From Heliocidaris erythrogramma (lineage: Eukaryota; Echinodermata; Echinoidea; Camarodonta; Echinometridae), in the NCBI GenBank assembly GCA_025617745.1, contig CM046873.1, forward strand, positions 27,789,410 through 27,853,409: a stretch of DNA of 64,000 bases, read 5' to 3'. Below are positions 1 through 64,000 of the stretch, piece by piece; positions within the stretch are counted from its first letter, which is position 1, and each line of letters starts with the position of its first letter. A model generated the notes under the pieces. That model saw only the letters and a program-made list of their open reading frames with translations. It was not told the origin of the DNA and did not search any database. The translations under genes were made by a program, and so were the position numbers.

Positions 1-307
1 TTTGGCTGGCGTGGCCGTGGTGCTACGACGTGCTGCAGTCGCAGATCTTGCATAAAAAGTAGATCATTCCAGCGGATCATTAGAAAGAAATTGCCCAGAG
101 CTCTGGCGGGACGCCCACCGGGTACGTCGCTGATCACACTCTCTGGCTTCGCGGCTTAATCTCCAGCTTTAGAATTTATGTGCTTGAAATATCTCGGCAT
201 TATCATAATATCTCTTTAAACTTTTGAAAAAGAAAGAAATAACAGTCCAAAAGGTGATTGAAAACATGATGGATGCATGATGAAGCATGACCATCATTTA
301 CTGCGGC

Positions 308-694
308 AGCCCGAACACTAGACCAAAAGCTTCAGTCTCTCTGTACCGTCGGTTGTTCCGCTGAGACTTCGTCTGGCTCCACTAGACCTCCGTACATAGA
401 GACTGAATGATCACATATCGCGTAGTGTGTGGACGATCATATCCGGAACCGGAAGTGGTTCTCTGTGTGTTTGTGTGTGTAGCATGTATTGCATGTATTC
501 AGTGGCGTACTCGTGCAGTGTATATATGTAACGGCAACGCGACCTAAGGCTCAGGTCGGCTGATCGTCCACCTTGTTGGTGATACACGGTCGTACCGTCT
601 GTCTATGGGGAAGGTTGAGAAATGTCAGAAATATTAAAGATTTCCCCATAACAGACGGTTATTTCTGTCTACCCGAACACGTAGTGTTCGGGCT
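308..694. mobile_element. Short element with 13-bp terminal inverted repeats and nested stem-loops
   Basis: AGCCCGAACACTA at 308-320 is the exact reverse complement of TAGTGTTCGGGCT at 682-694. Inside, 331-347 pairs with 391-407 and 594-612 pairs with 642-659. The right end is itself a hairpin (672-680 with 684-692), followed by a second small one (693-706). No reading frame is present. It looks like a non-autonomous element of about 390 bp; the family is not recognised and no clear target-site duplication is visible. Confidence 0.5.
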
Positions 695-917
695 GCGCTT
701 CGCAGTCCTTTGATCGCATGGATGTCACATAATTACAAGGTCGTTTGTCAAAATGATAGCCATGAAACATGAAATCAGTTGATTTTAGGCTATTTTAGGT
801 ACTTACAATACTTTACGATTGACTGTCTTTCTTTTCAATGAGGATGATACAAAAAAGGCATATTTATCTCCAAGAGCCTGTAGTAAAAACTTCCGAAGGT
901 CGGTGTTTTGCTTGCAA

Positions 918-1245
918 TGCGCATGCGTCAGCAGCTCCAATTATAATACAGACAAGAAGGGAGGATTATGAATATTCATTAAGACGAGCTTGAGCGAGAG
1001 CGCTAGATCTATACGCTAGCGATCGGCGGATTACAGTGGGTATATGAATATTCATTATTCCATTGACGAAAACTATGCCGTCATTGTAATAAACATTCAT
1101 AGGCGCATGCGCAAGTGCCTATTTTCAATTTGGCTTTAACAACATGGCGAATGGGACTGGTTTCGAAAATTGAGAGTAAAAAGTGACATTCATCGATTCT
1201 ACACATTTTTTAGGAAAAGCTGATTTGCGTAAAGTCTGTTTAGGT
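918..1245 (+). promoter_or_regulatory. Candidate promoter and non-coding first exon
   Basis: Two palindromic NRF-1-like motifs (TGCGCATGCG at 918-927 and GCGCATGCGC at 1103-1112) bracket a stretch with two ATGAATATTCATT motifs. They are followed by ATGGCGAAT, a YY1-like context, and a good splice donor (TTTAG then GTAAGT, GT at 1244). NRF-1 and YY1 sites cluster at animal housekeeping promoters. No downstream exon could be linked, so this is weak inference. Confidence 0.25.
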
Positions 1246-1364
1246 AAGTGGCATCGTATATATGATACTTTAATTAAAAAATAATAATTACATGGCCATT
1301 TTTTAAATGGTCATTTGAACATTGGTAGATTGTGAGACCCACCGAATCGTACTGGTTTCACTCA

Positions 1365-1400
1365 GGACGCTGCCACTTCGTGGCAGCGTCCCGGGGCTAG
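1365..1400 (+). repeat. 12-bp perfect hairpin followed by CTAG (Helitron-like 3' end?)
   Basis: GGACGCTGCCAC (1365-1376) and GTGGCAGCGTCC (1380-1391) form a perfect stem with a 3-nt loop, and CTAG ends at 1400. A GC-rich hairpin a few bases before CTRR is typical of Helitron 3' ends. Against this, the base after CTAG is A rather than the usual T, and no matching 5' end was found. Confidence 0.3.
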
Positions 1401-1629
1401 ACCATCATGACCATGACCATGATGACTGAGACTTGAGAGACACATGACATGAGAGAGAAGGTGTGAATGTGATGATGAGGCAAAGCCAGCAAAGAGAGAG
1501 GATAATTTATAGGCCTAAGTCAGATATTGATAGTAGAATGTCAAAATCTCAAATTAAAATGAAGGAGCCAGGCCAAGGGCAGGCAGGATGATATTATTGA
1601 TAATGATTACAAAGGAATAAAAGAAGGAG

Positions 1630-2416
1630 TAGGCCTAACGTCCGTGCGCATTGACTCGCCACCGTTGTTAACTCGCCACTCACCTGTCACTTACTGTCAG
1701 AACTCGTCCTCTAAAAATTATCTGCATCGCTTCAGACTTTGTTGTGGCTACATTGAATAGGTCAAAATATATTCTTCTGCCGTTGGAAGTCTCTTGTAAG
1801 ATCCGGCGCATGAATAAGAGTTGGGCGCGATCAAAGTTTAACTAGCACACACACTCCTGCAATAGCCGGTGGATGGAGCTCGGGCGACAAAGACTAGACC
1901 TCCCTACTCAACAATAGTTGTAGCCCAATATGATGACGGAAGTTGACAAAATTTGCTATCGAGATGAAGATTAAAATATACTGATCAAGCTGGTACCATT
2001 TTAAAAGAGGGGGTGGTGTGATCTAAAAAATAGAAGGGGGTGGCGGTTTAACGTAGAACCCTCTACAAGAAGGTGGCGAGTCTGCGTAGATCTGGCACAT
2101 GTGTTGTGTGTATGTATGACGTGCCTGTGTGGTGTGCGCATGCGCGCAGTATTGGATTTGTAACTACAGGTAGAGATCGATGGGCGCGACTCAACAGCAG
2201 CCACCTATTGAGTCGCCATCCCGGAAGTACGTATATAGTGACGTCATTCTCTTTAAAATGGAGCATTTTCATGAATCATGCTTTTGAGATATTTTAGGGG
2301 ATACATTGATGTTTTCATATTAAATCAAGATTTTGGCAAGAATAAAGTTTAATTTAGCAGTATAGGAAGTTTAAGGCCGTTGGGTGGCGACTCAATGCGC
2401 ATGGACGTTAGGCCTA
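1630..2416. mobile_element. Non-autonomous DNA element with about 34-bp terminal inverted repeats
   Basis: The left end from 1630 (TAGGCCTAACGTCC) and the reverse complement of the right end ending at 2416 agree over about 34 bp with few mismatches, both continuing into TGCGCATTGA and TCGCCACC. The 787-bp interior has no convincing coding sequence and carries an NRF-1-like palindrome at 2134-2144. The target-site duplication is not clear. Confidence 0.6.
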
Positions 2417-2519
2417 ATAAAGAAAAGAAAATGGAGGAAAAGAAGGAAGGTATATGGAAGGGGAGAAATAGTCATGATAGTCTAGACTAGAGACTAATAA
2501 TATAGTTAGTAGAGTACAA

Positions 2520-2711
2520 CTGGGCATTGTGGCGTGCGCCTGTAATCCAGCTACCAGTGGAAGTTATAAACTGATTCAGCGGACCCAGGTTCGAGACTGA
2601 GTCACGTCTTTCGGATGTTGACGTTAAAGGTCGGTCCCAGACGTAAATAATCATATCTGATTGATACACGTCTGTAAAAACCCAATTACACACACACACA
2701 CACACACACAG
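2520..2711 (+). mobile_element. SINE with a 7SL-like head
   Basis: The head contains GTGGCGTGCGCCTGTAATCC and CAGCTAC, close to the 5' domain of 7SL (SRP) RNA and of Alu, rather than a tRNA. A B-box-like GGTTCGAGAC follows, then a body with TTTCGGATGTTGACGTTAAA and GGTCGGTCCC, the style of invertebrate SINE bodies. The element ends in a (CA)n tail at about 2691-2711. It could also be a 7SL pseudogene fused to a SINE body. Confidence 0.55.
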
Positions 2712-2834
2712 ATTAACCACATTGTTAACTCCAGCCCAGGCATCGCCGATATTCTGCCCATGTTGTAGCTCACCAATTCAAATGACTTGACATCACTAGT
2801 GCGCAATCACTAGTCTAGGTCTACTCTAGGACCG

Positions 2835-3577
2835 TACCTTCTTCTTCTTCGTAATTCTTCTTCCTCCGATGTTCAGAGATCAGCGGCAAACTGAACCGCA
2901 TGTTGGTCAGGGACAGGAACTAGTTGTCAAGCTAGCTGTGATATTTTGTCTAGACGGACATGATGTATTTTTAGAAGGTATCGCAGGCAGTGGGTTGTTA
3001 TGCTGGCAGAGAGTGGATTTGATACAGACAATAGAGGAAGTAAAATAGTAGCAGCAAGGGCAAGGGGATTGCAAGTGGTGAAGGCCTGGACGACTTCAAC
3101 TGGGGGGTCGAGTGCCAGAATGTGATGGGTGAGAGCACTACGATGAGCTTGAAGAGCAGGGCAAGAGGCAACAAAATGGATGGCGTCTTCATTGGCTGCA
3201 GCGCAGAGTCTACATGTGGAACTGGAGGACTTGCCTATGGTGTTCAGTCGGGCCTGAGTAAGATAAGTGCCGGTCAAGAGCTGAGAGCGGAGCCTCGAAG
3301 CATTTCGAAGGTGTGATGGCAGGGCAGCTGGGAACAACTTTGGAGAGGTGGGCAAGGTGGCAGACTGCAACCAAAGGGCGAGGCTGTGCTTCTTCTCTAT
3401 GGCATCACGTATTTGAGCATCGTGCTTGGTGAGGATTGCTTGGCAGCACAGCCTTTTCCACTCAAGGTAGCAGATATCCGAGAAGCCCGACAGAATTGGA
3501 GGAAGTTCAAACTTGTCTATGAGTACCGCCAACAGTTTCTGCCGCTGTACATACAGGGAAACTATCGGCGGTTCCAA
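2835..3577 (-). pseudogene. C-terminal fragment of a non-LTR retrotransposon ORF2
   Basis: A 216-codon minus-strand frame (3577 to 2927) ends with the zinc-binding tail typical of the reverse-transcriptase protein of CR1/L2/Jockey-type elements: a basic LLTGTYLTQARL stretch, then a C-x2-C and a later H-x4-C in CRLCAAANEDAIHFVASC. No RT or endonuclease domain is present, so it is a 5'-truncated copy, the usual product of aborted target-primed reverse transcription. On the plus strand the start of the element (about 2835-2870) is a CTTCTTCTTC-rich stretch that would be its 3' microsatellite tail. The frame is open but the copy is almost certainly dead. Confidence 0.7.
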
Positions 3578-4349
3578 TAATGCAGGAGAAATATTAAAGT
3601 AAAAGAAGGATGAATACTGAATGAGATTAGAATATAAGGAAAAGATATGAAGCGTGTAAGAGGATGAAGGACCTGAAAAAGATATACATGTACTTGTTTG
3701 TACATGTAGAAGAAAGGGACTGAGAAAGGATAATGAAAAGTGGGGAAAAAAGATTAGAAAACGGGGAAGATCATGAAAATATGGAGGTGACAGAGCGATT
3801 GAAAGAGCTAGAACCTTAGATGAGCGGCGAGAGAAGTAAATTGTACGTGTACGTGTATAATGTTAAAGAAAGACAGAAAGGTACAGTAATTCTTTATGAA
3901 ATGAAATAAACATTTGAATCCAGTCTTGAAATAAGAATGAAAAATTGATTTCATGGTGATATAATTTTTGTTAGTTCACGTCATTACGGAATTTGTAATA
4001 TTCACACATGCATGAGATGAGGAGGTTTCCTCTTTAGTGGATTGAATCTACATGTACTCACTTAAACCTGGTTGAAAGATAGTATGCCCCTTATGAATTC
4101 TGGTCTAGAAACTGTCTAACTGCTACCAGTAATGTATGAGCCCATTCGCACTCACTTTGTTAGAGCGGTCTAACTAAGACCCATTCCTCAAGTAGGCCTA
4201 CGGTTCTGAGGTGAGTGTGTACGCAAAAGTGGTCCAGGAAGCGGTCCAGAAGACCACCTTGGGAGGTGGTCTTGAGGAACAGTTTTTTAATAGTTACACT
4301 GCTCTAACGTGCATAGTTACACTGCTCTAACTACATGTAACATCGCTGC

Positions 4350-5075
4350 ATGATAGAATGATAGAAAAGAAAGAAACATAAGAAAAGATAGAAAGAGAAA
4401 TGGATAGAATGATAAAAACAAAACATAAGAAATTTAAAGAAAGAGAAGATGATAGAAAAAAAACAAGGAAAGATAGAAAGAGGAAATGATAGAATGATGA
4501 ATAAATAGAAAGGGAACATGATAGAATGATAAAAAACAAAGAAAAACATAAGTTTAAAGAAAGAAAAGATGATGGAATTATGAAAACAAAGAAAAACATA
4601 ATACAAAGAGAAAATGATCAGTGATAAAAACAAAGAAAAACATAAGATAGGTAAAGAATGAAAAGACGATAGAATGATGAAAACATAATGAAAGATTGAA
4701 AGAGAAAATGAAAGAATGATGAAAACAAAAGAAAAACATAATGAAAGAAAATGATAGAATGATAAAAAAGAAAAAACATAAGAAATATAAAGAAAGAAGA
4801 GACGATAGACATAGTATTATAAAACAAAAGAAAACAAGGAAAGATCGAAAGAGAAAGTGAAATGATAGAACGATGAAACAAGGTATAACATAAAGAAAAG
4901 GTAAAAAGAAAAGAGAAGACGATAGGATGAGGAAAACAAAGGAAAACACAAGGAAAGGTGGAAAAGCAGTTACTATTAACAAGAAAAGGTGCCATATAAA
5001 TTATTATAAAAAAAACCAAGATGATAGAATGATATGCACACAGAGAAAAAAGGAAAGTGGAAAAAAAAAGAAGCC
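4350..5075. repeat. Purine-rich degenerate tandem repeat
   Basis: Diverged copies of a GATAGAATGATAAAAACAAA-like unit repeat for about 700 bp with strong A/G strand asymmetry. Long minus-strand frames rich in F, L, S and I arise only because the complement is pyrimidine-rich; they are not genes. Confidence 0.7.
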
Positions 5076-5079
5076 TTGG

Positions 5080-5780
5080 AAAGATACATGTATTTGCATC
5101 AGGCAGGCAGTATACGGTTTGAATTCTGGGCGAAAAAAAATGACCCGCTGACCGGAGCTGCAATAGCAACAAGACCACTTTGACTACTAGTTGAGCGATT
5201 TGAGACATACATGTAAAAAATGTGCTGATTGTGTTTACTAAGCAATCAAACCGTTCTTCAAGAACCTTTCCTCTAGAGCGGTCTATTATAAACTAAAGAG
5301 CAGTCTAACAGTAACAGGGAGTGTAAATAGGGTCTATGTATTCATGTAGGAGAGACTGGGGTAAATGTAATTGTGGCCCCTATGTCGTTGAGGGCTTCTA
5401 AATATGTAATTATGTAATTATTTTTTGCATCACTTGATGATGTGATTTGCACATGTATGCCTATTGTAGCTTAAATCTTCCTCCTATACATTGTACGGAA
5501 AAATCAGCCTTTTAACAATCCAAATTTCATAAGCTGGAAAGTGGCAATTTTTCTTTACATAATTTTGGAGTGTAATACATGCATTTAATGTATTTTAAGA
5601 TGAGTTTTTGGTTGAAATACAGGAATAATATGAACGGAGGAACACACAAGCAACAAAACTTCCATGAGAAATTTTTAATAGGGGGACTGTACATTGGATC
5701 TCACAGGTACATGTACAATGTACATTTTGTACATGTACATGTAGTGATGATGTGGCCCCGAGGTATAGTTGTGCACCTAT
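5080..5780. other. Non-coding, no gene seen
   Basis: AT-rich sequence with short frames only and a TACATGTA-type self-complementary cluster near 5708-5745. Confidence 0.5.
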
Positions 5781-6016
5781 CACTATGAACATGACAAACA
5801 AAGAAGCGGACAATTTATGCTGCTCCTCATTGTACCCTTCACAATTGCACTGGTTAACAAAAGAACATCCATTCATTGCTATCCTGTAAAAATATGTAGA
5901 ACAGGTGTCACATAATAGAAGTGAAGGGATCTTCTTTTGTCTACTAGAGCTATTGTGGAGGGTACAATGAGGAGCTGCATAAATTGTCCGCTCTCTTTGT
6001 CACCGTGTTCATAGTG
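5781..6016. mobile_element. Palindromic MITE with about 70-bp arms
   Basis: The left arm from 5781 (CACTATGAACATGACAAA, then GCGGACAATTTATGC and GCTCCTCATTGTACCC) reappears reverse-complemented up to 6016 with a few mismatches. About 90 bp lie between the arms. No coding sequence. Confidence 0.65.
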
Positions 6017-6339
6017 TATGTATGCCTAAAGTGGTAAAGTGGATGGTTACCCACTCGCTGTATGTCATTTAAATACATAAAGTACATGTGATGAGTCACT
6101 CTCATTTAGTTATTTCAACGACTTGGCTGGACCAATTATGATTTCAGTGATTGCTGGTTGGTGTACATGTGAATATCAGAACCATTTAGTATAAATTATA
6201 TCAGAACCACCCTTATTTGTTGGTATTAAAAATTCATTATACTATCTTTCCCAAAATTATTGGACATGTGTTGATACAACCCCTCTCCAAAAAAGTTGGA
6301 TTTCTTCATCACAACCATCAAAAATGAAAATTTATGGAA

Positions 6340-6530
6340 TTGTCAGTACAAAGCAAATGGGAGAGGTGCTCAGAAGGTACAATACCGAGTTGTCAATTTG
6401 AGTTTGATCAATTGCCAATTTAAAATAAGCTTTCTTTTTCTTTATCAAATTTTCCTCAGCTTTCACTAATAATGCTTGTCAGTAATTTTCCTGCTTTTGA
6501 TTAAAACCATCTCATTATCAGGATGGATGG
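6340..6530. mobile_element. Degenerate half copy of the long-arm MITE family
   Basis: GCAAATGGGAGAGGTGCTC, GAGTTGTCAATTTGAGTTTG and the ending ATTATCAGGATGG match the right half of the palindromic elements at 7908 and 61282, with many substitutions. Confidence 0.45.
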
Positions 6531-6707
6531 ACTAGTCCTTTATATAGCTGCTGGGGATTATCAGATCATTTCTTGCTTACTGAAATTTAATCCAAAAGTA
6601 ATTACATGAAGACAACTATTGGCAATTTCCATAGATCTGTGTCGCATACATGTTAAGATTGCATCCAAGAAACTCTTTCAACAAAATATTCAGGGTTAGG
6701 AGGAGAT

Positions 6708-6800
6708 CCATTCACCCTTTCAAGACAATTTACCACATTTTGTGGTTTGGCTCAATAACTTTTGATTCAGAGCTCTAAAAATATTTAAGGTGCACAAGTA
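6708..6800 (+). repeat. Dispersed repeat, inverted copy at about 39310-39390
   Basis: The segment with ACCACATTTTGTGGTTTGG and CTCAATAACTTTTGATTCAG recurs reverse-complemented near 39330-39385. Family not recognised. Confidence 0.5.
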
Positions 6801-7907
6801 GAAAGAACAAAAATTTCTTCACACACTACATGTATGTCCATTTTTGTTGCGTACATGTCTATATTGTGCTTAATGCCAGGGATTTTGAGGGCACTCCACC
6901 CTCATTACATGTACATGTACCTTGCTAGTTGCAGTGACAACCTGTCTATAAAGACCACATATATACATGTATTTAATCCACCTATCGCATACATGTGTAT
7001 ATTCGTTTATCTAATTTTTTGCTTTAAGTACAAATTTTCTGAGTCTACTCTACATGTACAGTACTTTCAACTCATGCATAATTTATTACATGCAGTGTGT
7101 GTTTATATTAAAATGGTAATGCTGTTAAACTCGAAGGAAAAGAGAGGTCATTTGAATCAGTGCAGCTCTCACATGTCTGCAACGTGATGATAGTCTTTGT
7201 GTTCAGCTTTCACTAGCCCTTGTTGACTAAACTTGCCTTTTGCTACATGTAGTCAGTGTACTTGAACTTTATTGGTCCAACTATACATGTAAATGTAGAT
7301 TGAGATGGCACTGGCATCATATGGGTGGTGGGGGGGGGGGGGGTGCACCACTGACCAGACTTTAAGATGAAACAGAGAACAGGCCAACAAGTTAGGAGAG
7401 GATGGAGGTGGAAGGGGGTTGTAACCTTGATACCATTTTTTTAGGTTCATGTTACCCCGTCCCTTATGTCCTTCTATCGTTCTTTTCTTCCCTATAAGTT
7501 TCTTTTTATATTTATTAATTAATTTTTATTTATTTTTAATCTACTTTATTTCATTTGTTATTTAATTATTTATTATTAGTAGTAGTATTCTTTTATTTCT
7601 TCTTTTTTAAAAATTTATTCATTTTATTTATTCATTTTATTTATTTTTTATTTTTTATTTATTTTTATTGTTTTAAATTTATTTATTTAATTATCATTAT
7701 TATTATTATGTATTATTATTATTTTTTTTTTTTGGGGGGGGGGGGTGCCCATATGCCCCAAAATATACTGTTGTTACACATGTACATACACGTGTACATA
7801 GAGTGTACACCTCTGTTCATGAATTACACATTCCTGGTATGAGTTACAGTGCATATACTCAGTAAAATGTCGATCTGGTGTTCATGATCTTGATGAATTT
7901 TCTTTTT

Positions 7908-8440
7908 AAAGGAAAAGTCCACCCTGATATTAAAGTTGGTTTTAAAAGAAGCAGACAAAATAAAGAAACAGATCAATGAAGTTTGAGCAAAATCCAATTA
8001 GAAATAAGGAAGATCAAACACAAATTGGCAACTCTGTGACGTACAGTATCTTGTGAGCTCCTCTCCCATTTGCTCCGGAGCCAAAGATTCATAAATTACC
8101 ATTTCCTTTGATTTTGATGATGGAATAGATTTGTAACAATAATAAAGGGTTTGTGTAAAAGCATAGACGTGTACATGTAAGTGAAATGATTATATCTAGG
8201 GTGCATGTATGATGAAAATATTTTCTTTAGAGAATATGGAAATTCATGATTATTGGGGTAGGCCTACAGGGCAAATGGGAGAGGAACCTGCAAGATGTGT
8301 CACAGAGTTGCCAATTTGTGTTTGATTGAATTCAACTTCAAATTTCGTAACTTTCTTATTTCTTATCTGATTTTGCTCAAAGCTTTCATTGATTCGTTTC
8401 TATAATTTTTTTGCTTCTTTTAAAACCAAATTTGATTCAC
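7908..8440. mobile_element. Palindromic MITE, copy 1 of the long-arm family
   Basis: The left arm (AAAGTCCACCCTGATATTAA onward, with GCAAAATCCAATTAGAAATA and GAGCTCCTCTCCCATTTGC) is mirrored by the right arm (GCAAATGGGAGAGGAACCTG to TGCTTCTTTTAAAACC). Arms are about 180-200 bp each. Same family as 10497-11008 and 61282-61810. Its extreme right end is disturbed by a second degenerate start at about 8441. Confidence 0.65.
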
Positions 8441-8639
8441 GGAAAGTCCTCCCTGATATAGTATTAAGATAGTTTGAATAAAAGTTATTCAAATAAGATA
8501 CATAATCACTGATTGACAGAAAGCTATTAAAGGATAAGAAAATTATTTTTTTTAAAGGTTTTAATCTGAATGAACAATAAAGATTGCCACTTCCCCTCGC
8601 TGAACAATTAAGTTGGACCATAATTCCACAGAGAAAATA

Positions 8640-8875
8640 ACTATTTGGGGGGTGGCAAAAAAACTTTTTTTCTCGCCAGACCTTCAAAATTCGCGCAGGG
8701 GGTCCAGTTCCCCTCCATAATTCCCCGACAAGCAAAAAAAAAAAAAAAAAAAGGTCTTCATTCTAAAAGGGGGGCACAATCGAGAAAATGGCGGATCGTC
8801 TATGGTCAAAATGCATACTTTTCTTCCAAAGGGGGGGGGGGGGGGGGGGGCACGGGCCGAAAGTTGAAGGGTGTC
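8640..8875 (+). repeat. Dispersed repeat with poly-G, also at 59085 and 60330
   Basis: Shares CTCGCCAGACCT, CCTCCATAATT, AAATGGCGGATCGTCTATGG and TCAAAATGCATACTTTTCTT, followed by a long G run and CACGGGCC, with the two copies inside the TRIM array. Not coding. Confidence 0.6.
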
Positions 8876-9156
8876 CATTTCATATGAGTAAGTTTTGTTA
8901 AATTTCTTTATTGTAATTTTCTTTAAATAATTATTTCAATTTTCAATTTTTAACAAATTAAGGCCATATAATCTGTGTGTATCAGTAATTACAAGTTTGA
9001 TGTTCACGTATTTAAATGTCTCTTTTTTTTATAAACACCTTTTAGCTGCGTACAGAGCACTTCCAGTAATTTTTGGGAAGAAATTGCCATCTTTTTCATC
9101 CCAATTTGACAGTATGACTTAAATTTAGTTCTTGATATCAGACTAACCCATCCTCA

Positions 9157-9445
9157 TCAATATTCCCAAGTTGTAAAAGCGTGACAATCAGCTAGATTAT
9201 CTGTAGCACTGAGTATCTTACTGCTGGGGTCCTTGCCAAGACCATCAACTCGGAGCAATGCTTTCCATTTCTTGTGAAGGATGATACTCGCTACATTCTT
9301 GTTTTCTGTACCACCCTTGTTCGTTACTTTTGCTGCCGATCTGACACCTGGATTTGGGAACTGCCCTTTTTTTCATTTCTTTGATGGTGTCCTGATCATC
9401 GATCATCTTGGCATCGGCTGTAAAAACAGCATCTTCGATCCACAT
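9157..9445 (-). pseudogene. Broken coding fragment of unknown protein
   Basis: A minus-strand frame from 9445 reads MWIEDAVFTADAKMIDDQD and then passes an A7 run. After a 1-nt shift at that run, the next frame is open for another 68 codons with ordinary, non-repetitive composition (it contains KWKALLRVDGLGKDPSSK) and ends at a stop at 9157-9159. Two adjacent high-complexity frames meeting at a homopolymer suggest a real coding exon or processed pseudogene with a frameshift, or an assembly error in the A run. No domain was recognised and no splice sites were assigned. Confidence 0.35.
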
Positions 9446-9459
9446 ATATCATTTTAATA

Positions 9460-10490
9460 GTAAATTTGCTGGCGCATTGTACGTGTACATATATAGGTAA
9501 GCAGTATTATGTATAAAGTTTTCGATTGTTTTTCTGAAGTGGTACTGTACTTAACTGACTTGCTTAGACATGCTGGTATCATAAACAGCAAACATTCTTG
9601 CAAGGTCAGTCCATTATTTGTACTGTAACTAATTGAACTTTGCAGAAGCTGAAAAAATAAAAAGAAAGTTAAGTTGGAAAATTTGAAAAAAAATCAGGAA
9701 AACATGTTTTTAAATCTGTGTTAATCTTAAATTGGCAATCTTCTGGCAGATTAGTCATTGTGATCTAGGGAACTTGGGACAGCCCTCCCATTTATTGTAC
9801 ACTAAAATCATGAATTTCCATTTCTTTCCTATTTTCGTATAATACATGTGTAACCCTAGCCCTCTAAACTGTTAGACTCTGGAGAGCATTATATATGGAT
9901 GGCATAAATTACATGTACACGTACACGGTATACATGTAGACTGTGCCAAGGGGTTTAGCTCTCTTCAAAGTTTTATAAAAATCTGATCAATACATACTTT
10001 TCAAATGTCTGCACTTCATTAACCATCTATTATTTTACAAAATATTGTGTACAAAACTTGTAGGAAATTTATGACTATTTTTTATGATACTACACATTAG
10101 AATTCCTTTACCCAACCTTATGCCTAAGAATTATTGAAAATTACATGAATTCTTGTTTTGTCTATTATTTTTTGTTTTGCATTTGTTTGCTATGGAAATA
10201 TTAAAAATGTATTAAATGTCTTTCTAAAAATCTGCAATTTTCTCTGAAAATGTTTATGGTAGCATATATAATCATATACATGTATTTTATTTTATTTTAA
10301 TTTTTTTGTGCAGTCAGAATTAAATGATATTCATTTTTACTTGAAGATAGATGCACAAAGTCCATGTAATGTACATGTATAAAATGTAGAGCAAAAAGTT
10401 GTACACTGGCTTCTAGATATTTTGAAGTTAGGACTCCTACATGTACATGTACATGTATGTACTCTAATTGTTTCACATATGTATTTTAAC
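9460..10490. other. Non-coding AT-rich stretch
   Basis: No gene seen. It contains TACATGTA-type runs (about 9914 and 10438-10458) and possible traces of the long-arm MITE family around 9640-9800. Confidence 0.4.
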
Positions 10491-10496
10491 TTTTAA

Positions 10497-11008
10497 TGGG
10501 AAAGTTAACCCCGATATTATAAAGTTGGTTAAAAAGAATCAGGAAACTTAATAGAGAAACAGATCAATGCAAGTTTCAGCAAAGTCGTCATGTAATTATT
10601 GTAATTAATTAAACACAATGTGGCAACTCCTTGAAGTACATCTTGCGAGCTCCTCTCCCATTTGCACCATATACATTGTACAAAAATTCATAAATTTCAT
10701 TTTCTTCGTTTTGATGAGGGAATAGATTTGCATAATGATTTGTGTGTTAGCATTTATAAGCGAAATGATATTATAAGGTATAGTATGATAAAATATTTTC
10801 TTTAGGGAAAAAGAAAATTTGTGATTTTTTTCAGTACAGAACAAATGGGGAAGGAGCTCGCAACATACATCATGGAGTTGCCAATTTTTGTTTGATTACA
10901 ACCTCAAAAATCATAACTTATTTCATATCAGATTTCGCTATAACATTCATTGATCTGTTTCTATAATTTTTCTGCTTCTTTTATTAACCAACTTTATCAG
11001 GGTGCACC
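10497..11008. mobile_element. Palindromic MITE, copy 2 of the long-arm family
   Basis: Left arm AAAGTTAACCCCGATATTAT and GAGCTCCTCTCCCATTTGCA; right arm ACAAATGGGGAAGGAGCTCG to CTTTATCAGGGTGCACC. More diverged than the copy at 61282. Confidence 0.6.
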
Positions 11009-11186
11009 AGATTGCACCATTTAAAATGTAAAATTTTCAAAGCTCCATACCGTGGAAGGGGGGGGGGGGGACACCCCCCTTCTACGCCTTCTCCCCTCGG
11101 TCGCTTCACTTTGCTCCTCGCAATGTCTCACTCTAAACTCTCACTCAAGGTTGGCAGCCCTGACATATACATGTATGTATCAGGTG

Positions 11187-11489
11187 CAATAGACCAGTTT
11201 GGTAATGTATTTAAATTTTATGCATACATGTGTACCTTTCAAAAAAAGGTTGTTCTTGACAACCTGAAAGCTTGCCAGAGGCTTGTCGGACAGAGCAACA
11301 AGTAGTGTATGCAAACTGGATTCCAAGTACTGCATTAGTTGAGGCTCAATTATAAAAAGCAGGTTAATGGAATAGCTTGTCACTACATGTACATGTGTAT
11401 GTAGGTGATCAGAGAAGAAATGTGCATAAATTTGTGTGCATAAATTTGTGTGCATAAATTTGTGTACATTATACAGAACCGGTCTATTG
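11187..11489. mobile_element. MITE with CAATAGACC termini, copy A
   Basis: Starts CAATAGACCAGTTTGGTAAT and ends with CAGAACCGGTCTATTG. Copy B is at 17342-17568. The interiors share AAGGTTGTTCTTGACAACC and GGAATAGCTTGTCACTA. Copy A has a triplicated GTGTGCATAAATTT unit near its right end. Confidence 0.65.
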
Positions 11490-12042
11490 CACATGTACAG
11501 CATGCCCATGCAAGGACAAGAATACATACAATGTATGTCATATAGATCAAGGACGTTATGCTGCATGAATACATGATGCATGCATGTGTGAGTACACGTG
11601 ATGTGTTGTTGAAGATCCTACTGTACATACTGTTTCAGTCAGTTGCCATGCATTTGTTCAATAAAATTCCCTCATGCATTATTCCTATTTCTGCTGTTAA
11701 GATTATTCAGCCAGCTTTGTTGATAAGATCATTCAGCCGGCTTGTTGATAAGATCATCATCAATTATCTTTCTCTCATCAGACGCTTTCTCACTGTCTTG
11801 TTTTTAAAAAAAAAAGGTTCTTGTAAGTTCTGATCAAGGGGGGGGGGGGGGCTTCATCTCTGTGTGTAGGAAAGTGCCATCTCACGATTCGTTATGCATG
11901 TACCTTACAATGAGAACCTCACCACGTACTTCATTGCCCACTCTGTTCGATGAGAGATCTAATTCCCTAGTAATCATCAACTCTTTACCATCATGTTGAT
12001 TTATAGAATAAATCTAGAGAAGGTACATGTATGTGCACAGAG

Positions 12043-12408
12043 GAGGCGAGTTGGCTCAGTCTGCCTGTCAAACCAAAGATTGTGGGTTCGAATCCACCCT
12101 GGGCGGATGACTGAAGTCTGCGTTGTGTGTTAATGTGCCCCTCCCCTGTTTCATAGACCCAGGTAATGTTAAAGTGGAAAACACTTCGTCCCTTGGTTAG
12201 GACGTTAAATGGAGGCCCCTTGTAGAGGAGAGTCATCACCTTTGCACTATTCGATGAAGAGTAGTGGCAAACCCCGGTGTAGTGGTACACCTGCACATCC
12301 CAATCAGTTATATCGGGAGGAGAGACCTGAGGGTTACCGTGATTCACTTCGCTTTTCCCCTCCCAGGCACAGGTGACGCCAAATCATTAATAATAATAAT
12401 AATAATAG
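12043..12408 (+). mobile_element. tRNA-derived SINE
   Basis: The head has an A-box-like GTTGGCTCAGTCTG and a perfect B-box GGTTCGAATCC (12085-12095). The body contains TTGGTTAGGACGTTAAATGG, a hallmark of deuterostome/invertebrate SINEs, and the tail is (TAA)n at about 12388-12408. Full length, plus orientation. Confidence 0.8.
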
Positions 12409-12755
12409 TAACCAAGTCCAGTATTTTGTTGCCAACCGGGAAGGGTATTGCAGGGTAATACATCATCTGTCGTGATCATGTATCTAGTATGAAGCTTCAT
12501 CTCCCCTCTAATAAAAAACAAACACATTTTGTTCATAATCATTTCTCTTTTGATTTACTACTGTACACATGGAATATTTTGCGGTGTGGAAATTTTCGCG
12601 CATTTCCCCCTATAAATGTGCATCTACATGTACATGTACATAAAGTTTTTATACCGCTGCCAAACGAAGTTTGAAGGGGGTACATGTATAGGAATCAGCG
12701 TACGCTTGGGCGGGTGGGGGGGGGGGGGGGGGGGGGAGGGTGGGCGGTCGTTGGT

Positions 12756-13470
12756 CTGTTCCAGATCTTGCACTTCAAACTACTTCTTCATTTTTCGAGC
12801 AATGTGTGTGAAATTCGCCACACACATTGGTCTTGGGATGAAGATGTGCAAGACATATTTTTTATATGTGTCGGAAACTGCGTTGCCATGGTAATGGCAT
12901 ATTATGGCAATATTTGAAATCTTGCGGATTGAACTACTTCCTCATTTTTCGAGCAATGGTCATGAAATTTGGCACACACATCTGTCTTGGGATGGAGGTG
13001 TGCAAGACATATTTTTTTTAATGTGTCGGAAATGCGTTGCCATGGTAACAGCATGGCAACGGCATATTATGGCAATAAATCAGTGGGAATTCTTGCGGAT
13101 CAAACTACTTCCTCATTTTTCGAGCAGTGCTCATGAAATTTGGCATGCACGTTTGTCTTGGAATGAACATGTGCAAGACATATATTTGGAATGTGTCGGA
13201 AACTGCGTTGCCATGGTAAAGACATATGGCAATAAATCGGGAAAATATTGCGGATCAAACAACTTCCTCACTCATTCAAGTAATGCTCATGAAATTAGGC
13301 ACACACATTGTTCTTGTGGTAAAGCTGTGCAAGACATATTGTTTCAATGTGTGGCAAGTTGTGTTGCCATGGTAATGACATGGCAATAAAACGGGAAAAT
13401 ATTACAGATCAAACCGCTTCCTCATTTTTGGAGCAATGCTCAGGAAATTTGGCACACTCATTGGGGCGGG
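12756..13470. repeat. Tandem satellite of about 165 bp, about 5 copies
   Basis: Copies share CTACTTCCTCATTTTTCGAG, TCATGAAATTTGGCACAC, GTGCAAGACATA, GTGTCGGAAACTGCGTTGCC and ATGGTAA, with a few percent to 20 percent divergence. The apparent long frame across 12904-13389 is only the satellite unit read through. Confidence 0.75.
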
Positions 13471-13479
13471 GTTATTAAT

Positions 13480-15235
13480 CACCTTCAGTGATATTCTAGT
13501 TTGTTTTTGTTTTCTGCACACAAGTCTTTGCAAGCTACATGTACATCTACCCCTTTAAAATCCTCGAGTCGTGATTAAGGCTGACCTGTGTCATACATGT
13601 AGATGAGGACATAAATAAGTACTCAAATTTATACTTTGAGCTAAAGTTTAGGAAAACATTTCAAGAAAACATATTAGTGAGAACTTGAAATTGCTATTTA
13701 ACCCTACATATATAACAAGGGGAGAGTAGGTCATTAAAGAGTTCATGCAGTTGCTGTTTTCTCAAGTTTGTAACTATAAACAAATTTCTCTTATTTTTCT
13801 GCCGATCTTTAAATCAACAGGATGTCAAGAAATTTCCCCCATTTCAGCCCTTGTTTTTCCACAATTACTTGTTGTTTTTCATTCATCTTTATTTCATCCT
13901 TGTCTTGTAGCTGTAATACCTCTTCTTGTTCATCTTCAAATATTTAATCATATCCTGCTTTTATGCCACTTTCTTTCCATTAGCCACTGATTTGGCTTAT
14001 TTTTATGATTTAAACATTATCTATGATTAATTATCCTTCATGCCATATTGTACAGTTCCTTCGAAATGGTCTGCAGTACGAAGATTTTACCAGACTCGGT
14101 TTTCTCAGGAACTTCAAAACAAAACTATCACCGAGGGAATAATAATGCACAGATTTTCTGTGGTCATTCACCCTTGATTCTGGGCATGTGTTGTCTTTTT
14201 TTCTTGTCTCTTGTGGTTAAGAGCATGCACAGTTTGGGTAGCAAAAATGAAACTGGAAAGAAACATGTTAAACATACAGTTAACAACAAAATTATTCATA
14301 CCCTTGGAAAATTCTAGTTTTTTGCATTTTTCCTAAAAATAAATGGTTAAATGAAGTTACTTGCACATCACTTGAATACATTTAGTTATCATCTGCAAAT
14401 GAATGCCGTTTCCGGTTTCACCTCATTTGCATAACAATAGAAAAGGTGAGTTATCCAAACTGGGCGATGTTCAAAATTATTCATACCCTTGGTGATTTAT
14501 TGACTTTGTCAATCAGTATGAATCCGATCCTTGTGATTAATGCTTGTAATTCACTTTATTTAAATACACCGTCACAAGGCTTCCGGAGGGGTCTCTGCCC
14601 GGGGGGGGGGGGGGGCACTCACATATATATGTCACACATGTATGTGCCGCTGTGACGTCCCCCATTTTCAACCTTCTCGGGTCGCTCCCATGATATGCGA
14701 TTTTCAGATTTTCACTAACCGCACCTCGATTGGCTTCCGACTCGCTCCCTAGAATATGAGAAAACAATGCGCACAGCCCATTGTCCGGGAACGGTCGCTC
14801 CCTAGCCTCCCAGGCCAGCGCAGCAGGGGAGCTGGGCGGCCTAGTGTGCCCCCTAACTTAGTGCTAGCGGGGCTCAGCGAGATCAATCTGCATGCGACAT
14901 CGAGTCAGTGTAGTGTCGCGGCATGTACAGCGTTAAAAACAGCACTGCGACCACTGACTCGGCTCATGCACCGTATGTGTACCCGAGTAGTGAGATCGCG
15001 AGCAGCTAAAATTAGCTCTTCCCTGAGCCCTTTCGCTCCTTAGACCCTCAAAAATGAGCTTCCTCAATTAACCATTTAGCTCCTTAGCCCCCTGTTTTGA
15101 GATTGGCAGCGGCACACCCACATCCAAAAACAGGTTGAGTGGCCCCCCCAAAAAAATTGGACTTTTGGAGGGCTTGCAAAAAGAAATTCTCATCACACCC
15201 CCCCCCCCTCTGCTGAGCAATTTAAATACAGATCT
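13480..15235. other. Non-coding; direct ATTATTCATACCC repeats and a GC-richer patch
   Basis: CAAAATTATTCATACCCTTGG-like direct copies at about 14286 and 14473 resemble fragments of Tc1-type elements. 14760-15050 is GC-richer with no convincing frame. Nothing else was identified. Confidence 0.35.
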
Positions 15236-15239
15236 CCCT

Positions 15240-15690
15240 CCAAAGTTGACAGACCTGCTAATCTATGCGTCCCCTTTTACAAAATCCCGGATCCACCCCT
15301 GATGACATACCAGTTGTTTGCCCCTCCTTTCTACAAAATCCTGGATCCACCCCTGATGACCTACCTGCATTTCCATGCCCCTTCCCCCTTTCTACAAAAT
15401 CCTGGATCCACCCCTGATGACAAACCTGCATTTCCATGCACCCCCTTTCTACAAACCCTGGATCCGCCCCTGACAGACCTGCATTTCTGTGCCCCCAAAA
15501 TTTCACAAAATCCTGGATCCGCCCCTGACAGACCTGCATTTCTGTGCCCCAAAAATTTCACAAAATCCTGGATCCGCCCCTGACAGACCTGCATTTCTGT
15601 GCCCCAAAAATTTCACAAAATCCTTGATCCGCCCCTGATGACAGCCCTGCATTTCTGCCCCCCCCTTTACAAAATCCGGGAACCGCTGAA
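15240..15690. repeat. Minisatellite of about 55 bp, about 7-8 copies
   Basis: Each unit contains ACAAAATCCTGGATCCGCCC or ACAAAATCCTGGATCCACCC, then CTGATGAC or CTGACAGACC and TGCATTTCTGTGCCCC. The last copies are nearly identical, so expansion was recent. Confidence 0.8.
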
Positions 15691-15848
15691 ATAATAATAA
15701 TAATAATACACTGTATTTAGAAAAAAAAAATCAGCGCACCCTTTCGGCAAAACCGGGGGTGCTTTGGACGAATGGTGGCGTTCCAGGCAACGCGACGTGA
15801 CCCGACGCTCCCAACGCACCCTTTCGGCCAATTCGCTATACGCAATAC

Positions 15849-16580
15849 GCTACCCACCCTTTCGGACTATGCCCGTCATTCTAGCTCCAGGTTTTGTCCT
15901 TTTATTGTCTAAATCCCCAGGTTAGCTAACCTTTCTCCTTCAAGATGCCATCAGGTGCCTGCATCCATTGGTTTAGGCATGTCATGGATTTCTCATCGCG
16001 TCAACGCGACGTGACGCGACGCGACGCTACCCACCCTTTCGGACTATGCCCGTCATTCTAGCTCCAGGTTTTGTCCTTTTATTGTCTAAATCCCCAGGTT
16101 AGCTAACCTTTCTCCTTCAAGATGCCATCAGGTGCCTGCATCCATTGGTTTAGGCATGTCATGGATTTCTCATCCTAGCTCCAGTTTTTGTCATATATTG
16201 TCTAAATCCCCTGATTAGTCAATCATTATTCGTCAAGTTGCCATCGGGTGCCTGCATCATATTGTTTTGGCATGCTATGGATTTTCTCATCCTAATTCCA
16301 GATTTCCAGCGTTTGTCAAATATTGTCTAAATCCCAGATTAGCTAATCATTATTCCTCAAGATGCGATCAGGTACCTGCATCCATTGGTTTAGGCATGTC
16401 ATGGATTTCTCATACTAACTCCAGGTTTTGTCGTTTTATTGTCTAAATCGCCAGATTAGCTAAATATCTTTCTCCTTCAAGATGCCATCCGGTGCCTGCA
16501 TCCATTGGTTTAGACAAATGTGCCAGCTGTCGGTTTGTTAATCCCAATTCTAAATTTTCATCTTCTTTTTTCATCCCCAG
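15849..16580 (+). repeat. Five decayed tandem copies of the cryptochrome exon-1 start region
   Basis: Each copy has a remnant acceptor (TCCCCAG-like), a 25-nt leader ending CTTCAAG or close to it, and the start codon context, then coding sequence for [10 protein letters not shown] before diverging. Start positions are 15945, 16122, 16238 (TTG instead of ATG), 16362 and 16482; the real start is 16607. Spacings are 177, 116, 124, 120 and 125 nt. 15851-15997 and 16028-16174 are identical, so the most upstream duplication is recent. Confidence 0.8.
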
Positions 16581-16606
16581 ATTAACCCATCCTTTATTCC
16601 TTCAAG

Positions 16607-16736
16607 ATGCCATCGGGTGCCTGCATCCACTGGTTCCGGCATGGCCTTCGTCTCCATGACAACCCGGCTCTCCTGGAAGGCATGACCTTAGGCACAGAGT
16701 TCTATCCCATCTTCATCTTTGACAATGAAGTTGCAG
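16607..16736 (+). CDS. cry: cry coding exon 1 (residues 1-44)
   Basis: ATG at 16607 begins [20 protein letters not shown], the conserved family N-terminus. The donor is GCAG then GTAGG (GT at 16737). A pyrimidine tract and CCCCAG ending at 16580 suggest the exon starts at 16581, with 26 nt of 5' UTR and a further upstream non-coding exon not located. Confidence 0.9.
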
Positions 16737-19700
16737 GTAGGTTCCAAGCGATATTCTTTGGTTCTAAAAGGAAAGGGCTTTTTTCTGAGTGAGATTCCTT
16801 CTGGTCCAATCTTTGTTTACTCTTTTTCAAAGCTTTCCTGACTAAAATTCCTTTGTGTTCCCTTATATTTTGTTCACAACATTACAAAGCGTTTCTTCCC
16901 GATGCAAAATTACATTTTGAGCTTCTTTTGACAAGATTGATGCATTAGTTTTGCGGTAAATGACAATAACAGTAAATAATTCTACCTATGAGAAGGTCTC
17001 ATTCACTCTCATTGCAATATGCGAAAAGAAACTATTAAAAGAAAATAAAGGGCAATAAAGGGCAGAAACTACATGGCCTATATTCACAAAGGAGGTTTAA
17101 ACCATGGGTAAGGTTTGAACCTCCATAAGTGTACTATTAAAAATAAGCGTAAATTAGCGCACATTGCCCATGCGCGCGCTCAAAGAAAATATATGATTGG
17201 ATCGGATTCCGTGCGTACGTACGCTTTAATTAAAAACCTCTTTTGTGAATTCGGGCCCATGTGTACATGCACAAGCTACATGGGAAAATTGTTTTTTCAT
17301 GTACATGTAGGCCTTCATACGTAATACATGTAGGTATCGGGCAATAGACCGCTTTGGTAATGTATGCAAATTTTATTCATACTTTTCAAACAAAGGTTGT
17401 TCTTGACAACCTGAAAGCTTGCCGGACATAGCGACAAATAATGTATGCAAACTGGATTCCAAGTATTGAGGCTCATTTATAAAATGCAGGTTCATGGAAT
17501 AGCTTGTCACTAGGTGCTCAGAGAATATATGTGCATAAATTTGTATACATTACAGAAGCGGTCTATTGAACACATTGTAGGTACATGTACCTTTGCCGTT
17601 ATTAAAAAGTATGAACGGAATTAGTATAAAACTTACCATTAACGGTAACTTTGCCATCAATGGTAACTCCCATGGAAACCTTGATTTTCATTGGCTGTTG
17701 AATGATGTTGCCATGGTAGTTACCATTGATAGCAGAGTTACCATTAATGGTAAGTTTTATGCAACGGGCCCCTGGAGCAGCATGTGCAAAGTTTGCACCG
17801 TTATAATGATCATTTTGTTTGAACAGAAGGTAAAAGTTTGAGATCTTTGTAGATCTTTGTAGATCTTTGTAGATCTACATGGACTGTACATGTATCTCTT
17901 ACTTTTAATATACAGGTTTGTATTTCTCAAGTAACTCTGAGAAGAAATGATGTATTGTACAGTACATGATTTACATGTATACATTACTAATACTGTTTGT
18001 CCGAGGTTACATACATGTAGATTTACTGCATGACAATGAAGTATACATCCGGTAAATTTATACTTGATTATATACAATATATCTTTTGCCGTATAGGTAC
18101 AAAGACCTCAGGGTTCAACAGATGGCGCTTCCTGCACGACTGTCTTATGGACCTAGATGATCAGTTGAAGGAAGCTGGTGGAAGACTGTTTGTCTTTCAT
18201 GGTGATCCCTGCCTTATCTTCAAAGAAATGTTCCTTGTGAGTTCACAGTAATCATCAAATAATGTAATTATGACAAATTAATTCAGTTCTGACTCCCTGA
18301 ACAGAACCAGTTGTTTTACCAAATCCTCATCATCCACCAAAGTAGTGTACATACAGGTACTAAATTGGAGTAATGTCTTCAGGCATGCAGGCAATTTCTC
18401 ATTAGATATTTGAATACCTGCTGATTTAGGAATTCCCTTCTGGTGAAGTCCAAAGGTTTTTGGTAATATTGGTTTCCCATCCACTATACAGTACATACAT
18501 GTACATTGTATAATGGAACAATGACCATTGATATCATCACCAGTATCATTTTTTACAATAATTGTTATAAGCTACTGAAAACCTTGAATCTGTTTGGCTG
18601 AGAGCAAATTTGTCATTGTTCAAGTGAACAATTGGGTCCTGCCTCAGATCCAAGCTACATTGTATAGTAGGGCAATCGACTCAAAGCAGTTATCAGGCCC
18701 CCTTTCGTAAAACTTGTTATCAATAGCAACTGCACCATTTCTATGACAAATTTGCTCTCAGCCAATGAGATTCAAGGTTTTCAGTAGCTTATAACAATTG
18801 TTGTAAATTGGTAATAGCAAATTTCCTGAAACGGGGCACAGGAATACTGAAATCTTAGTTTGGAGTTTGTAACATATGGGAGAAAATACTGTGGACTTGC
18901 ACTTTTTCATTTATTGTCGCAATACAGTGCTATTCTTGTAACTTTCAAGTGAACAACGATGAGGGGGCGGTTCCATACTGGGTCATGGAGGTCCAGCCCC
19001 CTCCCCCTCTTTGGGTGCAAATCAACACCCAGAGAAATCAGACAGTTCAATTGTTTTGCTTGTCAGAATTTTTGGGAATTCGACAATTCTCGCTACCTCA
19101 AATATGCAATTTTCGACGTAGAGGGCAATATTATGCATGGAAATGGTCCGCATCTTTGTCAACTTCACTTTCGGTCCGTATTGACATGAGTGCTAAAATT
19201 TTTGGATCGCATGACATAAACCACTCAAATTTTGAAAATGCAACCAATTGTCTCTATAAATCATGGTATCTTAATTTCAAACATGTCGGTTAATTTATAC
19301 TCAAACTCGAGGATTTTTGTAATACTTGTGTACATTTCCAATGCAAAAAGACAAACACTTGTCGACCCAATCGGGATATTGTCATCACTGCGCATGCGTG
19401 GTTTGCATGACAAGCGCCATCTGTTGGCGAAATTGCGTATTTGGGTAGCGAGAATTGATTAGCCGTTTGCAAAATCCTGGAACTGCCCCAGAGCCATGAC
19501 TTGCTTTCTTTTTCCTCTTTCTTTTTTTCAGGAATGGGGTGTCCGCTACTTGACCTTTGAGAGTGACCCTGAGCCAATCTGGACGGAACGAGATCGACGG
19601 GTCAAGGCGCTATGTAAGGAGATGAAGGTAGAGTGCATCGAGAGGGTCTCTCACACCCTCTGGAACCCAGATCTGTGAGTTCAAATTACATGTTTGACAT

Positions 19701-22401
19701 TGTTTAGATTTCAGTTTCAGTGGTTGAATGTGTAATGTTTACACACAGGTCATATTTAAAGCAGATAATTTGAATATAGGATTCAAAATAACCAGATCTG
19801 TTTATAGTTCAAACTTCATGTTGATAATTTACAGTATTTAGAGTTCAATTCAGTGGTTAAAGTTGCAATATTATACAGAAGTAAGGTTTAAGCAGATATT
19901 CTGAATAAAGGATTTCAGCAAAGTGTCCCAAACATGCTAAGCAAAAATAAAGGTTTGCGGCTTGGTCCCATTTAAAAAGCAAATATTTTTCTCATTGAGC
20001 GTCAACTTTTTTGACACATTTTTAGTATTATATATATAGAAAGAGAAGGAAATTAAGTTGTATATGTTGACGTGTGGACAAGAAACAATTCTTAAATTGT
20101 GTATGGGCAGGCTCCTTGGAAGGACTTTGTTTGACCCTGGTCCAAATTTTAGATAGTGAAACAAGGCCTTGCAGTATGGAAGGGATGGGTTTGAGAGGAT
20201 CAAATACATGTAGATCATGGAGGTTTAAAGTATGCATTGATATATTTATTACCCTTGTCCGGTACCATTGTCTAGGAGAATTTACCTAAGTTGTCGGTAC
20301 ACTGGTCTGGGAGAATTTAACCCTTGATCCCCCATGCATGATGTGCATGGGTGTTTGTTTGTTGTTAATGTTCATTGTTGTCTGTCCTCTTCTCCCTTCC
20401 TACTCCTGAACAAAGTATTATCGAGAAAAACGGTGGCACCCCACCTATCACGTACTCCATGTTCATGGAGTGTGTGACGGAGCTCGGACACCCCCCACGC
20501 CCGATGCCCAATCCTATCTTAACGAAAGTCAAGATGAACATCCCGTCAGACTTTGAGGAACGCTTTACCCTTCCAAATCTAGATGTGATAGGTGAGTGTA
20601 TGTTTAGGTTGATAGGCTTATCCATGGTGGTGGTGGTGATGATGATGGTAATGGTAGTGATGAAAGTGTATCCATGGTAATGGTGATGACGGTATTTTGT
20701 GACATTGGTGGTATTTGTAAGAAAAGTGATGCATGCAATGCCAAAATGAATCGATCATGAGCATGATGATGAAAATGATGGTGTAATGCTGGTGATGATT
20801 GTTCAATTATCACCATCATCATTTACTATTATTATCCTCATCATCCTCCTCATCCTCCTCACCCTCCTCATCCTCCTCATCCTCATCCTCCTCTTCCTCC
20901 TCATCTCCTCCTCCTCCTCCTCCTCCTCCTCCTCCTCCTCCTCCTCCTCCTCCTCCTCCTCCTCCTCCTCCTCCTCCTCCTCTCCTCCTCCTCCTCCTCC
21001 TCATCCTCCTCCTCCTCCTCATCCTCCTCCTCCTCCTCATCCTCCTCAACATCCTCATCCTCCTCAACATCCTCCTCATCCTCATCCTCATCAACATCCT
21101 CCTCATCCTCATCCTCATCAACATCCTCATCCTCATCAACATCCTCATCCTCATCCTCCTCCTCATCCTCATCCTCCTCATAATCTCCTCATCCTCCTCC
21201 TCCTCATCCTCCTCATCCTCCTCCTCATCCCCTCCTCATCCCCTCCTCCTCATCCCCCTCCTCATCCCCTCCTCCTCATCCCCCTCCTCATCCCCCTCCT
21301 CATCCCCCTCCTCATCCCCCTCCTCATCCCCCTCCTCATCCCCCTCCTCCTTATCCTCCTCCTCATCCTCGTACTCATCCTCATCCTCCTCCTCATCCTC
21401 ATTCTCCTCATCCTCATCCTCATCCTCCTCATCTCCTCCTCATCCTTCTCATCTCCTCCTCATCCTCCTTCTCATCTCCTCCTCCTCATCCTCCTCCTCA
21501 TCCTCCTCCTCCTCATCCTCCTCCTCATCTCCTCCTCCTCATCCTCCTCCTCATCATCCTCATCCTCATCCTCATCCTCATCCTCCTCCTCCTCATGACA
21601 ACTTATCCATGGTGGTGGTGGTGATGATGATGGTAATGGTAGTGATGAAAGTGTATCCATGGTAATGGTGATGACGGTATTTTGTGACATTGGTGGTATT
21701 TGCAAGAAAAGTGATGCATGCAATGCCAAAATGAGTCGATCATGAGCATGATGATGATAATGATGGTGTATTGCTGGTGATGATTGTTCTATTATCCCCA
21801 TCATCATCATTTACTATTATTATCCTCATCATCCTCCTCATCCTCCTCATCCTCCTCCTCATCCTCCTCATCCTCCTCCTCTTCCTCCTCCTCCTCCTCC
21901 TCCTCCTCCTCCTCCTCCTCCTCCTCCTCAACATCATCATCATCACCCTCATCCTCATCATTATCATCATCATCTTCATCTTCATCATCTTCATCATCCT
22001 CATCCTCCTCATGACAATGTTAACGGTGAGATTTGTGATGATGGTGATATATACATGTAGTATGTATCATTGACATGGGTAATGAAATTTATTGCTAATA
22101 ATGATGGTGATAGTGATGGTGATGGTAATGGTGGAGGTGGTATTCCTAGTAATATAAGTGATGGTAGTAGTGATGATAGTGACGGTGATCTTATGATTTA
22201 CTCATGGTGCTTACTCGGTCTCTGTATGATCACCGGTTGTACTGTAATCCTTGTTCTGTTTATCCGCCTCCTCTCTCTCTCTCTTTCTCTCTCTTTCTCC
22301 GTCTCTCACATGCACGGACACACACTCACATGTTGTCTCTGATTATGTTTTTCACGTACTCTCTTTCTCCCTTTCTCCCTTTCTTTATGTATGTTTGTCT
22401 G

Positions 22402-22445
<44 letters not shown>

Positions 22446-25400
22446 GCTCTTCATGTCTATTCAGACTAATTTCTACCCTCCCTTTCTCTCTCCTTTGTAC
22501 CCTCTCTCTCACCCCCCCCCCCCCTCTTTCCCTCTCTCCCCCTCTCTCTCATTATCACCCCCATACACACAGGAGTGCCCATGGAGTGTAAGGAGCAAGA
22601 CAAGAAGATGTGGAAAGGGGGCGAGACCCGCGCCTTGGAACTCTTCCGGGTCAGGATCCTTCACGAGGAAGAGGTAAGCATGGTAGTGCTGGGACTAAAA
22701 ACCGGGTACCCGAGTCCCGCCCGAGAGCATCGGGTCCCGGGTCAAAATATTACATGCCCGTTTCCCGAAAATAAGTATTTTAATGATTACTCATCGTCGA
22801 CCAGCCATTAAATGAAAAATCCATGTAGCGCCCCACTGCAGTGATGCGCTTTGGATTCGTTCAACTTACTATAACATTCGTTATACACAGACAGCAAAGC
22901 CCACAGCCGCGATTCAGAGACTGCATGCTCATTGGTTCATCGAACCCATAACATAATTTGCATTTGAATGCCCTTCCCCCTTATTGTGAGTAAACAATAT
23001 GTCGTAGTCATCAGCGATCAACGGGCGTAAAGTTTACAAACTCATCCATATTCAACATCAACCGTCGCTCCATACTCGGATTACTCGCACGTGGCATCTC
23101 ATCATGAATACGACTTGTACATGTAGCGCCCCACTGCAGTGATGCGCTTTCGATTCGTTCAACTTACTATAACACATAACCCTTAAACCTTACACATTCG
23201 TATACACAGACAGCAAAGCCCACAGCCGCGATTCAGAGACTGCATGCTCATTGGTTCATCGAACCCATAATATAATTTGCATTTGAATGCCTTTCCCCCT
23301 TATTTGGAGTAAACAATATGTCGTAGTCATGAGCGATCAACGGGCGTAAAGCTTACAAACTCATCCATATTCAACATCAACCGTCGCTCCATACTCGCAC
23401 GCGGCATCTCATTCATGAATATGACTCGTACATGAACAGATGTATGAACATCAACAAGATTAAGCGCGAGCACGATTTGGCACTGTCACAATTCCTGAAA
23501 CTTTAGCACACAATTAATAAATTCGAAATTACTAAAATCAGATTATATCCATGGCGATATATCCAAAATAATATCCTTCATTCATGCGAAAGTGAAAAAC
23601 AAGGCATGGGAAGCAAAGGCTGTCTAGAGTGCGCACGATCAAGAATTTCATTCATAAAATTGGGCTTGTGACCTCATTTGATGACCACAAGTCATGACAT
23701 GTGCAAAATATGCCAACCAGCCAATGAAGGTTTGCGCCTTTTTTCCTCCCCGTTCCTTTGATCCTTAATTCACACCGCCGCGGCATTGGGCGCGAAGGCG
23801 CTTCGTATAAACAGATCGAATATCAAAGGGGAACCGCATGTGCGTAAAAGGATGAAGTTACGGTCGGGCAGGGATGAAGTGGTTGGCTTGATATTTTTTG
23901 ATATTTTTTTATGATGATGATACTTGTTTTCACGATAATGATTATCAACATGATAATGATGATGATGATGTCTTTGATGATGATTATGATGACGATCATC
24001 ATGAATCATGATTATATGATAATTATGTTATGATGATAATATGATGGTTATGAAGATCATGCTGATGACAGAAAACACATACCAGCTCTTCTTTGTTTTG
24101 CATTTAGTCCTTTGAAAGAACGTCTTTATTTACATGTACAACGAAAATGTCATAATGAAAAGTTACCTGTTGACTACTTGACTGTTGAGAAGACATCTAT
24201 GCATGTTTCCTTTGTTTCATTTATTAATTATTGTCTCCGATCTCCATCACGTGGGGGAAGGGGTGGGGCCGTAACGTTGAGGGACGGGTTATAACTTATA
24301 AGGGTTATATCACTATTGTCTAAACGCTAATACACTAGGCCCACGCATTTTTTTTAAATTCAGGCAAAGCAGTTTAAGAACCCTTTCTTTAAAATAAACC
24401 CTGTCATTTATGAGAGAGAGAGTGAGAGAGAGAGTCAGTCAGAAAGAAATGATTACCCCCCCCCCCCCCCCCCCCCCAAAAAAGGAAAAAATATAAAAAT
24501 CTTGTTTTCAGTTTTCGTTTATGAACTTGCACTTTCTAAATTCTAAATAAAAGAAGCATGATCTGATGAGCGTGTCTGTGTGTATACGAAGAGAAATCGG
24601 ACTAGCATACATTTACGAATATCAGTAGACTGTGGTACATGAAGTGTGTGTATGTGTGTGTGTGAATTTCAATAATTGACGCCTCGCGATGAGTTCTTTG
24701 AGAAGGAAACTATCGTTGATCGTGCGTGGGGAATTACAATGTGTACACGTATGAGGACTGTGTAGTAGAGAAAGCTCGCCATTTTCGTCAGGGACATCAA
24801 TTGATACTACGCGTGAAGTTTGTCTACAAGTGCCTCTTGCTCTCTTTACGATCAGATGTCAAAATTCCCAAGGGCTGCTCGTGTAAAATTATAAAGAATC
24901 ATCATGATCATCGTCTCAAACAAGTTTTTCTTTGAGATTTCATTGTATTTCCCTTCCTTTCAAGTTCATGTGTGTATTTTTGGATAAACATGTGCAAGGG
25001 ACTGTTGACCGTTATTTACCTAAGGCTAAGGCGCTGGCATGATTATTATCGATGATTTCTATGGATTAAATTTAGGAGGCTTAGGCCTAATATCATGTCT
25101 TGCGCCCACGATTTTCCCAGTCTCTTTTTTTCCCTTGAATTGTTTATTTCAGGTGCCAAACACGAAGGAGTTTTTCCCAGTGTTAATAGCTTCTTAGGGG
25201 TAAATATAAGCTTGTAATTTGTGTTAGATGATTTTCGGGTAACCGGGAACCCGCCCGAAAAATCGTCGGGTTCCCGATTTGAAAAAATACCCGAAACTCC
25301 CACCCCTAAAGCATGGATAAAGTCGAGTTCTGGTCATGAGATTGAATTGTGAAAGAAACTGTCTCAAAGCAACTGGGAAAGGTTGATTATAGCACATAAG

Positions 25401-28400
25401 AATTGGTGTATGCTGTAAGGTTTTTTGAATCACCAAAATGATAAGAAAATTGACTTAATCCTGCTGAGAGTCACATGCACTGCACACAGAAATGTGTATA
25501 TGGGACTACACACAAATGTTCCACCCGAACATTTCAGCCGTTTCTTGTCATATTTTGAATGTGAGGGCATTTGAAGAGCAATGTTTCAGGGGACATATCT
25601 ACTATGATAGTCTTCCATACTAAAACATAGAAAGAATGAGAAAGCTCACAAATTATATTTTACCTTTCCCGGAACTCAAGCTTCCTTTTAAGGCATGGAG
25701 TTACAATTAGACTTCTGTGTAAGCCTGGAGTGATTCAGATGCAGTCTGAATTGCCTTCTGTTTATGTGTTTTCCAGGCTTTCAAAGGAGGTTATTGTCTG
25801 CCAAACCAGTATATGCCAGACCTGTTGGGCACACCAAAGAGCTTGAGCGCCTACCTGCGTTTCGGGTGCCTCTCTGTGAGGAAATTCTACTGGCAGATAC
25901 ATGACACATACTCGGAGGTAAGACTCTCTCTCTCTCTCTCTCCCTCTCATTTAATGTAAAAGGTAATCTTGACTTCTAATAATAACAATGATAAGATTTA
26001 TTTATATAGCGCAGCTACTATTTGAATACTACGCTTTCATGTAGACTCCTAAATGTTTACACTATATAAGCAGTACTATTCTACTTAAAAGCCTTGGAGA
26101 ACAGGTGGGGCTTCAATCAGGATTTAAAAATGGGGACCGATGGTGCTTTCCTTTTTACAAGAGGAAGTTGGTTCCAGAGTTTCAGAGCAGCACAGCTAAA
26201 TGCAGTTTCCAAGAGTTCTGATAATGATGCAAAATAAAAATCTTTCAAAATCCAACCAAATTTTAATAGACTGAATCTGCCGAAGGATTGTCGTAGAAAA
26301 ATGCATAATACTGTAAACGTGGAAATTTTCACGCAATTAATTTTTTCGCGCTCCACCAAGTAAGGTGAATTTCACGTGTTTTTAATTTCACCGACGCACT
26401 AGGCTCATGGGCATCTTCTCGCGCAAATACCATGCCGTGCGAAATGTGCGGAAATGTCCACGGCGCGAAATATTCCATGTTTACAACAGCAGAGTAATGA
26501 GCTAAAACAGATGTAGATATCGAGCGATTCGCTCAAATTAAAGGAACGTGTATAAGTCGTCTGGTCCTAAATAATTATGTGTATTGTATGTTTTATTTAC
26601 TGCAATAAATCATATATACCTACCTATTATGCCTGTAGTCTTGACTACGGGACCCCTTCGAGAATTTAACACACATGAGTCACAATATTGTGCGCACCCC
26701 CGTAATCCTATTGTCCCCTTCGCCACTCACGCGCGTCAACACGCTACGGCCATCTTCCTCTTTCTTGCTCGCCCCCGACGAGATAGGACGTATAGTCACA
26801 GCGCTCCTGAAATCAGGTCGTATAGTATCTTTTAGGTGCGCTTTTTCGCACATTTAAAGCACTTTTAGGTACCTATATTCGCTTAGATTATAGTACTGTG
26901 TGTTTTAGTAGTCACTTTTGCCGATTGCAAGGGATTTTTGATATCCTTTTCTTGGCATTTATTTTTCCCTTTCACGGTCAGCCCCACGTAGATATTTCTG
27001 TGTGTTTGCGGGTGTTTCCGTTTGTCACCGAGCCTTTGGGTTCGGTGTTTGTTCTTACGGTTTTTTGGCTGTGAAAATCTTTTGTGCGTATCTCCCAAAT
27101 AAATTTTACTCTTATTTTACTGCATTCAGTTGAAGTATTTCTTATTTCGAAAAGTATACTTTATTGTCTGTTTTATTGCAGTGGTATGAATTCGGACACG
27201 GAGACCTGCTTCTTCCGAAGAGTCGTCTAGCAAGACGACTCGGCCTTCCAGAACTCTCCCGAGTACTTCGGTACATGGGGGAGGGAGGAGGGCTAAGGGT
27301 AAGTTGCCTAGTGGTGTTTCCTTGCAGAGTTTGCCAGTCTCGGAGCTTGCGGCTTCGGGACGGGTGGCGTTAACTGAGTCTGGATTGTCAACTCCGAAGC
27401 CCGTGGTTTCGGGGTGGGTGGCGTCAGATTCTAGTGGTTTGGATATCTCGAATCCAATCCCCCGGTCGTCAAGACCAGAGGGGGGGGGGGCGGTTGTTTC
27501 CCGTACGGTAGCGTTCACTCGCTCTGATCTGTTAGGGGAGACGCGCCCCACTACTGCAGGGCAACCCACGGGCTTTGTCCATGTTGGTCTGGGTTCTCAA
27601 ACCCTAGCCCCCGGCAAACGCCAATGGGGGAACGAGTACTTCCTGGGCTGTCTACATTGCCAGCTAATGGGAATGCTCGAGCTAACAATTATGGACGCTC
27701 TTCGGAGCAACAGGTGTTTTCACCTGAGTGCGTGACTACTAGTGCTCCCCTATTGCCGCTCTCTAGCGGTCCAATAGCGGGTTCACACGCCTTTAGTAGT
27801 CATTGGGCACATACCGAGTCATCTCGGTCTGCCCCCGCACTGGGTGCTTTTAGCTCCCAACCCATGGCTACTGCATCTTTTTGCTTAGCCAATATGGGTG
27901 ATTTGGGCGATTCTTTGGGCTTACGCCATGAGCGCTCTAATCCCTTTAAGGGAAGTGAACGTCCCTCCGCGGAGGGTTCGGTTCGTGTTTCCGAAGCGGC
28001 TTCGGAGATCCGAACGAATCTGATTAAGCGTTCTAAGAAAAGGGTTTCGGCTACGACTCTTGTCGAGCCAGCCAAGAAAAAGGCCAAGAAGAAGGCAAAA
28101 AGTGGCAAGGCTTTGCCGGCCTCTTGCCCGTCTGGCCTGGCTAACCCAGCTAGCTCCTCTCAAGCTGACATGTTCAGCATGATGCGGGCTTTTGCTCAGA
28201 ATCAGGGTTGGTCCTTTGTACCGGCTACTTCAACCCTGACTTCTGTCCCTATTCAGGGGTCTGACTTTGAGACTAATCAGCCTTTTGTGATTGATTCGTC
28301 TTTGTCCGAGTCGGATTCGCATGTGCCTCCTATTCCCGCGGCCCTTGGGGCGCCGCCGGGCGAGGAGACTTTTGTTGAACCATGCGGGGCTCTGCCTGCT

Positions 28401-31400
28401 GAGTCCTTTGTTGGCGTTCCTTTGCCGGGTCATCCCGGTCCGCCCTTGCACTGGGCGCCTTGGCGCCCGGCCCATGGCTGTTGCATCTTCTTGCTCAGCC
28501 GATATGGGTAATTGGTGCGCGTCTTTGGGTTCAATACCCTCAGCGCACTTCTCCCATAAAGGAGGTGAGCGTCCCTCAGCGGAGGGTTCGGTTCGTGTTC
28601 CCGAAGGGCTTCGGGGATCCGAACGAAACCGAATAAACGCTCTGAAAAGCGGGTTTCGACTTAGGCTCTTTTTGGGCCAATCAGAAGCCTAGGGAAGGGG
28701 CTAAAAGAGGCAAGGCTTTGCCTGCCTCTTGCCCATCGGGTTTAGCTAACCCTCCGGTCTCTCAAGCTGAGATGTTCGGTGTGAGATGGGCTTTGCCCAG
28801 ACTCAGGGTTGGTCCCTTGTACCAGGCATCACATCCCCTGCTTTTGTCCCTTTTTTGGGTCGGACATCGAGACTAATTAGCCTTTTATGGTTTATTCTTC
28901 TTTGTCTGTGACGGGATCACATGCGCCTCCTATTCTCGCAGCCTCGGGGCTCGGTCGGGTGAGGAGGCTTATGGCGGTTCATGCGTGAATCCGACTGTTT
29001 CGGCCTTTGTTCGTGATCCTTTGTCACGATCATTTCAGGCGGAACCAGTTTTGGAAGCGGCCTCTCAAGCTTCGGTTTCCGAATCGCTGGGGCAGGCAGA
29101 GCCTTAGTCGCTCTCCCTTTGTGGGGTAGAAGCGATTGCTTTGTTCTAAACTTTCCCTGACTTTCAGTCAGCCCGCGCGCAGGGTTCGACTTTGCTTGGG
29201 TTCAGGCAGCGGGATTCCTCCGAGGGTATTTCTCTTGCGGAGGATTTCAAGCTGGATTATGGACGCATTGAAGCGGCGCTTCTTTTAAGCGTCATGTTTG
29301 GTTTGCAGTGGTCATAGTTTTCCACTGCAGCTGCCTCGGTCATGTACCGTCGCAGAGTCTTGGTTCTTACGGCCCTTTGGGTTAAGGAGTCGGACATCGC
29401 ACTGCTTCTCTCGGATGTTCCGTCTCGGGTCCTTTGCTTTTGGCGATGCGCGATAACAGGTCTCTGTCTTGTTTACATGCTCATCCTAAGTCGATGCGAG
29501 CCTCTGTCCGCGTCTTGGTTGGTGGCTGTCTTCGTTCCTTTCTCCCCGCTTGGGAGGCCATCTCCGGGGACGCTTTTGTTCTCTTTGACGGACGAGACGG
29601 ATTCTTCATAGATCTGTCCGCCCCGCTCCCCGGAGGGGCTATAGGAACTCGGTCACCTCACAGGCCCTAGCTCGTTCTCGTGCCTCATCAGAGATTGAAT
29701 CTCTGTTGAAAAAGTGGGCTATAGAAAGGGTAAGAGACTGGCTGTCTTTTTCCCTTTCTCCGACTTTTGTTATTCCCAAGCGCTCGGGAAAACTTCAGTA
29801 CATTTTCGGATGGAGACTCTCGCCTCCATTCTCCCGTTGATCAAGAGGAAGGACTACGCGGTCTTGATAGTTTTCGAAGATGCGTATTTCCACTTTCCCA
29901 TTCATCGCGCTTCGCGCGATCTTCTGGGGTTTTCCTTCCTCTCAGAGACTTATCGCTTTCGCACTCTTCCCTTCGGGCTGCGCCCAGTCCCTCGGGTTTT
30001 TACTCAGGTTGTAGCCGTGCTGGCAGCCTCTCTGAGGCGACGCGGCCTTCGGCTATTTTTGCTACCTGGACGATTGGCTTCTCCTAGCGGAGTCGCGCGA
30101 TTGTTTGTTGGACGAGACTCGTTTGCTCGTCAATCTTACTCAAGACTTGGGTTTCCTAATATTTTGGGAAAAGTCAGAGTTAGTTCCTACTTGCAGCCCA
30201 GTTTTTCTGGGGGCTGTGTTGGACATTTGGAATCAGTTGGCTCGGCCCAGTCGAGACAGGTTTCTCACCATTGTCTCGGCAGCTCGCAAGCTCATGCTGG
30301 CCAGAAAGGTTCTTGCGCGAGGCAAGTCCTTCCGTACCCCCCCCCCCCCTTCCGTTGATCTCGGTTTCGACGGACGCCTCTCGGTTGGGGTGGGGAGGAC
30401 ATTGCAATGGCAGCGCGGTCGCGGGGGATTGGTCTCATCTTGGGACTCTTCCCCATATTTAATGTCCTGGAGTTTATGGCAGTTCTTTTAACCCTGCTTC
30501 ATTTCAGAAGTCGACTTTTCAGTCGTTCAGTTCTGATCCTCACGGACAATGTCACTGTGGCGGCTTATGTCAATCTGCAGGGAAGCACTCGTTCTGCTAT
30601 CCTGAATGCCCTAGCAGCACACCCGTGGCCTCTTTCTTCCCCGGTCTGGAAAACCTCATTGCGGATTTTCTGTCTCGGGGCAGGTGTCTTCCATCGGAAT
30701 GGATGCTCCATCCAGAGGTCTTTCGCCGCATTTGCAGTTACCTGGATCCACTGGAAGTGGATCTTTTTGCGTCGGTTCTAAACCACCTACTTCCGATATA
30801 TTGCTCCTGTGCGCGCGATTGGGGAGCTTGGGCTCTCAATGCTTTCTCTCTCAGTTGGGAGAATCTTCGAGGATTTGCCTTTCCTCCCTTCCAGCTGATT
30901 CCGCGAGTCTTGCGGAAGATCAGGGAAGATCGGGCTCGGGTGCTTGTGATAGCTCCCTTTTGGCCCAGGAGGAGTTGGTTCCGGAGCTAATGAGCCTTCT
31001 GGCGGCTCAACCGTTCCTTCTTCCGTTAAGAGTGGATCTGGTGTTGCAGCCCCTCTTGGGGATTCTTCACCACAATCCAGAATCCCTTCATCTGACTGCT
31101 TGGCCCTTGTCGGGGAATCTGCAAGACAGTCGGGTCTCTGTGATAGTGCCGCAGAATTTTTATTGTCCAGTCGTAGAGTTTCTACTAGGGAGATTTATAA
31201 TTCCCGTCTTTCGGTCTTTTTCCTTTGGCGTAAAGAGCGAAATCAAACCCCTTATCGGCTCCTATTGGTTCAATTGCGGATTTTCTAATCTCGCTATTTG
31301 ACAAAGGGAGATCCATCTCTACTATCCGAGGCTACCGTTCGGAACGATCGGGGCCATTCATTCGGGTTTCTCAGATGGTTCGGGGATTTCCAATTCCCCG

Positions 31401-34400
31401 CTGTTAAGTGGTGTGATTCGGTCGTTCTTTTTGAAGCGACCTCCTTGTTCTAGGTTAGTGCCGTCTTGGAGTCTGCCTAAGGTCCTGGAGGCCTTGGCGA
31501 AACCTCTTTTCGAACCGTTAGGTGAAGCTCGCTTCATCATCTTACGGTTAAGACGCTCTTTTTGGTAGCTTTTGCCTCTGGGCAGAGGCGCAGTACTCTT
31601 CATGCTCTCTGCCTTACTCCTGGTCATGTTCGCTGGGAGAGAAAAGGCGTTAGATTGATTCCTAAGGCTTCTTTTATTGCCGAGAGCTGCCTCTGGCCCT
31701 GTTGAGATTTTTCTTTGTCTGCTTTCTGGGTTTTCGTCAGTGCGCGAGGACAAAGTTTGGTGTCCTGTTAGGGCTCTCAATTGGTATATTGATAAGACTA
31801 AGTCTTATCGTAAGGATGATCAGTTGTTCCTGATCACTAGAGAGCCTTTTTCTCCTGCTTCTCTTGATTCCATTTCTAGATGGATTGTCGAGGCTTTTAG
31901 GGCTGCTGGCACAGGGGCTCTTTTTTTCCGACAGTAAGCCTCGTGCTCATGACACTCGTAGTGTCAGCACTTCTTGGGCTCTGTTTCAAGGTGTGGCGCT
32001 TGATGATATTTTGAAGGCTGCTTATTGGCGTTCGCCCAATTCCTTCATTTCTTGCTACCTTAGGGATGTTCCCGCAGGTGAGGCTATGTTTGCGTCAGCC
32101 ACCTTGAAGGCCGCTGTGTCTTTGTTTTCTTCGCTGTAATCCTATTCCCTTCTGCTTGAAACATGCCTCCCGGTCTTTGAGTTGGCGCTGGTCTGGCATA
32201 ATAGGTAGGTATATATGATTTATTGCAGTAAATTTGTAAAATCAGCACTGATTTTCTTATTTACTATATAAATCTATATACCTACCTATGACCCTCCCTC
32301 CTTCCCCTCACCTTGCAAGCAACATGTTTCTAGTTGGGATTGCTCGCAAAAGAGGAAGATGGCCGTAGCGTGTTGACGCGCGTGAGTGGCGAAGGGGACA
32401 ATAGGATTACGGGGGGTGCGCACAATATTGTGACTCATTTGTGTTAAATTCTCGAAGGGGTCCCGTAGTCAAGACTACAGGCATAATAGGTAGGTATATA
32501 GATTTATATAGTAAATAAGAAAATCAGTGCTGATTTTACAAGTTTCAGTGATGTGGTTTTAATCAAAAATGTTTGCATGTTGGTTTTATTTATGTATTTA
32601 TTTTTTTGTAGTTTAATGCCATCACAATCGCCTTAGGTCTGGAATTTCAAAAACTGTTACTAGTAATCCATTTGCTGCTCCTGTACAACCAGAGAAAAAG
32701 AATCCAGATCGGCTACTCGTCAGTAGCCGGGCATGTGGCTGGTATGGCTGCACTACATGTATGTTTCGCAGCTGATCGGTCCTTCTCGGTCCCGAGGTCC
32801 CGAAGCCTCACAACAGCCTGCTATTTCAATGTTGGTCATAGAGCAATGTGGGACCTATTTTGTTGTGTATGATACCAACCACATCTAAGAGTTTAGTCAA
32901 TCTTATCAATTTCCGAGCCCTACTGGAGCTTCGATCAGCCCAAATTTTCAAAATCGAGTTTGAGTGAAGGGTTTGTGGTAGCCTTCTATACATTTGAATA
33001 ACGACCGTATCTATTGAATCCGTTAACTCCCAGCTGAAGAACGAGGTATCGCCATCCCATCTGACTGCCCAGCTGATCTGGAGGGAGTACTTCTACACCA
33101 TGTCCGTTGGCAACATCCACTTCAACAAGATGAAAGAGAACCCCATCTGTCTTAACATAGAATGGAAGAAAGATGATGAGAAACTTGAAGCGTGGACGGA
33201 GGTAAGCTTTGGGGCTGGGAGTGAGGAAGTTTACATAACAGGAGTTGCAATGTAAATGTGTGTGTGAGGGAACATTACAGATTATCTGGGGGTAACATTT
33301 TCTGCACCATAATGGTTGGTAGCAACAAGATGAAAGAGAACCCCATCTGTCTTAACATAGAATGGGAGAAAGATGATGAGGAACTTGAAGCGTGGACGGA
33401 GGTAAGCTTTGGGGCTGGGAGTGAGGAAGTTTACATAACAGGAGTTGCAATGTAAATGTGTGTGAGGGAACATTACGGATTATCTGGGGGTAACATTTTC
33501 TGCACCATAATGGTTGGTAGCATCAACTTCAACAAGATGAAAAAGAACCCCATCTGTCTTAACATAGAATGGGAGAAAGATGATGAGGAACTTGAAGCGT
33601 GGACGGAGGTAAGCTTTGGGGCCGGGAGTGAGGAAGTTTACATAACAGGAGTTGCAATGTAAATGTGTGTGAGGGAACATTATGGATTATCTGGGGAAAC
33701 ATTTCTGCACCATAATGGTTGGTAGCATCAACTTCAACAAGATGAAAGAGAACCCCATCTGTCTTAACATAGAATGGGAGAAAGATGATGAGAAACTTGA
33801 AGCATGGACAGAGGTAAGCTTTGGGGCTGGACGTGAGGAAGTTTACATATAGACAGCAGTTGCAATGTAAATGTGTGTGAGGGAACATTACGGATTATCT
33901 GGGTGTAACATTTTCTGCACCATAATGGTTGGTAGCAACAAGATGAAAGAGAACCCCATCTGTCTTAACATAGAATGGAAGAAAGATGATGAGAAACTTG
34001 AAGCGTGGACGGAGGTAAGCTTTGGGGCCGGGAGTGAGGAAGTTTACATAACAGGAGTTGCAATGTAAATGTTTATGAGGGAACATTACGGATTATCTGG
34101 GGGTAACATTTCTGCACCATAATGGTTGGTAGCAACAACTTCAACAAGATGAAAAAGAACCCCATCTGTCTTAACATAGAATGGAAGAAAGATGATGAGG
34201 AACTTGAAGCGTGGACGGAGGTAAGATTTGGGGGCTGGGAGTGTGTAGGATTACAGGGGATGCAATTTGGCATCAGCAATGGGTCAGGGAGCTTGACCCC
34301 TTACCTACGGGAACTGAGTGGTTATCAGTAGGCAATGGATTAAAGGAACATCCTCTTTTACAAGACGAAAGCGAACCCCACTTGTCTCAATATTAAGTGG

Positions 34401-37400
34401 GAAAAGAAACTTGGAATTATGGATAGAGGTTAGTTTTCGGGCTGGGAGTGAGGAATAGGGGTTGCAATGTAAAGGTGCATGAGGGGGGCAGAATATTTCT
34501 CTGCCACGTGGGCTGGCATTGGGGAATTTTAAAGGGGGTACAACTTCTGGGAAATTAAGAACCTTAACAAATGATCTTGAGGGAATATTTCTGTATCATG
34601 TCTGTTTGCATCATCCACTTCAAAGCAAATTATTCTATCTACATGTAATGTGTATTGCTTTGCTCTACCCAATTATAGGAATGGATTTCAATTAGGGTGC
34701 GAATGTAGATATAATGGTTCTGAATAAGCATGTGCATGTAAATATGTGACTAGCTATGATGCTTCTGTCCCTGATTGGACGATATTAAGTGTGAAATTTT
34801 GATTAGATTTACTCAAAAGTGTTAGTGATTCATGTATACTATCAAGGGCTTTGGTCAGAAGTGATTGGAAAAGCGCCTTATGAAAAACATTTCTTATCAT
34901 TGTAGGGTCAGACTGGATATCCATGGATTGATGCATGCATGAAACAACTCAAGTTTGAAGGGTGGATCCATCAGGTCGGGAGGCATGCCACGGCTTGTTT
35001 CCTCACTCGTGGAGATCTCTGGATCAGTTGGGAAGATGGACTAGAGGTATATGAAACTTTGGTTTGGTGTGATTTCATTTGATTTTGATTTTGAATATAT
35101 TATAGGGCAACTTCCACCCCACCAACTACCCTGTAATAGAAGAATTACTTAATACTGAGGACAACTTCCCTCTACTGTGACACCAGCCCCTGTATAAGTA
35201 CCTACTAGGATAGCTACATGTACCTCCCTGATATATACTCCCAAGGAATATTAACCCTTGTACAAACTGTCCTAGAACCCTACCAGAAGACAATCCACAT
35301 GACAAGTACATGTATCCCTGCACAAATTCATATGCAGTATAGCGTTTGTTTATATAAAGAGTCCTTATTTTTGTTCAGCAAACCTTGCAGCTCTATTTTG
35401 ATCAAATATTTTTCCATATGATCTCTCCGTGGATCAGGTCTTTGACAAGTACCTCCTGGATGCTGACTGGAGTATCTGTGCTGGAAACTGGATGTGGATC
35501 TCCAGCTCTGCCTTTGAGAAGTTCCTCCAGTGCCCCAACTGCTTCTGTCCAGTCCGCTATGGCCGCAGGATGGACCCAACCGGCGAATATGTCAGGTTTG
35601 TCCCATATCTAGTTGTGCTTCTTCCTGGGGCAAAATCCTCAAGGGTGTGAAGCCTTTGCTTGAATTATCAAATTAATTCAAATATACATGTACATGTATG
35701 TGGTCTTTGAAGGATATCTGCTACACCTAAACCCAACAGGCCAGAATATTTGGGTGATCGTACAGTTTGGGTAATGGTAGATTAACAACAAATGGGATCC
35801 AGGGTTTTGCTATGAATAAGAACATGAAGTTTGATATCTGTATGTACATCTCTAGCAGTTTTTGAATAATCTATATTTATTTTTTCATACATTTGCACAT
35901 GCAAATTCTGCATTGCGTATTGGGAAATGCCTGTTTGCCCCCGAGCATTGTTTCAGTGTGGACACTACGTGAAAAGATTCATATGCCAGGTGTCATGAGC
36001 TAAAATCAAACAAATATGATATTTTGGGGAACTTACCAAAACTAAAAAGGGGCTTTAACCATTGGAATGAAAACTAAAATTTTACCAACTAAACTTCAGT
36101 TATGATGATGCTCAGTAAAGTTTGTTAATGAATGTTTGGTTTGTGATCGGTTTTTCAGGAGATACCTTCCAGTGTTGAAGGACATGCCAATCCGATACCT
36201 CTTTGAACCGTGGAAGGCACCAAGGGCGGTGCAGGAAAGAGCAAAATGCATCGTTGGAAAGGACTACCCAATGCCTATTGTGGAACACAAGTCAGCGTCT
36301 GCCGCCAACCACGAACAGATGGAAAAGGTTATCAACAGGCTCAGAGACTCAGGTAAGAACCATGAGCGAAAGATCATAATCATAGACACATGCAGATAGA
36401 TACATCTACATGTAGGTATTAGTTGATAAATAGAGAGATAGAACTGGAAACCGAGGCAATGAAAGTGAGTCGATGTCTGCAGCGAACCGTGAACAGATGG
36501 AAAAAGTTTTCAACATGCTCAGAGACTCTGGTGAGAACTGTTAGAGGAAAGGATATCAGATATAGATAGATACATGTAGATAGATAGATTCATACATACT
36601 GTAGATAGAGAGAGAGAGGGAGAGAAGAGAGAGAGAGTGAGATAACTAGAGAACTAGAGACTGTGGTAAAGAGAGTGAGATGTAGTTAATGTTTGCAGCC
36701 AAACATGAACAGAGATGGACAGGGTCAGACACTCAGTTGAGAACTGTGAGAGGAAAGTAAATCAGAGATAGATGGATGGATGGACTGATGGATACAAGGA
36801 TGAATAGATTCATACATGTAGATGAATGGATAGATAGATAATACATGTAAATGTAGGTAGATAGAGGGATGGATGGACTGATAGATGGAAGGATGAATAG
36901 ATTCATAGATGAATGGATAGATAATACATTTACATGTAGGTAGATAGAGGGATGGATGGACTGATAGATGGAAGGATGAATAGATTCATAGATGAATGGA
37001 TAGATAATACATGTACATGTAGGTAGATAGAGGGATGGATGGACTGATAGATGGAAGGATGAATAGATTCATAGATGAATGGATAGATAATACATTTACA
37101 TGTAGGTAGATAGATAGAGGGATGGATGAACTGATAGATAGAAGGATGAATAGATACATAGATGAATGAATAGATAAGGCATGTACATGGATATGTTGGT
37201 AGATAGATGGATGAATAGATTCATACATGTAGATGAATGAATAGATAGATAATACATGTACATGTAGGTAGATAGATAGAGGGATGGATGAACTGATAGA
37301 TAGAAGGATGAATAAATACATAGATGAATGAATAGATAAGGCATGTACATGGATATGTTGGTAGATAGATGGATGAATGGATGGATAGTGAGATAATATA

Positions 37401-37685
37401 TAGAAAGATGAATAGATTGATCAAAAAATTAGATACTATATGGATAGATTGATATAGAGGTAGATACATGTAGATGGATGGATGTTGGTAATAGATAGAT
37501 AGATAGAATAAGAGCCAACCAAGTTACTTAAACATGTGATCCCCATTCTCCATTTCTCAGGAATCGTCCACTGCGCACCGTCAACCCAGAAAGAAGTCCG
37601 GGAGTTTGTGTGGTTACCCGAGAAGATGGCCGGTGGCGGATCATGTCGGGCTGATCAAAACTGTGAGGGCATCTTGGGACTGTAA
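16607..37685 (+). CDS. cry: Insect-type (type I) cryptochrome, 11 coding exons
   Basis: Blue-light-sensing flavoprotein of the photolyase/cryptochrome family; in insects this type binds FAD and resets the clock by triggering TIM turnover. Joined exons: 16607-16736, 18097-18236, 19532-19674, 20416-20591, 22573-22673, 25777-25917, 33034-33201, 34906-35046, 35438-35595, 36159-36352, 37561-37685. All introns are GT-AG and the frame is open for 538 residues (Drosophila CRY has 542). The photolyase domain starts at [15 protein letters not shown] (9-23). FAD-domain motifs include [23 protein letters not shown] and [10 protein letters not shown]. The tryptophan chain is present: W321, W372, W375 and W398, matching Drosophila W342, W394, W397 and W420. 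C394 (SICAGNW) matches the flavin-side Cys of insect CRYs. The tail has EVREFVWL (509-516), like the Drosophila FFW tail, then 22 extra residues. Type I is favoured over (6-4) photolyase or vertebrate-like CRY by the Cys and the tail. Confidence 0.93.
17342..17568. mobile_element. MITE with CAATAGACCGC termini, copy B (cry intron 1)
   Basis: CAATAGACCGC at the left end and GCGGTCTATTG at the right end are perfect inverses. The interior matches copy A at 11187-11489. Confidence 0.7.
17624..17762. mobile_element. Palindromic MITE with about 50-bp arms (cry intron 1)
   Basis: Left arm ATAAAACTTACCATTAACGG through CCATCAATGGTAACTCCCATGG; the right arm CCATGGTAGTTACCATTGAT through ATGGTAAGTTTTAT is its inverse with few changes. 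Confidence 0.7.
18097..18236 (+). CDS. cry: cry coding exon 2 (residues 44-90)
   Basis: Acceptor GTATAG, then GTACAAAGACC. Encodes [20 protein letters not shown], part of the N-terminal alpha/beta domain; donor CTT then GTGAGT. Confidence 0.92.
18551..18840. mobile_element. GGGCCC-type MITE plus an inverted partial copy (cry intron 2)
   Basis: 18696-18840 runs from GGCCCCCTTTCGTAAAAC to TTTCCTGAAACGGGGC with the interior GACAAATTTGCTCTCAGCCA. 18551-18625 holds part of the same interior in reverse complement. Same family as 44590 and 54710. Confidence 0.6.
19532..19674 (+). CDS. cry: cry coding exon 3 (residues 91-138)
   Basis: Strong pyrimidine-tract acceptor CTTTTTTTCAG. Encodes [17 protein letters not shown] and ends [10 protein letters not shown], the family SHTLW motif; donor GTGAGT. 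Confidence 0.92.
20416..20591 (+). CDS. cry: cry coding exon 4 (residues 138-197)
   Basis: Encodes [16 protein letters not shown], the family substrate-loop motif, through LPNLDVIG; acceptor AAAG, donor GGTGAG. The intron after it carries a large microsatellite. Confidence 0.92.
20617..22014. repeat. 985-bp duplication around a TCC/TCA microsatellite (cry intron 4)
   Basis: The segment from CTTATCCATGGTGGTGGTGG through TTACTATTATTATCCTCATC occurs at about 20617-20840 and again at about 21602-21830 with only a few differences. A TCC/TCA tract of roughly 760 bp follows the first copy and one of roughly 190 bp the second; within the first, about 20905-20990 is pure (TCC)n. The huge Ser/Pro/His/Leu frames here are the repeat read in three frames, not proteins. 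Confidence 0.85.
22265..22560. repeat. CT-rich microsatellite (cry intron 4, 3' end)
   Basis: (CT)n runs at about 22265-22310, 22403-22444 and 22500-22555 lie directly upstream of the exon 5 acceptor and lengthen its polypyrimidine tract. Confidence 0.8.
22573..22673 (+). CDS. cry: cry coding exon 5 (residues 197-230)
   Basis: Encodes [20 protein letters not shown] and onward, containing the conserved WxGGETxAL motif; acceptor CACACAG, donor GAG then GTAAGC. A hAT element begins 10 nt into the following intron. Confidence 0.93.
22822..23430. repeat. Tandem duplication of about 300 bp inside the hAT element
   Basis: CATGTAGCGCCCCACTGCAG starts near 22822 and again near 23120. The two units agree closely through AGCAAAGCCCACAGCCGCG, CAATATGTCGTAGTCAT and CAACCGTCGCTCCATACTCG. 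Confidence 0.85.
24455..24486. repeat. Poly-C run abutting poly-A
   Basis: About 21 C followed by about 7 A, just after a GA-rich microsatellite (about 24412-24445), inside the hAT element. Exact length is uncertain in any assembly. Confidence 0.7.
25777..25917 (+). CDS. cry: cry coding exon 6 (residues 231-277)
   Basis: Encodes [20 protein letters not shown] and then [18 protein letters not shown], the FAD-binding SxLSPYLxxG-type region; acceptor TTTTCCAG, donor GTAAGA. The next intron is 7.1 kb because of a DIRS insertion. Confidence 0.94.
25975..26290 (-). pseudogene. 3' end of a CR1-like non-LTR element (cry intron 6)
   Basis: On the minus strand the frame contains [20 protein letters not shown], the conserved xLWNxLPxxIRxAxSLxxFK tail of CR1-type reverse-transcriptase proteins. 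It is followed by a 3' end reading GCGCTATATAAATAAATC and an A/T-rich tail. Interrupted by stops; dead. Confidence 0.55.
26311..26486. mobile_element. Small MITE with TGTAAACGTGGAAATTTTC termini
   Basis: Left end CTGTAAACGTGGAAATTTTC; the right end GCGCGAAATATTCCATGTTTAC, inverted, matches with a few changes. A relic of the same family lies at about 12560-12605. Confidence 0.5.
26612..26764 (+). repeat. DIRS left inverted terminal repeat
   Basis: ATATATACCTACCTATTATG, GTCTTGACTACGGGACCCC and ACGCTACGGCCATCTTCCTC recur reverse-complemented at 32349-32498. Confidence 0.88.
27164..29110 (+). pseudogene. DIRS gag-like region, internally duplicated and broken
   Basis: Frames at 27304-27735 and 27624-28511 are rich in S, P, A and G, with a basic KKKAKKKAK cluster as in DIRS gag-like proteins, and are linked by frameshifts. 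A segment of about 560-600 bp from GCACTGGGTGC (about 27837) is repeated, diverged, from GCACTGGGCGCC (about 28448). The second copy contains stops. No zinc knuckle was recognised. Confidence 0.6.
29714..30990 (+). pseudogene. DIRS reverse transcriptase-RNase H (frameshifted)
   Basis: RT motifs include [36 protein letters not shown] and [16 protein letters not shown]. The catalytic [11 protein letters not shown] is present in another frame at about 30060-30095, so at least one shift separates them. RNase H-like [15 protein letters not shown] and [17 protein letters not shown] follow near 30460-30600. Then comes the DIRS-typical tail [17 protein letters not shown] and [16 protein letters not shown] (about 30750-30930). 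Reverse-transcribes element RNA in the family; not functional here. Confidence 0.8.
31164..32139 (+). pseudogene. DIRS tyrosine recombinase (frameshifted)
   Basis: [36 protein letters not shown], then in a second frame [19 protein letters not shown] with the H-x-x-R signature, and [18 protein letters not shown], where the Y is the likely nucleophile. DIRS recombinases integrate circular double-stranded cDNA. The N-terminal half has several stops. Confidence 0.8.
32206..32296 (+). repeat. Internal copy of DIRS terminal sequence
   Basis: GCATAATAGGTAGGTATATA and TTGTAAAATCAGCACTGATT then TATATACCTACCTAT appear here. They are the inverse or direct counterparts of both element ends, as expected for an internal complementary region. 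Confidence 0.65.
32349..32498 (-). repeat. DIRS right inverted terminal repeat
   Basis: Reverse complement of 26612-26764 with very few changes. Confidence 0.88.
33034..33201 (+). CDS. cry: cry coding exon 7 (residues 278-333)
   Basis: Encodes [15 protein letters not shown] and then [10 protein letters not shown], ending at LEAWTE. W321 matches Drosophila W342 of the electron-transfer chain. Acceptor CTCCCAG, donor GAG then GTAAGC. The 3' half is copied repeatedly downstream. Confidence 0.94.
33202..34626 (+). repeat. cry: Tandem array of partial exon-7 copies with donor sites
   Basis: Copies of the exon 3' part plus intron start at 33324-33401, 33521-33608, 33726-33813, 33936-34014 and 34133-34220. 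A degenerate copy lies at about 34350-34428, and a fragment of the middle of the exon at about 34588-34626. The donor-to-donor period is 200-208 nt. The five good copies keep an open frame (NPICLNIEW) and GAG then GTAAG. Each begins after GGTAG, which could act as a weak acceptor but in the wrong phase (GGTAG then C ATC or C AAC). Inclusion would shift the frame, so they are probably intronic. Confidence 0.88.
34906..35046 (+). CDS. cry: cry coding exon 8 (residues 334-380)
   Basis: Encodes [20 protein letters not shown] and [17 protein letters not shown] with W372 and W375. Photolyases and vertebrate CRYs usually have HH after GWI; here it is HQ (355-356). Confidence 0.94.
35438..35595 (+). 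CDS. cry: cry coding exon 9 (residues 381-433)
   Basis: Encodes [20 protein letters not shown] with C394 and W398, the flavin-proximal Cys and Trp of type I CRYs, then [11 protein letters not shown]; acceptor GGATCAG, donor CAG then GTTTGT. Confidence 0.94.
36159..36352 (+). CDS. cry: cry coding exon 10 (residues 433-498)
   Basis: Encodes [20 protein letters not shown] and [14 protein letters not shown], the end of the photolyase-homology region; acceptor TTTTTCAG, donor CAG then GTAAGA. Confidence 0.94.
36455..36736 (+). repeat. cry: Two partial copies of cry exon 10 plus donor
   Basis: 36455-36530 repeats the exon 3' end (TCTGCAGCGAACCGTGAACA through CTCAGAGACTCTG then GTGAG). 36672-36736 is a more eroded copy ending ACACTCAG with the donor lost (TTGAG). 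The offset from the true donor to the first copy is 178 nt. Confidence 0.8.
36590..37505. repeat. GATA/GATG-rich minisatellite (cry intron 10)
   Basis: Higher-order units of about 100-110 bp contain GATGGATGGACTGATAGATG, ATTCATAGATGAATGG and ATAATACATGTACATGTAGG. Neighbouring units are nearly identical. Confidence 0.85.
37561..37685 (+). CDS. cry: cry coding exon 11 (residues 498-538, stop)
   Basis: Encodes [18 protein letters not shown] and a 22-residue extension ending GILGL; the stop is TAA. HC-PS and EVR-F-W correspond to the regulatory C-terminal tail of Drosophila CRY. Confidence 0.92.
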
Positions 37686-38020
37686 TCCAGAATTCCAAGG
37701 CAGACTTGGCCCAAGAAGAACATGCACTTTAGTGTCTTGCACAGCTGTGTGTATTTATCTGTTGTGACAGTTGTTTATATCGGTAAAGCACATTGATGTT
37801 GTAATTGCACAGCCTTGTCTACCAATGTTGATGCTGGTGTTGATGTTTTTCACCTGACTGCTACAAAAGCGAGAACAGTCGAACATGCACAGAATGACCG
37901 CCCAAGTTTCACTCAAACAGTGGTTGTTACACGGTGTGGTCTTTATATGCAGGTTCTCTTTAACACATGTTTCAGTAGGAAATGCTGTTTTGATGGGAAT
38001 AAAACTACAGTCTGTAAAGA
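37686..38020 (+). other. cry: cry 3' UTR with candidate poly(A) signal
   Basis: AATAAA at 37998-38003 lies about 310 nt after the stop codon. No other strong signal is nearer. Confidence 0.5.
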
Positions 38021-38545
38021 CAGATGGACTTTCTATACAGGTGGTCATTGAAGTAGCTTTGCTTGTACTTTCCTGTAGATGGGCAACCACTGGACCTACA
38101 ACGTGAAGTCCTATCTGAGGAGCATGTTAATTAAGAATTAATACCTTACCAAAGGGTAGTAGCGCATCTACTTTGTTTCAAAGCTGAAGTCCTCAAAGCT
38201 GGGACCTCCCGGTTCCGCGATTATTGCCCTACCTGGCACTGAGCCACCACACCACCTCCTCCTGTTACACTTCTTAAGGAATCAGTGAGGAATGTTACCT
38301 TGATAGAGCTATATTTTTGCATTTAATAACAATGGAATATATTATGTAATCTTCATGATAGTCTATTTCATCTGGTGTTGTTTTGAAAGTCATGTTCATA
38401 TATAATTCAAAATTTTTAATTTCTTTCAGAATTCTTTCCAATTATCAAAACTGAGGTTTTAGCATTCAGGCTTTCTTCTTAAATTTTTTAAAAGCATTTT
38501 TTGCTCTTTAGAGAGTCAGGACTGGAAAACTGGAAACAATAATAT

Positions 38546-39042
38546 AGGTTTTCCCCGCCCAATTTCGTCAAAATTGCATCCGATTTAACAATGCGATCAT
38601 TCAATTTCGAGCGAATTTGAATGATCACCGAGATCAATATTCAAAAACCTAACTAGTTCATTCAATTTAATTTCATTAGCATGCGATTTCATAATTTTCT
38701 GAAATAAACGTGTAAAAAGCGCTTCAAATAAAAATGCACGTAAAATGCTGAACGTTGAAAGTAGGAAGGTGTGTGCCTATAAATGAAATTGAAATTGGTA
38801 TTTGGGAGGAAATTGAACGTCTATCCAGCTGGCGCGAAATTGAATGACAACTTCGCGTCATTAAATTGAATGAGTTTCTCTCTAAAGTGAATGAAATTTA
38901 AAAGGAATGATATATAACAAAATTGACTGCTCAAAGAATGAAAATAAACCATGAGAGCAGAGAGTTGACGAAAATCGTTCGAAATTAAACGGCTATTCAT
39001 GAATTCGAATGCAACTCTGATGAAATTGGGCGGGAAAACCTG
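38546..39042. mobile_element. MITE with about 40-bp inverted ends
   Basis: Left end AGGTTTTCCCCGCCCAATTT; the right end AAATTGGGCGGGAAAACCT is its inverse, with homology continuing into a TTGCATCCGA/TTGCATTCGAA stretch. The interior is rich in CATTCAATTT motifs. Confidence 0.75.
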
Positions 39043-39309
39043 TATTAGAGCTACATGGTTCTAATAAGGTATATTATCTTCGAAAACAGTATACATGGTT
39101 ATCGTTTTTGGCGAAAAGTTGACAAAATTGCCAATTTTAATTTTAAAAAGCCAATGATTTTGAACCTCTCAATGTGTTGCCAATTTAAGGATTTTAAAGC
39201 TTATTCTCTTTTTTTTTAAATTCCTGACATCAAACGCAATATGGGCATGCAACAAAAATGGACAAAGTGTGTGCGGAATTTTTCTTTCTCTTTTTACTGA
39301 TGCTTCTGG

Positions 39310-39390
39310 CATAATTTTTAGAGTTCTGAATCAAAAGTTATTGGGCCAAACCACAAAAAGTGGTCAATTGTCTCAAAAGGGTTAAGTTTC
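39310..39390 (-). repeat. Inverted copy of the 6708-6800 repeat
   Basis: CTGAATCAAAAGTTATTGGG and CCAAACCACAAAAAGTGGT are the inverse of the earlier copy. Confidence 0.5.
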
Positions 39391-40191
39391 TTTCTTACTT
39401 ACCATTGAACTCAGCTACATGTAAGTAGTTGTAGGGGTAGACCATTCTTGTACTACATGTGTGTGTATAACATTACATAGCTGCCAACCATTCATATTGA
39501 GGAGGAATGATTCCTGTTCTATGGTATTCAACGTAATGCTATGAACCCAAGATTTCTCTCTCTTTTAAGAAAAAAAGTCTATTCTGCCTCCCATCTGCCA
39601 GTGTGCTAAAGCCATTCGGTTTGGCACACAACGATATCTTCTTTAGGCCTATATTGTTAGGCAGGGTTTAAAATGCTGATATTATCTGCGAATGCGTGTG
39701 CTTTGTATTGTATGTATAAAACTATATTGCATCTTTGTGTTGTGGCGATTTTTGAAAAAAAATGAACATATAGGCCTTCCCTTGTTGGTGCTCCAGTCAG
39801 AGGACATTTATAAATTTTGGTAATGTAGAAATAGAGAAATATATCATTCCGATAAATGTATAAAATACTGAAGAAAAAAAGTGAATGGGCTGATACTTGG
39901 TTATCAGCCAAATAGGATGTAATGCCATGCAAGTCTAACATGATAATGAAATTTGGAAGTATTTTCATTATAAAATTTAAAAAGATACCATAAAGTATTC
40001 ATTTGTTGTTGTGGTAATGAAGGCAATGTGCAGGGGGCGAACTTTTTTTTCCCACGAACTTTTTGTCACTATCGTCCTTGACGCATGCGCAACTTTGAAA
40101 TAGCCCTACAATGCTTGGAGTTGGATGGGGTTTCAAAGTTTCATCCTACTTTTAATAAAAATAAAAATACAAGACGTTATTTTTGTAATGT

Positions 40192-40275
40192 CCAAACTGA
40201 GAGTCGAACCCACATACCTCAGGTTAAATGTCCGAGGGCTAACGTATCTCGCCACAGCAAGACGCTGGGAGCAAC
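40192..40275 (-). mobile_element. tRNA-derived SINE head
   Basis: On the minus strand: TGGCGAGATACGTTAGCCC and a B-box-like GGTTCGACTCTC separated by tRNA-like distance. Body and tail not recognised. Confidence 0.4.
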
Positions 40276-40900
40276 CGTCATATCACTTATGGAATAAACC
40301 CTATGATTGCGAAATTGATTTAGATCGGAAAGGATCAGGTGTGCATGCGCCAGGGAGGACGGGGACAAAAAGTTCATGGGAAAAAAAATTAAGCGTGCAG
40401 GGGGGGGGGGGGGATGCTAACTGGGATGTATTTTTTAATCAAAACATATTTTTCCCCCTCATGTAGATATTACATATTCTTGAAATACACACTTGTATGA
40501 GATGGAGCTTGAATTTTGTTCGTACACTGTATATGCAAATGATATGTCATATAATTATGTATCAATGTTGATCTGTGCCTTGCATCTATTATAGCATGCT
40601 GTGTTAAATTATGAGACTTCACACAGATTCATCAGTTATTGTATGGATCGTTGCTTGTGGGTTTTCAGACATTTTCTTTTCTTTTATGCGCACAAAACTG
40701 TCCAACCATGACATGTTAAATTTCTTTTTAAATCATGCAATGCCCCCCCCCCTCACCCCTGGCCTGACAATGACAGACATCAATGTTTCATTGCCTGTTC
40801 ACTACAATGCTTGATGTGGCTGTAGCTACATGTATGTTGTTTTGATTATTTAGGAAAGAAGAATGATTTTACCCTCAATTTTCCTCATGCTTACTTATGT

Positions 40901-41030
40901 GGAGGTGTTGTGGTCTAGTGGACAAATCACCAGACTGAGCCACAAGGTCTAGGGTTCTAATCCCTGCTGCAGCACTAAAGTACTTTGGTGAGACATTAAT
41001 CTACATTTGCTGGGGAAAGACATGTGTGCT
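40901..41030 (+). mobile_element. tRNA-derived SINE fragment
   Basis: TGTGGTCTAGTGGACAAATC (A-box-like) and AGGGTTCTAATCCC (B-box) are followed by a SINE-body-like GTGAGACATTAATCTACATT and a short A-rich end. Confidence 0.5.
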
Positions 41031-41890
41031 ATAAAAAAAAGCCCACTATTTTTATCATTTTAATGCGGATACACCAAAAACAACATTTATCTGATTCTTT
41101 GTTACCAGTTTCTTCAATATGTTTGAATTTAAGTGGATATGAGGACAATCTATACTAAAAGGATGTTTTACAGTTCATGCTTTAGACATAGTCTTTGCCT
41201 TGTAATCCAAATTTTGAATATAAATTTTTGTCTTAAGGTACAGTTTCTTATTCGCCAGTAATATTTTTATCCGGAAAAGTTGTGCAATTAAGTTGTATAT
41301 TACTGTTGTATAAATATACTAAAAAGCTTATAATATGTTGATCATGATTAACATAAAAAGTGTTTGTGTTGATTTTAACATATATTATAAGTGGTCTGTA
41401 TGGTATGCTATGTTGTAGTGTTACTTGGTACATGCATAATGTCATGGTTCGCTATTGAAAACATGAATGCAATGTTCGTATTAGAATATATTACACTTGC
41501 TCTTTGTATCATGTTTATTCACTTTTGTACTGAAAAGAGAATTTCCAGTACACGTATTATTTGTGTAAAAGCTACATGTTTATATTTGCAGGTCAAAGTA
41601 TTTCATGTATATGTATCTCATTAAAAGAATGCAGGAATTTCTCCAACTCATTTCTGTTACAAACCCAACTCTATATGTCAGGTGTACACAGCAACGTATT
41701 GACTTTATTTGGTCATACAAACATTGACCCATTTTTATAAAGGGAACAGTACATGAAAATAATCATTATGTTTATATTATGCCTGATCATGTGATGTTAT
41801 ATAAATATGACACTGCACAAAAATTTATATTACCTTGTCTTGCATCTTTCTTTTGAGAAATTGATAAGCGTTTGTTGAAGGGAAGGTAGA
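41030..41890. other. Non-coding, no gene seen
   Basis: AT-rich; only short, low-similarity frames on both strands. Confidence 0.4.
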
Positions 41891-41897
41891 TATAGAT

Positions 41898-42315
41898 TTA
41901 GAGAGAGAGAGAGAGAGAGAGAAAGAGGGAGAGATAAAGGAGAGATTTGGAGTTGGCAGAGAGAAAGAAAGGGAGTGAAAGGGAGAAAGTGGGGGAGGGA
42001 GTGGAAGAGAATGGGGAAGAGAGAGTGACAGATGTTGAAGGAAGAGGGGAGCGAGAGAGATTAGTTTGCAGGCCCAAACCCTGGTCAGTGGTAAAATAGT
42101 GTCTGCACTGTAAGACTACCATCATCCCTGTACCACATAGCTGCTCCTGACCAATATTGACACGAGCAGTAGGTAGCTGGGTTAGGCTTCTCTCAAGACA
42201 ATGCTTTTCTGATAAAGCGTCAAAAGAGGGTCTGTGCTTGCAGACTAGAGAGAGACTGGAAGACAGATAGCAATTGAGAGCAGGGGCCACAGATAGAGGG
42301 GGGGGGGGGGGGGGT
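41898..42315. repeat. GA-rich low-complexity stretch and G run
   Basis: (GA)n and GAAAG/GGAG runs at 41898-42060 and a run of about 16 G at 42299-42314. The minus-strand frame here is largely repeat-derived. Confidence 0.6.
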
Positions 42316-44040
42316 GCAGAGAAAGGTATTGGAATGGGTATATAAGCTGAGAAAAAAGACATGCAATAAATAAACAGTGTGCGAATTCGACTCAAAACAC
42401 ACAAAAAAAACATTGTAGCCTATGCTAGCCTGTTTACCAGTTCACATTAACTTTAGTATGGCCTAAAGTAATTTTTGTTGTGCTTTCTATTCATCCGTTA
42501 TGCCCTTGCTTGTCGGGAACATGGTCAATAGTGGTAGAATAATAATATTAAAGTTAAAATACAATCTATTTCTATAGGATAATGATGATATCATTATATC
42601 TCACAATCGCCAATAAACTTTTGCAATTTATAAAAAATATCATTTGTGTTGAAAAGCGCCTATACTGTGCAAATTAAGAGGTCCAAAGTTCGTCGGCGAT
42701 AAGTGGAGCGAATTAGGCCCCAAAATGTAATTCACGATACACTATGCAATAACAGAGTTATGATTGTGATCGACTATGACGAATTCTCACCATTGATTAT
42801 TTTTTATCAAACTCTAATCTAGTACACAGTTGGACAGATACAACAGGCCGTGTATTTTATCATTTGAGAATGAACCAGGAAGCAATAGACACAAAATAAT
42901 CTAATGAAGTGGTCTCTACGGCGATAAATCAACTTGGTATAGCCGGTTTCATTGCAGTGACTGTGGATTTATGATCGACATGTGATATTCACCTAGTAGG
43001 ATTATTAACCATTCGTGTATACTAACTGTTTTCTTTCATTTGCTAGAATTTCAAAAGTTGCATCCATGGCCGAAAAGCAGGAAGAAGAGGAAGTTCCGAG
43101 CTCTTTAGAAGGCTTGACGTGTCCACTATGTCTTGATATCTTCGACGATGCAACCCTCCTGACCTCTTGCGGACACACCTTTTGTCGGAAATGTCTCAAG
43201 AAATACGACCTATCCCATCAGGATCTTGACCACATGGTCTGCCCTCTCTGTAGGAAAGTCACAAAGTTGTCAGCCAACCGCGTCGATGATCTCCTATCTA
43301 ATGTGACGGTCAATGGGCTCGTAGACAACTACCACGAAAAATGTGGAGGAGCCAATGCCATTCTGGAGATGCGACAGAAATGTAATGTCTGTACAGTGCA
43401 GGGGGAAGCTGTCTCTTATTGCAGTACCTGTAACGCATTTTTATGTGGAGAATGCTTACTTTCTCATAAACGGCAAACGCTATTCTTTGCAGGTCATGGG
43501 ATCATATCCATACAGGACATCACGGAAGGGAAGGTCAGCACCGGTCATTCCTCAGAGAAGTGCTCCATCCATAAACAGGAGAACAAAGATATGTTCTGCG
43601 AGGATTGTAAGGTGCACGTCTGTTTCAAGTGCGTGATCATCGGTCATCGTGATCACAAGATAACGTCACATGAGGACTTCGAGAAGGAATTACTGGTTAA
43701 GGTTAGTCGCCAACATAACATATTGTTTTAGTCTTACCATACGTCATTCAAGTATGTTAATCCTAAACAAACAGCAGATTTGCATATTATATGTTTTCAT
43801 ATGATCTGAGATGTGATAACTAAAAATATTCACACACACTTTATCATGAACGTTTTTACTGTTTAAAATGGTAGGGTGAATAATCCACGGTGTAATGAAA
43901 TGGGTGAAGAACGTGATATGAATTCTTGTGATACTAATGATTATTTAAGTTACGACCTAAGCAGTATCATCAATGTCGTTCGCAGGATTTAAACCAAATA
44001 TAACTAGAACTCCTTTGATATTGGTAACAGGAAATGTATA

Positions 44041-44100
44041 AAAGAAGAAGAAGAAGAAGAAGAAGAAGAAGAAGACGAAGAAGAAGAAGAAGAAGAAAAG
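44041..44100. repeat. (GAA)n microsatellite (TRIM copy 1 intron)
   Basis: AAGAAGAAG repeats; a related tract is at about 63932-63965 in copy 3. Confidence 0.85.
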
Positions 44101-44589
44101 TTGCTTTATCGAGTTAGTCCGTGTAGAATCCTTTGTGGACATCATGTTACATATTAAATTATTGAACACTAATGCTGGAAGACGAAATACAGCACTGGAA
44201 CTTTTATTAACTTTTAATAATTCTTACACGCTGGTACACTTCAAGCAAGACGGGTTTCACTATAAAAATTTCTTCGTTTTAGTTTATTCTTTTTCGTAAT
44301 GTACACAGCTGATGAAGAAAATAATCAGCATAATAGTTTACATTGATTTAATCTAGATTAAAAATATAAGTACTCAAACCCTCCCTTTCCTTTTCTATGA
44401 CACACTCAGGGCGCTGTTTCACACAGTTCTATGCTGTACTTAAAAATATTTACTGTAACATGTCTCAATATAATGTTTCATCATGACTGTAACCAGTGGC
44501 GTATCTAGGGATTATGGCGCCCAGGGTAAACTATAAAAGGCCCCCCCCCCCCCCACCAACTCAATCCGATCAGCTCAAGAAGCAAACAA

Positions 44590-44738
44590 GGGCCCTGTTT
44601 CATAAAAATGTTCTTATCAATAATATCTGCCCATTTTTATGCCAAATTCGCTCTCTGCCAATCAGATTCCATGGTTTCATTAGCTTCCAACAATTATTGT
44701 AACTTGCTATTGATAACACGTTTTTTTAACGGGGCCCC
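44590..44738. mobile_element. GGGCCC-type MITE (TRIM copy 1 intron)
   Basis: GGGCCCTGTTTCATAAAAAT to TTTTTTTAACGGGGCCCC, with the CTCTGCCAATCAGATTCCAT interior. The copy at 54710 is truncated at its right end. Confidence 0.65.
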
Positions 44739-44888
44739 AGATGGAACGCATAGCACTTCGAGAAGAAGTATGAAAGCGAGTAAGCAAATCCATCATGAGT
44801 GACATTTAGATTTCAACCCTAAAAAACACGATTTATGATGTATTTTACCTTTTAGAAAAGTCGACAAGGGAGCACAGCAACCGAGTCT

Positions 44889-45204
44889 TAGGGGATGTTG
44901 CAAGAAAGTTGCAATCAATTGCAAATCCCCCAAATAAGTCGCAAATCTTGCAATTGATTGCAAGTTCCATTTAAAATACATGTATTTTTTTTTAAAGAAT
45001 CTTTTATTACTTCCTTTTTCAAAATAACATTTTTCACAATAATCAAGGTAAAATACACAAACAAATATATTCACATGCAGTATCATTGTGCCAAATTACA
45101 TAATAATAACAATAAGTAACCATATGTATCATATTTGCAATCGATTGCAAATGTTGGATTTGCAATTGATTGCAATTGATTGCAACTTTCTTGCAACACC
45201 CCAT
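44889..45204. mobile_element. TTGCAA-rich MITE (TRIM copy 1 intron)
   Basis: Left end GGGGATGTTGCAAGAAAGTT; the right end AACTTTCTTGCAACACCCC is its inverse. The arms are built of TTGCAATCAATTGCAA units. Also present in copy 2 at 54992-55300, so it predates the duplication. TTA flanks both ends. Confidence 0.75.
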
Positions 45205-45330
45205 TAGAGTTTCATTCAATCTTTGAACATTAAAAATTTTTAATTTGTAAACAAATCTTTCGGCATATTACTCCCAGTGTTAAAGATCGTATGCTCGATC
45301 TATAATGAAAAACACAAGTCAGAAAAAATT

Positions 45331-45403
45331 GGAACCAGCGGGATTCGAACCTGTCATCTACTGCTTGCCGGGCAGCGACTTAACCACCAGGCTATTCTGG
45401 TTC
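45331..45403 (-). tRNA. tRNA-like unit 1 (degenerate)
   Basis: 73 nt with perfectly pairing ends GAACCAG/CTGGTTC, an A-box-like TAGCCTGGTGG, a consensus B-box GGTTCGAATCC and a T6 run just downstream. Loop CCGGCAA sits on a GCTGC/GCAGT stem (anticodon would be GGC), but position 33 is C and the T- and D-stems pair poorly, so it is probably not a working tRNA. Confidence 0.4.
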
Positions 45404-45620
45404 ACGGCCAAGTCACGACGAACTAGAATCAAATACCCAAGATCCTCTTCTTTCTGACTCATTAATATTCAAACGGTCCGCCGTGGAACAATGGTTAGTA
45501 AACGAAGAAGCTTGACTGGGGAGGAATTTTTAATTTGTAAACAAATCTTTCAGCATATTACTCCCAGTGTTAAAGATCGTATGCTCGATCTATAATGAAA
45601 AACACAAGTCAGAAAAAATT

Positions 45621-45693
45621 GGAACCAGCGGGATTCGAACCTGTCATCTACTGCTTGCCGGGCAGCGACTTAACCACCAGGCTATTCTGGTTC
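45621..45693 (-). tRNA. tRNA-like unit 2 (degenerate)
   Basis: Identical in design to unit 1, 290 nt away, same strand. Confidence 0.4.
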
Positions 45694-45969
45694 ACGGCCA
45701 AGTCACGACGAACTAGAATCAAATACCCAAGATCCTTTTCTTTCTGACTCATTAATATTCAAACGGTCCGCCGTGGAACAATGGTTTTTTAATTTGTAAA
45801 CAAATCTGGGAGTAATATGCCGAAAGATTTGTTTACAAATTAAAAATTCCTCCCCAGTCAAGCTTCTTCGTTTACTAACCATTGTTCCACGGCGGACCGT
45901 TTGAATATTAATGAGTCAGAAAGAAGAGGATCTTGGGTATTTGATTCTAGTTCGTCGTGACTTGGCCGT

Positions 45970-46042
45970 GAACCAGAATAGCCTGGTGGTTAAGTCGCTG
46001 CCCGGCAAGCAGTAGATGACAGGTTCGAATCCCGCTGGTTCC
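45970..46042 (+). tRNA. tRNA-like unit 3 (degenerate)
   Basis: First plus-strand unit after the inversion point; T6 follows at about 46045. Confidence 0.4.
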
Positions 46043-46260
46043 AATTTTTTCTGACTTGTGTTTTTTCATTATAGATCGAGCATACGATCTTTAACACTGG
46101 GAGTAATATGCCGAAAGATTTGTTTACAAATTAAAAATTCCTCCCCAGTCAAGCTTCTTCGTTTACTAACCATTGTTCCACGGCGGACCGTTTGAATATT
46201 AATGAGTCAGAAAGAAGAGGATCTTGGGTATTTGATTCTAGTTCGTCGTGACTTGGCCGT

Positions 46261-46333
46261 GAACCAGAATAGCCTGGTGGTTAAGTCGCTGCCCGGCAAG
46301 CAGTAGATGACAGGTTCGAATCCCGCTGGTTCC
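46261..46333 (+). tRNA. tRNA-like unit 4 (degenerate)
   Basis: Same 73-nt sequence as unit 3. Confidence 0.4.
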
Positions 46334-46550
46334 AATTTTTTCTGACTTGTGTTTTTCATTATAGATCGAGCATACGATCTTTAACACTGGGAGTAATATG
46401 CCGAAAGATTTGTTTACAAATTAAAAATTCCTCCCCAGTCAAGCTTCTTCGTTTACTAACCATTGTTCCACGGCGGACCGTTTGAATATTAATGAGTCAG
46501 AAAGAAGAGGATCTTGGGTATTTGATTCTAGTTCGTCGTGACTTGGCCGT

Positions 46551-46623
46551 GAACCAGAATAGCCTGGTGGTTAAGTCGCTGCCCGGCAAGCAGTAGATGA
46601 CAGGTTCGAATCCCGCTGGTTCC
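46551..46623 (+). tRNA. tRNA-like unit 5 (degenerate)
   Basis: Same 73-nt sequence as unit 4. Confidence 0.4.
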
Positions 46624-46840
46624 AATTTTTTCTGACTTGTGTTTTTCATTATAGATCGAGCATACGATCTTTAACACTGGGAGTAATATGCCGAAAGATT
46701 TGTTTACAAATTAAAAATTCCTCCCCAGTCAAGCTTCTTCGTTTACTAACCATTGTTCCACGGCGGACCGTTTGAATATTAATGAGTCAGAAAGAAGAGG
46801 ATCTTGGGTATTTGATTCTAGTTCGTCGTGACTTGGCCGT

Positions 46841-46913
46841 GAACCAGAATAGCCTGGTGGTTAAGTCGCTGCCCGGCAAGCAGTAGATGACAGGTTCGAA
46901 TCCCGCTGGTTCC
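46841..46913 (+). tRNA. tRNA-like unit 6 (degenerate)
   Basis: Same 73-nt sequence as unit 5. Confidence 0.4.
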
Positions 46914-47130
46914 AATTTTTTCTGACTTGTGTTTTTCATTATAGATCGAGCATACGATCTTTAACACTGGGAGTAATATGCCGAAAGATTTGTTTACAAA
47001 TTAAAAATTCCTCCCCAGTCAAGCTTCTTCGTTTACTAACCATTGTTCCACGGCGGACCGTTTGAATATTAATGAGTCAGAAAGAAGAGGATCTTGGGTA
47101 TTTGATTCTAGTTCGTCGTGACTTGGCCGT

Positions 47131-47202
47131 GAACCAGAATAGCCTGGTGGTTAAGTCGCTGCCCGGCAAGCAGTAGATACAGGTTCGAATCCCGCTGGTT
47201 CC
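47131..47202 (+). tRNA. tRNA-like unit 7 (1-nt deletion)
   Basis: Like unit 6 but one base shorter before the B-box (GTAGATACAGG). Confidence 0.38.
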
Positions 47203-48620
47203 AATTTTTTCTGACTTGTGTTTTTCATTATAGATCGAGCATACGATCTTTAACACTGGGAGTAATATGCCGAAAGATTTGTTTACAAATTAAAAATTCC
47301 TCCCCAGTCAAGCTTCTTCGTTTATTAAAAATTTTGTTTTTGAAAAAAAAAATCTATTTTTCAGGTAAATGATCTTGTCCAACGTTGTACAGCCAAGAAA
47401 TCAGAACTGGAGAAGAACATACAGAATGTGGAGTCACAGCGTAGTAAACTACACACTGCCATACAGAAACTACGGGAAGATGTCAGCCAAGCCTATCGTA
47501 CCAAGGCCAAGCAACTAGACGAAAATCAACGTATACTCGTTGAGCAAATGGATGCTCTAGAGCGTAGTTTCGATGACGATCTCAACGCTCTGAAATCAAA
47601 CGACCGCCAGAAGATTAAAAGCATTTGTAGTTCGATGGATTTGGTTGCCAATGACAGACTGGGTGGTCTTGAGACAGACAGCCTGTCTGCTCATAAGTTG
47701 CTCTGTGAGGAGCTGGAGGGCATGCTAAAGGAGGTTACCGATCACACATCTGCAGCAGCCATAACTAAGAAAGCACAGAAGAAGAGATTCCAGCCTGCAG
47801 ATGATACTTGTCTTGATCTCGGGAACATCATAGAACCAGATCCAGAGTTGAAAGTAATTCAATGTGTAGATCTACGTGGAGGAATGAGTGGGATGACCAA
47901 ATACTCTGATGACAGTGTGGCTATTGGATATAGCAGTGCAGCTGGTATAGATTTGATTCAAATGGTAAACAGCAGCAGTATGCAAACATACCAAGCGGTA
48001 CCTCGGATTATGGTCTTGTGTTTCAAAGAGATAAGACGCTATGTGTATCGACGGGTACCACTGAAGCACATATCAATTCTCCAAATGGATCCAGGAAATC
48101 AACCATCCATGTGAGCAGTAATGGATATAATCTTATATTAAGCAGAAGTCCATCATATGAAATTCTCGATACAAACTCTTCAAGCCACGTCTACATCTAT
48201 GACCCGACGGGAAGCACACTCAAACACACAGTCACAACAAAACACAACATCACAAGCCAGGCATATGCAACCAAGGCGGGTTTGATCATCACAAGTTCAT
48301 GTCATTTCAATCCAAGCATAGTGACGGTCTATGACAGGGATGGGAATGCTGGGAAGCCTCTTCAAGCTCCACGTGGTGTCTACCTGTATGCTACCGTGGA
48401 CGAGCAGGACAGGGTGTATGTAGCGAATGTTGATTGTAGGAACAGTAACGTGGTGATCAGGCTCTATGACCTTGATGGTCTGAACCTGAAGGAGAGATTT
48501 CAGTTCAATGCACTGAACCTGAACCCGATTTTTATCACGTGTTACCTGGTTTCCCTCTCTCCAGAATTACTAGCTTATGCTTTTGGGAATAAACTATATT
48601 TCATTAAAGTGGTGACGTAA

Positions 48621-51083
48621 ATCCCGATATTTAGGAACTCTATCGCAATATTATTTTGACGATTCGTATCGCAATTTATATAAAAGTGATTTTTTTTTTT
48701 AAAACTCTAAATAAGAACACGAAAGATGAGCGTTGAACATTATCCTTTGATAATTATTTGTATACCCTATACCGTATACCGTATACTGTTCAAACTATGA
48801 ATGACATTATCTCACTTAGTTTTAAAGCTTTGCAAATGGCTATATTCATGAAAATTTCTACTTGCATATTCGTTTTAACTCATAATATTGTTGGTAGATT
48901 TAATATGCGGCAAATGCTAACGTGATACAAGGTATTCTGATTGTCATTATTGTTGTCATTTATTGTTAATCACAATGGTAATTTGGTTACCTTTACTATT
49001 GCTAATATTGGAGTAATTTGAAGAAACAGATGCCTCTAAAAATGAATTGACCTCTTTGAGAATGACTTATTAAACATCAAAATATGAAGAGAAAGAGAGG
49101 GGAGAGAGGGGGGCATTAAAAGAGAGATATAGAAAGAGAAGAGAGGGAATCAAAGAAGGGAATGATTAGAGAGAAAAAGGGTAAATAAAGAAAGAGGTTG
49201 ATAGGAAAGGCGGGGGAATGAGAGAGATAGATGGGGAGAGTGAGAGTGAGAGAGAATGAGAGAAACAAAGAGAGAGAGAAGAAATGTGTTTTAGACTCCG
49301 TGATATGCTGTAGAAAGAATGTATTAACCCTGCAAGTATAATGCAATGACTGATCTTGAAGGACGTGGGTAGCTTTACAAGAAATTATTATATACAAAAG
49401 AGAGATAATCATTTCCAAGACGGATTAGAAAAGTACTTATAGCATTACTGATCGAAATAGACATATTTTTTTTTAATCTTCATCATTTCTTTGTGAGATG
49501 GTGGTGAAGATGTCATGTATGTAAACCACTGACTTTTATCAACGACTTCTGATTCATCCAGACTATGATATTTACGAATGAAACAAGCGAACATGACACA
49601 TTTAGTAGAAAAAATATTTGCAAACATAAGAGGATATGATGATAATGTCTTATTTTCAACATTGTTTACCGCCACTAAAAAGCGCATCCTGGATGAATAG
49701 AACGAATAAATAAATGAATAAAGGGGATGTTTTCAGGCTAAAGTTCATTGATCATGCAACAAAAAGGTGCGATATTAAATACAGTTATTCGTATATTAAA
49801 TCATTATTATCAGGATTGCACTGTACAGTTACATTATCGATGTTTTTCATACAGAATGTCTTGTTGTGTTAATGAAAGTTCTGAACATTAATTTACTTTT
49901 CTACGATATTTAAAACCATGGAAATTCATATGAATAACATGTGTGTTGTTCTTTCCTATGGCGTGTATTAGCAGCATGGTCTCAACCAGATAATGTTTAC
50001 TGATACAGTTCATTTGTTCATTTTCTGAGATTTTGCTTCATATTCAGTCGCCTGGTTTATGCTATGTAGTACATATTGTATATATAGAATGACTGGAAAA
50101 ATTGTATACTTCTTAGGTTAATATTTCGAATGAAAACATGACGAAAAAGAAAGAGGGATAGAAGAAGTCAGAGGAGAGAGAGAGAGAGAGAGAGAAAAGT
50201 GATGAGATGATAAAACTATGAACGTGGTATTTTGTAGATGGAAATAAATATTATACAAGGAACCCTACTTGTACAAATTAGATAAATTGGTATTGAGTGA
50301 CTTGGACAGTCTCACAAGAAATGTCCTTTCTTATATGAAAACATAAACTATGGTTATTTGCAAGGCGAATAAGGAAATAATTGTATAAAAAGAAAGCGCA
50401 TAATCCATGGAAATAACAATCGCATATCATTTAATTGTGTGAGATGCTAATGTGATGCTAATGACCATCATTTATGTATGGAATATGATCTTGACTTTTA
50501 ACCACGGATTAACATGTTAGTAAATAAAACACAAGTTAAATATTTTGTTTGACAAAAAAGGTCAAATGGAGAAAGATAGCTATGATAATTGCCATCGTGT
50601 TCAACCTTGTTTTATCAATGAAAGAGCCTGGATAAAATAGATTAATAAAGAATAAAACTTTGAGGCTTAGGGGCTTTGATTAGTATACAAGATAGGCGCT
50701 ATAATAAACAAATATTTCTAATATTATTATCATCATGGTTGCAATTTACAGTTACATTATCGATGTTTGTATATTGTTTTATATGTTTTTTATTGTGTTG
50801 ACGAATGTACGAAATCTTCAATTTGTTTTCTATGATATTTAGAACCGTGGAAAGTCATGATAATGGCATATGTGTTGTTCTCTGCTATGGTGCGTACAAG
50901 CAGCAAAGTCTGATGCAGATAGTATTTGCTGGTACAGTTTATTTTCTAAGATTTCACTTCATATACGCCTACTGAGTCATATCATATAACATGCATAATT
51001 ATATACATGCACTGCATTAATGATTTATCTGATCATTTAGCCACTATAAAGCTCTGTAGTAAACTTCTTTTTCTCTAAAGAAA
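48621..51083. other. 3' flank of TRIM copy 1, with an internal ancient duplication
   Basis: No gene seen. Homologous along its length to 56628-59054 behind copy 2. Within it, 49790-50075 and 50700-50990 are diverged copies of each other (both include ACAGTTACATTATCGATG and ATATTT-AA-CC-TGGAAA). GA-rich runs at 49085-49280 and 50175-50195. Confidence 0.6.
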
Positions 51084-52110
51084 TATACTACTACTACTAC
51101 TACTACTACTACTAATACTGCTGCTACTACACTGTAAAAAACATAATATGCCCATTAGTAGCTTTTACTTATTTTCCCATGTAGAATTTACTTCAAAACA
51201 GTTTTGCCACTTACGCACTCGATTTAAGTCATAATAACTCAAATTTTCAATTTAGTAGAATATACGTGAAAACTTTTAATAAAATTAAATACAAAAGATC
51301 ATTTAAGTAATTTCAACTTGTATTAATTTAGTATCGTTAACTCAAAGTAAGAAAGTGTACGTATTACTCAAACAATTTATGTTGATTGTACTTATTTTTT
51401 TGAGTAAAGACTGGTGCAGTGCGTAATATGAGAATTAACATAATTCATGAATATTCATTAAGACCAACTTTATCTCTTTTTTAGAATTAAACAATTATTT
51501 TTTGTGGTTGAATGAGAATTAAAGGAGTTTAAAATTTAAAAAAAAAAAAAATTTTTTTAATTGTCACTCGATTCAAAACAAATCAAAACTTGATATTTCA
51601 GGAAAATTGTCAATCATATTTCCTTTTAAGATGCTACGATCACGATCAAGTATATATAAAATCGGAGCCCTTTCAATAGGGTTTGTTGGTGATGGTGGTA
51701 GATATTTAATTAAATCCTAAATGGAAAAGAGTGTCAGTGAAAGTTAGATGGGTACAAGTATAATCATGTCATACGTTTTTTTTTAATTGTTATCTATCAT
51801 GATTACAATACTTAAATTACTACGTTAATATATAAACTCACTTTAACTGAGTAAAAATTTCTTAAGCAAAATAAGTAAATTCTACTTAAAATGCCCTGTT
51901 ACAAATGCTTAAAATAATCAACGCAATCCGTTGACGAACTTTTTTTGAGTAATTTCAACGGATTATTTGTTTACAGTGTACTACTACTACTAGTACTACT
52001 ACTTCTGCTGCTGCTGCTACTACTACTGTTACTACTACTGCTGTTACTACTACTACTACTGCTGCTGCTACTACTACTATACTGCTACTACTATTGCTAC
52101 TATACTAATA
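51084..52110. repeat. (TAC)n/(TGC)n microsatellite split by an element
   Basis: CTACTACTA and CTGCTGCTA runs at 51084-51129 and 51979-52110 are interrupted by the 849-bp element at 51130-51978. Confidence 0.85.
51130..51978. mobile_element. Element with CACTGTAAA termini inserted in a (TAC)n tract
   Basis: CACTGTAAA at 51130-51138 and TTTACAGTG at 51970-51978 are perfect inverses. TACTA flanks both ends but lies in a TAC repeat, so it is uninformative as a duplication. The equivalent site behind copy 2 lacks it. No transposase frame. Confidence 0.65.
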
Positions 52111-52489
52111 CTACTACCATATTTCATTATTATGTACGCATCCATCAATAATGATGCATGATGATATAGAGCAATGTCATATACACTTGTTTCGGAAATC
52201 ATTTTTTTTCCCTTCTTCTTTTTTCCTTTTGTTTTAAAGAAAGTTATGCGAACAAGAAGCACAGTATGTTAGCAGAGATACTTGAATGGTCATTGTTGTC
52301 AGATACTATGTATTATGCTTTTATAAAAGTGCTTTCTTCCTTCATTCAAAATCACTTTTGCGATCTGGACATTTAACATTTACTGGCTATTGAACTTTTA
52401 AGGTTAGTCCCGCTATACTTTAAAGCTATGCTGCCATTTCAAATCTAATATCCATCTATTTTATAATGGTTACTGATGATGATAATGAT

Positions 52490-53726
52490 AAGATTAACAA
52501 TAATGACAATGAAGATAATAATGATGAGGATGAGGATGAGAAAGAGGAAAGCAGAAGAAGGAATTAATGGTAATGTAGACTGTAATAATGATAAATATCA
52601 ATATTAAAATCTGTTCATAATGATATTATCATTCATCTCAAGAATGACATAATGATATTTGCATTTAATATTAAACACTTTTCTAGCTATACCTCAATGG
52701 AAGACGACATTGATTACGCTAATAAACCTAAGCGGTATATTCTCATGCATGTGTCTTTATGTATTATTCTTTGAATAGTTATTGAAAATGATGACGAGGA
52801 TGATGATGATAACGAGACTGATGTTGGGAATGTATTATTCACGTCGCTCTTAAGACACCATTCAGGCTCCTATTCCTTCGCGGCACATATCGACAGTTGC
52901 CTCTCTTGACCCAGGTGTAGTGTTTGAGTACCTGATGATGAGCATTATTTCTTAAAATGTGTCGTGTGTTGGTCATGACTGCAGGAGCTACAGCCATGAT
53001 TACAATTTAGAGTGTATTTTGTTTCAGATGAGATAGTGAGTGGGTACCTGATGGGAATTATTTTTCAAGTGTGCCAGGTGTTGGTGATGGCTGCAGAAAC
53101 TAAAGCCTAGGTTATAATTTGGGATGGAGATTGCGTAAAAATTTTTCGCCCCCCCCCCCCGAAATTTCAAAATCATACTTTTTTAAATAGTGTTTTAGAC
53201 TTTTAAATGATCCAATAATAAAAAGCGATCATCTTGCCCCCCCCCCCCCCGGAAAAAAATTTCTGCGTCCGGCCTTGGGTGCAATGTCAAAGAAATGCTG
53301 AACACGATAGCGCCAAATCACTGAAACTTTCCACAACAACATACAGGTCGAAGGCACGTTAGGTGATCTATGGGAAAAACCCGCTTCTGTTTAGGGCATT
53401 AGTTCATGTACAAAACAGGAAATGACAGGCAGATTTGTGAACGTCGTCGGTGGGTTGTCACCATTACTGCGGTATATCGAGGGATAAATCTTTACAGTTG
53501 GGTAGAGAACTCTTGCAGTTTGACGTTTTCAAAGATTTATATTAATGCAGACTTAGTTCAACAGAATCAAACTATCACATATTTGTACCAGCATTCTATA
53601 ATTATTTTTCTCGTACACAACAAACTTCACATCAAAGCGGAATGTAATATTCCAAAAGTTGATTTTCTAGAAGATTCAGTGCAGGGCTGTTTTCTTTACG
53701 TTTCTAGAAATTTGCACATTGCATCC
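52490..53726. other. Upstream region of TRIM copy 2
   Basis: Closely matches 60940-62938 upstream of copy 3, including GTGGGTTGTCACCATTACTG and the pre-start TTTCTAGAAAT. It contains two long C runs at about 53149-53160 and 53237-53250. The TTCTAG just before the start codon may be a splice acceptor, implying an upstream non-coding exon. Confidence 0.5.
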
Positions 53727-54362
53727 ATGGCTGGGAAGCAGGAAGAAGAGGAAGCTCAAAACTCTTTACAAGGCTTGACGTGTCCACTATGTCTTGATAT
53801 CTTCGACGATGCAACCCTCCTGACCTCATGCCGACACACATTTTGTCGGAAATGTCTCAAGAAATACGACCTTTCCCATCAGGATCTTGGCCACATTGTC
53901 TGCCCTCTCTGCAGGAAAGTCACGAAGTTGTCAGCAAACCGCGTCGATGATCTCCTATCTAATGTGACGGTCAATGGACTCGTAGACAACTACCACGAAA
54001 AATGTGGAGGAGCCAATGCCATTCTGGAGATGCGACAGAAATGTAATGTCTGCACAGTGCAGGGGGAAGCTGTCTCTTATTGCAGTACCTGTTACGCATT
54101 TTTGTGTGGAGAATGCTTACTTTCTCATAAACGGCAAACGTTATTCTTTGCAGGTCATGAGATTAATTCTATACAGGATATTACGGAAGGGAAGGTCAGC
54201 ATCGGTCATTCCTCGGAGAAGTGCTCAATCCATAAGCAAGAGAACAAAGATATGTTCTGCGAGGATTGTAAGGTGCATGTCTGTTTCAAGTGCGTGATCA
54301 TCGGCCATCGTGATCACAAGATAAAGTCACATGAGGACTTTGAGAAGGAATTACAGGTTAAG
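53727..54362 (+). CDS. TRIM copy 2, exon with RING and B-boxes
   Basis: 212 codons, MAGKQEEEEAQ to ELQVK; donor AAG then GTTAGT. Same length as in copies 1 and 3. Confidence 0.88.
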
Positions 54363-56627
54363 GTTAGTCGCCCATAAAACATATTGTTTTAGTAATACCA
54401 CACGTCATTCGAGTATGTTAATCCTAAACCATCAGCAGATTGCATATTATATGTTTTCATATGAGATGCGATAGCTAAAAATATTTCTGTTTAAAAAATA
54501 GTAGGGTGAATAATCAATGGTGTAAATAAATGGGTGAAGAAAGTGATATGAATTCTTGTGATACTAATGATTATTTAAGTTACGACCTAAGTAGTATCAT
54601 CAATGTCGTTATCTTCGCAGGATTTAAACCAAAAATAACCAGAATTCCTTTGATATTTGTAAACTATAAAATGCCCCCAACTCAATCCGATCAGCTCAAG
54701 AAGCAAACAAGGGCCCTGTTTCATAAAACTTTTCTTATCAATAATATCTGCCCATTTTTATGCCAAATTCGCTCTCTGCCAATCAGATTCCATGGTTTCA
54801 TTAGCTTACAACAATTATTGTAACTTGTTATTGATAACACTTTTTTTAACTAATAGCACTTCGAGAAGAAGTATGAAAGCGAGTAAGCAAATCCATCATG
54901 AGTGACATTTAGATTTAAACCCTAAAAAACACGATTTATGATGTATTTTACCTCTTAGAAAAGTCGACAAGGGAGTACAGCAACCGAGTCTTAGGGGATG
55001 TTGCAAGAAAGTTGCAATCAATTGCAAATCCCCCATATTAGTCGCAAATCTTGCAATTGATTGCAAGTTCCATTTAAAATACATGTATTTTTTTTTTGAA
55101 GAATCTTTTATTACTTCCTTTTTCAAAATAACATTTTTCACAATAATCAAGGTAAAATACACAAACAAATATATTCACATGCAGTATCATTGTGCCAAAT
55201 TACATAATAATAACAATAAGTAACCATATGTATCATATTTGCAATCGATTGCAAATGTTGGATTTGCAATTGACTGCAACTTTCTTGCAACACCCCATTA
55301 GAGTTTCATTCAAACTTTGAACATTAAAAATGTTGTTTTTGAAAAAAAAAAATCTATTTTTCAGGTAAATGATCTTGTCCAACGTTGTTCAGCCAAGAAA
55401 TCAGAACTGGAGAAGAACATACAGAATGTTGAGTCACAGCGTAGTGAAGTACACACTGCCATACAGAAACTACGGGAAGATGTCAGCCAAGCCTATCGTA
55501 CCAAAGCCAAGCAACTAGACGAAAATCAACGTATACTCGTTGAGCAAATGGATGCTCTAGAGCGTAGTTTCGATGACGATCTCAACGCTCTGAAATCAAA
55601 CGACCGCCAGAAGATTAAAAGCATTTGTAGTTCGATGGATTTGGTGGCCAATGACAGACTGGGTGGTCTTGAGACAGACAGCCTGTCTGCTCATAAGTTG
55701 CTCTGTGAGGAGCTGGAGGGCATGCTAAAGGAGGTTACCGATCACACATCTGCAGCAGCCATAACTAAGAAAGCACAGAAGAAGAGATTCCAGCCTGCAG
55801 ATGATACTTGTCTTGATCTCGGGAACATCATAGAACCAGATCCCGAGTTGAAAGTAATTCAATGTGTAGATCTACGTGGAGGAATGTGGGGGATGACCAA
55901 ATACTCTGATGACAGTGTGGCTATTGGATATAGCAATGCAGCTGGTATAGATATATTTGATTCAAATGGTAAACAGCAGCAGTATGCAAACATACCAAGC
56001 GGTACCTCGTATTATGGTCTTGTGTTTCAAAGAGATAAGACGCTATGTGTATCGACGGGTACCACTGAAGCACTTATCTATTCTCCAAATGGATCCAGGA
56101 AATCAACCATCCATGTGAGCAGTAATGGATATCATATTAAATTAATCAGAAGTCCATCAGATGAAATCATCGTTACACAATTTGCAAAACACGTCTACAT
56201 CTATGACCCGACGGGAAGCACACTCAAACGCACAGTCACAACAAAACACAACATCACAAGCCAGGCATATGCAACCAAGGCTGGTTTGATCATCACAAGT
56301 TCATGTCATTTCAGCGATCCAAGCATAGTGACGGTCTATGACAGGAATGGGAATGCTGGGAAGCCTCTTCAAGCTCCACATGATGTCTACCTGTATGCTA
56401 CCGTGGACGAGCAGAACAGGGTGTATGTAGCGAGTGTTGATCGTAAGAACAGTAACGTGGTGATCACACTCTATGACCTTGATGGTTTGAACCTGAAGGA
56501 GATAGTTCACTCCAATGCATTGAACCTGGAACTGAATTTTACTTGGTGTTACCTGGTTTCCCTCTCTCCAAAATTACTAGCTTTTGCATGTTATAAGAAA
56601 TTATATTTCATTAAAGTGGTGATGTAA
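53727..56627 (+). CDS. TRIM-like RING/B-box protein, copy 2 (intact)
   Basis: Two exons, 53727-54362 and 55365-56627, phase 0 junction (AAG then GTTAGT; TTTTCAG then GTAAAT), 632 residues. Predicted cytoplasmic E3 ubiquitin ligase of the TRIM class. RING: C19, C22, C35, H37, C40, C43, C59, C62. B-box 1: residues 106-144, CNVC through GH. B-box 2: C166, H169, C178, C181, C186, C189, H194, H197. Coiled coil: about 213-310 (KKSELEKNIQNVESQRSEVH region). C-terminal repeats of the type hYDxxG (IFDSNGK, IYSPNGS, IYDPTGS, VYDRNGN, LYDLDGL) suggest a beta-propeller related to NHL or TRIM56-like tails. Start chosen at GCATCCATGG because it is conserved in all three copies; an upstream in-frame ATG at 53406 is not conserved. 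S-C-R-H replaces S-C-G-H of the other copies in the RING. Confidence 0.88.
54710..54850. mobile_element. GGGCCC-type MITE, right end lost (TRIM copy 2 intron)
   Basis: Orthologous in position to 44590-44738; ends at TTTTTTTAAC without the GGGGCCCC terminus. Confidence 0.55.
54992..55300. mobile_element. TTGCAA-rich MITE (TRIM copy 2 intron)
   Basis: Position-matched copy of 44889-45204, with the same ends and TTA flanks. Confidence 0.75.
55365..56627 (+). CDS. TRIM copy 2, exon with coiled coil and C-terminal repeats
   Basis: Acceptor TATTTTTCAG; 420 codons plus TAA. Contains the ATAT missing from copy 1 (about 55952). Confidence 0.88.
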   Translation, partial: VNDLVQRCSAKKSELEKNIQNVESQRSEVHTAIQKLREDVSQAYRTKAKQLDENQRILVEQMDALERSFDDDLNALKSNDRQKIKSICSSMDLVANDRLGGLETDSLSAHKLLCEELEGMLKEVTDHTSAAAITKKAQKKRFQPADDTCLDLGNIIEPDPELKVIQCVDLRGGMWGMTKYSDDSVAIGYSNAAGIDIFDSNGKQQQYANIPSGTSYYGLVFQRDKTLCVSTGTTEALIYSPNGSRKSTIHVSSNGYHIKLIRSPSDEIIVTQFAKHVYIYDPTGSTLKRTVTTKHNITSQAYATKAGLIITSSCHFSDPSIVTVYDRNGNAGKPLQAPHDVYLYATVDEQNRVYVASVDRKNSNVVITLYDLDGLNLKEIVHSNALNLELNFTWCYLVSLSPKLLAFACYKKLYFIKVVM

Positions 56628-58203
56628 ATCGCGATATTTCGGAACTTTCTAGCATATATCTTTTATAATTATTTACGATTCGTATTTTAAATAGAAGTGA
56701 ATTATTTTTGTAACTCTAAATATTTCTTGGGTAAAATTATATAATTGTAATCAAAATAACAACACGAAAGATAAACATGAACATCAGTATAGAAATTAAA
56801 CTTTACCTAGTCCTTTGAAGAACATGTTGTATACCGTATACTGTATAGCATTTTACTGATTTAAACTATGAATGACACGTTGTCACTCAGTGTAAAAGCT
56901 TTGCAAATCGCTCTATTCATGAAAAATTTTGTATGCATATTCGTTTTAATTCATAATATTGATGCTAGATTTATTATGCGGCGAATGCTAAAGTGATACG
57001 ATGTATTCCGATTTTCATTATTGCTATTTCAATCCCACTACTTTTGGTTAGTTTTACCATTGCTAAGCTTGGAGTAATTTGAAGAATCAGATACTTTTAA
57101 AAATAGATTGACCTTTTTACAATTGACTTTTAAAAAATGACAATACGAAGATAAATAGAGAGAGAGAGAGAGAGGAGGGGCATGAAAAAAGAGAGATAGA
57201 AATAGGAGAGGGGGAAAGAAGGAAAGAAATAATGAGAAAAGGGGTAAAGAAAAATTCAAAGAGGATAGGAAAGCCTGGGTGGGGTAAGAGAGAGATAGAG
57301 AGAGAGAGTGAGAGTGTGAGAGAGAGAGGAAAAGAGCAAAGACAAGTGTTTAAGACTCTGTGATGTACCGTATAAAGAAAATACCCTGCAGGTATTACGC
57401 AATGACTGCTTTTGAAAGCCATTGGTATACTTTTACAAGAAACATATTATATAAAACAGAAAGATAATCATTTCTAAGACGGATTAGAAAAATACATATC
57501 GCATTATTAATCTAAATTGATTTCTTTAAGAAATCTTCATCATTTCTTTGTGAGATGATGATTATGTCATGTATATATGTAAATCACTGACTTTTTATCA
57601 ACAATTTCTGATTCCTCTATGGCTATGGTGTTTATGAATGAAACAAATGAATACGAAATATGTGTTATAAAAATATCTGATGATATTGGTTTTTATTTCA
57701 ACATCATTTACCTCCACTGTAAAGGGCATCCTGGATAAATAGAACGATTAAATAAATGAATAAAGGGGATATTTCCTGGCTGAAGTTCATTGATCATGCA
57801 ACAAAAATGCGTTCTATAAAAAACAGTTATTCGTATATTAAATCATTGTTTTCATGATTACAGAGTACGGTTACGTTATATAGATGTTTTTCGTACAGAA
57901 TGCCTTATATTGTTTCAATGAAATTTCGAAACATTCAGTTACTATTCTACGAAATTTGAAACAATGGAAATTCATGTAAATGGCATGCGTGTTGTTCTCT
58001 CCTATGGTGGGTATTGGCAGCATGGTCTGAACCAGATAATGTTTACTGCTACAGTTTATTTTCTGAGATTTGACTTCATACTGAGTCGCCTTGTTTCTGC
58101 TTCAGTAAATATTGTACATATAGAATGACTAGAAAAAAGGTAATACTTGTTTAGGTTAATATTTCGAATAAAAACATGACGAAAAAGAAAGATGGAGAGA
58201 AGA

Positions 58204-58235
<32 letters not shown>

Positions 58236-59054
58236 CATGAGATCATAAAAGTGTGAACGTGATATTCTGTAAATGGAAATAATTGTTATACAAGGAACCC
58301 TACTTAATTTTACAAATTCGAAAAATATGGTATTGGGCAGTCTCACGAGAAATGCTCTTTTCAGTTATATGAAAATCAAAATGATGGTCATTTACAAGGA
58401 GAAAAAGGAAATATATAACAATTGCATAATCGATAATGACCATTATTTATGTAAACAGTATGATCTTAAATTTTATACACGAATATTAATCTACGCGGAT
58501 TAACACGTTAGTGAATAAAATACACATCACATATTTTTTTTTGAAAAGAGAGAGATAATGTCAAATGGAGAAAGATAGCTGTGATAATGGCTCTCATGTT
58601 CACCCTTGTTTTATCGATGAAAGAGCCTTCCTGGATAAACAAAAAGATAAATAGATTAATAAAGAATAAAACTTTGAGGCTTGGGGGCTTTTATCAGTAT
58701 ACAAGATAGGCGCTATATAAAAACAAATATTTCTAATATCATTATCATCATGATTGCAGTTTACAGTTACATTATCGACGTTTGTATATTATTTTATATG
58801 TTTTATATTCATTTTCTTTTCTAAGATATTTAGAACCATGAAAAGTCATAATGACATACGTGTTGTTCTCTCCTATGGTGCGTACAAGCAGCAAAGTCTG
58901 ATCCAGATAGTATTTGCTGGTACAGTTTATTTTCTAAGATTTCACTTCATATACTGAGTGGTATCATATTTAATATAACATGCATAATTGTATACATGTA
59001 CTGCATTGATGATTTACCTGATCATTTAGCCACTATAAAGTTTTTTCTAAAGAA
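56628..59054. other. 3' flank of TRIM copy 2
   Basis: Homologous to 48621-51083. GA-rich run 57155-57330 and (GA)n at 58212-58236. No gene seen. Confidence 0.6.
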
Positions 59055-59074
59055 ATCTACTACTACTACTACCA

Positions 59075-59397
59075 GGGGCGGATCCAGGATTAAGTATAAA
59101 GGGGGGGGGGGGGGGACACAAATGCAGGTTTGTCAACGTTTGGAAATGGTAGACCCGTATTTGTTGGTCTCGCCAGCTTCTCTAAAAGTCGCCAGACCTC
59201 CAAAATTCGCTCGGGGGGGGGGGGGGGGGGCGTTATGGGGGTCCAGTTTCCCTCCATAATTCTCTGACAAGCAAAAAAAAAAGGTCATCATTCCAAAAGG
59301 GGGGCACAATCCAGAAAATGGCGGATCGTCTATGGTCAAAATGCATACTTTTCTTCCAAAAGGGGGGGGGGGGGGCACGGGCCTGGATACGCCAATG
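59075..59397 (+). repeat. Poly-G-bearing dispersed repeat, copy 2
   Basis: From CCAGGGGCGGATCCAGGAT to CACGGGCCTGGATACGCC, with AAATGGCGGATCGTCTATGG inside and three G runs. The start shares GGATCCAGGAT with the 15240 minisatellite. Confidence 0.65.
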
Positions 59398-60329
59398 ACT
59401 ACTTATACTACTACTACTACTATACTACTACAACTACTGCTGCTACTACTACTGCTACTACTACTACTACTACTACTGCTACTACTACTACTGCTACTGC
59501 TACTACTATACTACTACTACTGCTACTACTATTATTATACCTACTGCTACTGCTACTACTACTACTACTGCTGCTGCTACTACTACTGCTACTACTACTG
59601 ATACTGCTACTGCTACTACTATTACTTCTACTACTTTTACTACTACTACTATTACTACTACTACTGCTGCTACTACTACTACTACTGCTACTACTACTAC
59701 TACTACTACTACTACTGATACTGCTACTGCTACTACTATTACATCTACTACTTCTACTACTACTACTATTACTACTTCTACTGCTGTTACTATATACTAC
59801 TACTACTACTACTACTATATTACTACTACTACTAATACTCTACTACTGCTACTACTACTACTACTACTACTACTTTTACTACTACTACTACTGCTACTAC
59901 TATACCTACTGCTACTGCTACTACTACTGCTGCTGCTACTACTACTGCTACTACTACTACTGATACTGCTACTGCTACTACTATTACTTCTACTACTGCT
60001 GCTACTACTACTACTATATTACTACTACTACTACTACTACTACTGCTACTACTATACTACTACTGCTACTACTACTACTACTACTACTATTACTACTACT
60101 GCTACTACTACTACTACTGCAGCTGCTACTACTACTACTGCTGCTAATACTACTACTACTGCTACTACTGCTACTACTACTACTACTACTGCTACTATAC
60201 TAATACTACTACCATATTTAATTAATATATACACATCTATATCAATAATGATGCATGATGGTATAGAGCAATGACATATGCACTCGTTTCGGAGATGAAT
60301 TTTTTTTTCTTCTTTTTCCTTTTTTAATA

Positions 60330-60553
60330 GAAGATTCGCTCAGTGGGGGGGGGGGGGGGGGGGCGTTATGGGGGTCTAGTTTCCCTCCATAATTCTCTGA
60401 CAAGCAAAACAAAAAAGAACGGTCATCATTCCAAAAGTGGGGCACAATCGAGAAAATGGCGGATCGTCTATGGTGAAAATGCATACTTTTCTTCAAAAAT
60501 GGGGGGGGGGGGGGGGGGGGCACGGCCGCAAGTGCCATCCTGGGTACGCCAAT
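60330..60553 (+). repeat. Poly-G-bearing dispersed repeat, copy 3
   Basis: Matches 59205-59397 from the first G run to GGTACGCCAATGACTACTTA; lies at a TAC-tract position about 1.1 kb downstream. Confidence 0.65.
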
Positions 60554-60616
60554 GACTACTTATACTACTATACTACTACTACTACTATACTACTACAACT
60601 ACTACTACTACTACTG

Positions 60617-60655
<39 letters not shown>

Positions 60656-61281
60656 TACTGTAGTACTACTACTATACTACTACTACTACTACTAATACTC
60701 TATACTGCTACTACTACTACTACTACTACTACTGTTACTACTACTACTGCTACTACTACTGCTACTACTACTACTGCTACTGCTACTACTATTATTATAC
60801 CTACTGCTACTACTACTACTGCTGCTACTACTACTACTACTTCTACTACTACTACTACTACTACTACTGATACTGCTACTGCTACTACTATTACTTCTAC
60901 TACTTCTACTACTACTATTACTACTAATACTGCTGTTGATGATAATGATGAGGATGAGGAGGAGAAAGATGAGGAGGAAAGCAGAAGAAGGGATTAATGG
61001 TAATGTAGACTGTAATAATGATAAATATCAATATTAAAATCTGTTCATAATGATATTATCATTCATCTCAAGAATGACATAATGATATTTGCATGTAATA
61101 TTAAATACTTTTCTAGCTATACCTCAATGGAAGACGACATTGATTACGCTAATAAATCTTAGCGGTATATTCTCATGCATGTGTCTTCATGTATTATTCT
61201 TTGAATAGTTATTGAAAGCGATGACGTAGATGATGATGATAACGAGACTGATGATGGGAATGTATTATTCACGTCGCTCTT

Positions 61282-61810
61282 AAAGGGATAGTCCACCCTG
61301 ATTACAAGTTGGCTTTAAAAGAAGCAGAACAAAACAACAAAAAAAAATCAGTGAAGGTTTGAGCAAAATCCGATAAGAAATAAGAAATTTTTGAAATTGT
61401 AATCAATCAGACACAAATTGGCAACTCCGTGACGTATCTTGCGAGCTCATCTCCCATTTGCTCAATACAGAAAATTTCATTTTCTTAGTTTTTGATAAAT
61501 AAATATATTTGTTTCATACATGTTTTGTGTAAAACCATATGAGCAATGATGATATCTAAGGTGCATGTATGATTAAATATTTCCTTTAAAGAAAATGGAA
61601 ATTGATGATTTTGGGGGTACAGGGCAAATGGGAGAGGAGCTTGCAAAATACGTCACGGAGTTGCCAGTTTGTGTCTGATTGATTACCACTTCAAAAAGTC
61701 ATAACTTTCTTATTTCTTATCGGATTTTGCTCAAACCTTCACTGATTTTTTTTTTGTTTTGTTCTGCTTCTTTTAAAATCAACTTGTAATCAGGGTGAAC
61801 TATCCCTTTA
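61282..61810. mobile_element. Palindromic MITE, best copy of the long-arm family
   Basis: AAGGGATAGTCCACCCTGAT at the left end and ATCAGGGTGAACTATCCCTT at the right end; the arms pair for roughly 200 bp each. The homologous site behind copy 1 (about 52850, CTCTTAAGACACC) is empty, showing a TA or TTAA target duplication. Confidence 0.85.
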
Positions 61811-62938
61811 ATACATCATTCAGGTTCCTTTTCCTTCGCGGCACATATCGACAGTTGCCTCTCTTGACCCAGGTGTAGTGTCTGAGTACCTGATGATGAG
61901 CATTATTTCTTAAAATGTGTCGTGTGTTGGTCATGACTGCAGGAGCTATAGTCATGATTACAATTTAGAGTGTATTTTTGTTTCAGATGAGATAGTGAGT
62001 GGGTACCTGATGGGAATTATTTATTCAAGAGTGCCAGGTGTTGGTGCATGATGGCTGCAGAAGCTAAAGCCTAGGTTACAATTTTGGATGGAAATTATGT
62101 AAAATCAGGGCTGTCTCATAGAGCGTTGCAGTTGATCTGAATTAACATTAACTTCATTCAACTTTGATTACCATTGTCAATACATGCATAAGAGGTATTC
62201 AAGGGATTGTAACTATACCATTATTTGCGATCGATTTGGAATAATCGCAACTCATTTTAAGACACAGCTCAGATGTTCTAATCCTAATCCTAATCCTATT
62301 TAATCCCCTAACTAATGATACATTATGACTTGTGTATTCATGACAAATATGAGTAGCGCTGGCTTTCTTGGAGGTATGTGGGGCTACCTCCCTCATGGCG
62401 TGTTAGTTTCTGCCCACTGCTGTTTAAATTTCGATACACCACTTTTTAAGTCTGAACTTCGAATATACAAAATTCTGCTGCAATGTCAAAGAAATGCTGA
62501 ACACGTCGAGAGCGCCAACTCTCTGAAACTTTCCACAACAATATAGAGGTCCAAGGCACATTAAGTGATCTATGGGAAAACCCACCTCTGTTTAGGGCAT
62601 TAATTCATGTACAAAACAGGAAATGACAGGCAGATTTGTTAACGTCATCGGTGGGTTGTCACCATTACTGCGGTATCGCGGTATATTGAGGGATAAATCT
62701 TTACAGTTGGGTAGAGAACTCTAGATCTTGCAGTTTGACATTTTCAAAGATTTAATAATGCAGACTTAGTTCAACGGAATCAAACTATCACATATTTGTA
62801 CCAGCATTCTACAATTATTCTTCTCGTACACAACAAACTTCACAGCAAAGCGGAATGTAATATTCAAAAAGTTAATTTCCAGAAGATTCAGTGCAGGGCT
62901 GTTTTCTTTACGTTGCTAGAAATTCGCACATTGCATCC

Positions 62939-63574
62939 ATGGCTGAGAAGCAGGAAGAGGAGGAAGCTCAGAACTCTGTACAAGGCTTGACGTGTCCACT
63001 ATGTCTTGATATCTTCGACGATGCAACCCTCCTGACCTCTTGCGGACACACCTTTTGTCGGAAATGTCTCAAGAAATACGACCTATCCCATCAGGATCTT
63101 GACCACATGGTCTGCCCTCTCTGTAGGAAAGTCACAAAGTTGTCAGCAAACCGCGTCGATGATCTCCTATCTAATGTGACGGTCAATGGACTCGTAGACA
63201 ACTACCACGAAAAATGTGGAGGAGCCAATGCCATCCTGGAAATGCGGCAAAAATGCACTGTCTGCAAACTCCAGGAACAGGCTATGTCTTTCTGCAGAAC
63301 CTGTAGCAAATACATGTGCGAAAAATGTGTTTATTGTCATCAACATCTAGCAGAACTCTTTGAAGGTCATGAGATCATATCCATACAGGATATTACGGAA
63401 GGGAAGGTCAGCATTGGGCATTCCTCGGAGAAGTGCTCGATCCACAAACAGGAGAACAAAGATATGTTCTGCGAGGATTGTAAGGTGCACGTCTGTTTCA
63501 AGTGCGTGATCATCGGCCATCGTGATCACAAGATAAAGTCACATGAGGACTTTGAGAAGGAATTACAGGTTAAG
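62939..63574 (+). CDS. TRIM-like RING/B-box protein, copy 3 (first coding exon; gene continues past window)
   Basis: 212 codons, MAEKQEEEEAQNSVQGLTCP to ELQVK, donor AAG then GTTAGT; the second exon lies beyond 64000. C3HC4 RING (SCGHTFCRKC) and B-box 2 nearly match copies 1 and 2. B-box 1 (63254-63376) is quite different (KCTVCKLQEQAMSFCRTCSK and onward) while keeping its metal ligands. Predicted E3 ligase. The following intron repeats the copy 1 intron start, including an (AAG)n tract near 63932. Confidence 0.85.
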
Positions 63575-63931
63575 GTTAGTCGCCCACATAACATATTGTT
63601 TTAGTCTTACTACGTCATTCGAGTATGTTAACCCTAAACAAACAGCAGATTTGCATATTATATGTTTTCATATTAGATGTGATAACTAAAGATATTTCAC
63701 ACACACTTTATCATGAACGTTTTTACTGTTTCAAAATAGTAGGGTGAATAATCAACGGTGTAAAGAAATGGGTGATATGAATTCTTGTGATACTAATGAT
63801 TATTTAAGTTACGACCTAAGCAGTATCATCAATGTCGTTATTTTCGCAGGATTTTAACCAAAAATATAAACTAGAATTCCTTTGATATTTAACAGGAAAT
63901 GATAGTGTAGCTTTCGAGATAAATGTATAAA

Positions 63932-63968
63932 AGAAGAAGAAGAAGAAGAAGAAGAATGAGAAGAAAAG
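63932..63968. repeat. (AAG)n microsatellite (TRIM copy 3 intron)
   Basis: Position-matched to 44041-44100. Confidence 0.8.
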
Positions 63969-64000
63969 TTGCTTTATCTAGTTAGTCCGTGTAGAATCCT

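Follow-up and report, generated by a model that had tools for sequence, protein, structure and literature searches.

The last 78 nt of a working cryptochrome exon, together with its 5' splice site, recur in five good copies within the intron that follows, with two degenerate copies besides. At a probability of about 0.8, we suggest that these copies form a minisatellite-like array seeded on the exon–intron boundary and reflect neutral local duplication rather than a splicing switch. The window analysed here is the whole stretch of DNA, 64,000 nt (64 kb) long.

The cryptochrome gene and the array in intron 7

The gene occupies the forward (+) strand, where ten exons joined by GT-AG introns (16607–36352) yield 497 codons free of stops; the model runs from the first exon bearing an ATG to exon 10, short of the gene's 3' end. 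Its protein contains DNA_photolyase (PF00875, 140.2 bits) and FAD_binding_7 (PF03441, 234.2 bits), both exceeding the cut-off. With both domains and an open coding model, the gene is an animal cryptochrome. The top match in a PDB search with the model protein was 8p4x ('putative light-receptive cryptochrome', 687 bits), which we take to be Platynereis L-Cry, followed by 4jzy (532.1 bits), 9dc0 (526.5 bits) and then other cryptochromes. A place among the light-receptive cryptochromes, as opposed to CRY1/2 or the 6-4 photolyases, is a possibility raised by the PDB scores of 8p4x and 4jzy. Within intron 6, a retroelement-like stretch was found at 27190–32136; two frames were scanned, one giving a sub-threshold RVT_1 match (22.3 bits, cut-off 29.6) and the other no match.

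The exon that heads the array is the seventh coding exon of the ten-exon model, as the initial annotation had labelled it; it was located partly by tblastn with a human CRY1 sequence. The tryptophan of its ICLNIEW motif had been equated with Drosophila W342. It pairs with the Trp in a Drosophila fragment and corresponds to residue 342 of the 4gu5 chain, presumably Drosophila CRY (the Trp is residue 9 of the fragment, which starts at chain residue 334 in the full-length alignment).

Taking the end of working exon 7 as unit 1, we found the donor-like junctions (Table 1) to be spaced by 200, 207, 205, 201, 206 and 208 nt. TRF reports the array with a score of 1893 (reporting threshold 50), a period of 207, 5.6 copies and 91% matches. 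The units stand head to tail and are alike in length and sequence, so that the array is minisatellite-like. The last 78 nt of units 1–6 are 93.6–100% identical, and the unit 5 core is identical to the working exon at 78 of 78 positions. Each of the two degenerate copies beats 300/300 shuffles. Alignment, shuffles and TRF therefore recover what the initial annotation had described: five good and two degenerate partial exon copies in tandem after exon 7, repeated every 200–208 nt, the good ones with intact donors. Its view that the array is recent or homogenised agrees with the core identity of units 1–6 and with the mosaic variants described below.

Table 1. Features of the cryptochrome gene and of the intron 7 array (window coordinates)
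Feature	Position	Strand	Details
Exon 1 partial copies	15913–15981, 16090–16158, 16206–16274, 16333–16398, 16473–16510
Working exon 7	33034..33201	+	168 nt, phase 0 at both ends; gene model, tblastn, PDB matches
Unit 1	33124..33323	+	last 78 nt of exon 7, donor GAG/GTAAGC (last exon base 33201, the exon itself), 122 nt of intron
In-frame TAA	33253..33255	+	reached when the exon 7 acceptor joins any duplicate donor
Unit 2	33324..33530	+	core 33324–33401, last exon base 33401, donor GAG/GTAAGC; candidate in-core acceptor, first base 33361
Unit 3	33531..33735	+	core 33531–33608, last exon base 33608, donor GAG/GTAAGC; candidate in-core acceptor, first base 33568
Unit 4	33736..33936	+	core 33736–33813, last exon base 33813, donor GAG/GTAAGC; candidate in-core acceptor, first base 33773
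Unit 5	33937..34142	+	core 33937–34014, last exon base 34014, donor GAG/GTAAGC; candidate in-core acceptor, first base 33974
Unit 6	34143..34350	+	core 34143–34220, last exon base 34220, donor GAG/GTAAGA; candidate in-core acceptor, first base 34180; old, diverged past about 34243
Degenerate copy	34347..34428	+	last exon base 34428, donor GAG/GTTAGT; deletions and a 1-nt insertion versus exon 7
Degenerate copy of exon 7 33074–33125	34572..34623	+	83% identical
Exon 8, modelled splice partner of exon 7	34906..35046	+	gene model

For most units, homology to exon 7 begins at about 33070–33076, the part ahead of the 78-nt core having decayed. Since the matches begin there, the duplicated segment seemingly started inside the exon and did not include the acceptor. 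We tested six pre-core segments for similarity to the 5' part of exon 7. Those before units 2, 3, 4 and 6 beat 300/300 shuffles and the one before unit 5 matches more weakly (7/300 shuffles reach its score), while the segment before degenerate copy 34347–34428 shows no match to this part of the exon (257/300). In the 48 nt before unit 6, one synonymous and nine non-synonymous codon changes separate the copy from exon 7, one of the latter being a stop. The ratios of silent to changed codons between the old copies and the exon (3/5 and 4/6) are a pattern that might arise if one of the two lineages was constrained and the other free. Past its donor, unit 6 differs from units 1–5 at 52–55 of about 120 sites in an intron part that is hard to align, yet its core is 94–99% identical. 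Identity drops sharply at about 33117–33123 and again near 34243, where close similarity stops and the TRF array also ends.

Splice sites of the copies and their predicted products

Splice sites were scored with untrained matrices, and percentiles are relative to the AGs or GTs of the window. Duplicate donors score 10.83, the same as the authentic one (unit 6, 10.11), and the good-copy donors stand at the 99.5th–99.7th percentile among window GTs. The boundary AG preceding each good copy scores 0.36, which is background (66th percentile of window AGs). An AG inside each good-copy core scores 4.31 (89th percentile) and would yield a 41-nt exon; it belongs to the exon 7 sequence and so recurs in each copy, exon 7 itself having it at 33161, and about one in nine window AGs scores as high. 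For exons 7, 8 and 9 the modelled acceptors reach 6.19, 7.44 and 5.90, and an AG at 34679, outside the copies, scores 5.51. The modelled exon 8 donor scores just 4.43, and genuine sites may therefore have modest scores.

We found that joining the exon 7 acceptor to a duplicate donor runs into the same TAA in 6/6 cases. The stop falls on codon 74 of the exon thus extended, before exon 8 is reached, and a role of the duplicate donors as alternative 5' splice sites that yield a coding product was rejected. Mutually exclusive or cassette exon duplication was likewise rejected: the boundary AG is at background, and the good copies, taken as 79- or 88-nt cassettes, shift the frame and introduce a stop in 5/5 cases. 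The 41-nt mini-exons, combined from one to five at a time, lead to a stop in 31/31 combinations. Productive alternative exons are thus ruled out among the modelled combinations. Because all modelled alternatives stop, no coding variant is predicted among them, only loss of productive message.

The copies themselves show no significant signal of selection in units 1–5, either in core versus intron variability or in codon changes. Variable sites number 5/78 in the core and 10/118 in the intron part (Fisher test, P = 0.79), with mean pairwise differences of 2.4/78 and 4.4/~120 (ten pairs, averaged by hand). Core differences comprise three non-synonymous changes, all K/E, and two synonymous ones; given 56 non-synonymous to 22 synonymous possible core transitions, at least two silent changes are expected with P = 0.43, which fits no selection. 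No indel falls in the 78-nt core versus five events, counted by eye, in the intron part (P = 0.09); this non-significant difference is the lone hint of constraint and would leave room for weak constraint. In this light, the initial annotation stands where it describes partial exon copies with intact donors behind one real acceptor, recent or homogenised. Its proposal of a competing, functional splice choice is not supported, given the stops in every modelled extension, cassette and mini-exon set and the lack of a significant selection signal. We conclude that splicing effects of the array are probably small.

Origin of the array and alternative readings

The variants of the units are mosaic. 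In a four-gamete test on 13 informative columns, 30/78 column pairs fail; eight of these columns form one small indel region (columns 210–218) and are not independent, and without them 7/10 pairs fail, including 2/3 inside the core. Core sites 43 and 58 occur in all four combinations among the units. Under the neutral-duplication reading, a segment starting within exon 7 at about 33070–33076 and reaching 75 nt into intron 7, to about 33276, would have been tandemly duplicated without the acceptor, limits that follow from where the homology of the copies starts. The old copies would then have decayed to what is now seen as decayed homology at 34347–34428 and 34572–34623. Later re-amplification and homogenisation, presumably by unequal crossing over or conversion, would have taken the 3' half of exon 7 and its donor as the first unit; the two drops in identity and the mosaic variants point to re-amplification in which the end of the working exon serves as unit 1. 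In what we regard as the most economical reading, the exchange involves this 3' half of the exon too. The duplicate donors probably stay silent, since the 168-nt exon would be defined by the exon 7 acceptor together with the donor closest to it, its own. Occasional use of a duplicate donor would give messages that are truncated, given the stops, and probably degraded.

We consider it unlikely that the copies act as decoys, with strong extra donors, and maybe the in-core acceptors, binding parts of the spliceosome, cutting intron 7 splicing and so tuning the level of cryptochrome as OGT decoy exons do. PMC12017769 describes decoy exons on which splicing factors assemble and which favour intron retention; the array donors match the authentic one, the in-core AG reaches the 89th percentile, and every modelled product is non-productive, as with poison or decoy exons. 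However, the in-core AG is mere exon 7 sequence with equals at about one in nine window AGs, the acceptors of exons 7, 8 and 9 and the AG at 34679 all outscore it, selection on the copies is not significant, and the matrices were not trained. Quite unlikely, in our view, is a conversion reservoir, with the array as the pool from which exon 7 takes its 3' half and with the K/E variants at three positions as heritable protein variants. The identity of unit 5 to the exon core, the four combinations of sites 43 and 58 and the fact that all three amino-acid differences are K/E, one of them immediately following the W342-equivalent Trp, are in its favour. But the data indicate exchange among copies, and exchange into the exon would be consistent with them; selection cannot be shown from as few as three changes, and these positions also vary between the cryptochrome model, 8p4x and CRY1.

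An array whose length or copy number was made in assembly appears most improbable: 33259–33498 and 33872–34111 are 97% identical, but substitutions and indels separate the units, decayed copies follow and the array is just about 1.1 kb long. Very unlikely, too, is a combined reading, in which exon 7 contributes its 3' half as unit 1 of a living array, with repeated exchange between this half and the intronic copies, an array that would supply charge variants beside the outer electron-transfer Trp and, through donor copy number, set the productive mRNA fraction. If the array is ordinary, it shows clearly how local duplication multiplies exon ends and donors, which may stay harmless because no good acceptor was copied. 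If instead it alters splicing or exchanges with the working exon, it would offer a natural experiment on competition between donors, a single acceptor being followed by five that are identical and a sixth that is nearly so, and a source of heritable light-sensor variation.

We compared the array with known systems. As in the Drosophila cases of PMC2891723, local tandem duplication across or beside an exon–intron boundary multiplies splice signals within a gene. The difference is that the duplicated segment here has a donor without an acceptor and its copies lie inside an intron that already exists, so that neither an intron nor a coding exon is predicted to arise. Intron gain by tandem duplication would call for a duplication that provides both the GT and the AG for an intron that is new and in use; in the array the GT is strong, and the AG preceding each good copy scores at background. 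The cryptochrome array has more copies than the case from potato; for fission yeasts, PMC4974935 mentions multi-copy cases of 24 bp. The array resembles decoy exons in retained introns (OGT, ARGLU1 and SF3B1; PMC12017769) in being intronic exon-like sequence whose inclusion leads to a premature stop. For those decoy exons the same text gives evidence of 3' and 5' splice site use and calls the OGT 5' sites weak, whereas the array sequence shows strong donors and poor acceptors. It is also like intronic minisatellites or VNTRs as generally known, with head-to-tail units of 200–208 nt, homogenised, and decayed outer copies, but its first unit overlaps a coding exon and donor. No description of the array was found among the matches listed in open PMC papers (titles and abstract starts), and passages of a paper on sea urchin immune genes (PMC5103432) had no bearing on it that we could find.

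Other local duplications in the window

Two arrays with a 290-nt period, each with 99% matches, lie at 45235–47328 between reading frames of a TRIM-like gene; by eye, their consensus units are mutual reverse complements. A weak tRNA match occurs at 47133–47200 (21.2 bits, under the Rfam gathering score of 29), and no non-coding RNA was found in the window by Rfam at gathering score, nor any tRNA by ARAGORN. Three tandem reading frames (43009–43731, 53403–54377 and 62876–63604) are very similar by eye. The frame at 43009–43731 has Pfam RING and B-box matches; a companion frame at 55302–56624 has no Pfam match.

Local duplication is dense, with 17 clusters in the window, nine of them around the gene. 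We therefore looked for association of exons with the nine clusters between 14500 and 38500 by circular shifts of the exon map. Four of ten exons (1, 3, 7 and 10) touch local duplications versus a random mean of 3.82 (62% of shifts reach 4), and 4/9 clusters touch an exon versus 3.52 at random (P = 0.50). Special targeting of exons by duplication, striking at first, was rejected, because with duplication this dense, random placement gives the same overlap.

Five partial copies of exon 1 lie upstream of it (region 15847–16513, 79–95% identity; Table 1), four of the five with an acceptor-like CAG and four with a start codon. The first two, mutually identical where compared, carry four silent changes relative to exon 1 in 12 codons and none that alters an amino acid; the remaining three have 4, 2 and 1 changed codons. 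The exon 3 duplication involves the donor and only about 4 exon nt. The end of exon 10 and its donor are duplicated once downstream, at 36468–36607 (region 36290–36607), with five silent and four amino-acid codon changes over 20 codons; this copy is possibly an alternative or a dead exon.
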